DNA from: Stratiformator vulcanicus
GTDB lineage: Bacteria > Planctomycetota > Planctomycetia > Planctomycetales > Planctomycetaceae
Length of the DNA stretch: 64,000 nucleotides
Reading direction: 5' to 3'
NCBI RefSeq assembly: GCF_007744515.1
Contig: NZ_CP036268.1
Coordinates: 4,955,113 to 5,019,112, forward strand
Shown: in pieces, positions 1-64,000 of the stretch
How the letters are laid out: each line of letters opens with the position of its first letter
Position numbering within the stretch: position 1 is the stretch's first letter
Notes under the pieces: model-generated
What the model saw: only the letters and a program-made list of their open reading frames with translations
Databases searched by the model: none
Told to the model about the DNA's origin: nothing
Translations under genes and position numbers: made by a program

Positions 1-115
1 TAATTTTGGGCGCAGTTTCTTGTGCGACGATCGGCGATGTTGGAAGAACAGAAAGAACGAACAACGCTGCCGCATACTTTTTCGCAATCAATTTCGCAAC
101 GTGGAAAGACTTCAT
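1..115 (-). CDS. Secreted protein, N-terminal part only (runs off the left edge)
   Basis: Only the first 38 residues are in the window. The start ATG at 113-115 has a good ribosome binding site, GAGGG, nine bases upstream on the minus strand. The peptide begins MKSFHVAKLIAKKY, follows with a hydrophobic stretch and then PTSPIVAQE, which looks like a Sec signal peptide cleaved after IVA. The mature protein is outside the window, so no function can be given. Confidence 0.6.
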   Translation of the reverse strand, partial: MKSFHVAKLIAKKYAAALFVLSVLPTSPIVAQETAPKI

Positions 116-173
116 AGTTAAATTTCCCTCGTGAATTGGGAATGCTCCCAGGAATTGGCCTGAGAGCAATCGC

Positions 174-368
174 GGTTGGCCCCGAGGTTATTACCTCCGG
201 GCGGCGGAGCCGCAAGAGGTTCGGTGTTCTAATTTGTTGGAACAGGGTCGTCCCGCATCGTCGTCTGACTGGGCCTCGTTGTGATCTGAAACCCGCGTCG
301 TAAATCGGAAGTCCGCCCCAAAACCTCTTGTCGCTTCGCGACCCGGAGGTGTGACCTTCGGGTTACCC
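174..368. repeat. MITE-like element, copy A
   Basis: First of three co-oriented copies of one element. The 158-bp core runs from 193 to 350, between inverted ends that start ACCTCCGGG and finish CAAGAGGT (28 bp, imperfect). Outside these, further small hairpins (GGAGGTTATTACCTCC-like on the left, GGAGGTGTGACC-like on the right) extend the terminal inverted repeat to about 46 bp. No transposase is encoded. Confidence 0.8.
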
Positions 369-422
369 GTGTTGATCAAGCCGAACCTACTGTCGTAAAT
401 AGCAGACCCCCGATCGGGGCGC

Positions 423-677
423 TTAACCGGCATCGGAAAGCCCGAAGTTTGCCGCGAACCCACGAATGAAGTTTTTAACCTCTGGGTCGGTCTGCTCAAC
501 TGCAAGCTCTTCGAGAGTACGGCAAACATCCTCAACTTCTGATTCAGTAAGGCGCTGCAAATTCGCTGCAATTCCTTCTAAACCGCGCACGCTCACGTCC
601 TCATCGATAGCATCATCGTGGCAGAATTCAAAAACTGCCGCAGCGTCCACGATTGTCTTCACAAGTATCCTGTTCAT
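423..677 (-). CDS. Small acidic hypothetical protein
   Basis: 84 residues beginning MNRILVKTIVDAAAVF. It is acidic and predicted helical, without signal peptide or membrane segment. No family was recognised. It lies between repeat copy A and a solo repeat end. Codon use looks like that of a real gene, with no low-complexity or arginine-rich shadow composition. It may be a small cytoplasmic protein of a planctomycete-specific family. Confidence 0.5.
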   Translation of the reverse strand: MNRILVKTIVDAAAVFEFCHDDAIDEDVSVRGLEGIAANLQRLTESEVEDVCRTLEELAVEQTDPEVKNFIRGFAANFGLSDAG

Positions 678-738
678 TGATCACTTCGATCTCAATATCA
701 ATTATCCGAGGTCGATAAATATTTTGCGCGAATGGCTC

Positions 739-766
739 GGAGGCTATCACCTCCGGGCTACCCGCT
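739..766. repeat. Solo end fragment of the left-flank MITE-like element
   Basis: A GGAGGCTATCACCTCC hairpin followed by GGGCTACCCG matches the outer right end of the complete elements at 174-368 and 2301-2495. It has no partner nearby, so it is probably a degraded copy. Confidence 0.5.
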
Positions 767-1426
767 ACCCGCGTTCAGGTTAACTTCTAACAGCGAAATA
801 AACTTTGCCCCGCGTTCCCGAAGGGATTCAAAGCTAGGACTTAAATCTGGATATGAAGTATCACAAAGCCGAATCGGAATAATATGAGAATCGGCAACAT
901 CCCTGGTCACCTCTTTTTGGAGTTTAGTGACTGTCTCTGCCGCTTCAGCGAAGTCTTTGCACGTGCATTCAAGCAAGGCCGCGTACGCGATTCCTAAGAT
1001 GAGTCCATGAACTTCAACCGGATCGCCACCGAAGAAGGTGGGATACTTCAAAACATGCCTGGCAGCCGCCACAAATTTTTCTGGATTCGCCATGTATCTT
1101 ACAGCTTTGGTGTAGACGTGGGTGGCGCGGAGTTCACCACCTCCGGGCGGCGGAGCCGCAAGAGGATCGATGTTTAGGTCCGCTGGCTTAAGGGCATATC
1201 GAGTCGCTCTCTGACTTGGCTTCGCCGTAATCTCGAACAGGTGTCGTATATCGGAATTCCGCCCCATAACCTCTTGCCGCTTCGCGGCGGGTGGCGGGTC
1301 TGAACCGTAGGGCCAGACCCGAATCGCATTGAGTATCCTCCCAGCGAATGGACGCAAGTCGTCAGTCTCACACTTCGGGACTCGCCTTTCAGTTGAGCCC
1401 CGCCACACATCGTGAATCTGAGTCAT
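758..1426 (-). CDS. Hypothetical protein interrupted in frame by a MITE-like element
   Basis: The open frame encodes 222 residues, but roughly residues 40-102 are the translation of repeat copy B (1120-1310) and are not ordinary protein sequence. The part downstream, from Met112 (start 1093) to the end, is a convincing soluble helical domain of 111 residues (starts MANPEKFVAAARHV). Either the gene really starts at 1093, or the element inserted without breaking the frame of a longer gene. Nothing identifies a function. The 1093 start has only a weak ribosome binding site. Confidence 0.45.
   Translation of the reverse strand: MTQIHDVWRGSTERRVPKCETDDLRPFAGRILNAIRVWPYGSDPPPAAKRQEVMGRNSDIRHLFEITAKPSQRATRYALKPADLNIDPLAAPPPGGGELRATHVYTKAVRYMANPEKFVAAARHVLKYPTFFGGDPVEVHGLILGIAYAALLECTCKDFAEAAETVTKLQKEVTRDVADSHIIPIRLCDTSYPDLSPSFESLRERGAKFISLLEVNLNAGSG
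1120..1310. repeat. MITE-like element, copy B
   Basis: The core at 1139-1296 is 158 bp, the same length as in copies A and C, with the same inverted ends. The right outer end is more diverged than in the other two. It lies inside the reading frame at 758-1426. Confidence 0.75.
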
Positions 1427-1477
1427 TTAGCACCCTCGATAGACGGAACGAGTACTTGCCGAGTGTCCGAAAGATTC

Positions 1478-2233
1478 TCACCAGCTAGGCAACTGGTGTT
1501 TAACTTCTCCGTTTTCGTCATGCGCTCGCAATTCAGGAAAGCCGTTACCGGGTCCCCAAGAAATAAGTTGGAGCCGCGTAGCCTTGCCATCATTCAGTAT
1601 GATATATGCGTTACCAGCGTCTTCCGAGACACTACTTCTTGCGATTGCTTTCATTTCAATGCGATTGAGGCCATCGCTGTCGAGGATTCTGACCCGACCG
1701 TTGATCGCGAGGACGACGTCTTTCAGATTTTCGTCGTATCGTACTGTAAGACTCTTATTACTGAGCGAGAGTGTTTCCGCTTCGAGTCCGCGAGTGACCC
1801 TCGCTGGTCCATTCACAACGAGAACACCGTTTTGGTCTATAGAGAGGCTGGGCAGCGCCTCAACAATCTTTCTTGCCCTTTTCGCATTCTTCTGAGCTTC
1901 CTCTGCCGCAGCGATCGCTTTCTGCTTCTTCTCCTCAATTTCTTTGATCACCTCTTCAGGTAGTCTTTGTTCCACCTCCTGTTTCACTAGTTCCGTAATC
2001 CTTCGAGGTATCTCCCATGCCGATAGCCCGAATAGAATCAAAATCGCTACGGCAGCCGCGCCTCCAATGGCAAGTGTTTTGTGCTTTAATCGTTCCAAGC
2101 GAGCAACCCGCTGCGGAAGGCGTTCCAGCTCTTCCACCCGCTTGGAAAGGCGTTCCAGCTCTTCCACCCGCTTGGAAAGTTCGTCTACTTTCGCGTCAAT
2201 TTGGCTAATTGCTTTGTCAGATTCAGCGGACAT
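1478..2233 (-). CDS. Coiled-coil single-pass membrane protein
   Basis: 251 residues. Residues 1-48 are a heptad coiled coil containing the tandem repeat SKRVEELERL. Residues about 52-72 form one transmembrane helix (LAIGGAAAVAILILFGLSAW). A second charged helical stretch follows (residues 80-125), then a beta-rich domain in which short lines such as SIDQNGVLVVNGPARV and VVLAINGRVRILDSDG repeat the pattern of a beta-helix or trimeric stalk. Topology suggests a small cytoplasmic coiled coil and an exported C-terminal domain. The tandem repeat is visible at DNA level near 2120-2175. Function unknown. Confidence 0.65.
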   Translation of the reverse strand: MSAESDKAISQIDAKVDELSKRVEELERLSKRVEELERLPQRVARLERLKHKTLAIGGAAAVAILILFGLSAWEIPRRITELVKQEVEQRLPEEVIKEIEEKKQKAIAAAEEAQKNAKRARKIVEALPSLSIDQNGVLVVNGPARVTRGLEAETLSLSNKSLTVRYDENLKDVVLAINGRVRILDSDGLNRIEMKAIARSSVSEDAGNAYIILNDGKATRLQLISWGPGNGFPELRAHDENGEVKHQLPSW

Positions 2234-2300
2234 CGATCTTCTCCTTCTATCGAAATTAAGCCAGCGTTTAGTGGTTCAGGGCGTTTATTAGACATTGCGC

Positions 2301-2495
2301 GGGTGGCCCGGAGGTTACTACCTCCGGGCGGCGCAGCCGCAAGAGGTCTGGTGTTCGGTTCCGACCGCTGAGTGTCTTACCGAGTCGCCCTCTGCCTTGG
2401 CTTCGTCCTTATCTTAAACCTGCGTCGTAAGTCGGGAGTCCGCTCCAAAACCTCTTGTCGCGTCGCGACCCGGAGGTGTGACCTCCGGGCTACCC
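2301..2495. repeat. MITE-like element, copy C (best preserved)
   Basis: 195 bp including outer hairpins. The left end GGGTGGCCCGGAGGTTAC and the inverted right end GGGTAGCCCGGAGGTCAC extend the 28-bp inner repeats (core 2320-2477, 158 bp) to about 46 bp. There is no coding capacity for a transposase, so mobilisation would have to be in trans. Confidence 0.8.
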
Positions 2496-2522
2496 GTGCA
2501 TGCATGTAACTCATTTCGTAAT

Positions 2523-2780
2523 TCACCCCGCATTCGCCCGCTCATCGACCTCGACTCGGGTCATGTGAAGCAGTGAGCAGAAGGCGTCCGACTCCGGGAT
2601 TTCGGACTGCTCGTCGGCGTAGCGGCCGATATAGAGTCCGCCTTGAGTCAGGAGTGCCGACTCCGGATGACGGACCTCGAATTCACTTCCGTCCGACAGA
2701 TAGAGCCGGAAGGATCGAAAGGGTCTGGCCCGCAACAGCCGGTGAATCTTCTGAGTGAATTTGATCGGCTCGTCTTCCAT
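2523..2780 (-). CDS. Small conserved hypothetical, paralogue of 12835-13092
   Basis: 85 residues if started at Met MEDEPIKF (2780). This start aligns exactly with the ribosome-binding-site-supported start of the paralogue at 12835, which has the same length. Shared core: RPFRxFRLYLxDGxxFEVRHPE, then GGLYIG, then ESxAFCSLLHxTRVEV. The pattern suggests a small beta-rich domain like those that bind a ligand or DNA edge, but no function is known to me. A longer frame upstream (to 2876) exists and is not supported by the paralogue. Confidence 0.6.
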   Translation of the reverse strand: MEDEPIKFTQKIHRLLRARPFRSFRLYLSDGSEFEVRHPESALLTQGGLYIGRYADEQSEIPESDAFCSLLHMTRVEVDERANAG

Positions 2781-2983
2781 ATCGCGTCTCGCGCTGTTGT
2801 CGAACCAGTTCTCAAACCATTCCATTCTCAAACGCAGCGCAACCGTAATTGCACTTGGCGAACGGTCGCGCGTCAATGGTCATCGGATCATCAGCAGAGC
2901 GCGAGTTGGGAGAGAGGCGTGCGTGGCAGCAATTCCACAATAACAAACGTCGGCGCAACCGGGGTGGTTCATGGGTCCGGATC

Positions 2984-3038
2984 GAAAAATTGCGGCGGCG
3001 ATTGTCCCCGGGTGGGAGGGGGGAATCGCCGCCGCAAT
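2984..3038 (-). terminator. Rho-independent terminator downstream of the SPFH-GYF gene
   Basis: A perfect 15-bp inverted repeat (2989-3003 with 3024-3038; arm ATTGCGGCGGCGATT) and a 20-base loop are followed on the minus strand by a run of five T. It lies 70 bp past the stop of the leftward gene at 3110-4231. Confidence 0.75.
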
Positions 3039-3109
3039 GGGTGTGTGTTGGTGGTGCGGGACTTCTCTTGGTTGCGCGCTCCCTGGCGGGCTTGGCTCGA
3101 CGGGGGTGA

Positions 3110-4231
3110 TTACGTCGCCGGGGCCGGTGGGGGTGGAGGAGCCGGGTTGCTGCTAAACAGGCTCACTAATTGGGGGACCTGCCCGGCGGGTTTCCAGCCG
3201 TCCATACCTGCGGTCCAGACAAGCGTGTCGGGCGTCACCTGACCGCTGAGAATGCCCTGTTGGAAAGATTGCTGAGGGAATGGTCCTTGGGTTTGTCCGT
3301 TCGCGGCGATATGCCAGCTTGCTTGAGGTGGCGGTGGGGGCGCCGAAGGCATGCCTTCGGCTTGGGGAGCACCTCCCATGCCTGCGAATTTATTGGCCAT
3401 AGCGAAGCCCATGCCCATGCCGAGGCCTTCGCCCATCGCTCCGCCGCCGCCGGGATTATTCGCCATATCGCCCATCGCGGTGCCGAACTGATAGGCCTGA
3501 TAGCGACCCATATCGCCGATGATTCCCATGCTGCTCCGCTTGTCGAGGGCCTCCTCGACCGCCTCGGGCAGGGAGACGTTGAGGATGAACAGAGCCGGGA
3601 CTTCGAGGCCGTATTCGTCGTCGATCCGCTCATTGACGAGCTTGGCGAGTTCGTCCCCCATCTCGCGGTAGTTCGCCGCAAGGTCAAGGGCTGCCACCTT
3701 TTGCGTTCCGAGCAAGTCGGCGAAGGCGCTCACGATGATCGATCGCATCAGCTCGCCGATCTCGTCGGCATCGACTTCGCTATCTGTCCCGACGAGTTCC
3801 TTGAGCAGGATTTTCGGGTCGAGCGCCTTCATCGTATAGGTGCCGAAGGCGCGGAGCCGAACGGGACCGAAATCGTCGTCCCGCAGCATGATCGGGTTTG
3901 GCGTGCCCCATTTCAGGTCGTTGATCTGCCGGGTGCTGACGAAGTAGACCTCACTGCGAAAAGGGCTGTTGAAGCCGTGTTTCCAGCCCTGCAGCGTGGA
4001 GAGAATCGGTAGGTTGTCGGTGGAGAGTTCGTAGTGACCCGGCTCGAAGACGTCGGCCAGTTCGCCGCGATGGACGAAGACCGCAACCTGTCCCGGTCGG
4101 ACGATCAATGCCGCCCCGTTCTTGATTTCATTCTGATAGCGGGGGAACCGCCACACGAGCGTCGAGCGGCTGTCATCGACCCATTCGATGATGTCGATCA
4201 GTTCGGCGCGAAGTTTGTCGAACAGTCCCAT
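3110..4231 (-). CDS. SPFH-domain (virion-core-like) protein with C-terminal GYF_2-type module
   Basis: 373 residues from Met MGLFDKLRAELID. Residues about 5-260 match the bacterial SPFH subfamily often called virion core protein or YdjI-like (GQVAVFVHRGELADVFEPGHY, then helical SPFH body). A Gly/Met-rich hinge at 260-300 (GGGGAMGEGLGMGMGF) and a proline run (PPPPPQ) lead to a GYF_2/DUF4339-like domain (WHIAANGQTQGPF...DGWKPAGQVPQL). Proteins of this type are thought to form membrane-associated scaffolds. The GYF-like module would bind a proline-rich partner. The start follows the conserved MGLFDK; an upstream extension to 4285 in the same frame is not family-like. Confidence 0.8.
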   Translation of the reverse strand: MGLFDKLRAELIDIIEWVDDSRSTLVWRFPRYQNEIKNGAALIVRPGQVAVFVHRGELADVFEPGHYELSTDNLPILSTLQGWKHGFNSPFRSEVYFVSTRQINDLKWGTPNPIMLRDDDFGPVRLRAFGTYTMKALDPKILLKELVGTDSEVDADEIGELMRSIIVSAFADLLGTQKVAALDLAANYREMGDELAKLVNERIDDEYGLEVPALFILNVSLPEAVEEALDKRSSMGIIGDMGRYQAYQFGTAMGDMANNPGGGGAMGEGLGMGMGFAMANKFAGMGGAPQAEGMPSAPPPPPQASWHIAANGQTQGPFPQQSFQQGILSGQVTPDTLVWTAGMDGWKPAGQVPQLVSLFSSNPAPPPPPAPAT

Positions 4232-4585
4232 AGTCGCGGTGCTCCGGTTGAGAATTGAGAGTCGAGGGACTCTTCGGGGAGGCATCGCCTCCGATTCATG
4301 TGAGTATCGTAACGTCGAAATTTTGCGGGGGCCAAGCGAGAACGATCGTCTGGCCGAAGCGGTTCATCGAATCTTTGTGATTGACTGACCCGAGGATATC
4401 GTAAGTTCTGCGTGATCGGCACATTTTGCCCTGTTTTACCGCCCGGCAGGGGCGTCAAACTGCTTGGGACATTTCGGCTGCGAAGTAACAAGCGGCCGCG
4501 CACGCGGCGGCTCATGGGGTAGCGTTGCATGTTCTGTCGATTTGTGACCTGAGCATGTTCCGCCGCCCCGTCCGGAGGCTTCTTG

Positions 4586-5320
4586 ATGCTGATCTTTGAT
4601 CTACTTTTCCGCCGATGCGTCCCAATCGCGGCCGCGCTGCTTTGCGTAGTCTCCGTGGCTGACGCGGGTTGCAAGAACTGTCAGAAGGGGGGCCACGCTT
4701 TCAGTGGTCCAATCCGACCGATCCCCGAGCCGATGACCAATCATCATTCGGTCTACGGAGGCTCGACGATCCATCAGAGCGTGCCCCAAGGCATCGTGAC
4801 GCATAGCGATCATCCGCATGTCGCGACGCCGTCTCACGGGCATGTGGAGTCACACGGGCATTTCGGGTCGTCCAATCGGGCGATGGTTCGGCAACCGATC
4901 GCGCCGCCGCCGGGAACGTTGGGCCGGAGCTATTTCCAGAAGACCGAAGCGATACCCGCCGACGAGCACCCGCGAATGGCGATTCTGGAGGTGAAAGTCC
5001 CCTCGCAATACGTGCCTGATCCGGCTCCCGGCGTGAGTACCCGGGTCACGCTCGAAGACCCGCGCGGTCGGCTTCCGGCCCTCGAAGAGAAGGACATCTA
5101 CTATGACGAAATGAGAGATGCCTGGGTCTTCGAAACCGATCCGCTGTGGCCCGGTGTGCCGCAGATTTATCGGATGCGGATCGAAAAAGTCTTCTATAAA
5201 GAAGAGCAAGTCCGCCGTTACGGTCGATTGGTGGCCCAAGAGGTGGAAACCGGTTCGGAAGTCGTCGGCGAAAAGTTCTATCGCCTGATCCCCGGCCGAC
5301 GCCTGTACGTCACCTGGTAG
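4586..5320 (+). CDS. Secreted protein of unknown function, His-rich N-terminal part
   Basis: 244 residues. The ATG at 4586 has GGAGG at 4573-4577 (spacing 8), which decides it over the preceding in-frame TTG. A signal peptide (PIAAALLCVVSVADAG) is followed by CKNC and a histidine-rich stretch (HHSVYGG, HSDHPHVATPSHGHVESHGH) that could bind metal. The C-terminal half has regular beta-type sequence ending in LIPGRRLYVTW. A terminator follows directly, so it is probably monocistronic. No family recognised. Confidence 0.7.
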   Translation: MLIFDLLFRRCVPIAAALLCVVSVADAGCKNCQKGGHAFSGPIRPIPEPMTNHHSVYGGSTIHQSVPQGIVTHSDHPHVATPSHGHVESHGHFGSSNRAMVRQPIAPPPGTLGRSYFQKTEAIPADEHPRMAILEVKVPSQYVPDPAPGVSTRVTLEDPRGRLPALEEKDIYYDEMRDAWVFETDPLWPGVPQIYRMRIEKVFYKEEQVRRYGRLVAQEVETGSEVVGEKFYRLIPGRRLYVTW

Positions 5321-5373
5321 GGGCCATTGGCGGAAGCACCGCTCGCACAAACCGGCGACCGCAGCATGTTCGA

Positions 5374-5406
5374 AGCCCGGCGATCTTGAAATCGCCGGGC
5401 TTTTTC
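5374..5406 (+). terminator. Rho-independent terminator
   Basis: Stem AGCCCGGCGAT / ATCGCCGGGCT with a short CTTGAA loop, followed by TTTTTCT. It ends transcription of the gene at 4586-5320. Confidence 0.85.
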
Positions 5407-5542
5407 TATTGCAGTCGGGCGTCGAACGTGTTTTTTTCAACACTCGCTACCCCTCACTCGGTGAGGAACACTCTTCTCAGACCAGTCGCAGATCAGAACA
5501 GTCGCAGATCAGACCGTCGAAGCCGTTCGTTCCGGGCCAGCA

Positions 5543-6109
5543 ATGACTGATAGCGTTCGTGGCAAATACTTGATCGCCGGACATCACCTGAAGGATCCGA
5601 ACTTCTTCCGGACCGTTGTCCTGATGGTGGAAGACAACGACGGCGGGTCGATGGGGTTGGTCGTGAACAGACCGACCGAAGTCGAAGTCCGGCAGGCCAT
5701 CGCCGAGCACTTCGACCTGCCAGAGCTCGATGAACCGGTCTACTATGGCGGGCCGGTCGAGCCGGAGGCGTTGTTTGTGCTGCACAATTCGGTGGAGAAC
5801 AGCGGAGGAGAATTGCCGATCCTGCCCGGACTCTTCGTGGGCAATAGTGCCGAGGCATTCGAGCAAATCGTGAAGTCGGTCGCGGCCAACGGCGACGAAA
5901 TGCGATACCGAGTGTTCGCCGGCTGCGCCGGATGGTCGCCGGGACAACTCGATGGAGAAATTCGTCGCGGGGACTGGCATCTGGTCGAAGGTGAGACCGA
6001 CCTGCTGTTCTCAGCCGACCCTTACGATGCCTGGGATCGAATGATTCGACACGCCGGCGATCCGCACCCCTTCTTTCCCGATCAGAAGGGGAATCCGGAA
6101 TGGAATTGA
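5543..6109 (+). CDS. YqgE/AlgH family protein (UPF0301)
   Basis: 188 residues, the usual family length. Typical motifs: GKYLIAGHHLKDPNFFRTVV near the start, GSMGLVVNRPT, VYYGGPVEPEALFVLH and FAGCAGWSPGQLDGEI. The family is named after AlgH of Pseudomonas, whose biochemical role is unresolved. No signal peptide, so cytoplasmic. Confidence 0.9.
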   Translation: MTDSVRGKYLIAGHHLKDPNFFRTVVLMVEDNDGGSMGLVVNRPTEVEVRQAIAEHFDLPELDEPVYYGGPVEPEALFVLHNSVENSGGELPILPGLFVGNSAEAFEQIVKSVAANGDEMRYRVFAGCAGWSPGQLDGEIRRGDWHLVEGETDLLFSADPYDAWDRMIRHAGDPHPFFPDQKGNPEWN

Positions 6110-6630
6110 CCGCTGTGCTCCAAGATATCGAGTCTTGTTCAATGCGAATAGAATGATTTTTAAGAACCGATTCTGGTTATCTGTTGCGGCTTTATAATGG
6201 GCTATTCCTGCAAACTCTGAAGAACCGCCGGTCGCGGTCCCTCTATTGACGGGCCACTCGCTCCAGAGAATTGGGCAATAGCTTTCATTGTTGCGGTCAG
6301 GCCCTCGATAGCCCGACGCGCGAGCAAGGCGATTCGGCTTCCGCAGGTGGGGCCGCAATGGGCCTCTTTGCCGGCCGTTCTTCGGCAAACTATTTGCGTC
6401 GCAGGACGATCCAAGATTCAATTTGTTTGAGACGCTCTCACTCGCTGGCGCGTCGGGCTATCTGTCGTGATGCTTTCGTTGGACCGTCTTTCTTTGCCCG
6501 GCCATGTAGCGGATCAATTGTGTCACCTTCGGTGGTGCTTCTCGACCGCATTGATGACAATCAGCCTCAGACAATTCCTCCTGAGATACCGAATCGGGCG
6601 AATCGCTTTTCTCCAGCACGATCAAGCAAA
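6110..6630. other. 521-bp intergenic stretch without a supported gene
   Basis: Frames that cross this region are arginine/serine-rich shadows without a start signal. It holds one promoter-like pair (6171-6198), and would form a leader of about 430 nt before the epimerase gene if that promoter is used. Confidence 0.5.
6171..6198 (+). promoter_or_regulatory. Candidate sigma-70 promoter
   Basis: TTCTGG (6171-6176), 16-bp spacer, perfect TATAAT (6193-6198). It points toward the epimerase gene at 6631. The -35 is weak. Confidence 0.35.
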
Positions 6631-7593
6631 ATGCCGCACGTTAAACTGACCGATGCCGACTCGGGCTCCTCGGCGATAATTGCCGCGGACCTCGGGTTCA
6701 ACTGCTTCGAATTCGTCGCGAATCTCGGCGGGACCGAGGTCGATGTTCTCGCCAGGCAGCCTGAATTCCCCGACGAAGGTGGTAAACCGAGTTGGAGCGG
6801 GATTCCGATTTTGTTCCCGTTTCCGAACCGAATCGCCGCGGGCAAATTTACCTGGGAGGGAACAGATTATTCTCTTCCTAAAGAACTGGTCGGGTACGCC
6901 GGTGACAATGCCATCCACGGGTTCTGCCTCGACCGTCCGTGGCGTGTCACGCGGCAAACGGCGAGCGCTGTGACGGGCGAATTTCAGCTCTCCGTCGATG
7001 ATGCCGAGCGTCTCCCGCTGTGGCCGGCTGATTTCAAGATCGAACTTACCTATGAGGTTCTCGGACCGGCCCTTCGCGCTGACATCAAGATTTCCAATCC
7101 GGATTCCAAGTCGCTGCCGTTCGGCTTTGGGACGCATCCCTATTTCAAATTGCCGCTGTCCCCGGGGAGCGATGCCGCCAAGTGTATCGTCGACGCTCCG
7201 GCATCGACCCGCTACCTCCTTGAGGACGGCATCCCGACGGGCGAAATCGTCCCGGCTGAAGGTGAATTCGATTTGCAAGGCGGGGCCGAGTTCGGCTCGC
7301 TGAAATTGGATGACGTCTACGGCGGGCTGTCTTATGAAGAGCAGGGATTCGTCTGCTCGGTGATGGACCCCGCCGCCGGTCTTCAAGTAACCCAGACCTG
7401 CGATGCCTCATTTCGAGAACTCGTCGCGTTCACGCCGTTCTGGCACTCGGCGGTTTGCCTGGAACCGTACACCTGCCCGACCGATGCAATGAACATTGGG
7501 GATCGAGGGCTCGACTCCGGACTGCGGGTGCTCGAGCCCGACGAAGAGTTCCACACTTGGTTTGAAATCCGCGTCGGTCCGGTGGTGGCGTGA
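6631..7593 (+). CDS. Aldose 1-epimerase (galactose mutarotase)-like protein
   Basis: 320 residues from MPHVKLTDADSG. The order of motifs fits the aldose 1-epimerase superfamily: PFPNRIAAGKF (substrate-binding Arg region), GYAGDNAIHGF containing the catalytic-type His, GFGTHPYFKLP with the second His, and a late glutamate in CLEPYTCPTDAMN. It would interconvert alpha and beta anomers of a sugar in the cytoplasm. The reading frame is open further upstream (to 6271), but that part lacks family similarity. Confidence 0.85.
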   Translation: MPHVKLTDADSGSSAIIAADLGFNCFEFVANLGGTEVDVLARQPEFPDEGGKPSWSGIPILFPFPNRIAAGKFTWEGTDYSLPKELVGYAGDNAIHGFCLDRPWRVTRQTASAVTGEFQLSVDDAERLPLWPADFKIELTYEVLGPALRADIKISNPDSKSLPFGFGTHPYFKLPLSPGSDAAKCIVDAPASTRYLLEDGIPTGEIVPAEGEFDLQGGAEFGSLKLDDVYGGLSYEEQGFVCSVMDPAAGLQVTQTCDASFRELVAFTPFWHSAVCLEPYTCPTDAMNIGDRGLDSGLRVLEPDEEFHTWFEIRVGPVVA

Positions 7594-7654
7594 TCGACAA
7601 ATCGCGGAAGTTGCGGCGGCGGCTAATTAGATGGCTGCTTTTGCTCTGCCGTCC

Positions 7655-7683
7655 CTTGCTTGCGCTGCGGGCTTGTGTGTGTG
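7655..7683. repeat. Dispersed repeat of the CAAGCCCGCAGCGCCAG family
   Basis: Reads CCCTTGCTTGCGCTGCGGGC then TTGTGTG. Related copies occur at 58763-58795 (inside the Lhr gene), 59345-59370, 59549-59574 and about 61263-61290. Confidence 0.6.
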
Positions 7684-7687
7684 CCAA

Positions 7688-8263
7688 TTACGCTGGGGTG
7701 CCCGGACTCCAGAGGACGTCTGCCCTGCCCTCGTCATTCGCCAGGCGGGCGGCGACGAATAATAAATCGGACAGTCGATTCAGATAGATAGGAACAAGGG
7801 GGTTCACCTCTTCCCGTTCGGCGAGTCGCCAGACTTCGATCTCGGCGCGGCGGCACAGCGTGCGGGCCAGATGCAGAGACGCTGCCTGCTCAGTTCCGCC
7901 CGGAAGAATGAAGCTGGTCAGCGGCTCCAGCCGGTCCGTCGCGGCATCAATCCGCCGTTCCAACTCTGTCACCTGATCGGGTTTCACGCGCAGTGCGGCA
8001 TCCGGCTCTGGCCCTTCTTCGGACGGCAGTGGAACGCAAAGGTCGGCACCTAAATCGAACAGATTATTCTGAATGCCGATAATGAGCTGTTCGCATTGAT
8101 CTGGAAGCCCTGCCGCAATCGCCACGCCGAGCGCGGCGTTGAGTTCATCGACAGTGCCATACGCCACGACGCGCTGCGATGTCTTCGCCACGCGTGCGCC
8201 ATCGCCGAGTCCCGTTTCGCCATCGTCGCCAGACTTTGTGTAAATGCGATTCAGATAAACCAT
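7688..8263 (-). CDS. pduO: PduO-type ATP:cob(I)alamin adenosyltransferase
   Basis: 191 residues, full length for the family. N-terminal ATP-binding signature YTKSGDDGETGLGDGARVAK, then VDELNAALG, and the conserved FILPGGTEQAASLHLARTLCRRAE of the active site, ending NRLSDLLFVAAR. It transfers the adenosyl group of ATP to corrinoid cobalt, giving adenosylcobalamin in the cytoplasm. It is followed on the same strand by no obvious B12 gene. Confidence 0.92.
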   Translation of the reverse strand: MVYLNRIYTKSGDDGETGLGDGARVAKTSQRVVAYGTVDELNAALGVAIAAGLPDQCEQLIIGIQNNLFDLGADLCVPLPSEEGPEPDAALRVKPDQVTELERRIDAATDRLEPLTSFILPGGTEQAASLHLARTLCRRAEIEVWRLAEREEVNPLVPIYLNRLSDLLFVAARLANDEGRADVLWSPGTPA

Positions 8264-8360
8264 TCAGTCGGCTCGGAGACCGGCACGCACAGGCGCCGCG
8301 GGGAACGGGAGGGGATGCGCTTGATTCGCTTCGAAATTTTCGGGTACTCGGATCAGTCCA

Positions 8361-10991
8361 TCACTGATCGGCAGGCGGGTCATGTTGAAACTCACCGAGC
8401 ATAGCTTCGTACTCCGGCAGTCCGTGCAACGAAGTCAGATCGGGGTCTTTGGCCATCCATTCGATCTGATCGAATCCGAGTCGGACGGATTGACCTAAGA
8501 GCGTGATCGCTTTGGTTTCCATTTGCCGCAGCCGTTTTTCGTCGACCGGTTCCTCCTGCGCTTTCAGGCGAGTTAACGCCACGCCGTATACACAGGCCGT
8601 GTTGTAAGGATAGAGCGCACTGTTTTCGAATTCCTCGGCCCACTCTTTCGTGCGCTCGATCGCCGCTTCGATATCGCCCCCGGTTTGCACCGACAGGATG
8701 GCGAGGCCGGTGATCGCGAATTCGTCATAGGGATTGAGCTTCAGGGCGGTCTGATAGTCGCCCATGGCCTGTTGCAGATTGCCGAGTTGGTATCGCGCGT
8801 TGGCCCGCCCCGCGAAGGCTTCGGCGTGCTGATCATCGATTTCGACCGCCAGCGTGTAGAGCTCCTCGGCATTGCCCCACTGCTCTTTCGCGGCGGCGTT
8901 CTTGGCCGGCAAAAAGAACTGCTGGGCGGGTGATCGATAACGCAATTGCCGCAGAGTCATCGCGACGTGCCGGCTGCGATCGCTTCGCAGGTCGGCCATT
9001 ACAACCTGCAACGCCTCTTGGGCTTTCGACGAGCCGATCTTGGCCAAGGCGTTCACCGCAGCCGTCCAAATCGACCTGTTACTGTTGGCAACCTGCTCGA
9101 TCAGCAACTCGACGGCCTCCGCGCTCCCGTCGCGTTCCAACCCCTGAATCGTCGTCAGAACGACAGCCGCACTTCCCGTGCGTGTCGCTTCGGGAGCGAG
9201 CGCCATGAATTGCGGCGAGCCGATGTTCGACAGGGCCCGCATCGTAATTTCCCGCTCACCGGCCGACATGCTTCGAAATGACTCGGCAAGAAGGCCTGCC
9301 GTTTGGAGATCACCCAGTTCGGCGAGCAGCGTGATCAGTTTCACGCGGTCCCCGGCTCTTGCAGCCCGAAACTGGGCCTCTGCGATGTCTTTGGTGCGGG
9401 CATCTTTTGTTTGCAACAGCAATCGGAGGACGTCACTCGACAGTCGACCCGATTTCAGCCGATCGAGCGCGAACTCGGTCGCGAGTTCATCGAAGTCGGG
9501 ATCGGCCTTGTTGACGACGGCTGAAAACGCAACTTTTTGCAGGTGCTCGTCATCGCCGAACAGCAGCTTTCGCAATAGCGGCAGCAACTGCGGATGTCCG
9601 ATATGCACGAGGGTCTGAATGGCCTCAGCCCGCACCGGTGACTCGGGATCGATGGCTGCTTCATAAACGATCTCTGACCACATCGGCCGCGGATGTCGGC
9701 CCAAAGCCCTGACAACCGCGGCTTGCGACGCGGGAAGCCCGCCGGCCAGCAGGTCCGTCAACGCTTCGTGCGCCGTGGGAAAACGTGAACCGGCTAAGCT
9801 GTCGAGCGCAGTCGCGGCCGCCTCGTCATCGTCGCCTCGGGCGAACGCCACGAGCGCGTCGACCGCCGCCCGGTCACCAAAGTGCCTGAGTCCAGTGATG
9901 GCCGCATTTCGGACCTGGAGGTCTTGTTCGCGCGACCATCGAATCAAGAGACGAGAATCCGGAATATGCTCGGCTCCGATGCGAATCACGGCCGGTCGAA
10001 CCAGCGAATGCCCTCGCCCCGCCTGCGCGAGCAATTCGGACTCGCTGAGCTGCCCGATCGCCGTGCGAAGGGCAGCCGCGACGGCATCGGACACAGAATC
10101 ATGCGCGTAGTTGCGCGGGGGCGGCTGGGGATAGGAGTACCGCGGCGAAGGCGGGTTCTCGGGAAGTCCGGAGATGTGGAATTCATTAATTCCGCCCGGA
10201 AAATTGGGAAAGGCATTCTGTTCGAGCGGAGTCGCCCCGAGTCGGGACGCCTCCGTCACAAGCCACTGCAGAGCGCGCTGATCGGCTTGCTTCTGCGTGC
10301 CATCGAAGGCAAGCACAAAACGTGTCGCGCCCTTGCCGACCAGTTCACGCAGTGAGTTCGTCAGCAGCCGGGCTCCGGCCACGTCCAACGTCCCGGAGAC
10401 CGTGAGAATCCCCAGTGCGTTACTCGGTCCCGTCTGTTCGACTTGCAGCTTCAAACGCTTAGCGGCGTCTTCGCCGAGATCGACGGCCACTTCCTCGCCG
10501 GTCGATGCAAAGAACTTCAGCACCAGTCGTTCGGGTTCTCCGTTGGGGAGGCCGAAGAACGAGATGTCGATTTGCTCGGACTCGCCCCGGCCGAGCCGAA
10601 CCGGCTCTTTCGTCTCGATCAGCCGGGTCTGGACGTTTCGATCACCAATTTTCAGTAAGAACAATCCCTTTTGCGGCCCACGTCCGAGCGGGATGGACTT
10701 TTCATCCGCCTCAAGCCGAATGCGATCTCTCGGGATTGTGATCGGGCCGTCGGACAGGTTTTCCAGCCGGACCGTCGCCGCGAGGTAAGTCTGCGCCGGC
10801 AAACCGACACCACCGCCGATCGTGTCGGACGAACTGACCTCAACGCTGGCCCGGAACGGAGGTTGAGTTCCCTGCGCCGCGGGATCGTCGCCAAGGACTA
10901 CCCCGGACCCGACGGCGAGCAGGGCGAGGCCGAGACCCCCGCGAAAAAACTGATTTCGGAAACAATTTATCGCCAGCATGTTCGTTCTCAT
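8361..10991 (-). CDS. Large secreted HEAT-repeat protein with C-terminal TPR
   Basis: 876 residues from MRTNMLAINCF. A signal peptide (GLGLALLAVGSGVVLGDD) is followed by a beta-sandwich-like domain (ATVRLENLSDGPITIP), then HEAT-type helical pairs over residues about 330-690 (for example EVRNAAITGLRHFGDRAAVDALVAFA and VRAEAIQTLVHIG), then TPR units (NAEELYTLAVEI, NLQQAMGDYQTALKLNPYD). It is probably a periplasmic scaffold for protein-protein contacts; such architecture is common in planctomycetes. An upstream extension to 11051 in the same frame lacks the signal peptide at its start and was not used. Confidence 0.75.
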   Translation of the reverse strand: MRTNMLAINCFRNQFFRGGLGLALLAVGSGVVLGDDPAAQGTQPPFRASVEVSSSDTIGGGVGLPAQTYLAATVRLENLSDGPITIPRDRIRLEADEKSIPLGRGPQKGLFLLKIGDRNVQTRLIETKEPVRLGRGESEQIDISFFGLPNGEPERLVLKFFASTGEEVAVDLGEDAAKRLKLQVEQTGPSNALGILTVSGTLDVAGARLLTNSLRELVGKGATRFVLAFDGTQKQADQRALQWLVTEASRLGATPLEQNAFPNFPGGINEFHISGLPENPPSPRYSYPQPPPRNYAHDSVSDAVAAALRTAIGQLSESELLAQAGRGHSLVRPAVIRIGAEHIPDSRLLIRWSREQDLQVRNAAITGLRHFGDRAAVDALVAFARGDDDEAAATALDSLAGSRFPTAHEALTDLLAGGLPASQAAVVRALGRHPRPMWSEIVYEAAIDPESPVRAEAIQTLVHIGHPQLLPLLRKLLFGDDEHLQKVAFSAVVNKADPDFDELATEFALDRLKSGRLSSDVLRLLLQTKDARTKDIAEAQFRAARAGDRVKLITLLAELGDLQTAGLLAESFRSMSAGEREITMRALSNIGSPQFMALAPEATRTGSAAVVLTTIQGLERDGSAEAVELLIEQVANSNRSIWTAAVNALAKIGSSKAQEALQVVMADLRSDRSRHVAMTLRQLRYRSPAQQFFLPAKNAAAKEQWGNAEELYTLAVEIDDQHAEAFAGRANARYQLGNLQQAMGDYQTALKLNPYDEFAITGLAILSVQTGGDIEAAIERTKEWAEEFENSALYPYNTACVYGVALTRLKAQEEPVDEKRLRQMETKAITLLGQSVRLGFDQIEWMAKDPDLTSLHGLPEYEAMLGEFQHDPPADQ

Positions 10992-11275
10992 CCGGTCATT
11001 CCAGCACGTCCGGCTCGGCAAGTGAAGCCAACTCCCGGCCAAGTCGGACAATTCACTCGATTTGTCTGAGAGCTCGACTCGAGTTGGTTCGCGGTCATGG
11101 AACTCATCATAGGCCGATGTGAGACCGTGGTTGAGTGACGTTTCGTGCGATCGAGTCCATCCGTCGAAATTGGAAACTCCGGTTTACGGCCGAGCGGGAA
11201 ATTTGCTAGATCACGCTCCCCATCTCCCGGCCGCCCGGCCGAAATTACCCTCCAATTGATCACTTCGAGGTCCTC

Positions 11276-12013
11276 ATGCGATCCCTGTTCGCTGGCGCGC
11301 TGTTGCTGTCCGCTGCCCTGTCCGGAATCGGCTTTGGAATGGATGCCGATCCCTTCGTCTCAGATGACGCTTGCTCCATTCCGTCCGCCACCTGCGGAAA
11401 CGCGATCCCATCAGATGCCGGCATGCCGGGCCGTTTCATCCCGGCGGACGGTGCCAAGGCGATGTCGGTGTCGGTGACGCAGACTTGTTCAAAAACAAAT
11501 TCGGAGTGGACCGACGTGGGCGACAGCCTGCGAAGCTGGTCGAACGCCTCGAAGACCCTGTTTCCGGTCACCTCGGCCGAACGGCTTCGCCTGGCTTACC
11601 AGCACGCCAACTGCAGCGGTCATGAATTGAGCTTGCTGGCGGAACTGCGAGGACCAGTCGACGTCGCCGAGCTCGGCAAGCAGTATCGCTGGGAGAAAGG
11701 CGAATCGGATCGCACCCTCGTCGGTCGCCCCACCGATTCGATGGAACGGCTATTCGTCGATCGCTTCGAGGTCACGCTCGACGAAAAAACGAATCTGCCG
11801 ACCAGCGTCAAAGTTTGGTCCCGACGCACGCTCGGAGACGAAAACACCTTCGCCCTCGATACCGCCACGCGTCCGACGCACTTCACGCAGGTCCGACCGC
11901 CGGCGAATCCGATCCGTTTCGCCTCTGCTGAAGCGCCCTATATGGCGGCCCCGACTGAGTCAGGCATCGTGACGGCTTCGGCAACCGACGTTCCGCCTGC
12001 TCCGGCGCGTTGA
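11276..12013 (+). CDS. Secreted planctomycete protein, possibly LolA/outer-membrane-sorting-like
   Basis: 245 residues with a signal peptide (MRSLFAGALLLSAALSGIG). The mid region has a heme-lacking helical pattern (LRLAYQHANCSGHELSLLAELRG) and a beta-rich line RFEVTLDEKTNLPTSVKVWS that is reminiscent of the strand pattern of LolA-like proteins. That resemblance is weak. The C-terminus is rich in Ala and Pro. Function unknown. Confidence 0.55.
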   Translation: MRSLFAGALLLSAALSGIGFGMDADPFVSDDACSIPSATCGNAIPSDAGMPGRFIPADGAKAMSVSVTQTCSKTNSEWTDVGDSLRSWSNASKTLFPVTSAERLRLAYQHANCSGHELSLLAELRGPVDVAELGKQYRWEKGESDRTLVGRPTDSMERLFVDRFEVTLDEKTNLPTSVKVWSRRTLGDENTFALDTATRPTHFTQVRPPANPIRFASAEAPYMAAPTESGIVTASATDVPPAPAR

Positions 12014-12048
12014 TCCGGCGCGTTAATCAGATCAGTGCGAAAACATGA

Positions 12049-12705
12049 CTACCGCGGGTCTTCCGCCGCTTCGAGCGGCGGGAGCTCTTCGGGATTCGCA
12101 GCAAGCTGCGTCGCCCATTGATGGATGAGTTGCTCCAAGTCGCGATTGGAGAGTTCGGCGCTGCGGGCGAAGACGAGCCAACCGGCCGCGTACCAGAAAT
12201 TGCCCGACATTTCGTGCGGGGCGACACGGAATTGAAACATCCGCGTGGCTGCGGTCCCGCCGAAGGCGCGAAAATGAAACCGGTCGCCGTCGTCGAGAAG
12301 TTCGCGGGCCGTCTGATAGACCTCTTGTTTCTGATCGGTCGACGCCCGATAGATGTGCAGGTCGAGCCGACGATCGCCGTTGCGGTATTCCCCGTGTGCT
12401 CCGGGCAGATCGATCTTTAGCGCGGCGAAGGCGGGCGTTTCGTCCCATTCCACCAGCTCGTAGTCACCAAGTTGGCTGGGGAACATCGCCGCAGGACCCA
12501 CGTCGGCAGGCGGTGGCAACCAACGTGTGGAAAACTGCTCCCAACGCTGCGAGCGTTCCAATTCTTCCGCTGAGTAACGCGCCGCATTCCACCCGAACAG
12601 TACGAGCAAGCCGCCGCACGAACAGACGAAAACAACTGCGGTGGCGCAACCCATCAGCAAGACGTTACGCCCACCGGATCGCGTTTTTTGCTGCGAATCT
12701 GACAA
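12049..12705 (-). CDS. Single-pass membrane protein of unknown function
   Basis: 218 residues if a TTG start at 12705 is used; an ATG inside the frame (codon 19) is the other possible start. One transmembrane helix (VLLMGCATAVVFVCSCGGLLVLFG) precedes an exported domain that contains FPSQLGDYELVEW, DLHIYRAST and MSGNFWYAAGWLVFA. The final 30 residues are acidic. It is transcribed convergently to the gene at 11276-12013. No family identified. Confidence 0.55.
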   Translation of the reverse strand: MSDSQQKTRSGGRNVLLMGCATAVVFVCSCGGLLVLFGWNAARYSAEELERSQRWEQFSTRWLPPPADVGPAAMFPSQLGDYELVEWDETPAFAALKIDLPGAHGEYRNGDRRLDLHIYRASTDQKQEVYQTARELLDDGDRFHFRAFGGTAATRMFQFRVAPHEMSGNFWYAAGWLVFARSAELSNRDLEQLIHQWATQLAANPEELPPLEAAEDPR

Positions 12706-12834
12706 AGGAATAGCCTATAATATCTTCACGGTTTCAGCAGGCAGGCCCAAAGATTCCGCCTTCGCGAGAAGGCTTGGGTCAGGCACCTAAGACTGGTCAA
12801 AATCAGACTATCGAATCAGAGCGTGGAGTTCGAC

Positions 12835-13092
12835 GTGGAAAGCGAGCCTGACAAATTTGTCGATAAATTGCGGCAACTCCAACGTGCGCAACCATTTCGT
12901 CCCTTTCGACTCTATCTCACTGATGGAACACAATTCGAAGTTCGACACCCCGAGGCTGCTTGGTTGACGAAGGGGGGGCTATACGTCGGCCTATTTGAAG
13001 ACGGTTCCGAAGATGACGTGCCGGAGTCGTCAGCATTCTGCTCACTCCTGCATATCACACGCGTCGAAGTCGGCGAGCGAGCTTCTGCATAG
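12835..13092 (+). CDS. Small conserved hypothetical, paralogue of 2523-2780
   Basis: 85 residues. The GTG start at 12835 has GGAG at 12825-12828 and gives the same length and N-terminus pattern as the paralogue. The core RPFRLYLTDGTQFEVRHPE, GGLYVG and ESSAFCSLLHITRVEV is nearly the same. Frame and start agree in both copies, which supports the call. Function not known. Confidence 0.65.
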   Translation: MESEPDKFVDKLRQLQRAQPFRPFRLYLTDGTQFEVRHPEAAWLTKGGLYVGLFEDGSEDDVPESSAFCSLLHITRVEVGERASA

Positions 13093-13263
13093 GTTTTGGT
13101 CGTTTGCCGAAATCGCAGAGTGGCCCAATTGAGCCTACCGCTCCGAACCTATCGACTTACCCTTGTGACTCGTCTCGCGTCGAGCGGTCGTGGCAGTTGA
13201 CGTACAGCTCTGAGAGTCTCACCATGCCCGACCCGCTTGCGATGCGAGTCAAACATATTTCGC

Positions 13264-13307
<44 letters not shown>

Positions 13308-13427
13308 CGCCGGTGGCGGTATTTTCGGTGTCCTCCCTTTGTTTTTCAGTGTTTTTCAACGCGGGCGTTCTGGTGAATACCCTTAAATGTCGTTCGTTGG
13401 GGGTCGGGCGGGCGTCGCGACGCCCGC

Positions 13428-13796
13428 TCAGTCGTATGCCTCAATGCTGCCATCGGATGCCCGGTGGCCGCGGCGAACTCGGCTCAAGTCTCCGCCTCCC
13501 TTCAATCGCTCCCACCATGCCATCAGCGTCGGGTAATCGTAGAGCGTTTGTCGGGCTACTCCGACCTCCCGTGCGACCTTGGACAGATTCGGTCGGTCCT
13601 GATCGAGCAGGGCGAGGATAGCTTCTCGCTCGATATTCCGAGGATGAGGTTCGGCGGTTTTCTCGGCAGGTGGCAGGCGACTTTGTGAGCAAAGAGCCTG
13701 CAGGGACTCGGCTATCAGCCGTTGACTTTCGGCCATCGAGCGGAGCAGCTCGACGGCTTCGTCTGGAAATTGTGTTGACGTAACGCGATCGGACAC
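13428..13796 (-). CDS. Fis-type helix-turn-helix protein
   Basis: 122 residues from a GTG at 13796 preceded by AGGA (spacing about 7). The N-terminal part is a coiled helix (AVELLRSMAESQRLIAESLQ). The C-terminal part holds a Fis-like HTH: IEREAILALLDQDRPNLSKVAREVGVARQTLYDYPTLMAWWERL. It is the first phage gene inside attL and lies next to the truncated tRNA. It may be a DNA-binding regulator or accessory of lysogeny; the role is inferred from position only. Confidence 0.55.
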   Translation of the reverse strand: MSDRVTSTQFPDEAVELLRSMAESQRLIAESLQALCSQSRLPPAEKTAEPHPRNIEREAILALLDQDRPNLSKVAREVGVARQTLYDYPTLMAWWERLKGGGDLSRVRRGHRASDGSIEAYD

Positions 13797-13912
13797 GATA
13801 CGATCCTGTCGTTCGTGGGTAGCCTCATGGACCTGTCGGCCTCGGGGAGTGTTCCTAGCACTGCGATCCGATGGCCGGCACGAAGTTCTCTCGCTCACGC
13901 GATGCAATATCT

Positions 13913-13944
13913 GGCCCGGTGTGTTCTAGCACGCCGGGCCTTTT
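13913..13944 (+). terminator. Rho-independent terminator-like hairpin
   Basis: Stem GGCCCGG with CCGGGCC, extended by GTG/CAC, loop TTCTA, then TTTT. It lies between the leftward HTH gene and the rightward small gene. Confidence 0.65.
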
Positions 13945-14183
13945 GCATTGGCGGAGCGGCTCCGTCTCATCCGCTCATGGGCTCGGCCTCCAATGCGAAA
14001 CCCCGCTGCCGCGGAGGAATGGTCCGCGACAACGGGGCGTAATCACCCGGCAGTGCCGGATGCTGATTTGTATCTCGCGGCGTCCATTCCACGCCAATGG
14101 CTGTGGCACGCTTTGTAGCTACAATTCCCCGATGCTGCAACTGCGGTATTCCCCTAACCGGCAAATTTTGCTTTGATTCGGGA

Positions 14184-14402
14184 ATGAAGAAAAAGGCACG
14201 GAAGCCAGAAGGCAGCGACGAGGCGACTTCCGCCCGGATTTCCGAAGTCACGCTCAGGTTTCGGACCGATAGAGCGAGGGCCGACTGGTATAAGAGGGCC
14301 GCTGCAACAACGCCGACGGGACAGTTTTCGTACTGGGTTCGACTCGCCTTAGACGAGGCGGCTGAAAAAGCGACGGGCGAGCGGCCGAAAGACATCGTGT
14401 AG
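14184..14402 (+). CDS. Small phage protein, ribbon-helix-helix-like composition
   Basis: 72 residues from MKKKARKPEGSDEA. The line EVTLRFRTDRARADWYKRAA followed by FSYWVRLALDEAAEKA has the strand-helix-helix order of a ribbon-helix-helix or similar small DNA binder. The frame is open back to an ATG at 14097, adding RCCNCGIPLTGKFC; neither start has a clear ribosome binding site. Function unknown. Confidence 0.45.
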   Translation: MKKKARKPEGSDEATSARISEVTLRFRTDRARADWYKRAAATTPTGQFSYWVRLALDEAAEKATGERPKDIV

Positions 14403-14882
14403 GTCACCCGGGCGATCAGCTCGGCGAGGGCCTCGACGGGGTCGATCAGGGCGACGGCGGTTCTCGTGGTGAGCAGCCAGCAATAGACGTACGGGTAGCG
14501 CATGGTTGAGGCCAGAGGCTAGAGACGATGGGCCGGAGACACCGCGCAGCTTCGATCGAGTCGAGCGGCGGCGGAGTGACGCGACAGGCAGGTCCGACAG
14601 GGGACGCGTTGCGTTACAGGGCCGGAGAAGCGAACCGGCGGAAACAGGCGGCGTGCCGCATTTCGCGATCAAACTTCGCGACGGATTGCCAGCCGGACCA
14701 GAATGAACTGCCGGCGGCGATCAGGTTTTGGTTGTCGATCATTGTTGCACCAAGGTTGCCCCGAACGGGGCCGGTCGTTCGCCGTCCTGGCGTCGATTCC
14801 GATGGGTGTAAGCTAGTGCAGTTCCCTCCCCTCCGCAAGATGCCGCGGCGGATGTTTGGATAAAATTTTCCGATTGCGATCT

Positions 14883-14911
14883 TGTCGCCCGTGGGATGAT
14901 GCGAATATATT
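14883..14911 (+). promoter_or_regulatory. Promoter of the phage regulator gene
   Basis: TTGTCG (14883-14888), 17-bp spacer, TATATT (14906-14911). The -10 box lies inside the palindromic operator, so binding there would block transcription. Confidence 0.6.
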
Positions 14912-14919
14912 ATCGCATC
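14898..14919. promoter_or_regulatory. Palindromic operator, copy 1
   Basis: Arms GATGCGA and TCGCATC are perfect inverted repeats around an eight-base A+T centre; total 22 bp. The same 22-bp site recurs at 15204-15225, just after the regulator gene. Confidence 0.7.
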
Positions 14920-14946
14920 ACCGGATTCCGAGCGAGAGGGGGCGAC

Positions 14947-15198
14947 ATGACCGACCGGGAAGTGATCCAGGCGGCGGCGGCGAAACTGCGACGAAGCGGT
15001 GACCTGGAAGACGCGGCGATCGTCAGGCGGCTCGACGAGATCGCGGCGAGTCTCTACCGACGCGGCCGGCGACCCTCAGGCAACTACATCGAGTTCGAGC
15101 GAGCCGTCGCGACCTACGGCAGCCAGCGCAAAGCGGCCGACGCCCTCGGCGTGTCGCAATCGGTTATCAGCCGAACCCTCGCCAACCGCCCTAGCTGA
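14947..15198 (+). CDS. HTH regulator, probable phage repressor or autoregulator
   Basis: 83 residues from MTDREVIQAAAAKL. The ATG has a strong GAGGGGG ribosome binding site. Residues about 48-80 form a Fis/HTH-type unit: YIEFERAVATYGSQRKAADALGVSQSVISRTLAN, with a recognition helix SQSVISRTL. The gene is bracketed by two copies of a 22-bp palindrome, one overlapping its own promoter. This arrangement suggests an autoregulated DNA-binding protein. It is short for a CI-type repressor and has no visible cleavage or oligomerisation domain. Confidence 0.65.
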   Translation: MTDREVIQAAAAKLRRSGDLEDAAIVRRLDEIAASLYRRGRRPSGNYIEFERAVATYGSQRKAADALGVSQSVISRTLANRPS

Positions 15199-15203
15199 CC
15201 GGC

Positions 15204-15225
15204 GATGCGGTTATATTTTCGCATC
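15204..15225. promoter_or_regulatory. Palindromic operator, copy 2
   Basis: GATGCG / CGCATC arms with the same 22-bp length and A+T centre as 14898-14919. It begins five bases after the regulator stop codon. Confidence 0.65.
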
Positions 15226-15304
15226 AGCCTTAGTGTCGCAGCGGGCGACGATTCACGCGCGAAGTTCCGCGACGCAGCGTCTACGGCGACCGATCACCGA
15301 CCGA

Positions 15305-15562
15305 CTACATCAACTCTGCGATCGAGCGGGCCTTCGGCCCCGAGTCGGCCGATACCGGGGCGGCATGACCGTCAACGAGCCGGGCGGCGAGGTTGCCGAG
15401 ACTGCCGCCGATGATCAGGCCGAGCGAGCCGACCACGAGGGCGACCACACCCCCGATGGTGAGGTTGTCGGCCGCGGCGATCGGGAGCGTCCACGCGGGC
15501 ACGAACGCGATCGCGACGACAACGCGGACGGCGAGGTTGGTGATGAGGTGGGCGTCGGACAT
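15305..15562 (-). CDS. Small two-helix membrane protein, holin-like size
   Basis: 85 residues, start supported by AGGA upstream. Two hydrophobic helices are visible: NLAVRVVVAIAFVPAWTLPI and LTIGGVVALVVGSLGLIIGG, with a short charged tail. Size and topology fit a class II holin, but the location beside a toxin-antitoxin-like pair and far from structural genes makes that uncertain. It could equally be a membrane partner of that pair. Confidence 0.45.
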   Translation of the reverse strand: MSDAHLITNLAVRVVVAIAFVPAWTLPIAAADNLTIGGVVALVVGSLGLIIGGSLGNLAARLVDGHAAPVSADSGPKARSIAELM

Positions 15563-15618
15563 GCGATTCCTGTTTGAGTCGGTGATTGAGATACGAGCGG
15601 CGCACGGCCGCGGACGGA

Positions 15619-15885
15619 TCAGCCCGCCGTGAGGATCGAGGCGAGGTCATCGCCGTCGACCGAGACGCTGAGGATTTTTGCGTGCGGGCCGCACCGGCCG
15701 AGTGTCTCCGCAAAAGAGCGGATGGCCTCTTCGAGCGATCGGGCTTCGCGGTGAACGCTGGCCGTTGGAACGCCGGCGTGAACCGATAGGGTGCAATCGT
15801 CACCGCCGGAAGCATAAAGCCAGTCGGCAAATTCGACGCTGCCGCACTCCGGCGGCAGCGTCACGTCGAATGAGTAGGTCTTCAT
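15619..15885 (-). CDS. HicB-like/partner protein of a candidate toxin-antitoxin pair
   Basis: 88 residues from MKTYSFDVTLPPECG; ribosome binding site GAAAGGAC. The segment FADWLYASGGDDCTLSV, followed by ASVHREARSLEEAIRSFAETL, matches my recollection of a small family usually found beside toxin-like or regulatory genes, with SLEEAIRS as in HicB. It has no DNA-binding domain. It starts ten bases after the stop of the HicA-like gene, in the same operon. Confidence 0.5.
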   Translation of the reverse strand: MKTYSFDVTLPPECGSVEFADWLYASGGDDCTLSVHAGVPTASVHREARSLEEAIRSFAETLGRCGPHAKILSVSVDGDDLASILTAG

Positions 15886-15895
15886 CGTCGTCCTT

Positions 15896-16111
15896 TCATG
15901 TCCCGCACGGGCAGTTATCGATTTTGCGGCGAATGTCTTTCGCGTGATTCCCGGCATTTCGCGGTGTCGAGGAAACGAACACAAGGCAGACGCCGGGACA
16001 CTTGAGCGAGCCGCACGCGTGGCCGCGTTTGTGTTCTTCGTAGGTCCAGCCGCGCCCCACAGCGTATTCGATGGCCTTCGAGATTTCTTTTTTCTGGTGA
16101 TACTTGGCCAT
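15896..16111 (-). CDS. HicA-like small protein, candidate toxin
   Basis: 71 residues. The order GRGWTYEE, HKRGHACGSLKCP and SSTPRNAGNHAKDIRRKI parallels the HicA fold, where a Gly-Trp turn is followed by a Gly-(Ser)-His catalytic strand, a beta strand and a C-terminal helix. The His in RGHACG would be the candidate catalytic residue for mRNA cleavage. First gene of a leftward operon with the 88-residue partner. Divergent promoter region lies at 16112-16203. Confidence 0.5.
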   Translation of the reverse strand: MAKYHQKKEISKAIEYAVGRGWTYEEHKRGHACGSLKCPGVCLVFVSSTPRNAGNHAKDIRRKIDNCPCGT

Positions 16112-16203
16112 CGTTCCCGCCCTTGGTCTTGCTTGCCCCTGCGATGTTTGAATAATACCCGAAATCAGATTTCATTCAATATAGAAAAAGGGAATATTTC
16201 AAA

Positions 16204-16449
16204 ATGCCCGAAAATAAATCGGACGGCCGGGGCGGAGCGAGACAGGGGAGCGGTCGGCCGACGCCGTTTGAGGCGGGGACCGACCGGACTGCGGTTCGGA
16301 TCAATCTGCCCGGATCAATTGTTGCCGCCGCGGACCGGTGGGCCGCGGAGCGAGGCGTCGACCGGACCGCCGCGATCGCCTACATGATCGGCAAGGTGAC
16401 CGGCGAACCGGTCCCGTGGCGGGATGGAACGCCCCCGCGAAAAAGCTGA
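16204..16449 (+). CDS. Small DNA-binding-like protein
   Basis: 81 residues. The N-terminal GRGGARQGSGRP motif is a basic tail common in small phage and plasmid DNA binders. The remainder (TAVRINLPGSIVAAADRWAAERGVDRTAAIAYMIG) has the strand-helix-helix layout of a ribbon-helix-helix protein. It is divergent from the HicA-like operon, with an A+T-rich shared upstream region. A regulatory role is likely but unproven. Confidence 0.55.
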   Translation: MPENKSDGRGGARQGSGRPTPFEAGTDRTAVRINLPGSIVAAADRWAAERGVDRTAAIAYMIGKVTGEPVPWRDGTPPRKS

Positions 16450-16521
16450 TCCGATCAGAATTGCACTTCGTTCAGGTGGGTTTACGCTATGCGTACCACT
16501 TCTCACTGATCGGAGAGCTCG

Positions 16522-17427
16522 ATGATGCTGCGGATCGTCACCCTTGGAATTGCGGCCGGGTTCCTCGCTATGTTTCTGGCATGCGGTGGGTCGGATCGGC
16601 CGCGGAGTGCGACGTTCCGCGAATCGACACCGGCGCCGCAGGTTCCGCCACCACAGGTCGCCTCGACCAATGAGAGTGCCCCCGTCGAATCGGCCCCCGC
16701 GGTAGAACCTTCGGCTCCTCAGCAGCCGAAGATGGGGAGCTACTCAGCCATGTCGATTGCGAAAGAGGCGGTCAAGAAGACCCTCAAAGCACCCTCGACC
16801 GCGGAGTTCCCCTCCCTGACATGGTCTACCGGCAACAAGCTGACCACCGATAGCGACGGTCGAATCTGGATCGAATCGTACGTCGATTCGCAGAACGGAT
16901 TCGGAGCACAAATCCGAACCGAATGGTCCGCCGTACTGCAACCGCTCAGCTCGACTCAAGCGAACATCCTGTTCCTGCAGGTCGGCGAGACCATCGTCGT
17001 CGACAAAATGTCGGCCTTGCTGGCTGAGAAGCAACGCGAGCTGGAAGTTGCAAGACTCGCGGCCAAGCGGGCTGAAGCCGAAGCGAAAGCGAAGGCGGAG
17101 CGGGAACGATTGGCGAAGATCGATCTGGAACAGGCTCGGCCCGCACTCAACGATGTCATCGCGTCGATCGATCCGCCGACGACCGCCAAGGACATTGATG
17201 CGGCGCGGCAGAAGCTGGAAGCGGTCGTCGAGGCTTACCCCGGCACCGGTTCGGCGGAACAGGCTGATGACGAGAGCAGTGCGTTGGGATCGCTACGAAC
17301 GGTCTTTCTCTACCTGAACGCTGGCAGCAAAGACAAAGCCGCCGACAAGCTGCGGGACGTGATCGAGCGGAAGCCGGGGACGATCGCCGCAAAGGCGGCC
17401 GAGAAGCTACTCGCCGACCTGCAGTAG
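16522..17427 (+). CDS. Lipoprotein encoded by the prophage (moron candidate)
   Basis: 301 residues. Signal peptide with lipobox: GIAAGFLAMFLAC then GGS, so the Cys would be lipidated. Residues 30-75 are Pro/Ala/Ser-rich linker, then a domain of about 100 residues (SIAKEAVKKTLKAPSTAEFPSLTWS, FLQVGETIVVDK) resembling small bacterial surface domains, then a charged coiled coil with LEVARLAAKRAEAEAKAKAER and helical repeats to the end. It is one of the few rightward genes; its 3' end overlaps the convergent gene at 17407 by 21 bp. It may change the lysogen's surface. Confidence 0.6.
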   Translation: MMLRIVTLGIAAGFLAMFLACGGSDRPRSATFRESTPAPQVPPPQVASTNESAPVESAPAVEPSAPQQPKMGSYSAMSIAKEAVKKTLKAPSTAEFPSLTWSTGNKLTTDSDGRIWIESYVDSQNGFGAQIRTEWSAVLQPLSSTQANILFLQVGETIVVDKMSALLAEKQRELEVARLAAKRAEAEAKAKAERERLAKIDLEQARPALNDVIASIDPPTTAKDIDAARQKLEAVVEAYPGTGSAEQADDESSALGSLRTVFLYLNAGSKDKAADKLRDVIERKPGTIAAKAAEKLLADLQ

Positions 17428-18867
17428 CTCCGACTGCGAAGCCGTCGGAGTCGCTGCCGCAGGCACATTGGGTCGAATGACCCCCAGGCGGCCGCGTTTT
17501 CCGAGCGGGCGATTGAGACGGTCGGCGATGGCGTGGGCGAGCTGCCATTCGGCGTCGCGGTGGACGTCGTCGATCACGATGACGGTGTCAGCGTGACAGA
17601 GCGGTTCGATCCGGCTCAATATGCCGCGGCGGTTGCCTTCGCCCTGGGGGCCGTCGATCAGGATCAGATCGTAGGGCGGACCCTCCAAGGGCGGACCTTG
17701 ATGCCGGACTTCGTACCAATCGCCCGCGAGCGGGCAGTGGAGCGCTCCGCTGTCGATGGCGACCTTGCGGTCCTGCTCGATCGCGAGGTGATCACGGACC
17801 CGGCCGCGGATCAGACGCGTCGACAGACCGCTGCCGAACTCGAGCGTCCGCATGTCGTGCCGCAGGAGGTCCCGCAGCGTATGCCACGAATCGAGGTCGA
17901 TCGACCAGCTCGGCGAGTGACCGAGACCGTGCCACCAATCGACCGCGGCATCGTATTCGGGGTCACCCGTCCGGCGGGCCCGTCCGTCCGCCTCATATCG
18001 GACGTAACCGGTTTCGGCGGCGAAGACGGCTTTCGGGTCGACCTCATCAGGCACGACGTGAGAGGCCCGCCGGCGTCCGCTGTTGTCACCGTGACCGACC
18101 GCCGAGTGCTTCGCGATATGCTGGGCGAGCGACGGATGATAGACGCGGCCTTCGAGGTGCAGCTCGCTGACGGCCATGCCGATCATCGTATCGACGTTCT
18201 TGATCGTTTTCGGGTCGGCCTTGCGGCGGGCCCGTTCGGCTTTCGATCCCCCCGCCCCGGTCCAGCCCCGACAGGTTTTCGAGTCGAGAATCCGCCGGAG
18301 CTGCCGCGGTTGAAAGACCAGGGCACACGCCCCCCACAGCGACGGCGTGCCGGTGCGATGACAGCCGACCGGTCGCTCTTCGGTTTTCACCTCGAAGCCG
18401 CCGCCCCCGCCTTCGCCGCCGCGACGAGCCGTGCGATTCGCGGCCTGCTCGGTGAGGTGGCGGCTGACGAGTTCGCCATCGGGGCGATAGACGCTCCACC
18501 GCTGGCTGTAGTGCTTCGCACAGTAGAGCGAGACGTAACCGACCCGCTCGCAGGGCCACAGGTCGGCTTCGAGAAACGTTCGCGACTGCGGATGGACGAC
18601 GGTGTCGTCCTGCACGATCAGGATCGCATCGGCATCCCCATCGAGCAGGTCGTCGGCGGTCTCGATCCAATTCCGGTAGCAACCGCGGGTCGTCTCACGT
18701 CGGACGATCGGCACGCCGAGGCGGTCGCACTCGGTCAGGTGGACCGCACAGCTCCCCGGTTCGGCGAACACGATCGGTTCGAACCCGGCGGACATTAAAC
18801 TCTCGACGGTCTTGATTAAGGTCGGAGAACGACGCGGGGCGGTGGTGACGCCGACTCGGAAATCCAT
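17407..18867 (-). CDS. Glycosyltransferase-methyltransferase fusion protein
   Basis: 486 residues from MDFRVGVTTAPRR. Residues about 1-180 look like a GT-A type glycosyltransferase (VQDDTVVHPQSR acting as a DxD-type metal site). A basic, Lys/Arg-rich middle part follows. Residues about 290-450 form a class I SAM-dependent methyltransferase: LEFGSGLSTRLI (motif I), DLILIDGPQGEG (motif IV) and VIVIDDVHRD. The C-terminus is made of the phage's own dispersed repeat (VPAAATPTASQS). It lies at the distal end of the tail module, so it may modify a virion or host-surface glycan. Upstream codons to 18969 lack family similarity. Confidence 0.65.
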   Translation of the reverse strand: MDFRVGVTTAPRRSPTLIKTVESLMSAGFEPIVFAEPGSCAVHLTECDRLGVPIVRRETTRGCYRNWIETADDLLDGDADAILIVQDDTVVHPQSRTFLEADLWPCERVGYVSLYCAKHYSQRWSVYRPDGELVSRHLTEQAANRTARRGGEGGGGGFEVKTEERPVGCHRTGTPSLWGACALVFQPRQLRRILDSKTCRGWTGAGGSKAERARRKADPKTIKNVDTMIGMAVSELHLEGRVYHPSLAQHIAKHSAVGHGDNSGRRRASHVVPDEVDPKAVFAAETGYVRYEADGRARRTGDPEYDAAVDWWHGLGHSPSWSIDLDSWHTLRDLLRHDMRTLEFGSGLSTRLIRGRVRDHLAIEQDRKVAIDSGALHCPLAGDWYEVRHQGPPLEGPPYDLILIDGPQGEGNRRGILSRIEPLCHADTVIVIDDVHRDAEWQLAHAIADRLNRPLGKRGRLGVIRPNVPAAATPTASQSELLQVGE

Positions 18868-18868
18868 C

Positions 18869-19063
18869 TTAATGGTCCTCGCGATTTCGCTGGTGGATAT
18901 AGAGGTGCTCGCGGTTCTTCTCGGCCGTGAACTCCGAGCGTTCGAGGCCGTCGCGGAACCCGGACTCACGGCCCGCCGTGTAGGCGAACGCGATCACCGC
19001 CGCGGCGACGGCGACGGCGATCAGGAATCTCGGGAGGGTGGCGTAGCGATCGAGGTCCGGCAT
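18869..19063 (-). CDS. Small single-pass membrane protein
   Basis: 64 residues: MPDLDRYATLPRF, one transmembrane helix LIAVAVAAAVIAFAYTAG, then a charged helical tail rich in Arg and Glu. It sits between the tail module and the glycosyltransferase gene with almost no spacing. A holin, spanin or tail-associated anchor is possible. Confidence 0.5.
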   Translation of the reverse strand: MPDLDRYATLPRFLIAVAVAAAVIAFAYTAGRESGFRDGLERSEFTAEKNREHLYIHQRNREDH

Positions 19064-20653
19064 TTAAGGCCCCGCGGACGGGGTGAGCGTGATGGTCGCG
19101 GGCCACGTGTAGTGCCAATAGCCGTCGCTCTGTTTGGTGAGGACGAGATCACCACCGGTCAGCAGAGCACATTTCTCCGCCTCATCCGCGTAGAGTGCTC
19201 GGTAGAGGGCGATCCAAGTGTTGCGGCTCGTTGAAATATCGAGTCGCAGCCAGCCCCACGGAGTGTCCCACAACCGCAGAGACCCAAACCGACAGTCGTC
19301 AGCCGGAGCGGCAAAATTCTCGGTGCCGCCGTGTATATCGTTGTCGGTCCACTCGCACCCCGATGAGTGACCGAGGCGGTGGTATTTGGTGTACGTCGCC
19401 GTGTCACCGGGTGTGCAGTCCCAAGTCGTGGTGCGGATGATGTCGATCGAGTCGATGTCCCAATACTGCGGCACGTCATCGCAGCCGCAGGCGGTGACCT
19501 TGGGGATGACGATCGCGGAGCTACTCGATCCGCTACTGGCAGAGCTACTCGAGCCGCTGCCGAGGGAGCCGCTGCCATCGGAGGCCGAGACCGATCCCTG
19601 GCTGTTCGAACCGCTCGCCGAAACCGAGGGTCCGCTGCCGGAGATCGAACCGGAACCGCTGCCCGATCCACCGCTCCCGGACCCGCCGGTTCCCGATCCC
19701 TGGGAGCCGCTTGCCGATGCGGTGCCGGACCCGCTGAGTGATCCGGTGCCGGAGGGCGAACCGGAGCCGGAGGCCGAACCGGACACACTCGGCACGACGG
19801 CGATGCCGTAGCTGTTGAGCACGAACAGATCGCCGCCGGTGCCGGGGGCAAATGAGACGAGCAGGTCGTCGGAGTAAGTGATGTCCTCCGGGGCGGCCGC
19901 AAAGATTCGATCTCCCGATAGGTCGACCGTCGAAGACACCTGCACGCCGGCCGCATCATTGAACAGGACCGAGACCGGCTGCAGCTCCCACACCCGCAGA
20001 TCACCGCTGCCGGTCGAGGCGCTGGCCGAACCCCCTTCGGACGTGCACCGCCCGAGCCGCACACCGCCACCATCAGAGCCACCGATCAGAGCGAGGGCCC
20101 ATCGTAAATCGACCCCGGCGGTCGATTGCCCGGAGCCGGGGTCCGGCTCGACCCACCACAGCTTGAGCGGCCCGGTGGTGCCGGTTTTGAAGTGGCGTGC
20201 GAGGTGGTCGCCCGTCGTGGCGGCACTCGCGACGTCGGTCACGGCCGCGTGGTCATCATCGTCATCGGTGACCTCGACCCGCACGAGGCTCGCCCCGATC
20301 ATCAAGACGCGACCGGTTTCGCCATTCGGGATTGATTCCAGAGCGATCGCCGGTGTCGCGAACGGGTCCCCCGTGTCGAGCGTCAGCAGGCCGGTCGGCG
20401 AGTCCTGCTCGAACCCGCCGTCAGCGGGGCCGAGAATCGACCCGGCAACGAGGCAGGCGTCGAACTGCTCAACATCCCGCCCCGTGTCATTCTCGACCAG
20501 CAACCAAACCCCATTCACCCCCCGCCCCTTCGACGCTGCCGCAGGCCCGGAAGCGGACCGTGTCCGCCTGCCCGCGCGGATCATGGCGTTCCAGGTCGAC
20601 GCGCGGAGGTCGATGCGATCGCCGGGCTGCAGGACGGGAAAGGGTTCGTTCAT
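19064..20653 (-). CDS. Distal tail/fibre-type protein with Ser/Gly-rich linker
   Basis: 529 residues from MNEPFPVLQPGDRID (ATG at 20653; a GTG directly before it overlaps the upstream stop). The N-terminal half looks structural (DVEQFDACLVAGSILG, IALESIPNGETGRVLMIGAS). Residues about 290-380 are almost only Ser, Gly, Ala and Thr, a flexible linker. A C-terminal domain with cysteines and aromatic residues follows (ACGCDDVPQYWDIDSIDI, GWLRLDIS). Position right after tape-measure and tail genes suggests a tip or fibre protein. No enzyme motif found. Confidence 0.6.
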   Translation of the reverse strand: MNEPFPVLQPGDRIDLRASTWNAMIRAGRRTRSASGPAAASKGRGVNGVWLLVENDTGRDVEQFDACLVAGSILGPADGGFEQDSPTGLLTLDTGDPFATPAIALESIPNGETGRVLMIGASLVRVEVTDDDDDHAAVTDVASAATTGDHLARHFKTGTTGPLKLWWVEPDPGSGQSTAGVDLRWALALIGGSDGGGVRLGRCTSEGGSASASTGSGDLRVWELQPVSVLFNDAAGVQVSSTVDLSGDRIFAAAPEDITYSDDLLVSFAPGTGGDLFVLNSYGIAVVPSVSGSASGSGSPSGTGSLSGSGTASASGSQGSGTGGSGSGGSGSGSGSISGSGPSVSASGSNSQGSVSASDGSGSLGSGSSSSASSGSSSSAIVIPKVTACGCDDVPQYWDIDSIDIIRTTTWDCTPGDTATYTKYHRLGHSSGCEWTDNDIHGGTENFAAPADDCRFGSLRLWDTPWGWLRLDISTSRNTWIALYRALYADEAEKCALLTGGDLVLTKQSDGYWHYTWPATITLTPSAGP

Positions 20654-20656
20654 CAC

Positions 20657-21490
20657 TCACGTCCCGATCCCGAGTGCGGCGAAGTCGCTGCGGAGGAAGA
20701 CGCGTTCGACGTAGGCGGCCACCGGCTGTGAAACCATGCGGCCGGAGGTCGCGTCTTTCGTCTTCTTGCCGCGGTAAACCCACAGATAGTCGTGGCCGCT
20801 CTTGGTGATGCCGGTGATGGAGCCGACCGTTAAATTGGTGGCGTTGTAAGAGACTTCGAAATTGAACGTGCCCGCGACTTCGGCATTGTTCCGGCTCTGA
20901 AAGCTGGCCCCGACGAACTTTAATTCGCCAAGCTCAAACCCCTTAAACGGGGCGTCGTTGACCGGAGCTTCGGAGGCGATGAGGCTGAGCGTGCGGTAAT
21001 AACCGGAAGGGATCGTTGAGACATTAAAAATATGCGACTCTTTATAGACCGGCGTGGCGACCGGTACGTCGACCCCTTCGGCTTCGCCCTCCTCGTCGAC
21101 CCCGATCAAGCCGTTAAAGTCGGGGGCGGTTTCACCCGGTGCGGCGTACGTGTTGACGGTCGCGTGCGAGACATGCCGCTTCACCGTCGTGGTGCCGATA
21201 TCGATGCTGATATCGGGCGTCGTGCTGCCGTAGTCGCGGGCGGGCTGTTTCTCGCGGGGCTTGACGGTGCCGTAGCTGGCAGTGGCACCCCAGGTGCCGC
21301 GGGCCATCCATTCCACGTCGACCTTCTGCAGTAACGCTCCGCCGAACACGTCGGGGACGGCGGCGTCGAGGGCGGCGGCGACGTCGACTTCGCTTTCGGA
21401 GCCGGTGACGGTGTAGTACCGCTCGTAGGTGCCGTCCGGTCCGAAGCTGATGCGTCGGCCCGACCATCCGGCGACGACGTTGATGGCCAT
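20657..21490 (-). CDS. Tail protein following the tape measure
   Basis: 277 residues beginning MAINVVAGWSGRRIS. Beta-rich composition throughout, with no signal peptide or transmembrane segment. Its place directly after the tape-measure gene is that of a distal tail or tail-hub protein in siphoviruses. It is separated from its neighbours by 3 and 13 bases. The specific role is inferred from order only. Confidence 0.6.
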   Translation of the reverse strand: MAINVVAGWSGRRISFGPDGTYERYYTVTGSESEVDVAAALDAAVPDVFGGALLQKVDVEWMARGTWGATASYGTVKPREKQPARDYGSTTPDISIDIGTTTVKRHVSHATVNTYAAPGETAPDFNGLIGVDEEGEAEGVDVPVATPVYKESHIFNVSTIPSGYYRTLSLIASEAPVNDAPFKGFELGELKFVGASFQSRNNAEVAGTFNFEVSYNATNLTVGSITGITKSGHDYLWVYRGKKTKDATSGRMVSQPVAAYVERVFLRSDFAALGIGT

Positions 21491-21503
21491 ACCCTGCCCG
21501 TGT

Positions 21504-23774
21504 TTAACCCGCCCTCAGTCCTCCATCCTGTATGCCTCGATCGATCCGGCCGAGCAGTTGATTGCTGCGATCGATCTTCTTGGCGACGTCGTCCCCGCCG
21601 ACGCCGAGCAGGGCCGCGCCGGAGGCACTGAACGTGCCGGTCCCGGCGTTCGTGATTCCGGTGGCAAGCGTTGCGGCTTCTACGGCTGCGTTCTTCGGCC
21701 GTTCGGCGACTACTGGCTTCGGTGCGACTACTGGCTTCGGTGCTTCTGCGGGCTTCGGGGCTTCTGCGGGCTTCGGGGCTTCAATCGGCTTTCGATTGCG
21801 GAACTCGACATCGGCGATCACGCGGTTGAGATCGGCCTGGGCCTTTTCAATCTCGTCGGTCAACGCCTTTTGACGTTTCAGTCGATCAGCCTCGATCTCT
21901 TCGAGTTGGCGAGCCGCTTTTTCCTCCCGCCGCTTGGCGTTGCTTTGGTCATCCTGCCCCTGCCGACCGCTGCGTCGAACCGACGTTGCCTTGATGACAC
22001 GAGCCGCATCGGCACTGCGTCCCTGTGATCGCAGGAATCGGCTGAGAATCGTCCCAGCCATCTTCATGGCGTTAATGAGGCGCGGGACCAGCAGTGTCGT
22101 GAACTTCACCCAGATCGACGTGAGCTTCGCGACGACCCACTCCCACGCCCCGACCAGAAAGTTTGTTACGTCCTTCCAGCTGGTACTGAGGACTCGCACT
22201 CCGATCGATCGAAAATAGGACTGAAAATTGATCCAGATCGACTTGAGACTCGCGACACCCGCCGTCCACGCGAGCTTCACCGCCGCCCAGAATATCTGCA
22301 GCATCCCTTTGAAGTCGCCAGCCGCAAACGCGTTCTTAATTCCTTCGAGAACCTTCTTGACCGTCGACAACAGTGGGCCGAATTTCTCGCCCAGCCAGTC
22401 GAGGGCCCTTCCGCCGATTTCGGTCTGAGTTAAGAAGTACCCTCCCAGTCCGACAACCGCCGAACCGAGCAAGCCGACACCGGCGATGACGAGGCCGATC
22501 GGGGAGAGCAGAAACGTGACCGCACCGGCTACTAGCCCGATCGTTGCTGTGGCTCCCGCGGCCATCGCGCCGACAGTGAACAGGGCCACTCCCAACCCAA
22601 AAACAATCGGGACCGCGGCCGCAACCCCGATGACAATCCCGCGATTCCGTTCAACAAATTCGGCGATCTGACCGCTGGCCCGACCCAGCCATTCGGCGAC
22701 CTTCTGCACGGACGGAGCCAGCACGTCCCCAACCGCGATCGCTGTTCCTTCGGCGGCTGAGAGCAGCTTTCGCCACGCACCGCCGATGCCAGACTCCATC
22801 TCGGCCGCCGTTTTCGCCGCGGCCCCGGAAGACTGTTCGAGGGCGTCCATCAGCTCGCGGGCGTCGGCGGCGTTCTTGCCGATCGAACTCGCCGCGGTGA
22901 TGCCGAGCAGGCCGAACGCTTCATTAAATTTCGCGGCCCGGTCGGCACTGCCGAGATCGGCGGTCGCGGCGTTGATTTCGCTCAGAACGTCGATCAGGGG
23001 GCGAGCATTGCCTTCGGCGTCCTTCGTGGCGACGCCGAACACCTGCTGAAACTTCTCACTCTCGGCGGCACTGAGCGTGAGCAGACGCCGCACAGCGGTA
23101 CCGGCGGCGGACCCCTGAATGCCGACGTTGCCGAGTGCCCCGAGAATCGCGAGCGTCTCATCGAGACTCATGTTCGCATCGGCGGCCACGGGTCCGGCGT
23201 AGCTGAGGGCATCGCCGAGACCTTCGACCGTGTTGAAACTCTTGTTCGCCGCGGTGGCGAGACTGTCGGCGACTTTGGTGGCGTCCTCGGCTTCGAGACC
23301 GAACTGCCGGATCGTCGCGGCCATGATTCCGGAGGACTGCGTGGCATCGGTCCCGGTCGCCTTCGACAGGTCCAGCACCGCCCCGGTCATCCGCTCGATC
23401 TGTGCCGGCGAAAACCCGGCCCGGCCGAGTTCGGTCATCAGGTTCGCAACCTCGCTCGCCGTGAACGACGTGGTGCGACCGAGTTCCTTGGCCTTGTCCC
23501 GCAGCGAATCGAACTCCTCGCCGGTCGCGCCGGTGACGGCTCCCACCTGTCGGATCGCATCATCGAACGACGTGAAAATTCGCATCGGGTACGCGAGAGC
23601 CGCCCCTCCGGCCGCCCCCAGCCCGAGCAGCTTCCCGCCCATGCCCCGCATCGACTGACCGAACTGTCCGATCTGCCGCTTCATCGCTTTGAGGCCGCGG
23701 GTGACGGCGGAGCGGTCGAAGAACGCTTTCACGTACGCCCGGCCTGCTTCGATCCCGCGTTTCTTTCCGGCCAT
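21504..23774 (-). CDS. Phage tail tape measure protein (TP901 type)
   Basis: 756 residues. N-terminal tape-measure domain: VGAVTGATGEEFDSLRDKAKELG, TTSFTASEVANLMTELGRAG, GIMAATIRQFGLEAEDA, all typical of the TP901 family. Hydrophobic helices occupy residues about 370-470. The C-terminal part has charged coiled coil and a short tandem repeat EAPKPAEAPKPAEAPKPVV. By the usual rule of about 1.5 A per residue the tail would be roughly 110 nm; that is a rule of thumb only. Confidence 0.9.
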   Translation of the reverse strand: MAGKKRGIEAGRAYVKAFFDRSAVTRGLKAMKRQIGQFGQSMRGMGGKLLGLGAAGGAALAYPMRIFTSFDDAIRQVGAVTGATGEEFDSLRDKAKELGRTTSFTASEVANLMTELGRAGFSPAQIERMTGAVLDLSKATGTDATQSSGIMAATIRQFGLEAEDATKVADSLATAANKSFNTVEGLGDALSYAGPVAADANMSLDETLAILGALGNVGIQGSAAGTAVRRLLTLSAAESEKFQQVFGVATKDAEGNARPLIDVLSEINAATADLGSADRAAKFNEAFGLLGITAASSIGKNAADARELMDALEQSSGAAAKTAAEMESGIGGAWRKLLSAAEGTAIAVGDVLAPSVQKVAEWLGRASGQIAEFVERNRGIVIGVAAAVPIVFGLGVALFTVGAMAAGATATIGLVAGAVTFLLSPIGLVIAGVGLLGSAVVGLGGYFLTQTEIGGRALDWLGEKFGPLLSTVKKVLEGIKNAFAAGDFKGMLQIFWAAVKLAWTAGVASLKSIWINFQSYFRSIGVRVLSTSWKDVTNFLVGAWEWVVAKLTSIWVKFTTLLVPRLINAMKMAGTILSRFLRSQGRSADAARVIKATSVRRSGRQGQDDQSNAKRREEKAARQLEEIEADRLKRQKALTDEIEKAQADLNRVIADVEFRNRKPIEAPKPAEAPKPAEAPKPVVAPKPVVAERPKNAAVEAATLATGITNAGTGTFSASGAALLGVGGDDVAKKIDRSNQLLGRIDRGIQDGGLRAG

Positions 23775-23795
23775 CGTTGTCTCCCATCTGCGGGG

Positions 23796-24443
23796 TCACT
23801 GGCCCCGGCAAAAGATCGCGGCGACGTCGAACAGGTTGTCGGCGGTGATCTCGATCGAGCCGGTCGACTCGGCCCCCAACCCGCCGGTCGGGTCGAATGC
23901 GGCCGCAGGTTTGCGATGTTCACGATCGACCTGCAGGTTGAACGTGAGGGCCATCAGCTCCGCCGTGCGGGCCCAATCGTGTTTGCGGCGGGAATCGGCC
24001 AGCGCGACCAATTCTCCGTACGTCAGCGGACCGGGATCGACGCCGACCAGACCGGCGAGGGCGTATATGTCGCCCCACAGATCGGCGGCGGTCAGTTCCC
24101 GCTCAACGTCCCCCTTCGGTTCACCGGGGGATAGCTTCGGACTGGCGAAGAACGCCGCGAGCTCGGCGAGCAATTCGTCGGCGAGGTCGGACGGCGAGAC
24201 GGTCCAGCCCCACAGTCGACCGCGGAGCAACCGCCCGAACTCCCTGTCGGACACGGAGTGTCTTTGTGCCTCCGGCAGCAGCAACGCGTAGGCGGCGTCG
24301 ACGAGGGCGGCTCGGCTGCCGGGGAGCGATTGCGTGAGGCCGAGTTGCATCACGTCGACACCGGCGAGGTCCCGCATTCGCACCGCCGCCGCGACATCGA
24401 GCCGGTGAGACCAAAGCCGCCCACGCCGATCCCTCAGTAACAT
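23796..24443 (-). CDS. Probable tail assembly protein upstream of the tape measure
   Basis: 215 residues. Mostly helical, basic N-terminus (MLLRDRRGRLWSHRLDVAAA), with SPSDLADELLAELAAFF and LTYGELVALADSRRKHDWAR in the middle. It lies between the tail tube gene and the tape-measure gene, where tail assembly chaperones sit. There is no ribosomal frameshift signal that I can point to, so the chaperone idea rests on position. Confidence 0.5.
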   Translation of the reverse strand: MLLRDRRGRLWSHRLDVAAAVRMRDLAGVDVMQLGLTQSLPGSRAALVDAAYALLLPEAQRHSVSDREFGRLLRGRLWGWTVSPSDLADELLAELAAFFASPKLSPGEPKGDVERELTAADLWGDIYALAGLVGVDPGPLTYGELVALADSRRKHDWARTAELMALTFNLQVDREHRKPAAAFDPTGGLGAESTGSIEITADNLFDVAAIFCRGQ

Positions 24444-24446
24444 TCG

Positions 24447-24641
24447 TTACTCTGTGCCTGCGGCAGCGGCTTGCTCATCGTCATCTTCCACCTCCGCGGG
24501 CGAGGGGGTGACGGGGGGAGCGGGAGAGGCGGGCGGTCCGGCGACGGCTCGCTGTTCGATCTCTTCGGCCGTGTGGACATTGAGTTTGACTTCCTTGACG
24601 CCGTCGGCGGTCCGCACGCGGTGGGTCTGAATGTTTGACAT
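24447..24641 (-). CDS. Small phage protein, acidic Ala-rich end made of repeat
   Basis: 64 residues, MSNIQTHRVRTADGVK, then an acidic low-complexity tail. The last residues are encoded by the phage's dispersed GTGCCTGCGGCAGC repeat (24454-24467). It may be the first part of a tail assembly chaperone pair with the next gene, but no evidence for frameshifting is visible. Confidence 0.45.
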   Translation of the reverse strand: MSNIQTHRVRTADGVKEVKLNVHTAEEIEQRAVAGPPASPAPPVTPSPAEVEDDDEQAAAAGTE

Positions 24642-24741
24642 GTCGGGGCCTGTGTCTAGGGTCTAGCGGCCAGAGGCCAGTGGATAACCAAGTCGACCGC
24701 GAAGCCGTCGACGACTGCTGCCGCAGGCACGGACGACGGCG

Positions 24742-25191
24742 TCACGCCGTCACGGTGGCGAAGCTGGGGGCGAAGGAGCTGTCGGCGGCGAGTTTGAGGG
24801 TGACCGACATTTCCTGCGTCTCGCCCTGGGCACCACCGAACGGGAACCCGAACACGACGAAGTCTCCCGTAAAGACCTCCTCGTCGACCGTGGTGATGGC
24901 ACCGCTGGCGAGGGCGATCCCGATCGGTGTTCCCGCAAGAGCTGACGCTCGGAGGGCGTTGTAGAAGGCGTGATTGACCTTGCGGTTGATGTTGAGCGTG
25001 AGGGGGGCATCGAGCAGCCCCTGCATGTATCGCTTCCAGATCGACGACTCATCCTCGACGACCGCTTCGTCGGCGGAGAGATCGAGCTGCGGGTTCTTCG
25101 TGATCTCGGTGGCGGTCCAGGTGCCCTGCCCCGCGCCGGCGGCGTCGTAATAGGTTTTGCACCGCCTGCCGGTCTTATAGCCGCCCGCCAT
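24742..25191 (-). CDS. Major tail (tube) protein
   Basis: 149 residues: MAGGYKTGRRCKTYYDAAG, then NPQLDLSADEAVVEDESS, and GDFVVFGFPFGGAQGE near the end. Size, beta-rich content and place after the tail completion genes and before the tape measure fit the siphovirus tail tube. The 100-bp gap to its left carries two kinds of the phage repeat. Confidence 0.65.
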   Translation of the reverse strand: MAGGYKTGRRCKTYYDAAGAGQGTWTATEITKNPQLDLSADEAVVEDESSIWKRYMQGLLDAPLTLNINRKVNHAFYNALRASALAGTPIGIALASGAITTVDEEVFTGDFVVFGFPFGGAQGETQEMSVTLKLAADSSFAPSFATVTA

Positions 25192-25195
25192 TGTC

Positions 25196-25783
25196 TCACC
25201 TCATCGAGTTCCGCCACTGCGCGAGGTGGCCGAGGTTCTTTTCATGCGCGGGAACCATGTACGGCCTTTGACCGACCGCAACAGTCCGCTTCCTTGTCCG
25301 GCTGTATGCCGATGGCCCCCGTTTCCGGCTGATACGAGCCCAACCCTCCCCCCAGATATCCTCCCCTTTCGTGAATCGCCCACCGGCCCCGCGCCCGGCT
25401 GCGGTGCGCCCGACTTTCACCCGGCCGTACCTTTCAACGATCCGCATCATCCCGCCATCTTCGAGGGCCTCTGGCACCGTGCCCTTGATCGGTTTCCCGT
25501 CGCCGCCGGGGTGTGTTGATCGGAACCGCATCGGCCCGATCGTCACGCTTTGATCGCGAGCATCGAACGCAAAGAAAATAAACCGCTTGAGCGTGCCGAC
25601 GTGCGAACTCGGCGGCTGGCCCGGCTGCGATGGCGTCTTGCGCTTGCGGATCGACGACTTCGACGATCGCCGCACAAAGGCACCGAACCGCGACAGGATG
25701 CGGCGTGCGGCCCTGTCGAGCGACGACGTGACCTTCTTGTCGAAGAACCGATTCTTAATAAACTTGATATCAATATCAGCCAC
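25196..25783 (-). CDS. Minor tail/tail-completion protein (HK97 gp10-like)
   Basis: 195 residues, strongly basic. The N-terminal SSLDRAARRILSRFGAFVRR, the SSHVGTLKRFIFFAF line and the conserved ending GQRPYMVPAHEKNL match the pattern of HK97 gp10-type proteins that join tail to head. It lies four bases upstream of the tail tube gene. Confidence 0.65.
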   Translation of the reverse strand: MADIDIKFIKNRFFDKKVTSSLDRAARRILSRFGAFVRRSSKSSIRKRKTPSQPGQPPSSHVGTLKRFIFFAFDARDQSVTIGPMRFRSTHPGGDGKPIKGTVPEALEDGGMMRIVERYGRVKVGRTAAGRGAGGRFTKGEDIWGEGWARISRKRGPSAYSRTRKRTVAVGQRPYMVPAHEKNLGHLAQWRNSMR

Positions 25784-25800
25784 GGAGGGCCCTCCGATTG

Positions 25801-25840
25801 TGCCTGCGGCCCCACTTCGTGGGTTTGTGCCTGCGGCAGC
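25801..25840. repeat. Composite phage hairpin repeat
   Basis: Two GCCTGCGG-type units around CCCACTTCGTGGG, ending TGTGCCTGCGGCAGC. This is the clearest intergenic copy of a family dispersed only within the prophage. Confidence 0.75.
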
Positions 25841-26269
25841 TCAGATGAAGTGGCGGTATTCCACGCGGACCATACCGAGGAAGCGGGCATCGGCGAGCAG
25901 TGTCGCGGGGTCGAATTCGATCGTGCTGCCTTCGGCCGGGATCCCGGCCCCGTCGATATCGGTCGCTTCGAGGTGGGTGGCGATCTCGTCGAGCAACTGC
26001 AGCAGCCCCTCGTAGGTCACCGCGTCATCCCGCTCGCATTGCTGCTGCACCAGGACCTCGACCGGGTAGTCACGCTCGGCGGCGGCCTCATCGCTGTAGG
26101 AACTTTCGATCGGTCCGACCGGGACGGCGTCGATCTTGAGTGCGGCGAGGTCTTCCAGCTCGTAGTACGGGGCCGCGGCGACTTTGGCTGCGGAGGTGTC
26201 GCGGCTGAGGTCGGCCGCGGCCAGATCGGCGGCAACGGCTTCGGCGATCGTCCAGTGCAGGCTCGGCAC
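25841..26269 (-). CDS. Probable tail terminator protein
   Basis: 142 residues from a GTG start. Sequence such as EYPVEVLVQQQCERDDAV-like strands and ending FLGMVRVEYRHFI resemble the tail terminator family, which typically has a closing beta strand of that type. It lies between connector-like and completion genes, as expected. No metal or enzyme motif. Confidence 0.55.
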   Translation of the reverse strand: MPSLHWTIAEAVAADLAAADLSRDTSAAKVAAAPYYELEDLAALKIDAVPVGPIESSYSDEAAAERDYPVEVLVQQQCERDDAVTYEGLLQLLDEIATHLEATDIDGAGIPAEGSTIEFDPATLLADARFLGMVRVEYRHFI

Positions 26270-26272
26270 GGT

Positions 26273-26650
26273 CTATTCCTCAGCACCGATGTCTTTGGAG
26301 TGCATCCGCCACAACCGGCGGTCCTGATCGCTGGGCCGATAGACCGGCTCGCCGCCGAACGGCTGCAGGCGGTAGACTCGGCCGCGGAACGTGATGCGGT
26401 CGCCTTCGACCGGCACGGCAGCGGCCCCGAACTGGGCGGTGAAGTCCTCCGGGCGGATGAGCCAGTCATCAGATCGGACGGTGACGGTGCCGCCGTTGCC
26501 GTCGACGTCGGCGTGATCGGTCCGACCGGGAGCGGCAACGACCGATTCGGTCGTGCCATCCTTTCGGCGGTAGGAAACGGACACGCCGCGAAGCCTCACG
26601 GCTGTCGCGGCGCGTAACCCGCTGGCTCGGTCGATAATTCCCAAGGGCAC
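26273..26650 (-). CDS. Head-tail connector/head closure protein
   Basis: 125 residues from a GTG with CAGGAGG four bases upstream. Beta-rich; DDWLIRPEDFT and EGDRITFRGRVYRLQPFGGEPV resemble the small head-closure proteins placed after the capsid gene. Four-base spacing to the terminator-like gene supports co-translation. Confidence 0.55.
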   Translation of the reverse strand: MPLGIIDRASGLRAATAVRLRGVSVSYRRKDGTTESVVAAPGRTDHADVDGNGGTVTVRSDDWLIRPEDFTAQFGAAAVPVEGDRITFRGRVYRLQPFGGEPVYRPSDQDRRLWRMHSKDIGAEE

Positions 26651-26685
26651 AGCCCTCCTGCCGGAGCTGCCGCTCCACTACGGGC

Positions 26686-27117
26686 TTAACAACGCAAACT
26701 CAGTGTGGCCGACTTGCCGCTGGCATCGCCCGCGGCGGAGTTGGTCGCCTTGAAACCGACGTAACGCTTCACGTCGGTCGGTGGACGATAGCGGGCGGTT
26801 GCGGCTGCCGCCCCCGCTCCACCGGCCCCGGTCTGCGTGATCAACGCACTCGCGAGCGTGACCGGATTCGACAGGTCCGCAGCTTCCGACGCGACGAGAT
26901 CGTAGGTCATGGTGTCATCGTCGCCGAGTTCCCCGGTGGCGAGGGCCGGAGCTTCGAGTAGGAACTCACAGTTGGCGAGAAAATCGCCGGTCGGGGTGAC
27001 CTGCAGGTCGATCGCGTCGGAGGTGACTGCCGACGCATCCGCGGGCAGAGCCTTCGACTGTTTCAGTAGTGCGTCGGCAAGGTTCATAACATTCTCCGCG
27101 GGGTCATTGCTGGTCAC
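26686..27117 (-). CDS. Small structural protein after the major capsid protein
   Basis: 143 residues. Beta-rich with Ala/Gly/Thr-rich parts (NPVTLASALITQTGAGG). The position next to the capsid gene would suit a capsid decoration protein; the sequence itself does not prove it. Confidence 0.5.
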   Translation of the reverse strand: MTSNDPAENVMNLADALLKQSKALPADASAVTSDAIDLQVTPTGDFLANCEFLLEAPALATGELGDDDTMTYDLVASEAADLSNPVTLASALITQTGAGGAGAAAATARYRPPTDVKRYVGFKATNSAAGDASGKSATLSLRC

Positions 27118-27161
27118 TGAAATATAAAGCCGATCGCCTCAATCACGCTGCCGCAGGCACA

Positions 27162-28067
27162 TCAAGCCGAGAGGCTTTCGGTGTCGAGCAGGGAGTCGGT
27201 AGCGACGATCGGGACGCCCTGGTATTCGGTCGGCGTGGGTGCCGGGGCACCGGTCACCGTGGTGGCCGTGCGGCTCTTTTGAAGCTGCGTCAGGCTACGT
27301 CGACTCATCAGCAGGACGTCGGGCCGGTAGCCGACACGGAACTTGCCGAGCAGATCGGCGAGCAGGTCGTCGGTGAGTCCCTTGCCGACATCTTCGGTGA
27401 GGTCCTTGATCCGGCCTGCACCGTTGAGGTTTCCGACCTGCAGGCCGATCCGGGCGAGCATGTCCTGCACGTACCCGGTCAAGGGTTTATTGTTCTGACC
27501 GGTGATCGTCTCAGTCCACACATCGTTGATTGTGATCGACCCGCCGCGGCCCATGACCCACTGCACTCCCTGCTGGCCGAACGTGAGGGCGTAGACCGAC
27601 GAGCCGGTGCCGGCCGTCGTGCCGCCCGCGTCGATCGTCATGCTGTCGAGGATCGAGTCGGAGAGCTTCGGGAAACCCTTGGGATCGTCCCCGTAATACA
27701 TCTGCGTCGCGATCCGCTCGAAAGCAGCATTCGACATCACGGTGGCTTCCTCAGCGATGTACGCCTCCGGCCCGTCCTCGCTGGAATCGGCAACGGCTTT
27801 GTCGCATTGCCAACGCGGGTTCAAGATGAAGGTCTCGACGAGGCGATTCTCGTATTCACCGACCACCGTATCAGTTCCGTCGTTCGCATCGCGAAACGAG
27901 ACGGACGGGTTCTTCTTGAGTACCCGCGTCCTGTAGTTCAGTCCGCTGATCGTGCGGCTGGCGATCAACCGAATTTCGGGGTGAACCTTGCTGGCTTCGT
28001 CGATCAGACCGACAGCCATGTCCGACCCATTACGGGCAGCGATATCGAGCAGGGTGGGCATTTCCAT
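27162..28067 (-). CDS. Major capsid protein
   Basis: 301 residues. N-terminal helical arm (TLLDIAARNGSDMAVGLIDEAS), then EIRLIASRTISGLNYRTRV. RRSLTQLQKSRTATTV and the closing GVPIVATDSLLDTE are typical of HK97-fold capsid proteins, which end with this strand-rich pattern. The gene follows the protease/scaffold gene, the standard order. About 300 residues is normal for such proteins. Confidence 0.8.
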   Translation of the reverse strand: MEMPTLLDIAARNGSDMAVGLIDEASKVHPEIRLIASRTISGLNYRTRVLKKNPSVSFRDANDGTDTVVGEYENRLVETFILNPRWQCDKAVADSSEDGPEAYIAEEATVMSNAAFERIATQMYYGDDPKGFPKLSDSILDSMTIDAGGTTAGTGSSVYALTFGQQGVQWVMGRGGSITINDVWTETITGQNNKPLTGYVQDMLARIGLQVGNLNGAGRIKDLTEDVGKGLTDDLLADLLGKFRVGYRPDVLLMSRRSLTQLQKSRTATTVTGAPAPTPTEYQGVPIVATDSLLDTESLSA

Positions 28068-28127
28068 CGGTCAGTCTCCTCAGGGCAAAGGCCCGTGATC
28101 AGTTTCGCTAAAGTGGTTCCGTTTAAG

Positions 28128-28162
28128 GCGACCGCGAAGCCGTCGCCCCCGCTGCCGCAGGC
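28128..28162. repeat. Composite phage hairpin repeat
   Basis: A GCGACCGCGAAGCCGTCGC hairpin at 28128-28146 directly followed by GCTGCCGCAGGC at 28151-28162. It lies in the 111-bp gap between the capsid and protease genes, where it could form an RNA stem-loop. Confidence 0.75.
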
Positions 28163-28178
28163 CCCCGCTGCCGTGCGG

Positions 28179-29489
28179 TCACGGCAGCTTGATTCCGCTG
28201 GCGATCTTCTGTTGGGCCTCACTGAGGCCCTGCTGTTTCGGTGTGCCTTCAGTCTTTGGTTCTTCGGCCGAACCGGACGACAGCGGTTCCGCTTCGCCCG
28301 ACGCGGCGAGGGCTGCCTGCAGTCGCCCAGTGAGCGACTTGTTCTGTTCGGTGAGTTCGGCGATCCGCAGCGACTTGGCCTCTTCGAGGCTCTTTCCCTC
28401 GGAGAACCACTTCGCTCCGCTTTCGTTGCCGCACTCGACGGTGAACTGGCGGAACTCGGCGAGGGCGGCGGCCCGACCGCTCAGCTGTTCGGGGTCGCCT
28501 GCCGGTTCATCGTCGCCGCCGCCACCTTCGTCATCGCCCGATTCTTCCGTCGACTCGGATGCCCCATCGCCAGCGTCCGAGACATCGGTGGCGGCTTCCG
28601 CCGGGGTGATAGCCGGGGTCGACTCCGGGGTTTCGTTGGTCGGTTCGGCGGGGGTGTTGTTTAGCGGCATAACTGGTTCTTTCGGAACGACGGCGAGGCC
28701 GTGATTCGTGAGGTAACGGGCGACGAAGCCCTTCACTCTCTCCGGGTGTATGCCGGAGAGAGTGAATAACTCCGGCGCGGTGTCGCGGCGGCCGAGGGCG
28801 AACGACAACAGGGCATCGGCTTCGGCCGGGATGTCGGTGGCGTGGAACATTCCGGACGGGTTGGCGGCCGGTTCATCGACGATGTCGACCGCCCGCAATT
28901 CGGCGAGCCGGGCGTGCGGCAGGTTCTTCGTATTGAGCGGATCGGGGGACTTGAATTCGGAGTCGTCCCAGGTCTCGAAGCCGTAGTCATCGACGAAGAT
29001 TCGCCCGCCATGTTCTTCGAAGTGGGCCTTCTCCGCCTCGTAATCAACTTCGAACACGATCGACGCACCGAACAGTTCGGGATCCTCTTCGGCCAGCCCC
29101 ACCACGTAGGCGGCGAGGTCGCCGTCCGGCGTCTTGTGGCTCATTTTCGACAGGTGCAAATCTCCCCGGAGGATATCACCGTCGATCTCGCTGAATGTCA
29201 CCCGACCGAGTTTCTTGCCGAGTCCATCCGAACTGAGACCAGGGTGAGTGAAGCGAGCCCGGACCCCGTCGCCGAACCCGTCGCGGACCTGCCCGAGGAA
29301 ATCGTGATCGATCCAATAGCCGTGGCCGAGAGCTTCACTGCGGGTGATCACCGCGAATCCGGGGATGATTCCCGCTCCGAATTGCCCGCCGCTGTCGGAC
29401 GCCGCGGTCCCTTCGGCTTTCAAGCCGCGAACGATCGCGGATCGCAGGTGTTTCGGCCGGTCTTTCAGGGCCTCACTCATCTTCGTCAT
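28179..29489 (-). CDS. Capsid maturation protease fused to scaffold-like C-terminus
   Basis: 436 residues. N-terminal half is a prohead protease type: GDGVRARFTHPGLSSDGLG contains the candidate His, and PELFGASIVFEVDY the candidate Ser. LSKMSHKTPDGDLAAYVVGLAEEDPE between them is a conserved signature of this group. From residue 270 on an acidic linker (PAEPTNETPES) and a helical end (EEAKSLRIAELTEQNKSLTGRL) look like a scaffold. Starts inside the portal gene (overlap of 17 bases), so translation is probably coupled. Confidence 0.75.
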   Translation of the reverse strand: MTKMSEALKDRPKHLRSAIVRGLKAEGTAASDSGGQFGAGIIPGFAVITRSEALGHGYWIDHDFLGQVRDGFGDGVRARFTHPGLSSDGLGKKLGRVTFSEIDGDILRGDLHLSKMSHKTPDGDLAAYVVGLAEEDPELFGASIVFEVDYEAEKAHFEEHGGRIFVDDYGFETWDDSEFKSPDPLNTKNLPHARLAELRAVDIVDEPAANPSGMFHATDIPAEADALLSFALGRRDTAPELFTLSGIHPERVKGFVARYLTNHGLAVVPKEPVMPLNNTPAEPTNETPESTPAITPAEAATDVSDAGDGASESTEESGDDEGGGGDDEPAGDPEQLSGRAAALAEFRQFTVECGNESGAKWFSEGKSLEEAKSLRIAELTEQNKSLTGRLQAALAASGEAEPLSSGSAEEPKTEGTPKQQGLSEAQQKIASGIKLP

Positions 29490-30894
29490 CGTTCTTCCCT
29501 CCCCCCATGAATTGACTCAGGTCGAGCAGCGGCTTCGCTCCGGGCGTGACGCCCTTTTCCCGCATGTACTCCTGCTGCTCGGCGATGCGGTCGACGACGT
29601 CTTTCAGCGTTCGGCCAGTCCGTTCCTGAATGATTTCGTCGTAATCCTGAAAACAGTTTTCGACCGCCTTGATGTCGCCGTCGATTTCCCGGCTCTTGTC
29701 GAACCAGGGCACGCCGCGGGCGATCCACAGCCATTGACCGTCGATGTCGTCAAAGGTCAGACCGTAGCGGGCCGGGTCGAGTTCGCCGCGGGCGATCGCC
29801 ATGCCGACACGCCACCGCGTCCAATGGTTGAGCAGGTCGCGGTTGTCTTCCCGCTTTTCGTCGCACGCCTTGAGGTAGATCGTGAGGGCCGCTTTCGAGC
29901 CGAAGAAGTTGGTGTGAGCCTCATCGAAGAAGCTGTAGGGGATGTCGAGGCTCTTGAGGGCGATCCCGACCACGACCTGCATGAACTCGATGAAGGACGA
30001 TCCCGGCTGATTGGAGTGCAGGAATTCGGCCTTTTCGTCCTTGTCCATGTGGAGCGTGAACGGCCCCTTTTCGGGTTCGAGCTTAAAGTCGGTTTCAGCG
30101 GGGTCCTCATCCTCGTCGGCATCTTCGTCGAGATCGCCATCGTCATAGGGATCGGCGAGCCTCTTGTAGATCGCCAGGCCGAACAGTTGCACCACCTTCG
30201 CCTTCGCGAGGGCGTAGTCGATGCCTTCGTAGGCGTCATTGAATCGATTGAGTGCGGACGCCAGAGGGCTGATGCCGCGGTGTTGGTCGACGCGGTCGAA
30301 ATAGCCGTGCAGATAGAATCGGCTGGCCGGAACCGTTCGCTCGAATTCGAAGCCGGTGCCTTTCCGCTTGTGGATAGCGTAGGCGACCGGGCGACCGCGG
30401 GCGTTGACCTTCACGCCGTGAATCCACTCACCCTCGGGCATCATGCCGAGTTTATTGCGGATACGATCGCCCTCGATCATCTGCGTGGTGCCGTCGTTGA
30501 TCTTCACCCAGCCGATGTCGCCGGCGACGGTGCGGAGGGCTTCGGACAGCCGCAGGGATTTTCGCAGTGAGTGCCGACCGGAACTGTCGAAGTTCTCCCG
30601 CTTCGAGGCCGTCTTGATGAACTCATCGCAGGCGTCATCCCACTCGGCGTTGCCGGTCGACGATCGGAACTGAAAAGACGAGACGAAGTCGAGGTGGCGG
30701 CGAATGGCCCACGCCCCGACCTCGATGTTCCGCCGGGCATCGTGAGCGGTGCTGATCAGCTTCCGGCGGCTCGACGCATCCAGTTCTTTGTCTTCGGACT
30801 GCGTCACGCGGGTTCGCGTGCGGCGATGCGTCTTTTCCTCGATCGCATCGTAGCCGAATGAGCGGGCCACCCTGTCGGTGAGTCGGCGAAACAT
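29473..30894 (-). CDS. Portal protein (lambda type)
   Basis: 473 residues. The N-terminus SSRRKLISTAHDARRNIEVGAW followed by DWDDACDEFI-like helices, the FVSSFQFRSSTG segment and the pattern DIGWVKINDGTTQMIEGDRIRNK identify a lambda-type portal (Phage_portal_2 group). It forms the ring through which DNA enters the capsid. The start overlaps the stop of the gpW-like gene by one base. Confidence 0.85.
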   Translation of the reverse strand: MFRRLTDRVARSFGYDAIEEKTHRRTRTRVTQSEDKELDASSRRKLISTAHDARRNIEVGAWAIRRHLDFVSSFQFRSSTGNAEWDDACDEFIKTASKRENFDSSGRHSLRKSLRLSEALRTVAGDIGWVKINDGTTQMIEGDRIRNKLGMMPEGEWIHGVKVNARGRPVAYAIHKRKGTGFEFERTVPASRFYLHGYFDRVDQHRGISPLASALNRFNDAYEGIDYALAKAKVVQLFGLAIYKRLADPYDDGDLDEDADEDEDPAETDFKLEPEKGPFTLHMDKDEKAEFLHSNQPGSSFIEFMQVVVGIALKSLDIPYSFFDEAHTNFFGSKAALTIYLKACDEKREDNRDLLNHWTRWRVGMAIARGELDPARYGLTFDDIDGQWLWIARGVPWFDKSREIDGDIKAVENCFQDYDEIIQERTGRTLKDVVDRIAEQQEYMREKGVTPGAKPLLDLSQFMGGGKNDDEDE

Positions 30895-31106
30895 CAGTCA
30901 CCGCTCCCGAAGGTGGGCGTCGCGTACGGGTGGCCGGTCTTCTTGCCGAGCCGCTTTCGCTTCTTGCGTTTCAGCTCGGCGAGGCGGGTGCGGGCTGCGG
31001 CAATATCGAACTTGTGCGTCGTCCCATCGGCCGACGTTTCGGTCACGCCGGAGTTGAGCAGCTCTTCAAGGTCCGCGATCGCGGCATCAAGTTCGGCATC
31101 GGTCAT
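30894..31106 (-). CDS. gpW-like head-tail joining protein
   Basis: 70 residues from MTDAELDAAIADLEELLNSG. The short helix-hairpin-helix arrangement and a DGTTHKFDIAAARTRLAELKR strand-helix are typical of gpW. The basic C-terminus (KRKKRKRLGKK) may contact DNA. The frame is open upstream to 31334 without gpW similarity. Placed between terminase and portal, as in lambda. Confidence 0.6.
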   Translation of the reverse strand: MTDAELDAAIADLEELLNSGVTETSADGTTHKFDIAAARTRLAELKRKKRKRLGKKTGHPYATPTFGSGD

Positions 31107-31147
31107 TCGGCTCGCCCTTTCGGACGGGCTATATGTCGGCGGCGGCA

Positions 31148-31501
31148 CTACACCGGAACGGAAGCGACCGTATCGGGCATATTGAGCGTGATCCGGTCGA
31201 CGCGGACCTGCCCGCAGTCGAGGCACTGCTTGCGTTCCCATCGGACGTGGGAGTAATGCGAGCCGTCCGAACGAATGCCCCCGTAGGCGAGTTCGCGGCT
31301 CCACAGCGGATCGGTTGCTCGGTTCGAGCCGCATTTGCGGCAGGTCGTCTCGATCGCCGGCGGCTCATCGGAGAATGGTTCAGGGGCGGGAGGGCCGATC
31401 GGTTCCTCATACTGCCGGGTCGGGGATGTTTCCGGCGGTGATTTCGTCGGGGGTGTGAGTGTCTTCTGCTGTCGTTTCGCTTTCGCCGCCTTCGTCGCCA
31501 T
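31148..31501 (-). CDS. Zinc-ribbon phage protein
   Basis: 117 residues. A disordered basic N-terminus (MATKAAKAKRQQKTL) is followed by two Cys pairs, CRKCG and CLDCG, about 45 residues apart, forming a zinc ribbon. It directly follows the terminase gene, 4 bases apart. Possibly a terminase accessory or DNA-binding packaging protein; this is inferred from position. Confidence 0.55.
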   Translation of the reverse strand: MATKAAKAKRQQKTLTPPTKSPPETSPTRQYEEPIGPPAPEPFSDEPPAIETTCRKCGSNRATDPLWSRELAYGGIRSDGSHYSHVRWERKQCLDCGQVRVDRITLNMPDTVASVPV

Positions 31502-31505
31502 TGTG

Positions 31506-33611
31506 TTACTCCGAGTAGGTGATGCCGCGGCGTCGGCGGCCCTTGCGTCGTCCCTGTTTTTTCTGCCCTCTGCCGGTGGGCAATATGTCAGGGAGCACGC
31601 ACCCGATGACGCTGGCCGCGACGGCCGAACCGACGAGGTTGTCGAGGAAGTGGTTGTCCGGAGCCCCCGGCCTCACCCGCCACTCATCGACCCGCCTCCC
31701 ACGGCCCTCCGTGATTGTGCGGAACTCGGCGGTGAGGTGATCGGCGATCAGCTCGTGGCGTCGACCCTCGGAGCCGAACAGGGTCAGGCTCGCCGCGTCT
31801 CCCTCGGCCGCCGCCAGTCGCTTATGCACGAACGACTTCCAGACGTTCGGATCGAATAGGACTCGACGCACGCCGGCCTTTTCGTCGATCCCGTATCGCC
31901 AGTGGTGGCCCACTCGCTCGGCGGTGTCGCGTTCCTTCCACTCGGTCATCGGCACGTTGGCGGCTTTGACGGCCCAACCTTTCGCCGCCCGCAGGATGCG
32001 CTTGTGCTTCGACCGCCGGATCACGCGATGCACCAATTTCGATTCGTAGCCCTCGTCGATCAGAGCGAGGCTCATGTGCTCGGCGAGGTCGCCGGTTTCT
32101 CGAGACCAGTCCCGGCCGCAGAGGTAGTCGATCAGCTCTTCGAGGCCCTTCTTGATGGCCCCCTCGGTTGTCGCCTTGGGGTATTTTTCGCCCAGCGGAA
32201 ACCAACAGTCACGCAGACTGAAATACGGGAGCGTCTGCTCGGGCCAGGTGCCGTAGTCAACAACGAAGCCGCGGAACGATTTCGACCAACCGCCGACCGC
32301 GTAATAGAGCAGCCGGTCATGCACGTCGATGTGACAGGTCAGGTAGTCCGTTTCGAGCGGGACCACGCCGCGATCAACTTTCGACAATCGCTGCCGGATT
32401 TCCTCAGCCGACAGGAATTCATCGCCGTCCTGCGAATCGTCGAGCGGGTCGTTCTGGTATTCCGCGAAGAATGACTCCTTGTTCGCGAGGTAGAGGTTCA
32501 TCGCGTGCTGGATGGCCGAAAGGTCTTCCTCCTGCTTGCGGTCCTCCCAACTCGCCTCGGCCCCGTCATCCATCGCCGCCCGATGCTGCCGGTAGAACTC
32601 CGTCGCTACCGATCCGTCGCCATCATTGCGGAGGTCATCGGCTCGGATTTGCCAGTACCGCTCCCACAACTCGAGAGCTTCCTTTGACGGCAGGCTTTTG
32701 AGCATCCGCTTCCGCTCGCCGCGCCAGATCGGATTGATCGTGCGGTTGAGCATCCGGTCGGCCATGTCGCCGCGGTAGATGACCGTGACGGCCATCAGAA
32801 TGCTGATCGACTCGCCCGGACCCGCCATGCCGCGGACGTCGCCGTTGAGGATCCGTTCTCGCGTCCGGCTTTCGCTCGCCGACGCGGCCGACTTGCGGGT
32901 CTGTGGGTCATCGACCAGCACCACTTTGGGCCGGACGATCCGGCCATCAGGGAGCGTGTGCTTGACGCCGCGGATGCGACCGCCCGTCAGCCCGGCCGAG
33001 ACGATCGCGTAGCCGCTCGACACACTGCCCTCGATCGTCGGGAAGACCAATCGATCCTGCGTGATTCGCATCCGCGTCGGTTGCCCGCAGCAGGTTTGCC
33101 CGCGGGTCCGATTGTTGATGCGTTCGAGACAGGCGATCGGGTAGCAGACCTCGGGGAAGTCCTCGAACAGCAGCTCGTTGACTTCGAGCTCGCTCTGCAC
33201 CATTTCGAGGTTCTTGCCGGCGGCACCGTCTTCGGCCGCGATCAGGACGGCGAGCGGGCAGTGGCCGTATAGCACGGCCCACAAGATCGCGAGCACGAAG
33301 ATCGTCGTTTTGCCGGAACCGCGCGGCATCGCCTGGGCTTTGAGCGTTCCGTCGAGAATCGCCACCTGCGTCTTGGCGATGAAGTCGATGTGATCCTCGG
33401 ACCACGCCAGCGGGAATGCCGGGGCGTGATAGGTTTCGAGGTAGAGCTGCAGGTTCAGCCGACAGGCGGCTCGGCGTCCGGGGTCGACGACCTCCGGGAT
33501 GGGGCCGATGTCGCGGCCCTTGGCGGACTGGTCGGCCTGCCGCTTCCGCTCCCGTTCCTTACGTTCAGAGTATTTCAGGATTTGCGGTGAATCGTCGATC
33601 TCACTGCTCAT
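31506..33611 (-). CDS. Terminase large subunit
   Basis: 701 residues from MSSEIDD; a longer TTG start at 33626 exists and neither has a clean ribosome binding site. Walker A QAMPRGSGKTTIF at residues about 94-106 and the Walker B line RPKVVLVDDPQTRK near 230 define the packaging ATPase. The C-terminal part has acidic residues of the nuclease (DYLTCHIDVHDRLLYYAVGG, VDYGTW). It cuts and translocates phage DNA into the prohead. No separate small subunit gene is recognisable just upstream. Confidence 0.9.
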   Translation of the reverse strand: MSSEIDDSPQILKYSERKERERKRQADQSAKGRDIGPIPEVVDPGRRAACRLNLQLYLETYHAPAFPLAWSEDHIDFIAKTQVAILDGTLKAQAMPRGSGKTTIFVLAILWAVLYGHCPLAVLIAAEDGAAGKNLEMVQSELEVNELLFEDFPEVCYPIACLERINNRTRGQTCCGQPTRMRITQDRLVFPTIEGSVSSGYAIVSAGLTGGRIRGVKHTLPDGRIVRPKVVLVDDPQTRKSAASASESRTRERILNGDVRGMAGPGESISILMAVTVIYRGDMADRMLNRTINPIWRGERKRMLKSLPSKEALELWERYWQIRADDLRNDGDGSVATEFYRQHRAAMDDGAEASWEDRKQEEDLSAIQHAMNLYLANKESFFAEYQNDPLDDSQDGDEFLSAEEIRQRLSKVDRGVVPLETDYLTCHIDVHDRLLYYAVGGWSKSFRGFVVDYGTWPEQTLPYFSLRDCWFPLGEKYPKATTEGAIKKGLEELIDYLCGRDWSRETGDLAEHMSLALIDEGYESKLVHRVIRRSKHKRILRAAKGWAVKAANVPMTEWKERDTAERVGHHWRYGIDEKAGVRRVLFDPNVWKSFVHKRLAAAEGDAASLTLFGSEGRRHELIADHLTAEFRTITEGRGRRVDEWRVRPGAPDNHFLDNLVGSAVAASVIGCVLPDILPTGRGQKKQGRRKGRRRRGITYSE

Positions 33612-33690
33612 CCCTCCGGCCTGCAAGCAAGTGTGTCTCTATTCGCGACTGTTCCCGATGTAATAGGGAATCGGACCGCGAAAAAGTACC

Positions 33691-34023
33691 TTACGCCTTC
33701 AGGCATACCTCGATCTGCCCAACGGCGTCGCCCACTGCCATGAGCCACGGCCACCCGGCCAGCGCCTGCGGCAACTGGTACCCCTCTCCCGCCGCGACCA
33801 CCTGCGTGACGGCGGACCCGCCATCGTCGTGGCACGGCACGTACACCCCGCCATCGCTCATCGACCCATGCCACGTCAGCGACGTCAGGCTCGATCCCGC
33901 GAGCACAGCCACAGCGCCAAACGCCCGCTCCCGCAGATCAATGGCCCCGGTCGTCGCCAGCGAGTCGGTCACCTCGACCGCTTCGACCATCGGGTTCCGC
34001 TCAATCCCACTTCCCACGTTCAC
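33691..34023 (-). CDS. Hypothetical phage protein before the terminase
   Basis: 110 residues from GTG (34021-34023). Beta-rich composition, GAVAVLAGSSLTSLTWHGS and VVAAGEGYQLPQALAGW. It lies six bases after the tiny Trp-Gly-Asp-rich gene. Could be a fibre-associated or virion protein, or the small terminase; nothing decides between them. Confidence 0.45.
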   Translation of the reverse strand: MNVGSGIERNPMVEAVEVTDSLATTGAIDLRERAFGAVAVLAGSSLTSLTWHGSMSDGGVYVPCHDDGGSAVTQVVAAGEGYQLPQALAGWPWLMAVGDAVGQIEVCLKA

Positions 34024-34028
34024 GCCCC

Positions 34029-34187
34029 CTACAATGGTGTGAGCATACCCACGACCGGTTTCCGTTGCGGCGGCTCACCGCCGCCCTCCGCATCCTCCCC
34101 CCACAGCAACTCATCCCCGTCGCCGTCCCCCCACATCAGGACGTCATCCTCTCCGTCGCCCCAGGCGATCACGTCCGCCTCGTCCAT
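34029..34187 (-). CDS. Very small acidic protein with Trp-Gly-Asp repeats
   Basis: 52 residues: MDEADVIAWGDGEDD, then VLMWGDGDGDELLWGEDAEG. The unit (V/L)(L/M/A)WGDGxxD occurs three times. The ATG overlaps the stop of the upstream gene as ATGA, so translation is probably coupled. It is below the usual length cutoff of gene finders, but frame, start overlap and the internal repeat support it. Function unknown; the acidic repeated surface might bind a basic partner or calcium. Confidence 0.5.
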   Translation of the reverse strand: MDEADVIAWGDGEDDVLMWGDGDGDELLWGEDAEGGGEPPQRKPVVGMLTPL

Positions 34188-34831
34188 CAGTCACCCCCGA
34201 GGTTAATCACGATGGCATTAACCGACGCAAGATATTCCGCCGCCTGAATCGCTGCGGCCGTCTCGCGATACGCGTGCGTCATCGCCGCGAGCGCGATCCC
34301 GCCGTCGACAATCGCCCCCTCGTAGTCGGCCAGACTGGTGAACACTACGGTCGAATCGTCCGCCCCGGTCGCCGTGACCTCATCGTCCGCTGACCACGCC
34401 GCCCCCGTCGCCGGGTTCGTCCGTCCGAGCCGGATCGCGTCTCGCAGATTGTCGAGTTGCCCGCGATACGCGAGCGCCGACAACATCTCGGCCTTGAGTC
34501 GCCGCCCACCGCCGACATCAATCCCGGCCTGCTGAGCCGCCGCGTAGGCCTGATCTAGTTCCGCTATCTGTCCCGCCCTCGCCGCCTCCAATGCGGCTGC
34601 CTGAGCAGCTTCCGATGCCGCCGCATCAACCGCTGCCTTTTCGTCGGCGGTCATCTCAACGATCGTCGTCCCGTCCACAGACAGCTTTCGGTATCTCGGC
34701 TCGATGCTCCGAATCCTCTCAACCTCGGACATGTCATGGGTAACGACAATTACGGAATCGTCGTCTTCGAATTGACGAGTCTCGCCGACCCGCTCGACAG
34801 TTAAATCCGATTTGAGCCACGCCACTGCCAT
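34187..34831 (-). CDS. Tail-fibre module protein with Ala-rich helix
   Basis: 214 residues. N-terminal beta part (VERVGETRQFEDDDSVIVVTHD), then an alanine-rich helix (AAVDAAASEAAQAAALEAARAG) and a globular C-terminus (NATVVFTSLADYEGAIVDGG-like). The start overlaps the preceding stop as TAATG. Such helical proteins beside fibre genes are often fibre assembly or trimerisation proteins. Assignment by context. Confidence 0.5.
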   Translation of the reverse strand: MAVAWLKSDLTVERVGETRQFEDDDSVIVVTHDMSEVERIRSIEPRYRKLSVDGTTIVEMTADEKAAVDAAASEAAQAAALEAARAGQIAELDQAYAAAQQAGIDVGGGRRLKAEMLSALAYRGQLDNLRDAIRLGRTNPATGAAWSADDEVTATGADDSTVVFTSLADYEGAIVDGGIALAAMTHAYRETAAAIQAAEYLASVNAIVINLGGD

Positions 34832-35355
34832 TATTGTATCTCCCTGCGTCTGTTCGCCCTGCGAGGAATTGAATAGCTAAAGGTCAGCGTAAATTTAGAG
34901 CCATTCAGCGGACTGACTCTCCACTCTTGAAACGACGAGGCCATTGATCCGTCTTGAATCACACTGACTATCGACGCATCACCCGCATCCACAATCTCTT
35001 GTAACTGAGAGGTTACATTCCATGATTCTGTAGACGCCACCACCGCTTCATCTGTGTAAGACGTAGTCTGGCTGCGATTCTTAAAATTAGTGGCGGGTAC
35101 AGCAGAATTACCTGACAACTCCATCCGACTGCGTGTCGTACGATTCGCTCCCGCTCCGACGATCGAACTGATAGTGCACACTGCCGATTCGACTATGGCT
35201 CCTGACGGGATCGTCTCCCCAAGCACAAATCTGGTGATGCCGTACCAGACTGCATTGCTGTCTGAGTCTCGGCCTCCGAGGTAAAACAGCCCATTGTAAA
35301 ATGTGCTTCCCCGCTGGATGGCATAATGCGACGCGGTCGCGCTACTCATCGTCAC
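34831..35355 (-). CDS. Fibre-like or receptor-binding beta-sandwich protein
   Basis: 174 residues with many Ser/Thr and aromatic residues (YAIQRGSTFYNGLFYLGGRD, STESWNVTSQLQEIVDAGD). The line FTLTFSYSIPRRANRRR at the end and the overall composition are like carbohydrate-binding beta-sandwich domains in fibre tips. It overlaps the upstream gene by four bases (ATGA). Confidence 0.55.
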   Translation of the reverse strand: MTMSSATASHYAIQRGSTFYNGLFYLGGRDSDSNAVWYGITRFVLGETIPSGAIVESAVCTISSIVGAGANRTTRSRMELSGNSAVPATNFKNRSQTTSYTDEAVVASTESWNVTSQLQEIVDAGDASIVSVIQDGSMASSFQEWRVSPLNGSKFTLTFSYSIPRRANRRREIQ

Positions 35356-36005
35356 GCCCTCGGTACAAACAGGACCATTCCGGCGAAGAGCAGATCGTTC
35401 ACGAACGCACTGTCCTCCGGGTCGGTTTTAACAAGCGATAGATCAAAGAAATCCCCTAGCTCCAAATCCATCTCTCCCGCACCGTCGCCGATCGGGATGA
35501 CAAACGTATCGACCGACATCGGAAAACTGGCCCCTAATGACGGCAGGTCGAAGTCGCCGATCTCGATGTCGACGGATCCCGCGTCATTGGAGTCGCCGTC
35601 TCCTAGTTTGCGATAGCCGAGAGTATACGCGACTTTGTAATCTCCGGTCGTGTTGGTCTGCCGATGAATAATGTAGCCGGTAATCGTGCCGCTCAGGTCG
35701 ACATCACTATTGACGTAAAAGGCGTTCGGGGCGTGCAGCATCTCCTCAAGTGTATCGTCCAGCAGCCAACCTTCATTCAGGCATCCCCCTGCACTCAGAA
35801 CGGACCCCCACTCGGGATCGTCCCCCGGGTTGGCACTCCACGCCGCAGCGGGCAGGTTCACCACCAGCGGCGGCGTGATCAGCCCCGCAACCTGTGCGAG
35901 GCTCGCCCGCGTCGCGGTCGTCTCCCCGTCGCGTTGCACCGCGATCTCATCGACCAACGCCAACGCCGACGCCGCCGTCAGTTCGCTGATTTTCTTCGCA
36001 GCCAT
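35352..36005 (-). CDS. Tail fibre/virion attachment protein
   Basis: 217 residues. N-terminus MAAKKISELTAASALALVDEIAV is the short adaptor pattern (KISELTxAxxLxxxDxIxV) seen at the start of many phage fibre proteins, where it docks to the virion. The rest is beta-rich. The following overlapped gene is probably part of the same fibre. Confidence 0.6.
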   Translation of the reverse strand: MAAKKISELTAASALALVDEIAVQRDGETTATRASLAQVAGLITPPLVVNLPAAAWSANPGDDPEWGSVLSAGGCLNEGWLLDDTLEEMLHAPNAFYVNSDVDLSGTITGYIIHRQTNTTGDYKVAYTLGYRKLGDGDSNDAGSVDIEIGDFDLPSLGASFPMSVDTFVIPIGDGAGEMDLELGDFFDLSLVKTDPEDSAFVNDLLFAGMVLFVPRA

Positions 36006-36014
36006 CAGACCTAC

Positions 36015-36683
36015 CTACTCTTCGTGGTCCGCGTCGAGCAAAGCCCCCAAGGCTGGTCTCACCTCGCCGTACCGCGACCAGACCCGCCGATCACCACCCG
36101 CTTCGGCGAACACCACCTCGGTCACGAACTGACCATGCAGCCGCACAAAGTCACGCACCACCCGCTGCGACCGCTCACTCCCATCAAACCGCAACGCAAT
36201 CACCCCCACGTTAGGAGGCGACCCACCGCTCAGTGGTGCCTGTGCCTGTGACACCACTTCTTGGTTCTGTGCCTGCGGCAGCGTGGCCGACGGCTTCGCG
36301 GTCGGCTCCGGGTTCGGCACCTCACCCTCTACCGCTGGTGGCTCCACAACAGGCGGCTCAGCAACAGGGGCAACCGCATCAACCCCCGCCTCCCCCAAGC
36401 CCGCTCCGCTCAGCACCAACAACTCCGCCGCATCCTCCGAGGTCAACGGCAGCTCCCCCATCGCCCCCCAGGCCAACACCAGCGGCTCAGTCCACGGGTC
36501 ACCGAAGTCGATCGCCTCGGCCGACAGCATCCCCTCAGCCACCGGCCGCATGTCATCGAGCGTCTCATCCCCCGACATCGCCGGCACCGGCTGATCGAAC
36601 GTCGCGATCTGTTCCAAGGTCTCGGTCAGACGCCCCAGCGTCTCGGCGTCAAGACTCGTTTCAATGTCGGCAAAGGTCAGCAT
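36015..36683 (-). CDS. Phage protein with repeat-derived linker
   Basis: 222 residues. The N-terminal half is acidic helical (MLTFADIETSLDAETLGRLTETL). Residues about 110-160 are low complexity, partly coded by the phage repeat (TLPQAQNQEVVSQAQ at 36241-36286). The C-terminal part returns to ordinary sequence (VIALRFDGSERSQRVVRDFV). It lies in the fibre region. Confidence 0.5.
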   Translation of the reverse strand: MLTFADIETSLDAETLGRLTETLEQIATFDQPVPAMSGDETLDDMRPVAEGMLSAEAIDFGDPWTEPLVLAWGAMGELPLTSEDAAELLVLSGAGLGEAGVDAVAPVAEPPVVEPPAVEGEVPNPEPTAKPSATLPQAQNQEVVSQAQAPLSGGSPPNVGVIALRFDGSERSQRVVRDFVRLHGQFVTEVVFAEAGGDRRVWSRYGEVRPALGALLDADHEE

Positions 36684-36736
36684 GATTGAAGCGGTGGGTT
36701 AAAGGTGATCAGCGAGGTGATTTATTAAGACCCAGC

Positions 36737-36781
36737 GGGGCGGGGCGTTCCGGCTCCTAAGACCGGCACTCGCCCCGCCCC
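36737..36781. terminator. Strong hairpin, terminator-like
   Basis: Stem GGGGCGGGGCG with CGCCCCGCCCC, and CCGG/CCGG inside the loop. On the minus strand it is followed by TCTTAATAAATC and not by a clean T run, so termination is possible but not certain. It separates the fibre-like genes from the proline-rich and protease genes. Confidence 0.45.
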
Positions 36782-36806
36782 TTCTCACAGGGTTGTCAAC
36801 TGGCCC

Positions 36807-37250
36807 TTACAGGCCGATTTCATCCAGATCGGCGAGCATTTCCTGAGCAAGCCCGGCGTGTTCGTCTTGAAGCTGACGCAACTGGGCCTCCCGCTTCTCG
36901 ATCTCTCCGTCGAGCATCCGATACTGAGCCAACCGATTATAAATCCGCTCAATCGCCGGAGCCGCCCGCCGCAACCGCTCAAACTCCCCCGCCCCCGGAT
37001 ACCCCGTCACGGGGTTTTGGGCCTGCGGCAGCGGGTCGGTGTGAGGGGCCGCGGCTTCTCCAACCGCACCAGGCTCCGCCCCCACCGGCGACCGCGAAGC
37101 CGTCGCCCCCCCACCTGCCGGAGGCACAGTCCCACTGTGTGGGGCCGGAGGCACAGTCCCACTGTGTGGGGCCGGAGGCCCAGTCCCACTGTGCGGGGGG
37201 AAGCTGACTTTGGCCGGTTGCGTTGCCGGTCGATCCGTATCGGTTGCCAT
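36807..37250 (-). CDS. Proline/histidine-rich phage protein with repeat-encoded N-terminus
   Basis: 147 residues. Residues about 15-65 contain PPAPHSGT repeated, then GGGATASRSP, all coded by tandem copies of the phage repeat family. The C-terminal 80 residues form a coiled coil (GEFERLRRAAPAIERIYNRL, KREAQLRQLQDEHAGL). Two other genes nearby (37288 and 36015) carry pieces of the same repeats. Role unknown. Confidence 0.5.
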   Translation of the reverse strand: MATDTDRPATQPAKVSFPPHSGTGPPAPHSGTVPPAPHSGTVPPAGGGATASRSPVGAEPGAVGEAAAPHTDPLPQAQNPVTGYPGAGEFERLRRAAPAIERIYNRLAQYRMLDGEIEKREAQLRQLQDEHAGLAQEMLADLDEIGL

Positions 37251-37287
37251 TTTAAGACCTCATTGTGATCAAAATTAAGACTGAGAA

Positions 37288-38559
37288 TTAAACCCGCGGC
37301 CGCCCACCCACTTCGTGGGGATGTACCTGCGGCGGCTGATAAGGCGGCCCTCCTTCATAAGGCGACCGCGAAGCCGTCGCCCCCCCACCTGCCGGAGGCA
37401 CCCCATGCGGCGGGGTCGCCGCCGGGAAGGCGTGGGCGGGTGGGGGTTGATAGCCGTAGGGCGAGACGTCATCGATATCGAGATTCGGGTCAAACCCGAG
37501 CCGCTTTAAGATGCGACGTTTCACCCGCCGCTCGACGAGCCATCCGATCCAACCCCCGATGCCGGTCCCCAACCCGAGCGCCGCCAGACCGGTCGTAATC
37601 AACCAATGCACGCCGAAGCCGACGACCGCTTGCACATACCCCCCGCTCCCCGCGGGCGGTGCCTCAACACCACTCGGCACCGGAGGCGGAACATTGGTCC
37701 CCGCTTGCGTATTCACCACGCCAGAACCCGCCGGAGGCACAGTCCCACCGTGTGGGGCCGGAGGCACCCCCTGTGCCGGGGTCGGCACCCAGCCTATTTC
37801 GCGCATGAATTCGCGGGTCGAGGCGTAATCGGTACACAGGCCGAACGGGTATTTCACGTCGAGGGCGTAAACCAGCCCGACGAGTTCGCCGTTGTAAAGC
37901 ACCGCGCCCCCCGAATCACCGGGACGCACGTTGGCGTCGAGGTAGGCCGTATCCTGCAGGTCGGACCGCACCGCCGATCCGTCCGTGTTACCCAGGTCAA
38001 CATCATGCCGGTAACGGCTCGATCGCTCGAAGAAGGTCTCGCCCCCCGTGTAGGTCTGCAGCGTCACCTCGGACCCGTCCGGCGGCTCACCGCGGGCGAA
38101 CACCGCCACCGGTAAATCGAGATTCGACTCGAACGTGAAGACCGCGAGGTCATACTTCGTCGACACGGCCCCCAAGGCCGCCCGCGTCTTGGCATTACCA
38201 CCGAACGGCCGCAGATCGATCGACAGCGACGCCGGCCGAGCAGCTTGCGAATCGAAGGTCACGACATGCTTGTTCGTGAGGCCCCAATACCGGTTGCCAT
38301 CGCGAGCCACGAGGACCGAGCTCCCAACCTGCACGCTCCCTAACGGGCAAATCTTCCGCCCGAACACGTCCACGATGCACCCCGCCGACAACGCCTTCGC
38401 CTCCACCGGATGGGCGACACACACGACACGGTCGTGTTTTGGGCCTGCGGCAGCGTTGGCGGTGGCGAGCCAACAGAGGGTGATGGCGAGGCCGATTGCG
38501 ATCGCGATCAACCATGGCAACACACTCGGACCCGGAACTCGCATGAACTGATTTCCCAT
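37288..38559 (-). CDS. Membrane-anchored trypsin-like serine protease
   Basis: 423 residues from MGNQFMRVPG; start supported by GAGGTGA seven bases upstream. The N-terminal hydrophobic stretch (WLIAIAIGLAITLCWLATA) is a signal or anchor. A chymotrypsin-fold protease follows, with an intact triad: His in TNKHVV (about residue 98), Asp in KYDLAVF (137) and Ser in RPGDSGGAV (216). After a proline-rich linker a second membrane segment (about 311-341) leads to a basic, then repeat-rich tail. The protease would face the periplasm. Candidates are a lysis helper, superinfection block or lysogenic conversion. Confidence 0.7.
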   Translation of the reverse strand: MGNQFMRVPGPSVLPWLIAIAIGLAITLCWLATANAAAGPKHDRVVCVAHPVEAKALSAGCIVDVFGRKICPLGSVQVGSSVLVARDGNRYWGLTNKHVVTFDSQAARPASLSIDLRPFGGNAKTRAALGAVSTKYDLAVFTFESNLDLPVAVFARGEPPDGSEVTLQTYTGGETFFERSSRYRHDVDLGNTDGSAVRSDLQDTAYLDANVRPGDSGGAVLYNGELVGLVYALDVKYPFGLCTDYASTREFMREIGWVPTPAQGVPPAPHGGTVPPAGSGVVNTQAGTNVPPPVPSGVEAPPAGSGGYVQAVVGFGVHWLITTGLAALGLGTGIGGWIGWLVERRVKRRILKRLGFDPNLDIDDVSPYGYQPPPAHAFPAATPPHGVPPAGGGATASRSPYEGGPPYQPPQVHPHEVGGRPRV

Positions 38560-38591
38560 GACTTTCACCTCACCCTTTGAGCTATCACCCC

Positions 38592-38622
38592 ACTGGCCTC
38601 TCACCCCTGGCCTCTGGCCTCT
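38592..38622. repeat. CCTCTGGCC/CTCACCTCT-type repeat
   Basis: One of many copies of a pyrimidine-rich repeat, here TGGCCTCTCACCCCTGG and GGCCTCTGGCCTCT. Others in the prophage lie near 24653, 39377, 43099, 43522, 43860, 46597, 49903, 50744, 51346 and 52917; in the chromosome at 58262-58343 and 60184-60213. Confidence 0.6.
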
Positions 38623-38626
38623 TCAG

Positions 38627-39283
38627 TCACTCCGGCGGAGGCCGATATTCCAGAGCCACCTCGACCGCCGCGTTGACGAAGGTCGGATGGTTGTCGACGT
38701 TGACATGATCGGCATCGAGCAGGCCGCGATCGTCGATCTTGGTCACTTCCGGGTCGGCCGCGACGAGCTGATGCCCCCGTGGCATCGCCATCGTTTGACG
38801 CCAATACATGACGCGGCTGACGTTGTCGGGCACCCTGATCCGGGGTCTCCACCCTGAAATCGGCAGCTCCCCCACGAGGGCCAGCCACCGCGTGGCGAAC
38901 AACCGCGAGCGATAGACCGGATCGCACAGCACCATCGCATCGACGGTCACGCCGCGTCGGCGAAGCTGCTCGGCGAGCTTCATCGCCCCGTACCCGGCCC
39001 CCCACGAATAGCCGATGATGACCACCCGCAGATCGCAGCCGTTGCGAAACGTCAAGATCGTGTCGGCGACATCCCGAAACCGCGAGTTCCAGAACATCAG
39101 GTGCGGCAGGAATCGGACCGCGTCAGCATGCCCGAGCAGCTTCCGCCAAATCCCGAAGATCCCCGAATAAGGCGACCCATGCCGCTGCAGGAACCCCGTA
39201 ATGCAAACCACATGCGTCGACACCCGCTTGGGTGAGGGTGCCTGCGGCAGCACTTGCTCGACAGTCGCTGATTGATCCGACAC
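38627..39283 (-). CDS. Alpha/beta-hydrolase (lipase or cutinase-like) phage protein
   Basis: 218 residues. The nucleophile elbow VVIIGYSWGAGYGAM gives a Gly-x-Ser-x-Gly serine hydrolase; DAMVLCDPVYRS carries the likely Asp and ADHVNVDNHPTFVN the likely His. No signal peptide. Mycobacteriophage LysB enzymes have the same fold and motif, but this one is from a different group and its substrate cannot be read from sequence. Located after the replication/modification genes and before the protease. Confidence 0.6.
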   Translation of the reverse strand: MSDQSATVEQVLPQAPSPKRVSTHVVCITGFLQRHGSPYSGIFGIWRKLLGHADAVRFLPHLMFWNSRFRDVADTILTFRNGCDLRVVIIGYSWGAGYGAMKLAEQLRRRGVTVDAMVLCDPVYRSRLFATRWLALVGELPISGWRPRIRVPDNVSRVMYWRQTMAMPRGHQLVAADPEVTKIDDRGLLDADHVNVDNHPTFVNAAVEVALEYRPPPE

Positions 39284-39408
39284 CGATCGATTCTCACCCG
39301 AGTGAAGATTTCACCCGGAGGTATGCCGCCCACTGCGTGGGTCTGCGGCCGCGCAGGGCGGGCTGTGCCCGCCGGTTGAGAGGTTAGGGGTGAGAGGTGA
39401 GGGGCTGC

Positions 39409-41079
39409 TCATCCGGAGCTTTTCAGATACCTCCGAGCCAGCTTCTTAATCGCTTCCCCGGAATCGACCCGTTCGACCAGCTTCGTATCGCCATCCGCCC
39501 GGATGCCGTCGACCTGTTGCCGCTTCAACCCGAGCGTCTCGGCCATTAAGGGGTCGAGCCCCCCTTCGGAAAGCATGTAGTAAGCCGTCACCGGATCGGA
39601 CTGCCCGTCACGGTGAATCCGCCCGGTGCATTGCTCATGCACGCCGGGTGACCAATCGAGCTCCCCGAACACCAACGTGCGACCGCGGTTCTGCAGGCCG
39701 TCCAGACCCGCCCCGCTTCGCAAGCTGATAATCAGCAGATCGGTCTCGCCGGCGACGAAGCTGTCTTTCGCCCGCTGCTTGGCCGCGGTCGATTCCTCGC
39801 CCGTATAGAACGCCGGGTGAAACTCGCCGAGCTTCGACTGCCAAAGGTCATAAACCGCCCGGTGCCAGCCGAACAGCACGACCGGCTCCCCGCTTTCGAT
39901 CAACATCCGCACGAACGCCGCCACGAAGGGAGCCTTGGCGATCCCGGTGGCCTGCCGCAGGATCATCGAGAACTCCGAAGCAGCTTCCATCCGGGAGCTG
40001 CCGGTGAGTTTCTCCTCGCTGAGGATGATCCGGGCCAGCTCTCCGGCCGCATCCTCGATCCGGCTGAGGGCCTTCTCATCGCAGTCGACGAATTGCGTCA
40101 CCCGCGTCAGGTCGGGCAGTTCTCGGTCGACATCCCGGCGGGTCCGTCGCAGCATCAGGTGATTATCCTTGAGCCAGCACCCGAACGCCTCCGCCTCCTT
40201 GATCCGCTCTTTGTTCGTCCAGACGGAGCACCATTCGCGGATGAATTCGTCACGTCGGCCGAGGGCGTCCGGCTTTAAGACCCGAAAGATGTTCCAGATT
40301 TCCGAGCCGTAGTTATAGATCGGCGTCGCGCTGAGTCCGATGACGTATTCGCACTGATCGGCAATCTCGGTCGACGCCATAAACTTCTGCGAACCCGCGT
40401 GTCTTAATTCCTGGCACTCATCGAACACGATCGCACGGCAGTAGGTCCGCAGCACATCGGCCCAACCGGCCAGCTTGTGATAGGAGCTGATCAGCACGTC
40501 GGGACCGCGGCCGAAGAACGCCGGCAGCTCGTACGGCGTCGATTTCTTAAGAATGTGCGTCGACAGATCGGGGGCGAATTTATTGATCTCCGCCTCCCAC
40601 TGCCGCGGCAGATGAGCCGGGCAGACGACGATCGCCGGTCGGCAGTCGGTGCGGATCAATCCCGCGATCGTGGTGACCGTCTTGCCGAGTCCGAGGTCAT
40701 CGGCGAGCAGCAGCCGCGAAGTCGCCGCCCACAGATCGGCCGCGACCGCCTGATAGTGCCGCGGCGGCAGAGCCATCGGCACCGGCTCCGGTCGATAGTC
40801 CGACCCCGTGATCTGCCGCAGACGCAGCAGCTTGTCCCGGTGCCGGCGCGACTGGGCGGTGAGATCCTCCCGACCCTCGATCGAGAGCGGAAAGCGATCG
40901 CAGAACCATTCGAGATTCCGACCGACTTCCGGCGTGTCGGGCAGGGAGACGACCCCGGCCGCCGCGGTGGGGATCGAGCGGAATATCCGCTTGACCCACA
41001 GCTTCACGTGCGGCTCGCACTCAATGAGCCAGCGGCCTTCCTCCTTCCAGAGCCGCCCGTATGTCTTTGCCGCCTGCAT
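39409..41079 (-). CDS. SNF2-family DNA helicase/translocase
   Basis: 556 residues from MQAAKTYGRLWKEEG; the start overlaps the stop of the VRR-NUC gene. Helicase motifs: I LLLADDLGLGKTVT, II IVFDECQELRHAG (DECQ in place of DEAH), III IGLSATPIYNYGSE, and VI EQCTGRIHRDGQSD. An N-terminal HARP-like extension is possible. In phages this type of enzyme often acts with a nuclease in recombination or replication fork handling. Translational overlap with the nuclease upstream supports a joint role. Confidence 0.85.
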   Translation of the reverse strand: MQAAKTYGRLWKEEGRWLIECEPHVKLWVKRIFRSIPTAAAGVVSLPDTPEVGRNLEWFCDRFPLSIEGREDLTAQSRRHRDKLLRLRQITGSDYRPEPVPMALPPRHYQAVAADLWAATSRLLLADDLGLGKTVTTIAGLIRTDCRPAIVVCPAHLPRQWEAEINKFAPDLSTHILKKSTPYELPAFFGRGPDVLISSYHKLAGWADVLRTYCRAIVFDECQELRHAGSQKFMASTEIADQCEYVIGLSATPIYNYGSEIWNIFRVLKPDALGRRDEFIREWCSVWTNKERIKEAEAFGCWLKDNHLMLRRTRRDVDRELPDLTRVTQFVDCDEKALSRIEDAAGELARIILSEEKLTGSSRMEAASEFSMILRQATGIAKAPFVAAFVRMLIESGEPVVLFGWHRAVYDLWQSKLGEFHPAFYTGEESTAAKQRAKDSFVAGETDLLIISLRSGAGLDGLQNRGRTLVFGELDWSPGVHEQCTGRIHRDGQSDPVTAYYMLSEGGLDPLMAETLGLKRQQVDGIRADGDTKLVERVDSGEAIKKLARRYLKSSG

Positions 41080-41429
41080 TAAAACACCCCTGCCACCCAG
41101 ACCACTCGAAACGGTTTGCCCCGCAGCTGCTGCATCGTGAAGCGATGCGTGTGTCGGCTCGTCACCAGCACGATCGCACCGAGGTCGGTCACGTCGGCGT
41201 ACCGCATCAGTTGCCGCAACACCGCCGCCGGACCTCCCGCGACCTTGCACTCGATCCCGATTCGCCCCACCCGAAAGTCGATCGGCCCCACGCCGGTCTC
41301 CGACTCCCGCTCGAAGGTGATCAGCAGCGACCGCAGCAGTCGCTCGATGTCATCCTGCATTTCCCGCTCGGTCCCGAACCGAACCCGATGCCGCCTGATC
41401 TCATCAGCCAACCAATCAACATCACTCAC
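41079..41429 (-). CDS. VRR-NUC domain endonuclease
   Basis: 116 residues, a compact VRR-NUC. Active-site pattern: GPIDFRVGRIGIECKVAGG gives Asp and Glu-x-Lys of the PD-(D/E)xK fold, followed by AVLRQLMRYADVTDLGAIVLVTS. Such stand-alone modules in phages are structure-specific nucleases for recombination intermediates. It overlaps the methyltransferase gene start by eight bases at one end and the SNF2 gene at the other. Confidence 0.8.
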   Translation of the reverse strand: MSDVDWLADEIRRHRVRFGTEREMQDDIERLLRSLLITFERESETGVGPIDFRVGRIGIECKVAGGPAAVLRQLMRYADVTDLGAIVLVTSRHTHRFTMQQLRGKPFRVVWVAGVF

Positions 41430-42852
41430 GCCGACACCTCATCTTCGAAGAGTGAGATTTGCCCGGTGTCGGCTTCGGCGGTGTCTTCGACTTCGCCGGT
41501 CTTAAGATGCGACGTTCCGCCAGCTCGGCGTACTCCGGGTTCAGCTCGATTCCCCAACCGATCCGCCCGAGATCGATCGCCGCCCGGACCGTTGTCCCGC
41601 TGCCGACAAACGGATCGAGCACGACGCACGGCACCAGCTCGTCGCGGGTGTGTTCGTGATCGCAGGTCGGTTGCCAACCGATGGTGCGGAACGTCGTTTG
41701 GTGCCGGTTTGGATCACGGTTGCCGACGATCGATCCGTTCTGTTGCTCATACGGCGAAGCCTCATCATTGCTCGCCCGGTTGACCTTGCTGTTCGTGCCC
41801 GGTCGTGTCGCCTCGCGGTTTCGCTCCACGATCCTCTCCCAAGGTGCCCCGCATGTCGGGCACGCTCCGACCGCCGAGGTGCCGGCCTTAATGCAGGTGC
41901 GGGGGACCGCCGAGGGGAACGTCGCGAAATGAGCCTCGCCGAAGGGTTCGGTGGAGAACGTCCATAGGTCACCACCGCCGACGTCGGCGTTCAGGAACTC
42001 CCAAAGTGCTTCGGCGTCGTCGATGCCGTAATCGGCCGACCAGACGCCCCGCTTGTTTCGGTCAGTCGGCAGATCATCGCGAGTCGCGTTATAGACCGAC
42101 GCAATGAAGGACGCGTTGGCTTTCACGCCACCCGTTGCCGCCTCACGTACCGCGACCGAGTCATAGAAATAATTTGGGGACTTCGTGAGCAGGAAAATAT
42201 ACTCGTGGGCTTTGCTGCAGCGGTCGCGCACACTCTCCGGCATCGGCGATTTCTTCGCCCAGATAATATCCTGCCGCAGATACCAACCGGCGTCTTGCAA
42301 CGCGAGTGCGACACGCCACGGGATGCCGACGAGGTTTTTCTCTTTAAGACTCTCGACCCCCTTGTGGGCGTGCGACAACGGGGATACGTCCGCACCGTCT
42401 CTGCGATTCGCCGACTTATTCCGATTCGGCCCGTCGACCGGGTAGTCCGCGACGTAGGCGTGTTTGCCCGCGTGGCCGCTCCGGACTCGCTTATTGATTC
42501 CGGACGGAGAATGCTCTTGCGTTCGCGTCGACGTCAGCCCACTCTTGTCCTGGCCGTTCATCGACCCCTTCGGCTTGCTGACATAGGTATCGCCGAGATT
42601 CAGCCACAGCGTCCCGTCGTCTCTTAATACCCGCCCGACCTCATCAAAGACCTCGACCATCCGGCTGATGAACTCAACCGGTGACGCCTCAAGCCCGATC
42701 TGCCCTTCGTGCTGATAATCGCGCAAGCCCCAATACGGCGGGGAAGTCGCGACGCACTGCACCGATCGGTCCGGCAGGTCCGATAGCCGATCGAGCACGT
42801 CTCCGACGAGGATCCCCCAGTTGCGGCCGGAGTGATTGAAATCAATGCTCAC
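41422..42852 (-). CDS. DNA N4-cytosine/N6-adenine methyltransferase
   Basis: 476 residues. Catalytic motif IV SPPYWGLRDYQ at residues about 40-50 comes before motif I DPFVGSGTTVRAAIDLG near the end, the beta-type order. A Cys-pair segment (ACPTCGAPWERIV) lies before motif I. SPPY fits both N4-C and N6-A enzymes. No restriction enzyme is adjacent, so it is probably a solitary phage methyltransferase that protects or marks phage DNA. The ATG overlaps the previous stop as ATGA. Confidence 0.85.
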   Translation of the reverse strand: MSIDFNHSGRNWGILVGDVLDRLSDLPDRSVQCVATSPPYWGLRDYQHEGQIGLEASPVEFISRMVEVFDEVGRVLRDDGTLWLNLGDTYVSKPKGSMNGQDKSGLTSTRTQEHSPSGINKRVRSGHAGKHAYVADYPVDGPNRNKSANRRDGADVSPLSHAHKGVESLKEKNLVGIPWRVALALQDAGWYLRQDIIWAKKSPMPESVRDRCSKAHEYIFLLTKSPNYFYDSVAVREAATGGVKANASFIASVYNATRDDLPTDRNKRGVWSADYGIDDAEALWEFLNADVGGGDLWTFSTEPFGEAHFATFPSAVPRTCIKAGTSAVGACPTCGAPWERIVERNREATRPGTNSKVNRASNDEASPYEQQNGSIVGNRDPNRHQTTFRTIGWQPTCDHEHTRDELVPCVVLDPFVGSGTTVRAAIDLGRIGWGIELNPEYAELAERRILRPAKSKTPPKPTPGKSHSSKMRCRRE

Positions 42853-43091
42853 TCATCACCCCCTTCCGTGACCGCCGGCATCGCCCGGAAGGCTTCGAGG
42901 TGTTCCAGGTTGCTCAACCGTCGAGCCGACGCGACCGCATCGATCGCGGCGTTCCCGAACTCGGCGGCGACGTACCGCTTCTCGCCGGTCTCTTTTAAGG
43001 TCACCTCCCAAAGTTTTAATCGCTGCCCATCGTCAAAGAACGCCGGCCCGATATCCTCGACCAGGTCGCCCAACCGCCCGTAAGCATCCAT
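42849..43091 (-). CDS. Small phage protein of the modification operon
   Basis: 80 residues from MDAYGRLGDLVEDIG. Plain soluble sequence with VAAEFGNAAIDAVASARRLSNL; acidic end EGGDE. Frame extends upstream to 43136 through repeat sequence, so the start at 43091 is preferred. Function unknown, overlaps with the methyltransferase gene. Confidence 0.5.
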   Translation of the reverse strand: MDAYGRLGDLVEDIGPAFFDDGQRLKLWEVTLKETGEKRYVAAEFGNAAIDAVASARRLSNLEHLEAFRAMPAVTEGGDE

Positions 43092-43132
43092 CGCAAACCC
43101 CTCTCGTCTCTGGCCACTAGACACTCGCCCCA

Positions 43133-43516
43133 TCAAACATCCGCCCCCGCGAGCCCGCGTCGCGGTGTTCGCTCCCCGATCACCCGCTCGATCTGTTCGA
43201 GCGTCTGCAGCGGCCTGTCCCTCACGTCGACGATGCTGTACCGCAGCACCCGCCAGCCGAGTTCCGCCGCCCGGTTATATTTCTCGATGTCTCTTAAGAC
43301 CCCGCCCTTCGAGCGATGCCCGCTCGGACCGTCACTCAGAATCCCGCCCTCCAATTCGACCGCGACTTTCATGCGCGGCCACGGCCACGCGAAGTCGAAA
43401 CGCCACTTGCGATCCGTATCGAACGCGAACTCCCGCACATAGTCCGGAATCCCCTCCACCCCCAGCACCTCCGCCCGGTTTAAGAGTGCCTCAAATTGTG
43501 CTTCAAGTTCGGACAT
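43133..43516 (-). CDS. Vsr/DUF559-like endonuclease
   Basis: 127 residues. WRFDFAWPWPRMKVAVELEGG has the Asp and Glu of a PD-(D/E)xK site, as in Vsr-like/DUF559 proteins; LGWRVLRYSIVDVRDRPLQTLEQIERV completes the fold. Many phages carry such a single-domain nuclease for recombination or packaging. It lies between methyltransferase genes, which may suggest a mismatch- or modification-related role. Confidence 0.65.
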   Translation of the reverse strand: MSELEAQFEALLNRAEVLGVEGIPDYVREFAFDTDRKWRFDFAWPWPRMKVAVELEGGILSDGPSGHRSKGGVLRDIEKYNRAAELGWRVLRYSIVDVRDRPLQTLEQIERVIGERTPRRGLAGADV

Positions 43517-43566
43517 GAAAGTGGCTAGAGTCGAGGGGTTAGAGGCTAGAGGTCGCTGAGTGATGA

Positions 43567-43824
43567 TTAGGCCGGGTCACTGCTGCGCGGCGAAGATCTC
43601 TTCGTTGACGTTAAGTCTCGAATCAAGCAGAACTGGATGAAACTCGACGATTTTCTCGGGTCACCACAATGCGGACGGAGGATGAGATACCGCAGGAACC
43701 GCGACAGCGTCTTAAGGTCGCAATCTTTCGGAAGCGTATCGCATCCTCGAACGACGGTCAGCAGTACGCCCTGATACCGCAGCCCGAGTCTGCACACCCA
43801 GTCCTGTAAAATGCCGTTTTTCAT
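43567..43824 (-). CDS. Small conserved phage protein
   Basis: 85 residues: MKNGILQDWVCRLGLRYQGV then LLTVVRGCDTLPKDCDLKTL, SRFLRYLILRPHCGDPR and KSSSFI. I recall this pattern (LQDWV, LLTxVRGxDxxPK, LLRxLRxxxL) from small proteins of unrelated tailed phages, placed in replication/modification regions. No function is established. Its composition differs from the Arg-rich shadows around it. Confidence 0.55.
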   Translation of the reverse strand: MKNGILQDWVCRLGLRYQGVLLTVVRGCDTLPKDCDLKTLSRFLRYLILRPHCGDPRKSSSFIQFCLIRDLTSTKRSSPRSSDPA

Positions 43825-43854
43825 TGCTCTCTATCTCCCTATTAAGATTTTCGA

Positions 43855-45090
43855 TTAAGACCTCTCGGCTCTAGCCCCTGGACTCTCGCCTCTCTCATCG
43901 GTGGAATTAAATTGCTGCTCGGCTCTTAAGATTCGCCTGGCAATCCATGCCGCCACGGGGGCGGCGACACCGTTGCCGCACATGCGGTAGCGGGCCGTGT
44001 CGCTGATCTCGACCCTCTCGCCGTCGTCTCCGGCCCCCCATCTGGTCCAGTCGTCCGGCCAGCCCTGAAGCCGCTCGCATTCCTTTGGGGTGAGTCGCCG
44101 AACGCCGAACGTGGTCTGCAACACATTTTGAGTCGGATCGGTACTGCAATTGAGGGCTGCCGTCCGGTCGCCCTGCTCCGTGACGCCGCAATTGCCGGAG
44201 GTCCGATACGAAACCGGAATTAAGTGCCCTTCCTTCGTGTCGCTGTCCGGTCCCTTCGCATCCCGTTCCTGCAGGCACCACGCGGTCTCGGGGATGAGCC
44301 GATCCTCCTGAGCCGCATTGTCCGCGTACGGCCGTGCCGTGATCGGGTGAGACAGAAAGGGAACGCCACCCGAACCGTTGGCCTGTCTTAATGTGCCGGC
44401 CGGCCCGACGTTCGAGCCGTGGCATTGATAGGCGATGAGGTGTCCGGCCTGTCCTTGATTGTCATCTGGGCCACACGTTCCAACGCCGTTCGAAGTGAGG
44501 GCGCTAACTCCCGCCCCCGCTTCTCGGCTCGACGGAGGATCCCACGACACGCTTTCGGACTCAAAAAGTATTTCGGCGGGATCGGGTCCGTTTCCAAGGC
44601 GTCCGACAATGAAGACACGGCGGCGTCGCTGTGCCACTCCGTCGTATTGAGCGTCAAGCATCCGGTAGGCCCACCGATACCCGAGGTCCCCCAGCGTCCC
44701 GAGGACGATTCCCATATCCCGTCGCTTGTTTGATGACAGAAGGCCAGGGACGTTCTCGATGAGAACCCAACGGGCACCGCTCGCATGAGCGAGACCTGAG
44801 CAGCGGAAGAACAGGGAGCTTCGCTCGCCCGCCAATCCCTCACGGCGTCCAGCCACGCTGAGGTCCTGGCAGGGGAATCCGAAGCACACGAGGTCGGGTC
44901 CGGATCGTCGAAGAGCGTCTTCTGTAGCATCGTCATTCACGTCCTCGGTTCGCTTCACGTCAGACCAGCGGTGCTTCAACACCCGGTTGCACGCCGCGTC
45001 CTGTTCACACTGAAACACCGGCACCATCCCCGCCGCTTCCAGACCGAGATCAAACCCCCCGGCCCCCGTACACAGGCTGCCAAATCTCAT
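43855..45090 (-). CDS. DNA (cytosine-5) methyltransferase
   Basis: 411 residues. Motif I RFGSLCTGAGGFDLGLEAAG, motif IV DLVCFGFPCQDLSVAG with the catalytic Cys, motif VI VLIENVPG, motif VIII GVAQRRRRVFIVGRLG, and motif X MCGNGVAAPVAAWIARRI. The target recognition part lies at about 190-330. There is no partner nuclease, so it is probably an orphan phage enzyme. A second open frame (44388-44936) overlaps it in another phase. Confidence 0.9.
   Translation of the reverse strand: MRFGSLCTGAGGFDLGLEAAGMVPVFQCEQDAACNRVLKHRWSDVKRTEDVNDDATEDALRRSGPDLVCFGFPCQDLSVAGRREGLAGERSSLFFRCSGLAHASGARWVLIENVPGLLSSNKRRDMGIVLGTLGDLGYRWAYRMLDAQYDGVAQRRRRVFIVGRLGNGPDPAEILFESESVSWDPPSSREAGAGVSALTSNGVGTCGPDDNQGQAGHLIAYQCHGSNVGPAGTLRQANGSGGVPFLSHPITARPYADNAAQEDRLIPETAWCLQERDAKGPDSDTKEGHLIPVSYRTSGNCGVTEQGDRTAALNCSTDPTQNVLQTTFGVRRLTPKECERLQGWPDDWTRWGAGDDGERVEISDTARYRMCGNGVAAPVAAWIARRILRAEQQFNSTDERGESPGARAERS
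44388..44936 (-). CDS. Candidate overlapping gene inside the C5 methyltransferase gene
   Basis: 182 residues in a different phase from the methyltransferase. Unlike ordinary shadow frames it has segments I recognise from small phage proteins annotated near such methyltransferases: SSLSDALETDPIPPKYFLSP and KACRGILRRAEKRGREL. The same alternate frame could be preserved only because the methyltransferase is conserved, so this is a candidate, not an established gene. Confidence 0.35.
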   Translation of the reverse strand: MTMLQKTLFDDPDPTSCASDSPARTSAWLDAVRDWRASEAPCSSAAQVSLMRAVPVGFSSRTSLAFCHQTSDGIWESSSGRWGTSGIGGPTGCLTLNTTEWHSDAAVSSLSDALETDPIPPKYFLSPKACRGILRRAEKRGRELAPSLRTALERVAQMTIKDRPDTSSPINATARTSGRPAH

Positions 45091-45104
45091 ATCCCACCCC
45101 CACT

Positions 45105-45182
45105 TCGTGGGTTTGTGCCTGCGGCGGCATGACTCCGGCTTCCCGATTGCTGCTGCCGCAGGCGCCGGCCCACGAAGTGGGT
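45105..45182. repeat. Inverted pair of phage hairpin repeats
   Basis: CCCACTTCGTGGG plus TTTGTGCCTGCGGCGGC on one side, and the reverse form GCTGCCGCAGGC then CCCACGAAGTGGG on the other. It lies in the gap between the methyltransferase and DnaB genes, and the right copy ends in the DnaB stop codon region. Confidence 0.75.
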
Positions 45183-46555
45183 TAGAAGCCGAGGTCGGTC
45201 TCGGTGTAGCCCGCCGGTTCTTCGGCTCGGGAGGCGTCCAGGAACTGCGTGCGATTCTCCGCCCATGTCAGCGGCACCGTGCCGGTCGCCCCGTCGCGCT
45301 GCTTGGCGATAATTAAGTCCGCTTCGCCCGGTCGGTCGCCCTTGTCGAAGAACGATGGGCGATGCAGCAGCATCACGATGTCGGCGTCCTGCTCGATCGC
45401 TCCCGACTCCCGCAGATCGGAGAGCCGCGGCCGCTTGTTCTCTCGCATCTCGCTTTGCCGGTTGAGCTGAGCCAGCACGATGATCGGCACCTCGGCCGTT
45501 CTCGCGATCGCCTTGAGCTGGCGGCTGATCGTCGAGACCTGCTGCTCGCGCGGCACCCGCCGATCCTCCGGCTCGATGAGCTGCAGGTAGTCGACGATCA
45601 CGAGCTTGACACCGTCGCCGGTGGGGCCCAGTCTTCGCCGCCGGTACCGCCGGACGATCGCCCCCATCCGCCCCGTCGTCGCCGCCGGTCGATCGTCGAT
45701 CACCAGCGGCAGGTTCTGCACCTGGGCGTTGCGTTGCAGGATCCGCTCCCGTTCGTGTTCGAGCAGGGTTCCGGGTTCCTTGATCCGATGCGAATCGATC
45801 GCCGCCAGACTCGACAGCATCCGCACCGCGATCTCCTCCTTCGATTGCTCGAGACTGAACAGCAACACGCCGTCCCCCGCCTCGGCCACGTTGAGCGCGA
45901 TATTCCCCGCCAGAGCCGTCTTGCCCATCGAAGGCCGGGCGGCCAGCACCACGATCTGACCCGGCCGCAACCCGTGCGTCAGTCCGTCGAGGTCGAAGAA
46001 CCCGGTCTTGAGCCCCGGCTCCTGCCCCGTCTCGAAGGCTTCCCACGCCGTTCTGACCGCCACGTCGAGCGACACGGCCCCATCGTCGTGAACATCGTCC
46101 GAAGTCTGCGACAACGCATCCCAGGCGGATGCAACGACCTCTGAGACATCGCGGGTCCGGTCGTGAGCCGTTTGGGCCATCGTCAGCCCCGCGTATAGCA
46201 CCGCCCGCCGCAGGGCACAGTCCCGCACGATCTGAGCGTAATGCACCGCGTGACCGGCCTGCGGCACCGCTTCGAGGCAGTCGAGCAGATAAGCGGGGCC
46301 GCCCGCCTCGTCGAGCTTGCCGTCGCGCTGCAACTGCTCGGCCACCGTGACCGTGTCGACCTTCCGACCTCGCTCGTACAGGGCCCACGCCGCCCGGTAG
46401 ATGAACGCGTGCCGCTCCCGGTGAAACATCTCCGGCCGGAAGAACTCCCCGATGTCGTCGAGCTTCGACGCCTGCAGCAGCACCCCCCCGATCAACGACC
46501 GCTCCGCCTCCAAATCCTCCGGGGGACTTCCGTCCCGTTGTGCCTGCGGCGGCAT
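45182..46555 (-). CDS. dnaB: Replicative DNA helicase, DnaB type
   Basis: 457 residues. N-terminal domain: DLEAERSLIGGVLLQASKLDD then EFFRPEMFHRERHAFIYRA. C-terminal RecA-fold helicase with Walker A VLAARPSMGKTALAGN and VLLFSLEQSKEEIAVRML, all typical of bacterial DnaB. It unwinds DNA at the phage replication fork. The start ATG is embedded in a copy of the phage repeat (MPPQAQ), with AGGA seven bases upstream. Follows the initiator gene as in many lambdoid-type replication modules. Confidence 0.93.
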   Translation of the reverse strand: MPPQAQRDGSPPEDLEAERSLIGGVLLQASKLDDIGEFFRPEMFHRERHAFIYRAAWALYERGRKVDTVTVAEQLQRDGKLDEAGGPAYLLDCLEAVPQAGHAVHYAQIVRDCALRRAVLYAGLTMAQTAHDRTRDVSEVVASAWDALSQTSDDVHDDGAVSLDVAVRTAWEAFETGQEPGLKTGFFDLDGLTHGLRPGQIVVLAARPSMGKTALAGNIALNVAEAGDGVLLFSLEQSKEEIAVRMLSSLAAIDSHRIKEPGTLLEHERERILQRNAQVQNLPLVIDDRPAATTGRMGAIVRRYRRRRLGPTGDGVKLVIVDYLQLIEPEDRRVPREQQVSTISRQLKAIARTAEVPIIVLAQLNRQSEMRENKRPRLSDLRESGAIEQDADIVMLLHRPSFFDKGDRPGEADLIIAKQRDGATGTVPLTWAENRTQFLDASRAEEPAGYTETDLGF

Positions 46556-46585
46556 GACTCATCCTGTTTTGATTGTTCGTTTCGC

Positions 46586-47488
46586 TCACGACTGATGCCC
46601 CTCACCTCTCGCCTCTAAACTCTCACCCGCAGGCAAAGCCTGCCCATCGATCTCGGCGACGATCGCGTGGGCCTGCCGGACGATCTCGCTCGTCGTGACC
46701 TTGGCGAAACTCCCGCGGCGGAGGGCGAGGCGAAACCACCGCACGGCGTCGAGCGGCGGCTCATCGTCGCGGAGCTTCCGGTCGAGCGGCGGCGGCAGGT
46801 CCGCGATCGATTTCGCCTCGGTGACCCGCAGAGCGAGGGCATGAGCCAGTCGCCGGTGATCCGACCGTTCGCCGGCAAGTGGCCACGGCCCGCCTCGCTC
46901 CGGAGCCTCGGCGAGCCACCGGTCGAGCCGCCGCGGATCGGCGAGGATCTCCGGCGTCAGCGGCGAAGGTGCCGACGACGACCCAGGGCGAGGCGAAGCC
47001 GAGCCTCCCCCCTCCTTCCCCAAATCCGAAGCCCCCCCCGGGGGGTTTGGGGGGTTATATTCTCTTTTCTTATCTGGTAACGCTTCCGGTAACGCTCCGC
47101 CCGTTACACCGCCGTTTCCGGCCCCGTTACGGTTGCGTTTCTTTTCGCGGTGTTGGGCGACCCGCCGATTGCTCTTAGCCCTTTTCTTGCTTGAGGTTCC
47201 GAGAAATCGCTCGAAGTTCGGAATGGTCACCGCCCCGTCACCTTCGGCGGCGAGCCATCCGACCGCGATCATCGCATCGGCGAAGCCGTCAAGGTGTACG
47301 TGCCGGTCGATCCATTTTGGTGTAACGCTCAGAGCGTTACCGGTTTCACTGTGAGAATCGGCCCACGACCAGAAGCGATGGAGCTTGCCGACGATCAGGT
47401 CTTCCTCGACATCCAGACGGGTCGACATCGCGATCACGTCCGGGTCGGCGGGCAGTTCCTTCCGCATCATGATCCACTCAACCGCCAT
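46586..47488 (-). CDS. Replication initiator-like protein
   Basis: 300 residues from MAVEWIMMRKELPADPDV. The N-terminal winged-helix-like part (MSTRLDVEEDLIVGKLHRFW and WLAAEGDGAVTIPNFERFLG) resembles phage initiator and DnaD/DnaT-like proteins. A low-complexity middle (GGVTGGALPEALPD, YNPPNPPGGASDLG) contains the putative iterons. A helical C-terminus (DAVRWFRLALRRGSF) could contact the helicase. It lies directly before dnaB, so it probably loads that helicase at the origin. Frame extension to 47599 lacks a domain. Confidence 0.6.
   Translation of the reverse strand: MAVEWIMMRKELPADPDVIAMSTRLDVEEDLIVGKLHRFWSWADSHSETGNALSVTPKWIDRHVHLDGFADAMIAVGWLAAEGDGAVTIPNFERFLGTSSKKRAKSNRRVAQHREKKRNRNGAGNGGVTGGALPEALPDKKREYNPPNPPGGASDLGKEGGGSASPRPGSSSAPSPLTPEILADPRRLDRWLAEAPERGGPWPLAGERSDHRRLAHALALRVTEAKSIADLPPPLDRKLRDDEPPLDAVRWFRLALRRGSFAKVTTSEIVRQAHAIVAEIDGQALPAGESLEARGEGHQS
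47055..47340. other. Putative phage replication origin inside the initiator gene
   Basis: A+T-rich tract (47055-47075) beside repeated GGTAACGCT (47076-47084 and 47088-47096) and inverted CGTTAC (47102-47107 and 47125-47130). A perfect palindrome, GTAACGCT / AGCGTTAC with a 3-base centre, lies at 47322-47340. The A+T tract is next to G6TTTG6. This matches the lambda pattern of iterons within the initiator gene. Confidence 0.45.
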
Positions 47489-47960
47489 GAGAGGCCCCCC
47501 GTTGCTCGGCTGCCATCCTCGCCCTCTCCTCGGCCGCTCGCTCGGCGATCTCCGGGCTGGGCTTCGGCTTCGGTCGTGCGGCGTTCTCCGCCCGCACACG
47601 GGCGTCGGAGACGGCGTTCGCGAACTGCAGTTCCACCTCGCGGCCCCAGCCGTACCGCCGGTTCATGTCATGGGCGAAGTTCACGAGCAGGGCGAAGCCG
47701 TCGGTCGAGGCGGTCACGGTGCGATGCCCATCCACGTCGGGACACTGAACGATCCGCTCCGACGCCTTAACGAGCAGCTTCACCTGCTGCTCCGCCTCCC
47801 ACTTCACCGCCGGCCGATCCGATCGACCGAGATAGTTCAGGTGCGTCGAAATCAAACTCGTCAACCAATCCCACACCCCCGAGGGCAGCGTCACGCTGCA
47901 TTGGGCCTGCGGCAGCTTGGTCGACGGCTTCGCGGTCGACTTGCGGCGTTTCTTAGTCAT
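47478..47960 (-). CDS. Hypothetical phage protein upstream of the initiator gene
   Basis: 160 residues. Basic N-terminal tail (MTKKRRKSTAKPSTK) with a repeat-encoded LPQAQ, then helical soluble sequence (DWLTSLISTHLNYLGR, QFANAVSDARVRAENA). No family found. Overlaps the start of the initiator gene by 11 bases. Confidence 0.5.
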   Translation of the reverse strand: MTKKRRKSTAKPSTKLPQAQCSVTLPSGVWDWLTSLISTHLNYLGRSDRPAVKWEAEQQVKLLVKASERIVQCPDVDGHRTVTASTDGFALLVNFAHDMNRRYGWGREVELQFANAVSDARVRAENAARPKPKPSPEIAERAAEERARMAAEQRGASHGG

Positions 47961-48189
47961 CGGTGCCTCCCTGTGTTGGGAGAAGCTGCCGGACCTGTTC
48001 GGCGATCAACACAGCATCGTCGAGGAACTGAATCTCGGGATCGGTCGGCAACTGGTCATCATCAACGTTCGCATGATTGGCCGCGACCTGTCCCATCGAC
48101 TCGATGCACTCGGCCAGCTCACTCGGCGACATCCCCCGGTGAGGCTGCCGTCTCCGAAGCCCGTTCACTTCAAAACCGAAATCAGTCAT
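47953..48189 (-). CDS. Small hypothetical phage protein
   Basis: 78 residues, acidic and helical (DDDQLPTDPEIQFLDDAVLIAEQVRQLL). Overlaps the following gene by eight bases. Sits between the sigma-clamp gene and the replication initiator genes. Function unknown. Confidence 0.5.
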   Translation of the reverse strand: MTDFGFEVNGLRRRQPHRGMSPSELAECIESMGQVAANHANVDDDQLPTDPEIQFLDDAVLIAEQVRQLLPTQGGTDD

Positions 48190-48232
48190 GTCTCAATTCC
48201 TTAAAAGCTGCCGCAGGCCCAAAGTGACGAAG

Positions 48233-49930
48233 TCACCGATCCCGAGACAGCGGCATGATGATGAAGGTCCACGAGCCGACCGTGGCTTTTAATTGCGAGT
48301 CGCCGTCGGTGAATCCGAAGTCGATCACGTCGTCGCCGGCATGTTTTAAGAAACCGGCAATTAACGTGACGTCGAGCGTGATCACCAGGTCGAAGTCGCA
48401 GGCCACCGGCAACTGCACTTCGGCCACGCCGAGGTCTTGCGACGCGGCCTTAATTTTGAGCGTGCCGTCGGATAGGAAGTACAGGTCGATTCCACGCGTC
48501 TCTTCGGCCGTCGTAACCCGTGCCTTCTCGACCGCCTTTAAGAACGGGGCCGCCGGGATCGAGACATTCTTGGGCGTGTCCGGTGGGATCACCGTTCGAT
48601 ACCGAGGAAAGCGACCCTGCATCAAACGCGTCTGCAGTCGCCAGCCTTCCGACCGGAACGCCGCGGTGTTCGAAGTGAGCATGACTTCGACGTCCGCTTC
48701 CCCGTCCGGGCAGAGTGCCCGCAGGACCTGCATTGCTTTGGCCGGTACCACCGGCGGAGCATCGGCCGCTCTTGGCTCCGATGGCGCGATCACGAGTCGC
48801 TCGACCGATAGCTGCCGGCTGTCAGTCGCAGCAAAGACCAGGCTGTCAGCGTCCCGCTCGAACAGCACACCGCCAAGGACATACAACGACGACGTCTTAT
48901 CGCAAACGAACGCGACGTGATCAATCACTCGCCTTAATACCCCGCCGGGAACCGACAGTGGATCATCCCCGGCAAACGCCGCCTCCGGTGGAAACTCCGC
49001 CGCATCGGCGACGTTTAATTTCCACTCATCGGCACCCGAGCGGATGACGAGGTTGTCATCAACGGTCAGGTCGATCGATTCCTTGCCGTTGATCAGCCGG
49101 AGAATTTCGCCGAACTTCGCGGCCGGGACCAGCGTTTCAAACATCCCGCCGCCGATGGTCGCCTGATCCACTTCGGCCACGAGATACATTTCACTATCGG
49201 TGGCGTGTATTTCCAGCTTCCCGCCCTCGCCGACCAGACGGAAGTTCTTTAAGACCTCCATCGGTGTTGTTTTCTTGGCAACCGGCAGCGCGAGAGCGAC
49301 CGCCTTCTGCAGTGCGGCTGCTGACACGTTGCAGCTCGCCGCGGTTAAGGAATGCGGCATCGGATAAAAACCTCCCCGTGCGGCCGGGTGATGAAATTGG
49401 CCCAACGCCCGCCGCACGATCGGACGCGATTCAAACAGTCTTCGACTGATCTCTACTTCGGTCAGAGACAGCTCGGCCGCGGCCTCGCTTCTCGACATGT
49501 CATCCCGCTGAACCTTCAACACGACCTCCGCGGTGACCTCGTCGAGACCTGCCACCGCGAAGGACCACAGGTCCTCGGCTTCGATCGCGAGCGTGGGATC
49601 GGTGGCGGTTTCGGCAGCCGAGTCGCCGTCGAACGTCACCGGATCGCAGGTCGCGGTCTGTTCCCGCTTCTCTCGCCGACCGTGGCCGCGTGCCTGCATC
49701 AGGCAGGCCCGCCGCACACTCCGCCGCACGTAGTGCAGCACGTCCCCCTTCGACTCGTCTTGCCGCTCGAAGCACCGCCAGACCGCCTCCATCGCCGCCG
49801 ACTCCATGTCGTCGCGATCGACTCGCGGAAACCGCTTCGCCATACCGGCGACGATCGGTTCCGCGACCGCGAGCAGCTCGACGAGCTGCTCATCGGGAGT
49901 CGAGGGGCGAGGGGAGAGCGAATCAGCCAC
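48233..49930 (-). CDS. Sigma-70-like domain fused to DNA polymerase III beta sliding clamp
   Basis: 565 residues in one open frame. Residues about 15-95 look like sigma region 2 (VDRDDMESAAMEAVWRCF, DVLHYVRRSVRRACLMQAR), and 120-178 like region 4 with an HTH (MSRSEAAAELSLTEVEISRR). After an HHPAARGGFYP linker, residues 191-565 are a complete beta clamp (LQKAVALALPVAKKTTPMEV, VLRRVIDHVAFVC, WRLQTRLMQGRFPRYRTV, FTDGDSQLKATVGSWTFIIM), 375 residues against 366 in E. coli. The clamp begins at an internal ATG with a strong ribosome binding site, so a free clamp may also be made. Sits before replication genes and four bases after the preceding gene. Confidence 0.8.
   Translation of the reverse strand: MADSLSPRPSTPDEQLVELLAVAEPIVAGMAKRFPRVDRDDMESAAMEAVWRCFERQDESKGDVLHYVRRSVRRACLMQARGHGRREKREQTATCDPVTFDGDSAAETATDPTLAIEAEDLWSFAVAGLDEVTAEVVLKVQRDDMSRSEAAAELSLTEVEISRRLFESRPIVRRALGQFHHPAARGGFYPMPHSLTAASCNVSAAALQKAVALALPVAKKTTPMEVLKNFRLVGEGGKLEIHATDSEMYLVAEVDQATIGGGMFETLVPAAKFGEILRLINGKESIDLTVDDNLVIRSGADEWKLNVADAAEFPPEAAFAGDDPLSVPGGVLRRVIDHVAFVCDKTSSLYVLGGVLFERDADSLVFAATDSRQLSVERLVIAPSEPRAADAPPVVPAKAMQVLRALCPDGEADVEVMLTSNTAAFRSEGWRLQTRLMQGRFPRYRTVIPPDTPKNVSIPAAPFLKAVEKARVTTAEETRGIDLYFLSDGTLKIKAASQDLGVAEVQLPVACDFDLVITLDVTLIAGFLKHAGDDVIDFGFTDGDSQLKATVGSWTFIIMPLSRDR
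49358..49377 (-). promoter_or_regulatory. Internal ribosome binding site and start for a free clamp
   Basis: On the minus strand GGGGAGG (49377-49371) precedes the clamp ATG (49360-49358) by ten bases. This is one of the best Shine-Dalgarno sites in the phage. It would give a 375-residue clamp without the sigma part. Confidence 0.6.
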
Positions 49931-49933
49931 GGT

Positions 49934-50713
49934 CTACTCGGCCCCCACTTCGTGGGCTTGGGCCTGCGGCAGCTCGGTCGGTCCGGCCGGACTGTCCGCT
50001 CGCGATACCGCCCAACTCGCCGCACTGAGCCCGGCAAAGAGCACGACCATCGAGACGACGAACATCACGCGCGCTTCGATCACCCACTTCCGCATTTCGT
50101 CGTGATGGTCAGACACCGCCCGATGCGAATGGCCGACCTCTTCGATCCATTCGCCGAGCTTGTCGCTGCGAACGGCGATTTGCGTCACCGACCGATGAGC
50201 TTCATTCGCGTGCTCAGCCGCCTTCTCGCAATGAGCCAGCGTTTCATCCCGCAGCACCGTGCAGGACTGCTCGGCGGTCCGGCAGACCAGGGCCATTTCG
50301 ATCGGTTCGAGCAGCAGACTCCGCAGCGAGTCCCCCTGATCTTCGCACGCGGCGATCACCTCCGACGTGTCATCCACATCGATCGTGTTCAGCCACGAGC
50401 GGAAGTGATCGAGCTTCCGCCACGTCCCGGCCGACATCGTGAGCGTCTTATAATCGTGCAGCCCGACCGAATCGGGCTGGCCCGTCACCTGCAGGGCGTT
50501 CCGCATCGCCCGCAGCCACCGCCGTTCGTCGGGCGACGTCCACGGCCCATCGTCATCCTCATCGTCGAGCAATGACAGGAACGTCTCGATCTCGCCGACG
50601 CAGGTTCTTAAGAATTCGACCGGAAACCGAATCCGGGTCGACGCCTCATCGAGCCGCCCCTCCAGATTAAACACCCCGTTCGCCGTCGCTGTAATCACGT
50701 CTGTCTGCGACAT
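49934..50713 (-). CDS. Helical membrane-anchored phage protein
   Basis: 259 residues from MSQTDVITATANGVF (start backed by AAAGGTGA). Long soluble helical part (FLRTCVGEIETFLSLLDDEDD and so on), then a late transmembrane helix ARVMFVVSMVVLFAGLSAASW and a short exported end with the repeat-coded ELPQAQ. It stops four bases before the sigma-clamp gene, with which it is probably co-translated. It could be a membrane partner of the replication or transcription machinery, but nothing in sequence tells. Confidence 0.5.
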   Translation of the reverse strand: MSQTDVITATANGVFNLEGRLDEASTRIRFPVEFLRTCVGEIETFLSLLDDEDDDGPWTSPDERRWLRAMRNALQVTGQPDSVGLHDYKTLTMSAGTWRKLDHFRSWLNTIDVDDTSEVIAACEDQGDSLRSLLLEPIEMALVCRTAEQSCTVLRDETLAHCEKAAEHANEAHRSVTQIAVRSDKLGEWIEEVGHSHRAVSDHHDEMRKWVIEARVMFVVSMVVLFAGLSAASWAVSRADSPAGPTELPQAQAHEVGAE

Positions 50714-50779
50714 TAAATCACCTTTCGTAAGAATTAGACTTTCCCTCTGGCCACTCACCTCTCGCCTCTCGCCTCTCCC

Positions 50780-51037
50780 TCACTCCTCCCAATCCACAAC
50801 GGTCAATTTCCACTCGCGGCAGTAGCGTTTGAGCCGGTGGGGCATCTCCGCATCGGGGCAGAACCAGTCGACCCAGATCGCCCGCGTGTCGAATTGGAAC
50901 CACGGCAGTTTCACCGCCCAGTGCCCCGGCCGGAGCCGGCGGGCCTGTATCTCGGCCGAAGGCGTCACGCGTCGGCCGTCGCGGCGGATGCCGCTTTCGG
51001 TGACCACGATCAACCGCATCTTCTTAATGCGTCTCAC
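50780..51037 (-). CDS. Small phage protein, DNA-binding-like composition
   Basis: 85 residues from a GTG whose codon overlaps the upstream stop (GTGA); a second start is ATG at 51019. Basic, with Trp-rich end (WAVKLPWFQFDTRAIWVDWF). No recognised family. Confidence 0.45.
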   Translation of the reverse strand: MRRIKKMRLIVVTESGIRRDGRRVTPSAEIQARRLRPGHWAVKLPWFQFDTRAIWVDWFCPDAEMPHRLKRYCREWKLTVVDWEE

Positions 51038-51339
51038 GACCCGGCCTTTCGTGAAAACTGTGTCGGAATCGCATCGGTATCGATCAGCCCGGTCGCGGGC
51101 ACCGTCATTAAATCCGGGTCGGCCTCAAGCAATTTCTCGACCGAGACGCGGGCCTTCTCCGCGATCCGTTCGACATACTCGCGCCGGTGAACCTGTTTGG
51201 TGGCGTTGTAATACCGAGCCAGCTCCAACGCGGCATTCGCCGCCCGCAACCGATCGGGCACGCTCCCCGATGGCCCCGAAGGCAGATCGAACGCGAAGCC
51301 GATTAAGACTCTTAATTCCGTGAGTTGTCGGGAATCCAT
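51034..51339 (-). CDS. Small phage protein
   Basis: 101 residues from MDSRQLTELRVLIGFAFDLP. Helical, with AANAALELARYYNATKQVHR and EKARVSVEKLLEADPD. Frame upstream is repeat sequence. Overlaps the next gene. Function unknown. Confidence 0.45.
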   Translation of the reverse strand: MDSRQLTELRVLIGFAFDLPSGPSGSVPDRLRAANAALELARYYNATKQVHRREYVERIAEKARVSVEKLLEADPDLMTVPATGLIDTDAIPTQFSRKAGS

Positions 51340-51383
51340 GGGGATAGGCCAGAGGCTAGAGGTGAGAGGTGAGAGGTCCTGTC

Positions 51384-52301
51384 TCACGAGTCTGCTGAAT
51401 CCGGCAGCAAATGCCGGACGCACTCCGGAACCGGGTACTCATTCCCCGGCGTGCTGTATATTTTCTGAAGAGGACGCTTTTCAACGAATGCCTTAAATGC
51501 AGTCGCTGTCCGGCGGAAGTGCTCCCGCTGCCCCTGGTCACCCACGTGGTGGCGTCGCTGATTGTTAATCAACGACACCATCAACGACTGGGCCGCGACC
51601 TCGTTATCAAGAGCCGATGCCTGCCCGCAGAGTATCGCGCAGAACCGACGAAGCTCTGTCTCGTGTCCCGCATAGAACGCTCTAACCATGACCGCCCTGA
51701 ACGGCACAGTCGTAATGCCCCGGACATTCGTTTGAATCGCTGATTCAACGACATCAATGCCGTCTGTTAATAGATCAACGGCTTCATCGACGATCGCGTC
51801 AGATACCCGAGACACCTCCTTCGCTCCCATTTTAAGGTCACCAACGAGGGTTCTCCTTGCCGTACTGATCCGCACCTGCGTTGTCGGTTCGCCCCGCATC
51901 TTGCGATCATCGCGGAGTGTGCGACTTACAGACTTATCCGTGCCACCAACCTGTTCAACGCCGAATACTACTAAGGTCGTGAAGGGCTCGCCTGACCGCA
52001 CACAAGCACCGAGCCGATGCTGCCCGTCGTAGAGTTTCCCGGTCTTGTCAAATGCGATCGCGTGGGCGTTTTCGAACCACACCCCGCGCTTCATGTCCTC
52101 CGAAAATCGGTAAACCGATTTCTTTATATGGCGATTGTTGTCGATGTGATGATGATTCAATATGTCTTCGGCAGCGTCTGGCGGGATAACCGCTCTGGTT
52201 ATAAACCGGGTCGAACATCCCGGAACTCTGACCGGCTCCGGCCAGCCGTACTCATTGCAGAATGATGCCATCCACGCTTCGTAGTGCTGCGGATTATCCA
52301 T
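51384..52301 (-). CDS. ParB/sulfiredoxin-fold-like phage protein
   Basis: 305 residues from MDNPQHYEAWMASF. The core AIAFDKTGKLYDGQHRLGAC has the DGQHR motif of the ParB/Srx-like superfamily, preceded by NRHIKKSVYRFSEDMKRGVW and followed by FTTLVVFGVEQVGGTDKSVSRTL. In phages such proteins may modify DNA-bound partners or act as nucleases. The remaining 150 residues are helical. Upstream of the start lies a GA microsatellite. Confidence 0.55.
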   Translation of the reverse strand: MDNPQHYEAWMASFCNEYGWPEPVRVPGCSTRFITRAVIPPDAAEDILNHHHIDNNRHIKKSVYRFSEDMKRGVWFENAHAIAFDKTGKLYDGQHRLGACVRSGEPFTTLVVFGVEQVGGTDKSVSRTLRDDRKMRGEPTTQVRISTARRTLVGDLKMGAKEVSRVSDAIVDEAVDLLTDGIDVVESAIQTNVRGITTVPFRAVMVRAFYAGHETELRRFCAILCGQASALDNEVAAQSLMVSLINNQRRHHVGDQGQREHFRRTATAFKAFVEKRPLQKIYSTPGNEYPVPECVRHLLPDSADS

Positions 52302-52318
52302 TTCATTAACCCCGTGTT

Positions 52319-52341
52319 GAGAGAGAGAGAGAGAGAGAGAA
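52319..52341. repeat. GA dinucleotide microsatellite
   Basis: About eleven GA units, immediately upstream of the ParB-like gene on its 5' side. The leftward transcript would carry a (TC)n run in the untranslated region. Confidence 0.85.
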
Positions 52342-52371
52342 ACCAAAGCAGATTGATGAGACTAGGTGCGT

Positions 52372-52827
52372 TTAATTTGCAGCCGCTGAGACGACGCCGA
52401 GCGGTGGTTGACTGGCAGCCGTACCCAGTTTTCCGCTTTCCGCTTTCGGCTTTCGAACAGTTCGCCGCTTCCGCTTCTTCTTCACCGGCCCCGCCTTCTC
52501 AAAGGAGAGGTATTCGATCTTGCGGCGGCGTTGTTTCTTCTTCGCGGCCTCGATCGCTTCGGGACCCTGAGAGTCACGCAGAGCGGCCTTGTAGTCGGTC
52601 GGCTTTTGCCGCTTCGACCGCACGACGCGGATGTCGCCACTGCCGAAGGCATCGACACCGCGGGCCTTTAATTCCGCGTCGATGACCTCTTTGTATTCGT
52701 CGTAATCACTCTTAATGTCATCGGCCCGCTGATACTGTTTTCGGTATCGCTGCTGCAGGTCGGCTGCCTTGGTGATCAGTTCCCCGAGCCGTTCATCGGA
52801 CAGCCCATCCCGCCGTCGCCTCGCCAT
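52372..52827 (-). CDS. Basic phage protein, DNA-binding-like
   Basis: 151 residues from ATG 52827 (a GTG precedes it). Two helical parts (DERLGELITKAADLQQRYRK, YDEYKEVIDAELKARGVDAFG) then a strongly basic tail (KKQRRRKIEY, KKKRKRRTVRKPK). Composition suggests nucleic-acid binding. No known family. Confidence 0.45.
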   Translation of the reverse strand: MARRRRDGLSDERLGELITKAADLQQRYRKQYQRADDIKSDYDEYKEVIDAELKARGVDAFGSGDIRVVRSKRQKPTDYKAALRDSQGPEAIEAAKKKQRRRKIEYLSFEKAGPVKKKRKRRTVRKPKAESGKLGTAASQPPLGVVSAAAN

Positions 52828-52954
52828 CACATCCGCCTTTCATTAAGGTCGGCGCGTACGCTGAGCGCAGACGCCGCACTAAGGTGTTCGACCGCACATG
52901 CGATCGATAGAAATCACTCTCGCCTCTGGCCACTCGCCTCTGGCCTGTTTCGAA

Positions 52955-53028
52955 TAGCCGCGGCAGGATTCGCACCTGCGACCTCCGGGTTATGAACCCG
53001 GCGAGCTACTGGACTGCTCCACGCGGCG
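52955..53028 (-). tRNA. Phage-encoded initiator-type tRNA (CAU)
   Basis: Folds as a cloverleaf with anticodon loop TTCATAA. Anticodon stem CCGGG/CCCGG keeps three consecutive G-C pairs next to the loop and the first acceptor pair is a C-U mismatch; both are hallmarks of initiator tRNA-fMet. The acceptor otherwise pairs perfectly. Unusual: the T loop reads TGCGAAT, so base 55 is G rather than U, and the D-loop has CAG where a GG is normal, altering the expected D-T contacts. The tRNA is 74 nt and lies just upstream of the basic gene at 52372. Confidence 0.75.
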
Positions 53029-53034
53029 TCGGTC

Positions 53035-53556
53035 TTAATAAAACTCGGTCACCCCCTTCTTGGTCCGCTTAGGTGCGATGTTCTTCGGTCGCTTCACGAC
53101 CTGCCGGTCCTGTTCGAATTTCTCGATGTCGGACACGAGGATCCGATATCGTGGTTTGCCCGTCCCGCCGCGGTCGCTGATGTCGATCGCCCGCAGTTCC
53201 CCGCTGCGGATCAAGACCCGCACCTTCTCCGGAGTCACCCCGAGCCGCTTGGCAACTTTCTTCGTTGATATGCGTTGGCCCTTGGCCGTTGAAGGTGACT
53301 CGATCGGTGAATTGGCGAAACCAACATGCTCTTCCGTATTCCTCTCGTCCTCACTCACGTGGAGTTGCAGGCATACGTCAGGGTTTGGCTTCAGCTTAAG
53401 TATCACCCACTGCCTCCGGGTTACGGTCCACAAGTGGTCGCCGAACTCGACTTGGTCCCCAACGGCAATACGGGTAATCCATTCGTCCTCGGAGAACTCG
53501 CGTAGCGTGCGCCCTGTCTTGGCTTCCGTGTAGCAAATACTGGTTGATATTTTCAT
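53035..53556 (-). CDS. Phage regulator with C-terminal HTH
   Basis: 173 residues from ATG 53556 (a TTG at 53568 is possible). N-terminal half is beta-rich (DEWITRIAVGDQVEFGDHLW, TRRQWVILKLKP). C-terminal half has a MerR/excisionase-like HTH (STKKVAKRLGVTPEKVRVLI, RSGELRAIDIS, RYRILVSDIEKFEQ). The order near the integrase suggests a regulator or recombination directionality factor. Confidence 0.55.
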   Translation of the reverse strand: MKISTSICYTEAKTGRTLREFSEDEWITRIAVGDQVEFGDHLWTVTRRQWVILKLKPNPDVCLQLHVSEDERNTEEHVGFANSPIESPSTAKGQRISTKKVAKRLGVTPEKVRVLIRSGELRAIDISDRGGTGKPRYRILVSDIEKFEQDRQVVKRPKNIAPKRTKKGVTEFY

Positions 53557-53564
53557 CGTCTTAA

Positions 53565-53831
53565 TCAATGTTCGCTTGCGAAAGCTCGGAGGTGATCTGG
53601 ATTAATACAATCGTGATTCCCGCAAGTCGTCACGATCCTTTTTGAACTCCCGATGGTTCCGATATAAACGAAGTAGCTCGCTCGTCGAGCGTCCACCTTT
53701 CGCCCGAGAAGCTCAATTTCTCCCGGCAGGCTCCAACATCCCGTCGCGATATTTGTTTCACTTGCTTCCTCTAATCGACGTTTCACATCCTCGGGGGACT
53801 CAACCACAGCGACACCCTGTGACACGGACAT
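53565..53831 (-). CDS. HNH-like protein, probably degenerate
   Basis: 88 residues. The CGNHDCINPDHLRAF line matches the zinc-binding end of phage HNH endonucleases (CxNxxCxNPxHL), and GCWSLPGEI resembles the usual N-terminal segment. The residues that should carry the catalytic His (as in AHR and VCH) read ARRAS and VTTC, so catalysis is doubtful. It overlaps the regulator gene. Confidence 0.5.
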   Translation of the reverse strand: MSVSQGVAVVESPEDVKRRLEEASETNIATGCWSLPGEIELLGRKVDARRASYFVYIGTIGSSKRIVTTCGNHDCINPDHLRAFASEH

Positions 53832-53834
53832 AAA

Positions 53835-54113
53835 TTACCCTTTAATCCAGCGACGTGATCGAGCCCGCTTTCGCCTCTTCGACCGTGGCGCGGAACCCTC
53901 GGACGATCGCCGATCGATGAAATCGTTGAGCCATTCCCGCCGTACCCGATAAGTCGGGCGACGGCTTTCCGGGTTCGGCGAGGCATTGAAGCTTCGCAGT
54001 CCCCTCTGTGGGTCCGTTGAGTACAGCCGGCAGAGGTCGCGGACCGTTTTTGCCGCAATGCCGAGTTCGTCGGCGACCTGCTGAACATTGAGAATGTTGT
54101 TTGTGGTGGTCAT
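53835..54113 (-). CDS. Excisionase-like HTH protein
   Basis: 92 residues from MTTTNNILNVQQVADELG; start supported by GAGGGG upstream. The VQQVADELGIAAKTVRDLCR segment is a winged HTH of the DNA-binding excisionase type, followed by RRPTYRVRREWLNDFI, which is the usual end of such domains. Basic tail at the end. The gene next to the integrase; recombination directionality factor is likely. Confidence 0.6.
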   Translation of the reverse strand: MTTTNNILNVQQVADELGIAAKTVRDLCRLYSTDPQRGLRSFNASPNPESRRPTYRVRREWLNDFIDRRSSEGSAPRSKRRKRARSRRWIKG

Positions 54114-54244
54114 CGTTTCTGCCCCTCTATAAGCACTGAGGGTGCAGGTGGATTTGTCAGGCGGCGACAACTGCGTATTCGCCGTAAGTGATTGCGTGGC
54201 CTGAATTAAAAAAATCCACAATTTTTAACGGCGTCACCATGCTG

Positions 54245-55417
54245 TCATGCTGGCGACACATTCGGCAGCAGCCAGTGCCGCACGTGTTCGGCAACCTTCA
54301 GGAGTCGATGCTCGAATATCTTCTCGCGGTACGTTGCGGCCATCGACTGATCGGAGTGGCCCATCATAAAGTCTGTCGCTACTTGGTCGGCCGAGTCCCC
54401 AGCGATCGTCTCGAACGTGTGCCTCAACACGTAGAAGTTAAGCCCACGTCGGTCGAATTCTCTCCCCTTCAATAACTTTTTGAACGTCTGGGCCACGATG
54501 TCGATATTTGTAATCTTTGAGTCTCCGTCTTCGACCTCCGTCTCCTTCACGCGCACGTACCTCGCCCCGGTCCGCGTGAGGAACACGAGACCAGCGTCTG
54601 CGGGATCCTTCGGGACTACTCGCACCGTCATTGCCAGCCGAAGCATAAGTTCGGTTTCGGGCCAGAGCGGGCACCGCCTCTCCTCTCCGGTCTTTGGCCG
54701 CGGGAAATCGAGAAAGGCGTGGCCATCAACGTAGAGCAAAGCCCGGCGTGGCAGCGTAGCGACATCGGTGTTCCCGAAACCACAGTTGATTCCGAGCAGG
54801 ATCATGGCCCGCATCTTCACATCGGCCACCGGTAGAAGTTGCCGGATGTGTTCCGCGGCGATCAGCTTCTTTTCCTGTTCGTTCCTGTGCCGCTTCATTG
54901 CCCGTTTTCCGGGCTGCTTGAAGCTAGGCCCGAAGCGAACCTGAACGGGCAACAATTCGGATTCGAACCCCCAAGTGAACATCATGCGGACGTGAGTAAT
55001 TTCGCGGCGGAGCGCGTGAACGCCCCTGCCCTTCGTCAATCGCTCCCGGACCCGCTGAAAGTCACTCGGCTTGATGGAGTCAGCCGGGGTATCGGGACCG
55101 AGGATATCAACGACAGTTTGAGCGGTACGGCGGTAATCACCCCAAGTGCGGAGGGCAAGCTCTTTCGATTGCACCCTCGCCCGCTGGTCATCAAGCCACT
55201 CGTCCGCTAGATCAGCGATCGTCGTCCCCTCACCACGGCGAACTTCTCGCCCGGCTTGCAGGTCATCCTTTTCGTCCAGATACTTTGCGAGGGCATCCGC
55301 TGGATTAGCCCACACTCCGAAAAACTTGGTCTTTCCCCGTATCTTCTTCGCCCACTGACCGTTTCGGTGTGGATACAACGGGAAATCAACAGATGGCTTC
55401 GCAGGCTTATCATTCAT
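54245..55417 (-). CDS. int: Tyrosine integrase
   Basis: 390 residues. N-terminal arm-type DNA-binding part (FPLYPHRNGQWAKKIRGKTK) and SAM-like core (TIADLADEWLDDQRARV). Catalytic domain: RPKTGEERRCPLWPET (Lys region), FYVLRHTFETIAGDS (Arg II), DFMMGHSDQSM (His), MAATYREK (nucleophile Tyr). The usual first Arg in GLRxxE reads GFGNTD here, and the first His of HxLR reads Tyr; this variant may be normal in planctomycete integrases. The gene lies 80 bp from the attR tRNA. Confidence 0.9.
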   Translation of the reverse strand: MNDKPAKPSVDFPLYPHRNGQWAKKIRGKTKFFGVWANPADALAKYLDEKDDLQAGREVRRGEGTTIADLADEWLDDQRARVQSKELALRTWGDYRRTAQTVVDILGPDTPADSIKPSDFQRVRERLTKGRGVHALRREITHVRMMFTWGFESELLPVQVRFGPSFKQPGKRAMKRHRNEQEKKLIAAEHIRQLLPVADVKMRAMILLGINCGFGNTDVATLPRRALLYVDGHAFLDFPRPKTGEERRCPLWPETELMLRLAMTVRVVPKDPADAGLVFLTRTGARYVRVKETEVEDGDSKITNIDIVAQTFKKLLKGREFDRRGLNFYVLRHTFETIAGDSADQVATDFMMGHSDQSMAATYREKIFEHRLLKVAEHVRHWLLPNVSPA

Positions 55418-55449
55418 GATCGGGCGTCGTACCGGGCGTCGCTACATAC

Positions 55450-55480
55450 TTGACACCAATGTACAACACAGCCGAAAATA
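55450..55480 (+). promoter_or_regulatory. Possible phage-provided promoter for the restored tRNA
   Basis: Perfect TTGACA at 55450-55455 with an A+T-rich candidate -10 AAAATA at 55475-55480 (19-bp spacer). It lies on the phage side of attR, upstream of the intact tRNA. Spacing is longer than usual, so this is tentative. Confidence 0.3.
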
Positions 55481-55497
55481 CTGCCACATAACAAGTT

Positions 55498-55571
<74 letters not shown>

Positions 55572-55604
55572 TTATTTTCACCGTCAGTTCCAGTCTCCGC
55601 CCGC

Positions 55605-56354
55605 TCAATGGGAGCGAGCCGAGCGACCTCGCTTCGGCCGCGAATCGGCCGACTCCGTGCAAGTATCCGTGCGCACTTCGATTACCTGGCTGTCTGCGAC
55701 GACGAAGACGCGGTCGCCCTCGACCGGTGAGATCAGCCCGCCATCGACGAAACTGCTGAAAGCCGGCAGGACGAACTGCGACGCGCCAAGGTAGAAGCAG
55801 GGGAGCTTCAGCGTCTCCTGCGGTGTTGCCGCCAGCTTGACCTTTGGATGCAGGTGTCCGGCCAACACGAAGGGGTCGTCGGCTGATCGTCGCGGCGCCG
55901 CTTCACTCGCATCGAGCGGGAAGTGGCGCAACTCGAACGGGCCGAAGCGGTGTGGCTCATCGACCACGGAGAAACCCCACTCCGGAGCCGGATCGCCCGC
56001 GGATCGATCGTGATTGCCGCGAATGAGAATGCACTCGAGTTTTGGCACCATCTTGCGCCACTCGGCAATTTCCTGCATCGTTGCCGCTTCATCGCGGCCG
56101 GTGCGGGCGTGCATCAAGTCGCCCAGCACGATCAGTCGCTCGGCTTTGTGTTTCGTCACGCAATCGGTGAGCCGCAGCAAATCGCGACGCATCACTCCGG
56201 CGGGAATCGGAATCCCATGGGCGCGAAAGGTCGCCTCCTTGCCCCAATGCGGATCGGCGATAATCAGCGCGCGTTCGTCGTTCCAGAAGACCGCGTGATC
56301 GGGCAGCAGGGTGAGCAGTTCACCGGCCACCTCAACGGGGAGTCCGTGTTGCAC
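55605..56354 (-). CDS. pdeM: Ligase-associated metallophosphoesterase PdeM
   Basis: 249 residues from a GTG start. All metallophosphoesterase motifs are present: IIADPHWGKEATFRA (DxH), VLGDLMHARTG (GDxxH), ILIRGNHDRSAGD (GNHD), FVLAGHLHPKVKLA (GHxH). The fold and the neighbours identify PdeM, found with Lhr and the ATP-dependent ligase in bacterial repair sets. Intracellular. Lies 80 bp past the Lhr gene on the same strand. Confidence 0.88.
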   Translation of the reverse strand: MQHGLPVEVAGELLTLLPDHAVFWNDERALIIADPHWGKEATFRAHGIPIPAGVMRRDLLRLTDCVTKHKAERLIVLGDLMHARTGRDEAATMQEIAEWRKMVPKLECILIRGNHDRSAGDPAPEWGFSVVDEPHRFGPFELRHFPLDASEAAPRRSADDPFVLAGHLHPKVKLAATPQETLKLPCFYLGASQFVLPAFSSFVDGGLISPVEGDRVFVVADSQVIEVRTDTCTESADSRPKRGRSARSH

Positions 56355-56434
56355 TTGTATCCTTACCTGTTGAATTCAGAATCCGTCCTCAATCGATCGT
56401 GCAGCCGCGACCCCCAACATCGACGGTCACACGA

Positions 56435-59047
56435 TCATCCCGCCGCCTTCTCTAAGGCGACGCTCATCCGCGAAATGCGGGCGGAGAGCTTCTCCGACGA
56501 TAGCTTCTCACGCAAGCGATCGACCATGAGTGGAAAGCCGAGCGGCGTCGGTTTTCGAGGGTTTTCCACCACAACTCGTGACCGGCCAATCGCTTGCAGC
56601 GTTTCAAACATTCGGGAATGTTCGAGTTGACGTTCGAGCACTTCGTCTCGCGCCTGCCTCAGCAGGAGGTTAGACGGATCATAGTTCGCGAATACGTCAT
56701 ACAGCAGCCCGGTCGACGCCTGAAGCTGTTTTGCTGTCTTTCCGGAGCCGGGATAACCGACATACACCAGCCCCGCGACGCGAGCGATCTCGCGGAACTG
56801 CCGCTTCGCCATTTCAACGCCGTTGAGGCTGTCGAGGATGTCCTCCCGCAAATTCGCCGGGTCAAATAATCCCTCTTCCAAGGCGCGCTCCAGCGGGGCT
56901 TCCTTCGCTGCGAGCAATTCGAAGCCGTAATCATTCATCGCCATCGTGAAGGTGATCCGGTCAAGCTGCGAGAGCCGAAAAGCACACAGCGCCGCGAGCC
57001 CCTCATGCACCAGCCGACCGGCGAACGGATAGAAGAACAGGTGATAGCCCTCGCGCGTTTTCGTCCGTTCAATCAGCAATTCGTCCCTCGCCGGAATCCG
57101 CGACCAATCCGCTTGAAGCTGCAGCACCGGTTTGACCGCCTGCATCTCCGGGCAGTCATATACCCCGCTCTTTGCCTGTTGCAGCTTTTCGCGGATCGCC
57201 GTCGAGAGTTCATTCGAAAGCGGCATCCGTCCGCCGGACCACCGGGGCACCGTGCCGGTCTTGTTCTTCGCGACGCGAACCCAGGCCTTCATGTCGAAGA
57301 ATTTGACCAGCTCCAACACCCGGCCTGCGAACAGGAACCGGTCCCCCGGCTTCATGCGAGACACGAACGACTCTTCGACCGTGCCGATGCGTCCGCCTTT
57401 GAGATAACGCACTTCGATCGCGGCGTCGGATGCGATCGTGCCAATGCCCATGCGATGCCGCTTGGCGACCTGTTTGTCATCGACGCGATACTCACCTTCG
57501 GCGTGTGCAACGCGGCGGTACTCGTCATAGGCCCGAAGCGCCTCGCCGCCGCGGGTCACGAAGTCGAGCACCCACTCCCACTCGGCGTCGGTGACATCGG
57601 CAAAACCGGTCGTCCGGCGGACTTCGTCGAGCAGTTCGTCGCTGCGAAACCCCCCGCCCAAGGCAATCGTGACGGCGTGCTGCACCAATACATCGAGCGG
57701 CTTTCGCAACGCCTGCCGACTCTCGATGTGCCCGCTCGCGATCGCGTCCCGGCACGCGGCGAACTCGACCAGTTCCAGCGCGTGCGTCGGTACCCCGACG
57801 ACTTTGCTTGGCCTGCCGGGGGAGTGCCCGCTCCGCCCTGCCCGTTGCAGCAGACGTGCGACACCTTTCGGGCTCCCCACCTGCAGCACGCAATCGACGG
57901 GGGAAAAGTCGACGCCGAGGTCGAGGCTCGACGTGCTCACGACGCACTTCAGCTTCCCCTGCCGCAGGCCGTCTTCGACCCACCGCCGCGTCTGTTGTGC
58001 GATCGATCCGTGATGCAGTGCGATCAGTCCCGCCCAATCGGGCCGCTGCTTCAGGATCGACTGATACCAAATCTCCGTCTGCGATCGCGTGTTGGTGAAC
58101 AAGATCGATGAGTTCGCCCGCTCGATCGCCTCGATCACCATCGGTAGCTGCCGAATCCCAAGATGCCCCGCCCAGGGAAACCGCTCCATCGTCTCGGGGA
58201 TCAGCGTTTCAATGGCAAGCACCTTTCGGGTCGTCGCGGAGATGAGCCACTGGCGCGGCTGGGTGAGAGGTGAGTGGTGAGAGGTGAGTGACGCGTTCGT
58301 ATCCGGACCCTCACCTCTCACCTCTAACCTCTCACCTCGCTGCGATAGCAGCGCCGCCATTGCTTCGTCGAGGTTACCGAGTGTGGCGCTGAGGCCCCAG
58401 ATGCGGAGGTCGGGCCGCCAGCGGCGCAGGCGGGCGAGTGCGAGTTCGGTCTGCGAACCTCGCTTTGTTGAGAGGAGCTCGTGCCATTCGTCGACGATCA
58501 CGCAACGGAGGTCCGCAAACCGCTCTTCCGCGTCGTCGCGCGTCAGCAGCAGGCACAGGCTCTCGGGCGTTGTGATCAAAGCCGTCGGCAGCCGCTTCCT
58601 CTGCCGGGCGCGGATTGCGGCGGAGGTGTCTCCCGTACGAGTCTCGAGCGTCCATGGGATGGCGAGGGCATCAAGCGGTTGCCGCAGTGCCTGTTCGGTA
58701 TCGGCGGAAATTGCCCGCAGCGGGGTGATCCACAACACTTTCAGCGGCAGTTCTTTGGCTTTGGTCCCTCGCTTGCGCTTCGGGCTTGTGTGTTCTTCCT
58801 TCGCCCGCTTGCTCTCCGCGAGATATTCGATCAACGGGCCGAACCATGCCGCGTGCGTCTTTCCCGTCCCCGTCGTCGCGTGCACGAGGCCGCTTTCGCC
58901 GGCGAGATAAGCGTCCCAAGTCTCGCGCTGAAACGGAAACGGCTTCCAACCGCGCTCGCCAAACCAACCGCGCACACGACGTTTCGCGCGCTCGATCGAC
59001 GCTTTGGTCAGCTTGGCAGGAGTTTCGGCGGAAGACAGCGGGGTCAC
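56435..59047 (-). CDS. lhr: Lhr-like DEXH helicase (ligase-associated DNA repair helicase)
   Basis: 870 residues from a GTG start. Motif I VHATTGTGKTHAAWFG, motif II CVIVDEWHELLSTKRG, motif III SATLGNLDEAM, and motif VI region LQRAGRSGHSPGRPSK are intact. The C-terminal region ending in the DSLNGVEMAKRQFREIARVAGL part is typical of the Lhr core used in ligase-linked sets. Two in-frame repeat insertions break the helicase core: TSPKRKRGTK at residues about 85-96 and RGERLEVRGEGPD plus following residues at about 235-262. Both stay in frame. Confidence 0.9.
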   Translation of the reverse strand: MTPLSSAETPAKLTKASIERAKRRVRGWFGERGWKPFPFQRETWDAYLAGESGLVHATTGTGKTHAAWFGPLIEYLAESKRAKEEHTSPKRKRGTKAKELPLKVLWITPLRAISADTEQALRQPLDALAIPWTLETRTGDTSAAIRARQRKRLPTALITTPESLCLLLTRDDAEERFADLRCVIVDEWHELLSTKRGSQTELALARLRRWRPDLRIWGLSATLGNLDEAMAALLSQRGERLEVRGEGPDTNASLTSHHSPLTQPRQWLISATTRKVLAIETLIPETMERFPWAGHLGIRQLPMVIEAIERANSSILFTNTRSQTEIWYQSILKQRPDWAGLIALHHGSIAQQTRRWVEDGLRQGKLKCVVSTSSLDLGVDFSPVDCVLQVGSPKGVARLLQRAGRSGHSPGRPSKVVGVPTHALELVEFAACRDAIASGHIESRQALRKPLDVLVQHAVTIALGGGFRSDELLDEVRRTTGFADVTDAEWEWVLDFVTRGGEALRAYDEYRRVAHAEGEYRVDDKQVAKRHRMGIGTIASDAAIEVRYLKGGRIGTVEESFVSRMKPGDRFLFAGRVLELVKFFDMKAWVRVAKNKTGTVPRWSGGRMPLSNELSTAIREKLQQAKSGVYDCPEMQAVKPVLQLQADWSRIPARDELLIERTKTREGYHLFFYPFAGRLVHEGLAALCAFRLSQLDRITFTMAMNDYGFELLAAKEAPLERALEEGLFDPANLREDILDSLNGVEMAKRQFREIARVAGLVYVGYPGSGKTAKQLQASTGLLYDVFANYDPSNLLLRQARDEVLERQLEHSRMFETLQAIGRSRVVVENPRKPTPLGFPLMVDRLREKLSSEKLSARISRMSVALEKAAG
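58262..58343. repeat. CTCACCTCT-type inverted repeat inside lhr
   Basis: Direct and inverted runs of GAGAGGTGAG and CTCACCTCTCACC around an inner spacer. It is translated into an insert of the Lhr protein. Confidence 0.7.
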
Positions 59048-59101
59048 CTCGGACTGCGCACATCACTCGTTATGATAGGCGCCCTTTCATTGGAGGCACC
59101 C

Positions 59102-59335
59102 ATGCTGGGCGATCAGGACCGCGATAAGATCATCGAAACCGTCAAGCGAGAGAACCGACGGGCCAATCGCACCGGTCTCGGCGTGTGGTTCGCCCTCGGC
59201 GCCCCGGCTGCGTACAGCCTCGCCTACCACTTCCTGCCCCGTTATCGCGAGGCCCTCGTAGGCCTCGCCGTCCCGGCGGTGGTCATCTACCTCATCATCC
59301 TGCTCGTGTGGTCCCGCTCCCTGCTTCGCCGATGA
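59102..59335 (+). CDS. Small two-helix membrane protein
   Basis: 77 residues: MLGDQDRDKIIETVKRENRR, then transmembrane GLGVWFALGAPAAYSLAYHFL and LVGLAVPAVVIYLIILLVWS. Placed head to head with the Lhr gene and running into the ligase terminator region, on the opposite strand of the repair genes. Longer upstream frame overlaps lhr and is not used. Function unknown. Confidence 0.6.
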   Translation: MLGDQDRDKIIETVKRENRRANRTGLGVWFALGAPAAYSLAYHFLPRYREALVGLAVPAVVIYLIILLVWSRSLLRR

Positions 59336-59344
59336 AGTGAGCAA

Positions 59345-59574
59345 ACAAGCCCGCAGCGCCAGCAAGGGATCCAAGGGAAAAGTCAAGATGTCGTGTGACC
59401 CGGACACCGTCCGGGCGGCAAAGCCGCAAGAGCAACCAGCGGAGTCGGAAAAGCTAACGAATACAAGCCGCGCACGGAGTAAGCGGATATCGCACGGGTT
59501 GATCCGCTTACTTCGTGCGCGGCTTGTCGAGGAACCTCTCGGAGCGAAATCCCTTGCTGGCGCTGCGGGCTTGT
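59345..59574. repeat. Nested palindromic repeats
   Basis: Outer arms, 26 bp each (59345-59370 and 59549-59574; start ACAAGCCCGCAGCGCCAGC), are perfect inverted copies. Inner arms of 26 bp (59463-59488 and 59502-59527; start ACAAGCCGCGCACG) are inverted with one mismatch. Between them at 59400-59435 is a stretch like the left-flank MITE (GGGCGGCAAAGCCGCAAGAG). Two repeat families are nested in one structure. Confidence 0.8.
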
Positions 59575-59590
59575 GTGAGGGGTGCACAAG

Positions 59591-61240
59591 TTAAATGTCA
59601 GGCAGCAATTTCTTAATTGCGTCCAGCGCATCGGCCTCGTCCGCTTTCTTGTCCGTCCGCCATTTCGTGATCCGCGGGAAGCGAACCGCGATGCCGCTCT
59701 TGTGGCGACTCGACAGCCGGATGTCTTCGAAAGCGAGTTCAAACACTTGCTCCGGTTTCACACTGCGGACCGGGCCGAAGCGTTCGATCGTGTTGCGGCG
59801 GATCCACCGGTCGACCTTACCGATCTCCTCGTCGGTCAATCCGCTATAGGCTTTGGCGAATGGGACCAGTTCTCCCTCATTCCACGCGGCGAAGGTGTAA
59901 TCGCTGTACAGGCTCGCCCGCCGACCGTGGCCGCGCTGGGCATAAATCATGACCGCGTCGACCGTGAAGGGCTCGATCTTCCACTTCCACCACGGCCCCC
60001 GCACCCGCCCGACCCCGTACTCGGAATCGTTGCGCTTGAGCATCAAACCTTCTGCACGACGCTCGCGACTCGTCTCCCGCAATTTGGCTAAATCTTCCCA
60101 AGACGGCGATTGAACAACCTCGCTTAACGAGATCGCCAACCGCTCCCGGTCCGCCGCCCCCTCCAACGGCAACGTTGATTCAACCCCCTCACCTCTGATC
60201 TCTAAACTCTCAACGAGCGACGCAAGTCGCGCCCGCCTCTTTGCCATCGGCCACGTGCGAACGTCTGCCCCGTCCCACTCCAGTAGATCGAATGCAATGA
60301 AATGCGCCGGCACGTCTGAAAGAATTTTCTTGCCGAGCGTCTTCCGCCCGATCCGCCGCTGCAACTCACCGAAGGGCAAGACGTTGCCCTCCTTCATTGC
60401 GACGAGTTCGCCGTCGAGGGCCGTGCCGTCGGGAAGCGCTTCGATCACCGGCTGCAGGTCGGGAAACCGCTCGGTCAGCAACTCCTCACCGCGCGACCAC
60501 AGAAAACTCTGCCCCGATCGGCGGATCATCTGTGCTCGGATACCGTCCCATTTCCATTCGACCTGCCACTGCGTCACCTCGCCGAGCGAACTCGGCTCCG
60601 CTTCCAACGGATGGGCGAGGAAGAACGGGTAAGGCCGGCTCGCTTCAAGTTCCCCATCGTCTTCGGTGGAGATGAGCGACCGGAAGAACTCCGGCGTCGG
60701 CTCCCATTGGCCCATCAAGCGATGCGCAACGAGGGCGACATCGATCTCGGCGACCTCAGCAAGTGCCTTCGTCACCGATCGCTGCTGCACGCCAACGCGA
60801 AAGGAGCCGGTCAGCAGTTTATTGAAGACGAATCGCTCTGCCCTGTTCAGGCCAGACCACTTGCTCCACAGTATTTCGCCCTGCTCTTCGGGTGAAAGTT
60901 TCTTCAATGGCAGCAGCGTGTCCTCGATCACGGCGTGCAGCGGCTCAGCGCTCGACACGGTCGCTTCGGGCAATAGGAGCGCGATCGTCTCGGCGAGATC
61001 GCCGACGACTTCGTAGCTCTCCTCGAACAACCATTCCGAGACCCCCGCCGCTCCGATCGCCGCCGCCCGCAGATCACCCGACTTGATGACCCGCTTCAGC
61101 TTCCGCCCCGTCAGCACATGCACCGCCCACGCGGCGTCCTCGGGTTCCGCTTTGCGAAAGTAATCGACGAGCGCAGCATGTTTCGCGGAGGTCTTATTCG
61201 TCTCATCAAGACGGGTAAACAGCTCGGCAAACAGGCGCAT
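59591..61240 (-). CDS. ATP-dependent DNA ligase
   Basis: 549 residues, length typical of the bacterial LigB-like group that sits with Lhr and PdeM. Adenylation motif WKWDGIRAQMIRR carries the ligase Lys, with further motifs ALDGELVAMKEG, FIAFDLLEWDGAD, EGLMLKRNDSEYGVGRVRGP and WWKWK. N-terminal helical DNA-binding domain (NKLLTGSFRVGVQQRSVTKA). It seals nicks in DNA repair. A repeat-coded insert ESLEIRGEGVES sits near residues 342-352. Confidence 0.9.
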   Translation of the reverse strand: MRLFAELFTRLDETNKTSAKHAALVDYFRKAEPEDAAWAVHVLTGRKLKRVIKSGDLRAAAIGAAGVSEWLFEESYEVVGDLAETIALLLPEATVSSAEPLHAVIEDTLLPLKKLSPEEQGEILWSKWSGLNRAERFVFNKLLTGSFRVGVQQRSVTKALAEVAEIDVALVAHRLMGQWEPTPEFFRSLISTEDDGELEASRPYPFFLAHPLEAEPSSLGEVTQWQVEWKWDGIRAQMIRRSGQSFLWSRGEELLTERFPDLQPVIEALPDGTALDGELVAMKEGNVLPFGELQRRIGRKTLGKKILSDVPAHFIAFDLLEWDGADVRTWPMAKRRARLASLVESLEIRGEGVESTLPLEGAADRERLAISLSEVVQSPSWEDLAKLRETSRERRAEGLMLKRNDSEYGVGRVRGPWWKWKIEPFTVDAVMIYAQRGHGRRASLYSDYTFAAWNEGELVPFAKAYSGLTDEEIGKVDRWIRRNTIERFGPVRSVKPEQVFELAFEDIRLSSRHKSGIAVRFPRITKWRTDKKADEADALDAIKKLLPDI

Positions 61241-61338
61241 GCCTGATTATAGCGGGGATATCCACACAAGCCCGCAGAGCCAGAAAGGGATTTCGCTTAA
61301 AACTCGCCGATCCGCGCACGTCGTGAGCGAATCTCCCC

Positions 61339-61434
61339 AACAAGCCGCGCACGTAGTAAGCGGATCGAGCACGTCGCGGGGCCTCCAAGTCGGGATGCCT
61401 CCCCGTGATCCGCTTACTTCGTGCGCGGCTTGTG
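61339..61434. repeat. Palindromic repeat pair
   Basis: 26-bp arms (61339-61364 and 61409-61434; CAAGCCGCGCACG family) around 44 bp that match the spacer of the copy at 63051-63128. MITE-like. Confidence 0.75.
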
Positions 61435-61449
61435 ATCAATGCATATGTT

Positions 61450-62976
61450 TTACTTCGGGCCCGCTTTATTAATTCGCGTGGCCTCGCGTTCTGCACCGGC
61501 GGGGTCGCCGTAGATGTCCCCTCGGCCATAGGGAACTTTGCCGGTGGGCTGCTTTCGACCGCCCGTCTCGCGATCGTAATAGTCTTGAGAGTAGTTCTTG
61601 GGAATGGTGTCGCCTGTCGCGTACTGCCAAGCATCCATAGCTTCGCGTAGCTCTGTAAGAATTCCCTCTGCTGCGGAGTCTCCATCGCCTTGGCGGAAGC
61701 GGTCGACCAGATTATCCGTTTGCGTCGCGTCCTCGGGGCGATAGAACTCCTCCTCGGGCCGCGGAGCGAGGAAGACGTCCGCTTGGGCCTTGCTCAATTC
61801 ACCTGCGTCCCGTTTCTTCCGCAGGTCCTGATGCGACGGCGAGCGCACGGAATCGGCCGGGCCCTGCCACGCATATTGCGGACGCGCATTGCGAATATAG
61901 AGCCAGCCGTCCTCGCGTCGGACCGATCGGCCGTGGGCTTCGTAGTCGTGCCAGTTATGCTCGCTGAAGGCATACTTGCGGAGGTCGTCATCCGGATTCG
62001 CAAATAGTTGATCGAAGCTGACGCCCTGCACCTGTTCGGGAATTTCGACACCGGCGAGGTCGAGGACCGTCGGGCAGATGTCAATCGCGCTGACGAGGCT
62101 GTCGCAAGACGAGCCGGGCTGCGTGATCCCGTTCGGCCAATGGGAGACGAACGCCGACTTCATTCCGCTGTCATGCACGCGGGTCTTGGCCCGGGGGAAC
62201 GGCCGACCGTTGTCAGCCATGACCATCAGCAGGGTGTTGTCGAGCGCCCCCTGCCGCTGCAATTCATCCCGCACCTGTCCGATGAACCAATCGAAGCGCG
62301 TGATCTCGTTGTAATACGAGGCGAGGTCCTGCCGGGTGTCGGGCGTGTCGGCCAGATACGGCGGGACGACCACATCGGTCGGATCGTGCTTCGACCCATA
62401 GAGGTCGGGCTTCCATTGGACATCAGCATCCCAATTGCGATGAGCGTCATACGCGGCAAACCAGAAGAAGAACGGCTGGTCCTTCGGCCGATTCTCCGTG
62501 AGCTCGACCCAATCGGCTTCGCCACCCGACATGTTCTTCGTCTTGCCACCGGTCTTCGTCGACCAGACCTCGGAGTCGTCGACGCCATTTTGCGGCATGT
62601 GGTTTTTGCCCGATAAGGCAGTGTAATAGCCCGCCTCTTTCAGAAGTTTCGGAAACTTAACGAGATACTCCGGCAGCGGGCGATGCAGTTCGCTCGCCTC
62701 GCCATTGTTGTGCGGATAACGCCCCGTGATGATGCTGCAGCGGCTCGGGCTGCAACTGCTCGCCGTGAGGTAGAAGTCGGTGAACCTCATGCCGCCCGAC
62801 GCGAGGCTATCGATGTTGGGCGTACGTGCCGCGTCGTTGCCGTAGCAGCCGAAGTCGTTCCAACTCACGTCGTCCGCGATGAACAGGATCACGTTCGGCC
62901 GGTCATCGGCGGATGCGGTAAAGGAGACGGAAAAGACACAGAGCAGCGCGAGCGAGCGAATCGAAGTCATCGGCAT
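61450..62976 (-). CDS. Secreted sulfatase
   Basis: 508 residues from Met at 62976 (62970 also possible). Signal peptide (IRSLALLCVFSVSFTASA). The formylglycine signature SSCSPSRCSIITGRYPHNNG carries the Cys-x-Pro-x-Arg modification site. Metal ligands: FIADDVSWNDFG and MVMADNGRPFP. Full length for a family S1 sulfatase. It hydrolyses sulfate esters, most likely of algal polysaccharides, after formylglycine modification. Exported to periplasm or outside. Confidence 0.88.
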   Translation of the reverse strand: MPMTSIRSLALLCVFSVSFTASADDRPNVILFIADDVSWNDFGCYGNDAARTPNIDSLASGGMRFTDFYLTASSCSPSRCSIITGRYPHNNGEASELHRPLPEYLVKFPKLLKEAGYYTALSGKNHMPQNGVDDSEVWSTKTGGKTKNMSGGEADWVELTENRPKDQPFFFWFAAYDAHRNWDADVQWKPDLYGSKHDPTDVVVPPYLADTPDTRQDLASYYNEITRFDWFIGQVRDELQRQGALDNTLLMVMADNGRPFPRAKTRVHDSGMKSAFVSHWPNGITQPGSSCDSLVSAIDICPTVLDLAGVEIPEQVQGVSFDQLFANPDDDLRKYAFSEHNWHDYEAHGRSVRREDGWLYIRNARPQYAWQGPADSVRSPSHQDLRKKRDAGELSKAQADVFLAPRPEEEFYRPEDATQTDNLVDRFRQGDGDSAAEGILTELREAMDAWQYATGDTIPKNYSQDYYDRETGGRKQPTGKVPYGRGDIYGDPAGAEREATRINKAGPK

Positions 62977-63050
62977 CAATATCCGGTTGAAGTGCGTGCT
63001 TGACGTCATTGAGCATCGGCGAGGCAACAGACGTCGTCAACGCTCCCCTT

Positions 63051-63167
63051 ATAAGCCGCGCACGAAGTAAGCGGATCGAGCAAGTCTGGATGCCTCCCCG
63101 CTATCCGCTTACTACGTGCGCGGCTTGTGAATCATCATGTTATCCGCTTACTTCGTGCGCGGCTTGT
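63051..63167. repeat. Palindromic repeat with an extra right arm
   Basis: Left arm 63051-63076, right arms 63103-63128 and 63142-63167. The middle is close to that of the copy at 61339-61434. Confidence 0.75.
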
Positions 63168-63173
63168 GAATCA

Positions 63174-63758
63174 TTATGGATAATTGGCTCGCACGTTTTC
63201 CGCGGCCTTTGCGACGGTTTCGGCGATTCGCTTCTCCCGCGTCGCGGAACGTTTGGCCGATTTGATCCACCACAGAATGCCCTTCTTGACGGAATCGGGG
63301 AAGGCGTCGAAGTGCTGTTTCGCCGAACGATTCTGCTTCAGGGCCTTCGCCAGATCGGGAGGAATGACAAGGTCTTCAACGTCGTCAAGGACCGTCCAGC
63401 TTCCGTCGGCTTTTGCCTGCTCGATTTTTGCCCAGCCCGCCGGGGTCATCAGGCCGTCACTCTCCAGTCGCTCGACGCGTTGCTTGTTGAGCCGTGACCA
63501 CGGGCTGCCCGGCTTCCGGGGCGAGATGAGGAGTTTCGTCCGTTCGGTATCGACCTTGCCCGGTCGGCTGTCGATCCACCCGAAGCAAAGGGCCTCTTCA
63601 ACGATCGCGTCGTAAGGCAGATATTTTTCCGGCACCGCCTTCCGGTACGTCACGAGCCAAATGCTCTCGGATTGTTCGTGGTGCTCTGCCAACCAATGCC
63701 GCCACTCGTCGCGAGAGGCGACTTCGACGTGTTCCAGTTCGTCGATGGCCGACGGCAA
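63174..63758 (-). CDS. YdeI/OmpD-associated family protein
   Basis: 194 residues. Family landmarks: EWRHWLAEHHEQSESIWLV, DAIVEEALCFGWIDSRPGKV, LLISPRKPGSPWSRLNKQRV, and the helical end RSATREKRIAETVAKAA. Cytoplasmic. E. coli YdeI is linked to stress resistance, but mechanism is unclear. Confidence 0.85.
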   Translation of the reverse strand: MPSAIDELEHVEVASRDEWRHWLAEHHEQSESIWLVTYRKAVPEKYLPYDAIVEEALCFGWIDSRPGKVDTERTKLLISPRKPGSPWSRLNKQRVERLESDGLMTPAGWAKIEQAKADGSWTVLDDVEDLVIPPDLAKALKQNRSAKQHFDAFPDSVKKGILWWIKSAKRSATREKRIAETVAKAAENVRANYP

Positions 63759-63803
63759 CGCTTCCGGCTCCGCTTGGGTTCAGTCATGTGAGAGCCGCGA
63801 ACG

Positions 63804-63829
63804 ATCCGCTTACTGCGTGCGCGGCTTAT
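63804..63829. repeat. Single arm of the right-flank palindromic repeat
   Basis: ATCCGCTTACTGCGTGCGCGG arm without a partner nearby; between YdeI and the Uma2-like gene. Confidence 0.65.
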
Positions 63830-63838
63830 TCACTCTTG

Positions 63839-64000
63839 TTATGAGTGTGTCGATCTTTGCGATTTGAGGCGATCAACGAAAGCATGATGGGCTTCCGATT
63901 TCATGCCCTCGGCCAACACATCGAGAACCTGCTTCAGGTCACCTTCGACCAATGCCTGAACGTCAAGCACGAGGCCGGGAAACGTCTCGCTTTCGATTCG
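63839..64000 (-). CDS. Uma2-family nuclease, C-terminal end only
   Basis: The last 53 residues are in the window: RIESETFPGLVLDVQALVEG, DLKQVLDVLAEGMKSEAHH, AFVDRLKSQR. This matches the usual end of Uma2-family proteins (VFPGLxLDxxALLxGDxxxVLxVLxxGL). These are PD-(D/E)xK-type proteins expanded in planctomycetes and cyanobacteria. Start lies beyond the right edge. Confidence 0.65.
   Translation of the reverse strand, partial: RIESETFPGLVLDVQALVEGDLKQVLDVLAEGMKSEAHHAFVDRLKSQRSTHS

Follow-up and report, generated by a model that had tools for sequence, protein, structure and literature searches.

Does a phage gene in a planctomycete chromosome naturally join a sigma factor to a sliding clamp, or are two separate genes run together in the sequence? 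The question was raised by an earlier note on the window, the whole stretch of 64,000 nucleotides of the Stratiformator vulcanicus chromosome that was analyzed here. The note described a natural sigma-clamp fusion in one reading frame and offered a frameshift between two separate genes as the alternative. To our knowledge, clamp-coupled late transcription has been worked out only for T4-like phages. Our best reading is that sigma and clamp stand in one frame, which would yield free clamp and also, provided the sequence is correct, a fusion of 61 kDa.

The reading frame and its two parts

The ORF listing and its translation gave a single uninterrupted 565-aa frame with a GTG start at 48233-49930 on the minus strand, in which a linker of about 12 residues connects a sigma-70-like N-terminus to a full-length beta clamp of the DnaN type. 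When the sequence was re-read, the ORF, its coordinates, length and GTG start, the clamp ATG at 49360 and the TAA at 49347-49345 in the +1 frame were all as the earlier note had stated. An artifact of ORF calling was ruled out, as each half has independent homology in one same frame. The features of the ORF are as follows.

48233..49930, minus strand: continuous ORF, 565 aa, GTG start; sigma-like domain, linker and beta clamp (Pfam, PHROGs)
49673..49846, minus strand: sigma-70 region 2-like segment, residues 29-86 (PF04542, 2.7e-5, 24.3 bits; pLDDT 78-93)
49427..49558, minus strand: weak sigma-70 region 4-like segment, residues 125-168 (PF08281, 0.012, under cut-off; low-confidence model)
49361..49396, minus strand: linker, residues 179-190, predicted to be disordered; codon usage atypical in the fusion frame
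49371..49377, minus strand: GGGGAGG, Shine-Dalgarno-like, for the internal clamp ATG (-11.5 kcal/mol)
48233..49360, minus strand: complete beta sliding clamp, 375 aa, from ATG 49360 (three Pfam domains, phrog_947, E. coli beta fold)
49345..49347, minus strand: TAA in the +1 frame, the sigma stop if sigma is a separate overlapping gene (frame inspection)

The Pfam profile Sigma70_r2 (PF04542) matched residues 1-189 alone with an E value of 2.7e-5 and 24.3 bits, just over its cut-off of 24, and scored 21.7 bits, under the cut-off, in the whole-ORF scan. On the same residues, Sigma70_r4_2 (PF08281) gave an E value of 0.012 and 15.7 bits, below its cut-off of 25.7. Of the two sigma segments read in this part by the earlier note, region 2 was thus recovered and region 4 fell short; a sigma HMM match, the lack of which the note would have counted against the fusion, was found. 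In PHROGs, the N-terminal part matched the sigma family phrog_1740 (4e-7). Both of two structure models built the region 2 helices with confidence (pLDDT 78-93), and both modeled region 4 poorly, with very low confidence at residues 164-194. Most of the top-ranked Foldseek matches to the sigma part were chains of sigma factors or initiation complexes, but the best E value was only 0.39 and none was significant; a sequence search of solved structures with the sigma part gave no match. Its nearest relatives were ECF-type sigma factors, with E values of 1e-6 to 1e-3 in overlapping samples of 170 genomes from the family, 398 from the class and 392 from the phylum, and the best planctomycete ECF/sigma-70 matches showed 26-33% identity. 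The region 2-like and region 4-like segments follow each other as in other sigma factors, in order and in spacing, and the resemblance to region 4 persists in the fusion frame to about 49403. These comparisons moderately support the identity of the putative sigma domain, of which region 4 is the weakest element.

Residues 191-565 are, on profile and model evidence, certain to be a complete beta clamp. All three DNA_pol3_beta domains were found in order and over cut-off in the full ORF (4.8e-21, 8.1e-15 and 1.5e-6), and the clamp belonged to phrog_947 (6e-53), bearing out the clamp assignment made earlier for these residues. The clamp model was confident, with a TM score to E. coli beta of 0.91-0.93 (by target length), and it matched solved beta clamps. 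The C-terminus reads MPL, and 62 of 112 conserved clamp columns are retained. The host's own dnaN lies elsewhere in the genome, with 40% identity to the phage clamp.

A strong internal ribosome binding site, which the earlier note had seen before the clamp, was confirmed. GGGGAGG ends 10 nt before ATG 49360, with -11.5 kcal/mol against the anti-Shine-Dalgarno sequence. Because only 0.4% of the 539 minus-strand ATGs in the prophage reach a ribosome binding site of this strength, the clamp appears to be arranged as its own gene, and we infer from this site that free clamp would be produced from the internal ATG.

Prophage setting and search for relatives

The ORF belongs to the replication module of a 42-kb prophage that looks intact and is bounded by two identical 44-bp copies of tRNA-Met sequence in direct orientation (13264-13307 and 55498-55541). 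Genes for terminase, portal, major head protein and tape measure stand between the att copies, and the other prophage genes examined were of full length. The phage setting given in the earlier note stands. The surrounding features are listed below.

13264..13307, plus strand: att copy at one prophage end, 44-bp copy of tRNA-Met sequence
55498..55541, plus strand: other att copy, within tRNA-Met 55497-55572 and adjoining the integrase gene at 54245-55417
49934..50758, minus strand: upstream gene, 274 aa, no assigned family; its stop is 3 nt ahead of the sigma GTG
46586..47488, minus strand: replication initiation protein (phrog_2509, 4e-46); the ORF opens at 47599
45182..46555, minus strand: DnaB-like replicative helicase (phrog_19, 3e-100)

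The start of the replication initiator is likely better placed at ATG 47488, giving an 11-nt overlap. The prophage replication region also holds genes for a C5 cytosine methyltransferase, an N4/N6 methyltransferase and an SNF2-type helicase (39409-45090), and a second tRNA-Met (CAT) gene was observed inside the prophage at 52955-53028 on the minus strand. Short G+C-rich repeats of 24-41 bp, partly intergenic, occur in the prophage at 25810/45098, 28124/37087/37358 and 37117/37144, and CCCACTTCGTGGG is an example of the hairpin-like cores that some of them contain. A repeat of 26-28 bp, ATCCGCTTACTTCGTGCGCGGCTTGT, is present three times in the flanking host DNA, at 59500, 61406 and 63142.

No other sigma-clamp frame was found in the family (170), class (398) and phylum (392) genomes, which are overlapping and partial samples, so the same fusion, suggested earlier as something to look for in related planctomycete prophages, was not recovered there. 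No second fusion was seen in GTDB contigs, viral contigs, phages or plasmids, where the contig scans by pattern detect close relatives only, and the peptide-pattern scans returned no close relatives of the ORF or of either half. Clamp-alignment scans yielded one distant viral clamp and cellular clamps, none with a sigma part; in the viral fold library, the 50 matches listed were clamps only, with no fusion among them. Given this reach of the pattern scans and the incomplete genome samples, the absence is not proof that the fusion is unique. None of the literature searched describes a sigma-clamp fusion.

The early region was not shared by same-family prophages that have the terminase in common (up to 48%). 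Among genomes sharing the replication initiator, one has a clamp nearby, and this candidate was rejected, the upstream frame extension there not being sigma. The sigma match in MT836872 was dismissed, being surrounded by cellular-type genes. The genes directly 5' of other phage clamps were not sigma-like. In the Arthrobacter phages EvePickles (locus 4615-5004) and Richie (locus 4603-5004), a DNA-binding gene with an HTH_23 domain overlaps the clamp start by 4 nt. The clamp of Caulobacter phage Sansa (locus 5743-7128) carries an Ala/Lys-rich low-complexity N-terminal extension of about 80 residues with no Pfam match.

The junction and alternative readings

Over 49405-49361, the phage codon statistics preferred the +1 frame over the fusion frame by 3.5 nats, a preference reached in 3.2% of true coding windows of equal length and in 32% of shuffles of the same segment. 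The junction does not look like long-established coding in the fusion frame, and this codon signal cannot separate the end of a +1-coded gene, a former spacer and a stretch shaped by the ribosome binding site. If the +1 frame ends at TAA 49347-49345, it overlaps the clamp start by 16 nt; genes of this prophage commonly overlap by 1-17 nt, as at about seven other junctions, in agreement with the two-gene layout that the earlier note gave as its alternative. The junction is the weak point of the fusion reading and looks as much like overlapping genes as like an old fusion.

Two overlapping genes, a sigma gene running to TAA 49347-49345 and a clamp gene from ATG 49360, could have been joined by an indel at the junction, either an assembly error or a mutation in the lysogen. 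The proteins would then act apart, sigma as a phage transcription factor and the clamp in replication. The lead of the +1 frame, an overlap that fits those of the neighbors, the strong ribosome binding site of the clamp and the separate clamp and sigma genes of the phage 16-3 group (see below) all favor this account, whereas the frequency of an equal codon signal among the shuffles weakens the first of these points. The genome of strain Pan189 (CP036268.1) was published as closed from Illumina MiSeq short reads (PMC10509075), which argues against an assembly error, and the chromosome is closed at 5,228,745 bp. With the region 4 resemblance continuing in the fusion frame as far as about 49403, any indel would also need to sit within fewer than 60 nt. 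We regard overlapping genes as a serious possibility, at clearly less than an even chance.

The fusion could instead be a recent accident, in which the sigma stop was lost by point mutation and a former short spacer is read through into the clamp; the fusion would then have no selected role, and clamp would come from its own start. Spacer-like codon usage at the junction, the independent clamp start, the lack of relatives with the fusion in the genomes searched and the freedom of an integrated prophage to drift are consistent with such a loss, but the other prophage genes examined are of full length, with little further sign of decay, and we consider it improbable. A sigma-derived module that no longer recognizes promoters and serves replication, for example as a DNA-binding or polymerase-blocking part, would suit the borderline Pfam score of region 2, the subthreshold score of region 4 and the adjoining replication initiator, but is very unlikely; the two sigma-like segments in their normal arrangement and the nearest relatives, which are ordinary ECF sigma factors, speak against it.

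For a real, expressed and meaningful sigma-clamp join in the early operon of a temperate planctomycete phage speak the single frame without a stop, the certain clamp with its MPL end and retained conserved columns, the supported region 2, the flexible linker that separates the domains, the site in the replication module, the intact-looking prophage genes, the shared operon of the 16-3 type, the T4 precedent and the published closed Illumina genome (PMC10509075). Against it stand the lack of a second fusion in the collections searched, the junction codons favoring +1, the strong clamp start and the subthreshold region 4. The natural fusion claimed in the earlier note thus has partial support: it keeps its frame, its domains and its precedent and is weakened at the junction and by the want of a second case in the collections searched. 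We hold this join only tentatively, with clearly less than even confidence and barely ahead of the overlapping genes.

If the sequence is correct, the fusion would be made, because no stop lies between the GTG and the clamp end: ribosomes starting at the GTG would read on to a 61-kDa sigma-clamp protein, and the internal ATG would give free clamp. Fusion and free subunits may assemble into mixed dimeric rings, and loading of these rings would place the sigma domain on phage DNA as it replicates. The ring-borne sigma would capture host RNA polymerase and bring it to phage (late) promoters, and the free clamp would dilute sigma and serve the replisome. What we infer for this ORF is that the fusion is translated, binds RNA polymerase, selects promoters and is loaded as a ring. 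E. coli beta tolerates N-terminal tags, and the arrangement of the replication module followed by the structural genes on one strand is compatible with a late-acting factor. By analogy with T4, a clamp-tethered sigma is a plausible mechanism. The whole scheme, a natural covalent sigma-clamp that would be loaded along with the replication machinery and take RNA polymerase to promoters of the phage, its dose set by free clamp from the internal start, is rather unlikely as it stands. The Shine-Dalgarno-like GGGGAGG lies directly before a T-run and could promote +1 slippage into the frame of TAA 49347, releasing free sigma.

Comparison with known systems

Thermus phage Lalka8, with a clamp of the phrog_947 type, shares with the prophage the order clamp, replication initiator, DnaB. 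In contrast, phage clamps of the Lalka8 type lack a sigma domain, and no gene adjoining them is annotated as a sigma. Planctomycete ECF/sigma-70 factors resemble the phage sigma in having region 2 and region 4-like segments, but they are stand-alone host proteins, and the divergent phage sigma is close to none of them.

In the Rhizobium phages 16-3, AP-16-3, RHph_TM3_3_14B and RHph_X2_25, a DnaN-type clamp gene comes first, and a small sigma-70 family gene, or a pair of them, lies 1.3-2.3 kb further on in the same gene run. A DnaN-type clamp thus shares one early operon with small sigma-70 family protein(s), as in the prophage, but unlike in the prophage the genes are separate, 1.3-2.3 kb apart and with the clamp first. 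In 16-3 (locus 9354-10366) and AP-16-3 (locus 5526-6532), the sigma-70-like genes 3' of the clamp form a tandem pair. The 16-3-type phages are probably one lineage, and a profile of their sigmas gave no significant match to the prophage sigma. Phage NV1.1.1 also has both a clamp and a sigma. The earlier note had held that homologues with the two parts always apart would count against it; in other phages, clamp and sigma were seen only as separate genes, as in the 16-3 group. The group gives no more than circumstantial backing to a working clamp-sigma link.

In T4, the sigma-like gp55 and the co-activator gp33 bind the gp45 clamp through C-terminal motifs, and the DNA-loaded clamp activates late transcription (PMC2988020, PMC7892883). 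The analogy with gp55 and gp45 drawn in the earlier note stands as an analogy: both pair a sigma-like phage protein with a sliding clamp, and RNA polymerase would be tethered by a clamp on DNA that is being replicated. The T4 proteins are separate, whereas the prophage ORF would link them covalently if the frame is real; gp45 is a trimer, whereas the prophage clamp is a dimer-type DnaN; and gp55 is region 2-like without a recognizable region 4. The Pfam and PHROG matches of the prophage ORF are to DnaN-type clamps and the sigma-70/ECF families. The authors of the T4 structure expect further natural cases and point to an artificial activator-clamp fusion that proves the concept (PMC7892883). 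A natural sigma-clamp fusion, if true, would be a one-gene version of T4-type coupling and would open the idea to direct testing. Should the fusion prove spurious, the sigma beside a DnaN-type clamp here and the one operon in the 16-3 group would still hint that such coupling may exist outside T4-like phages.
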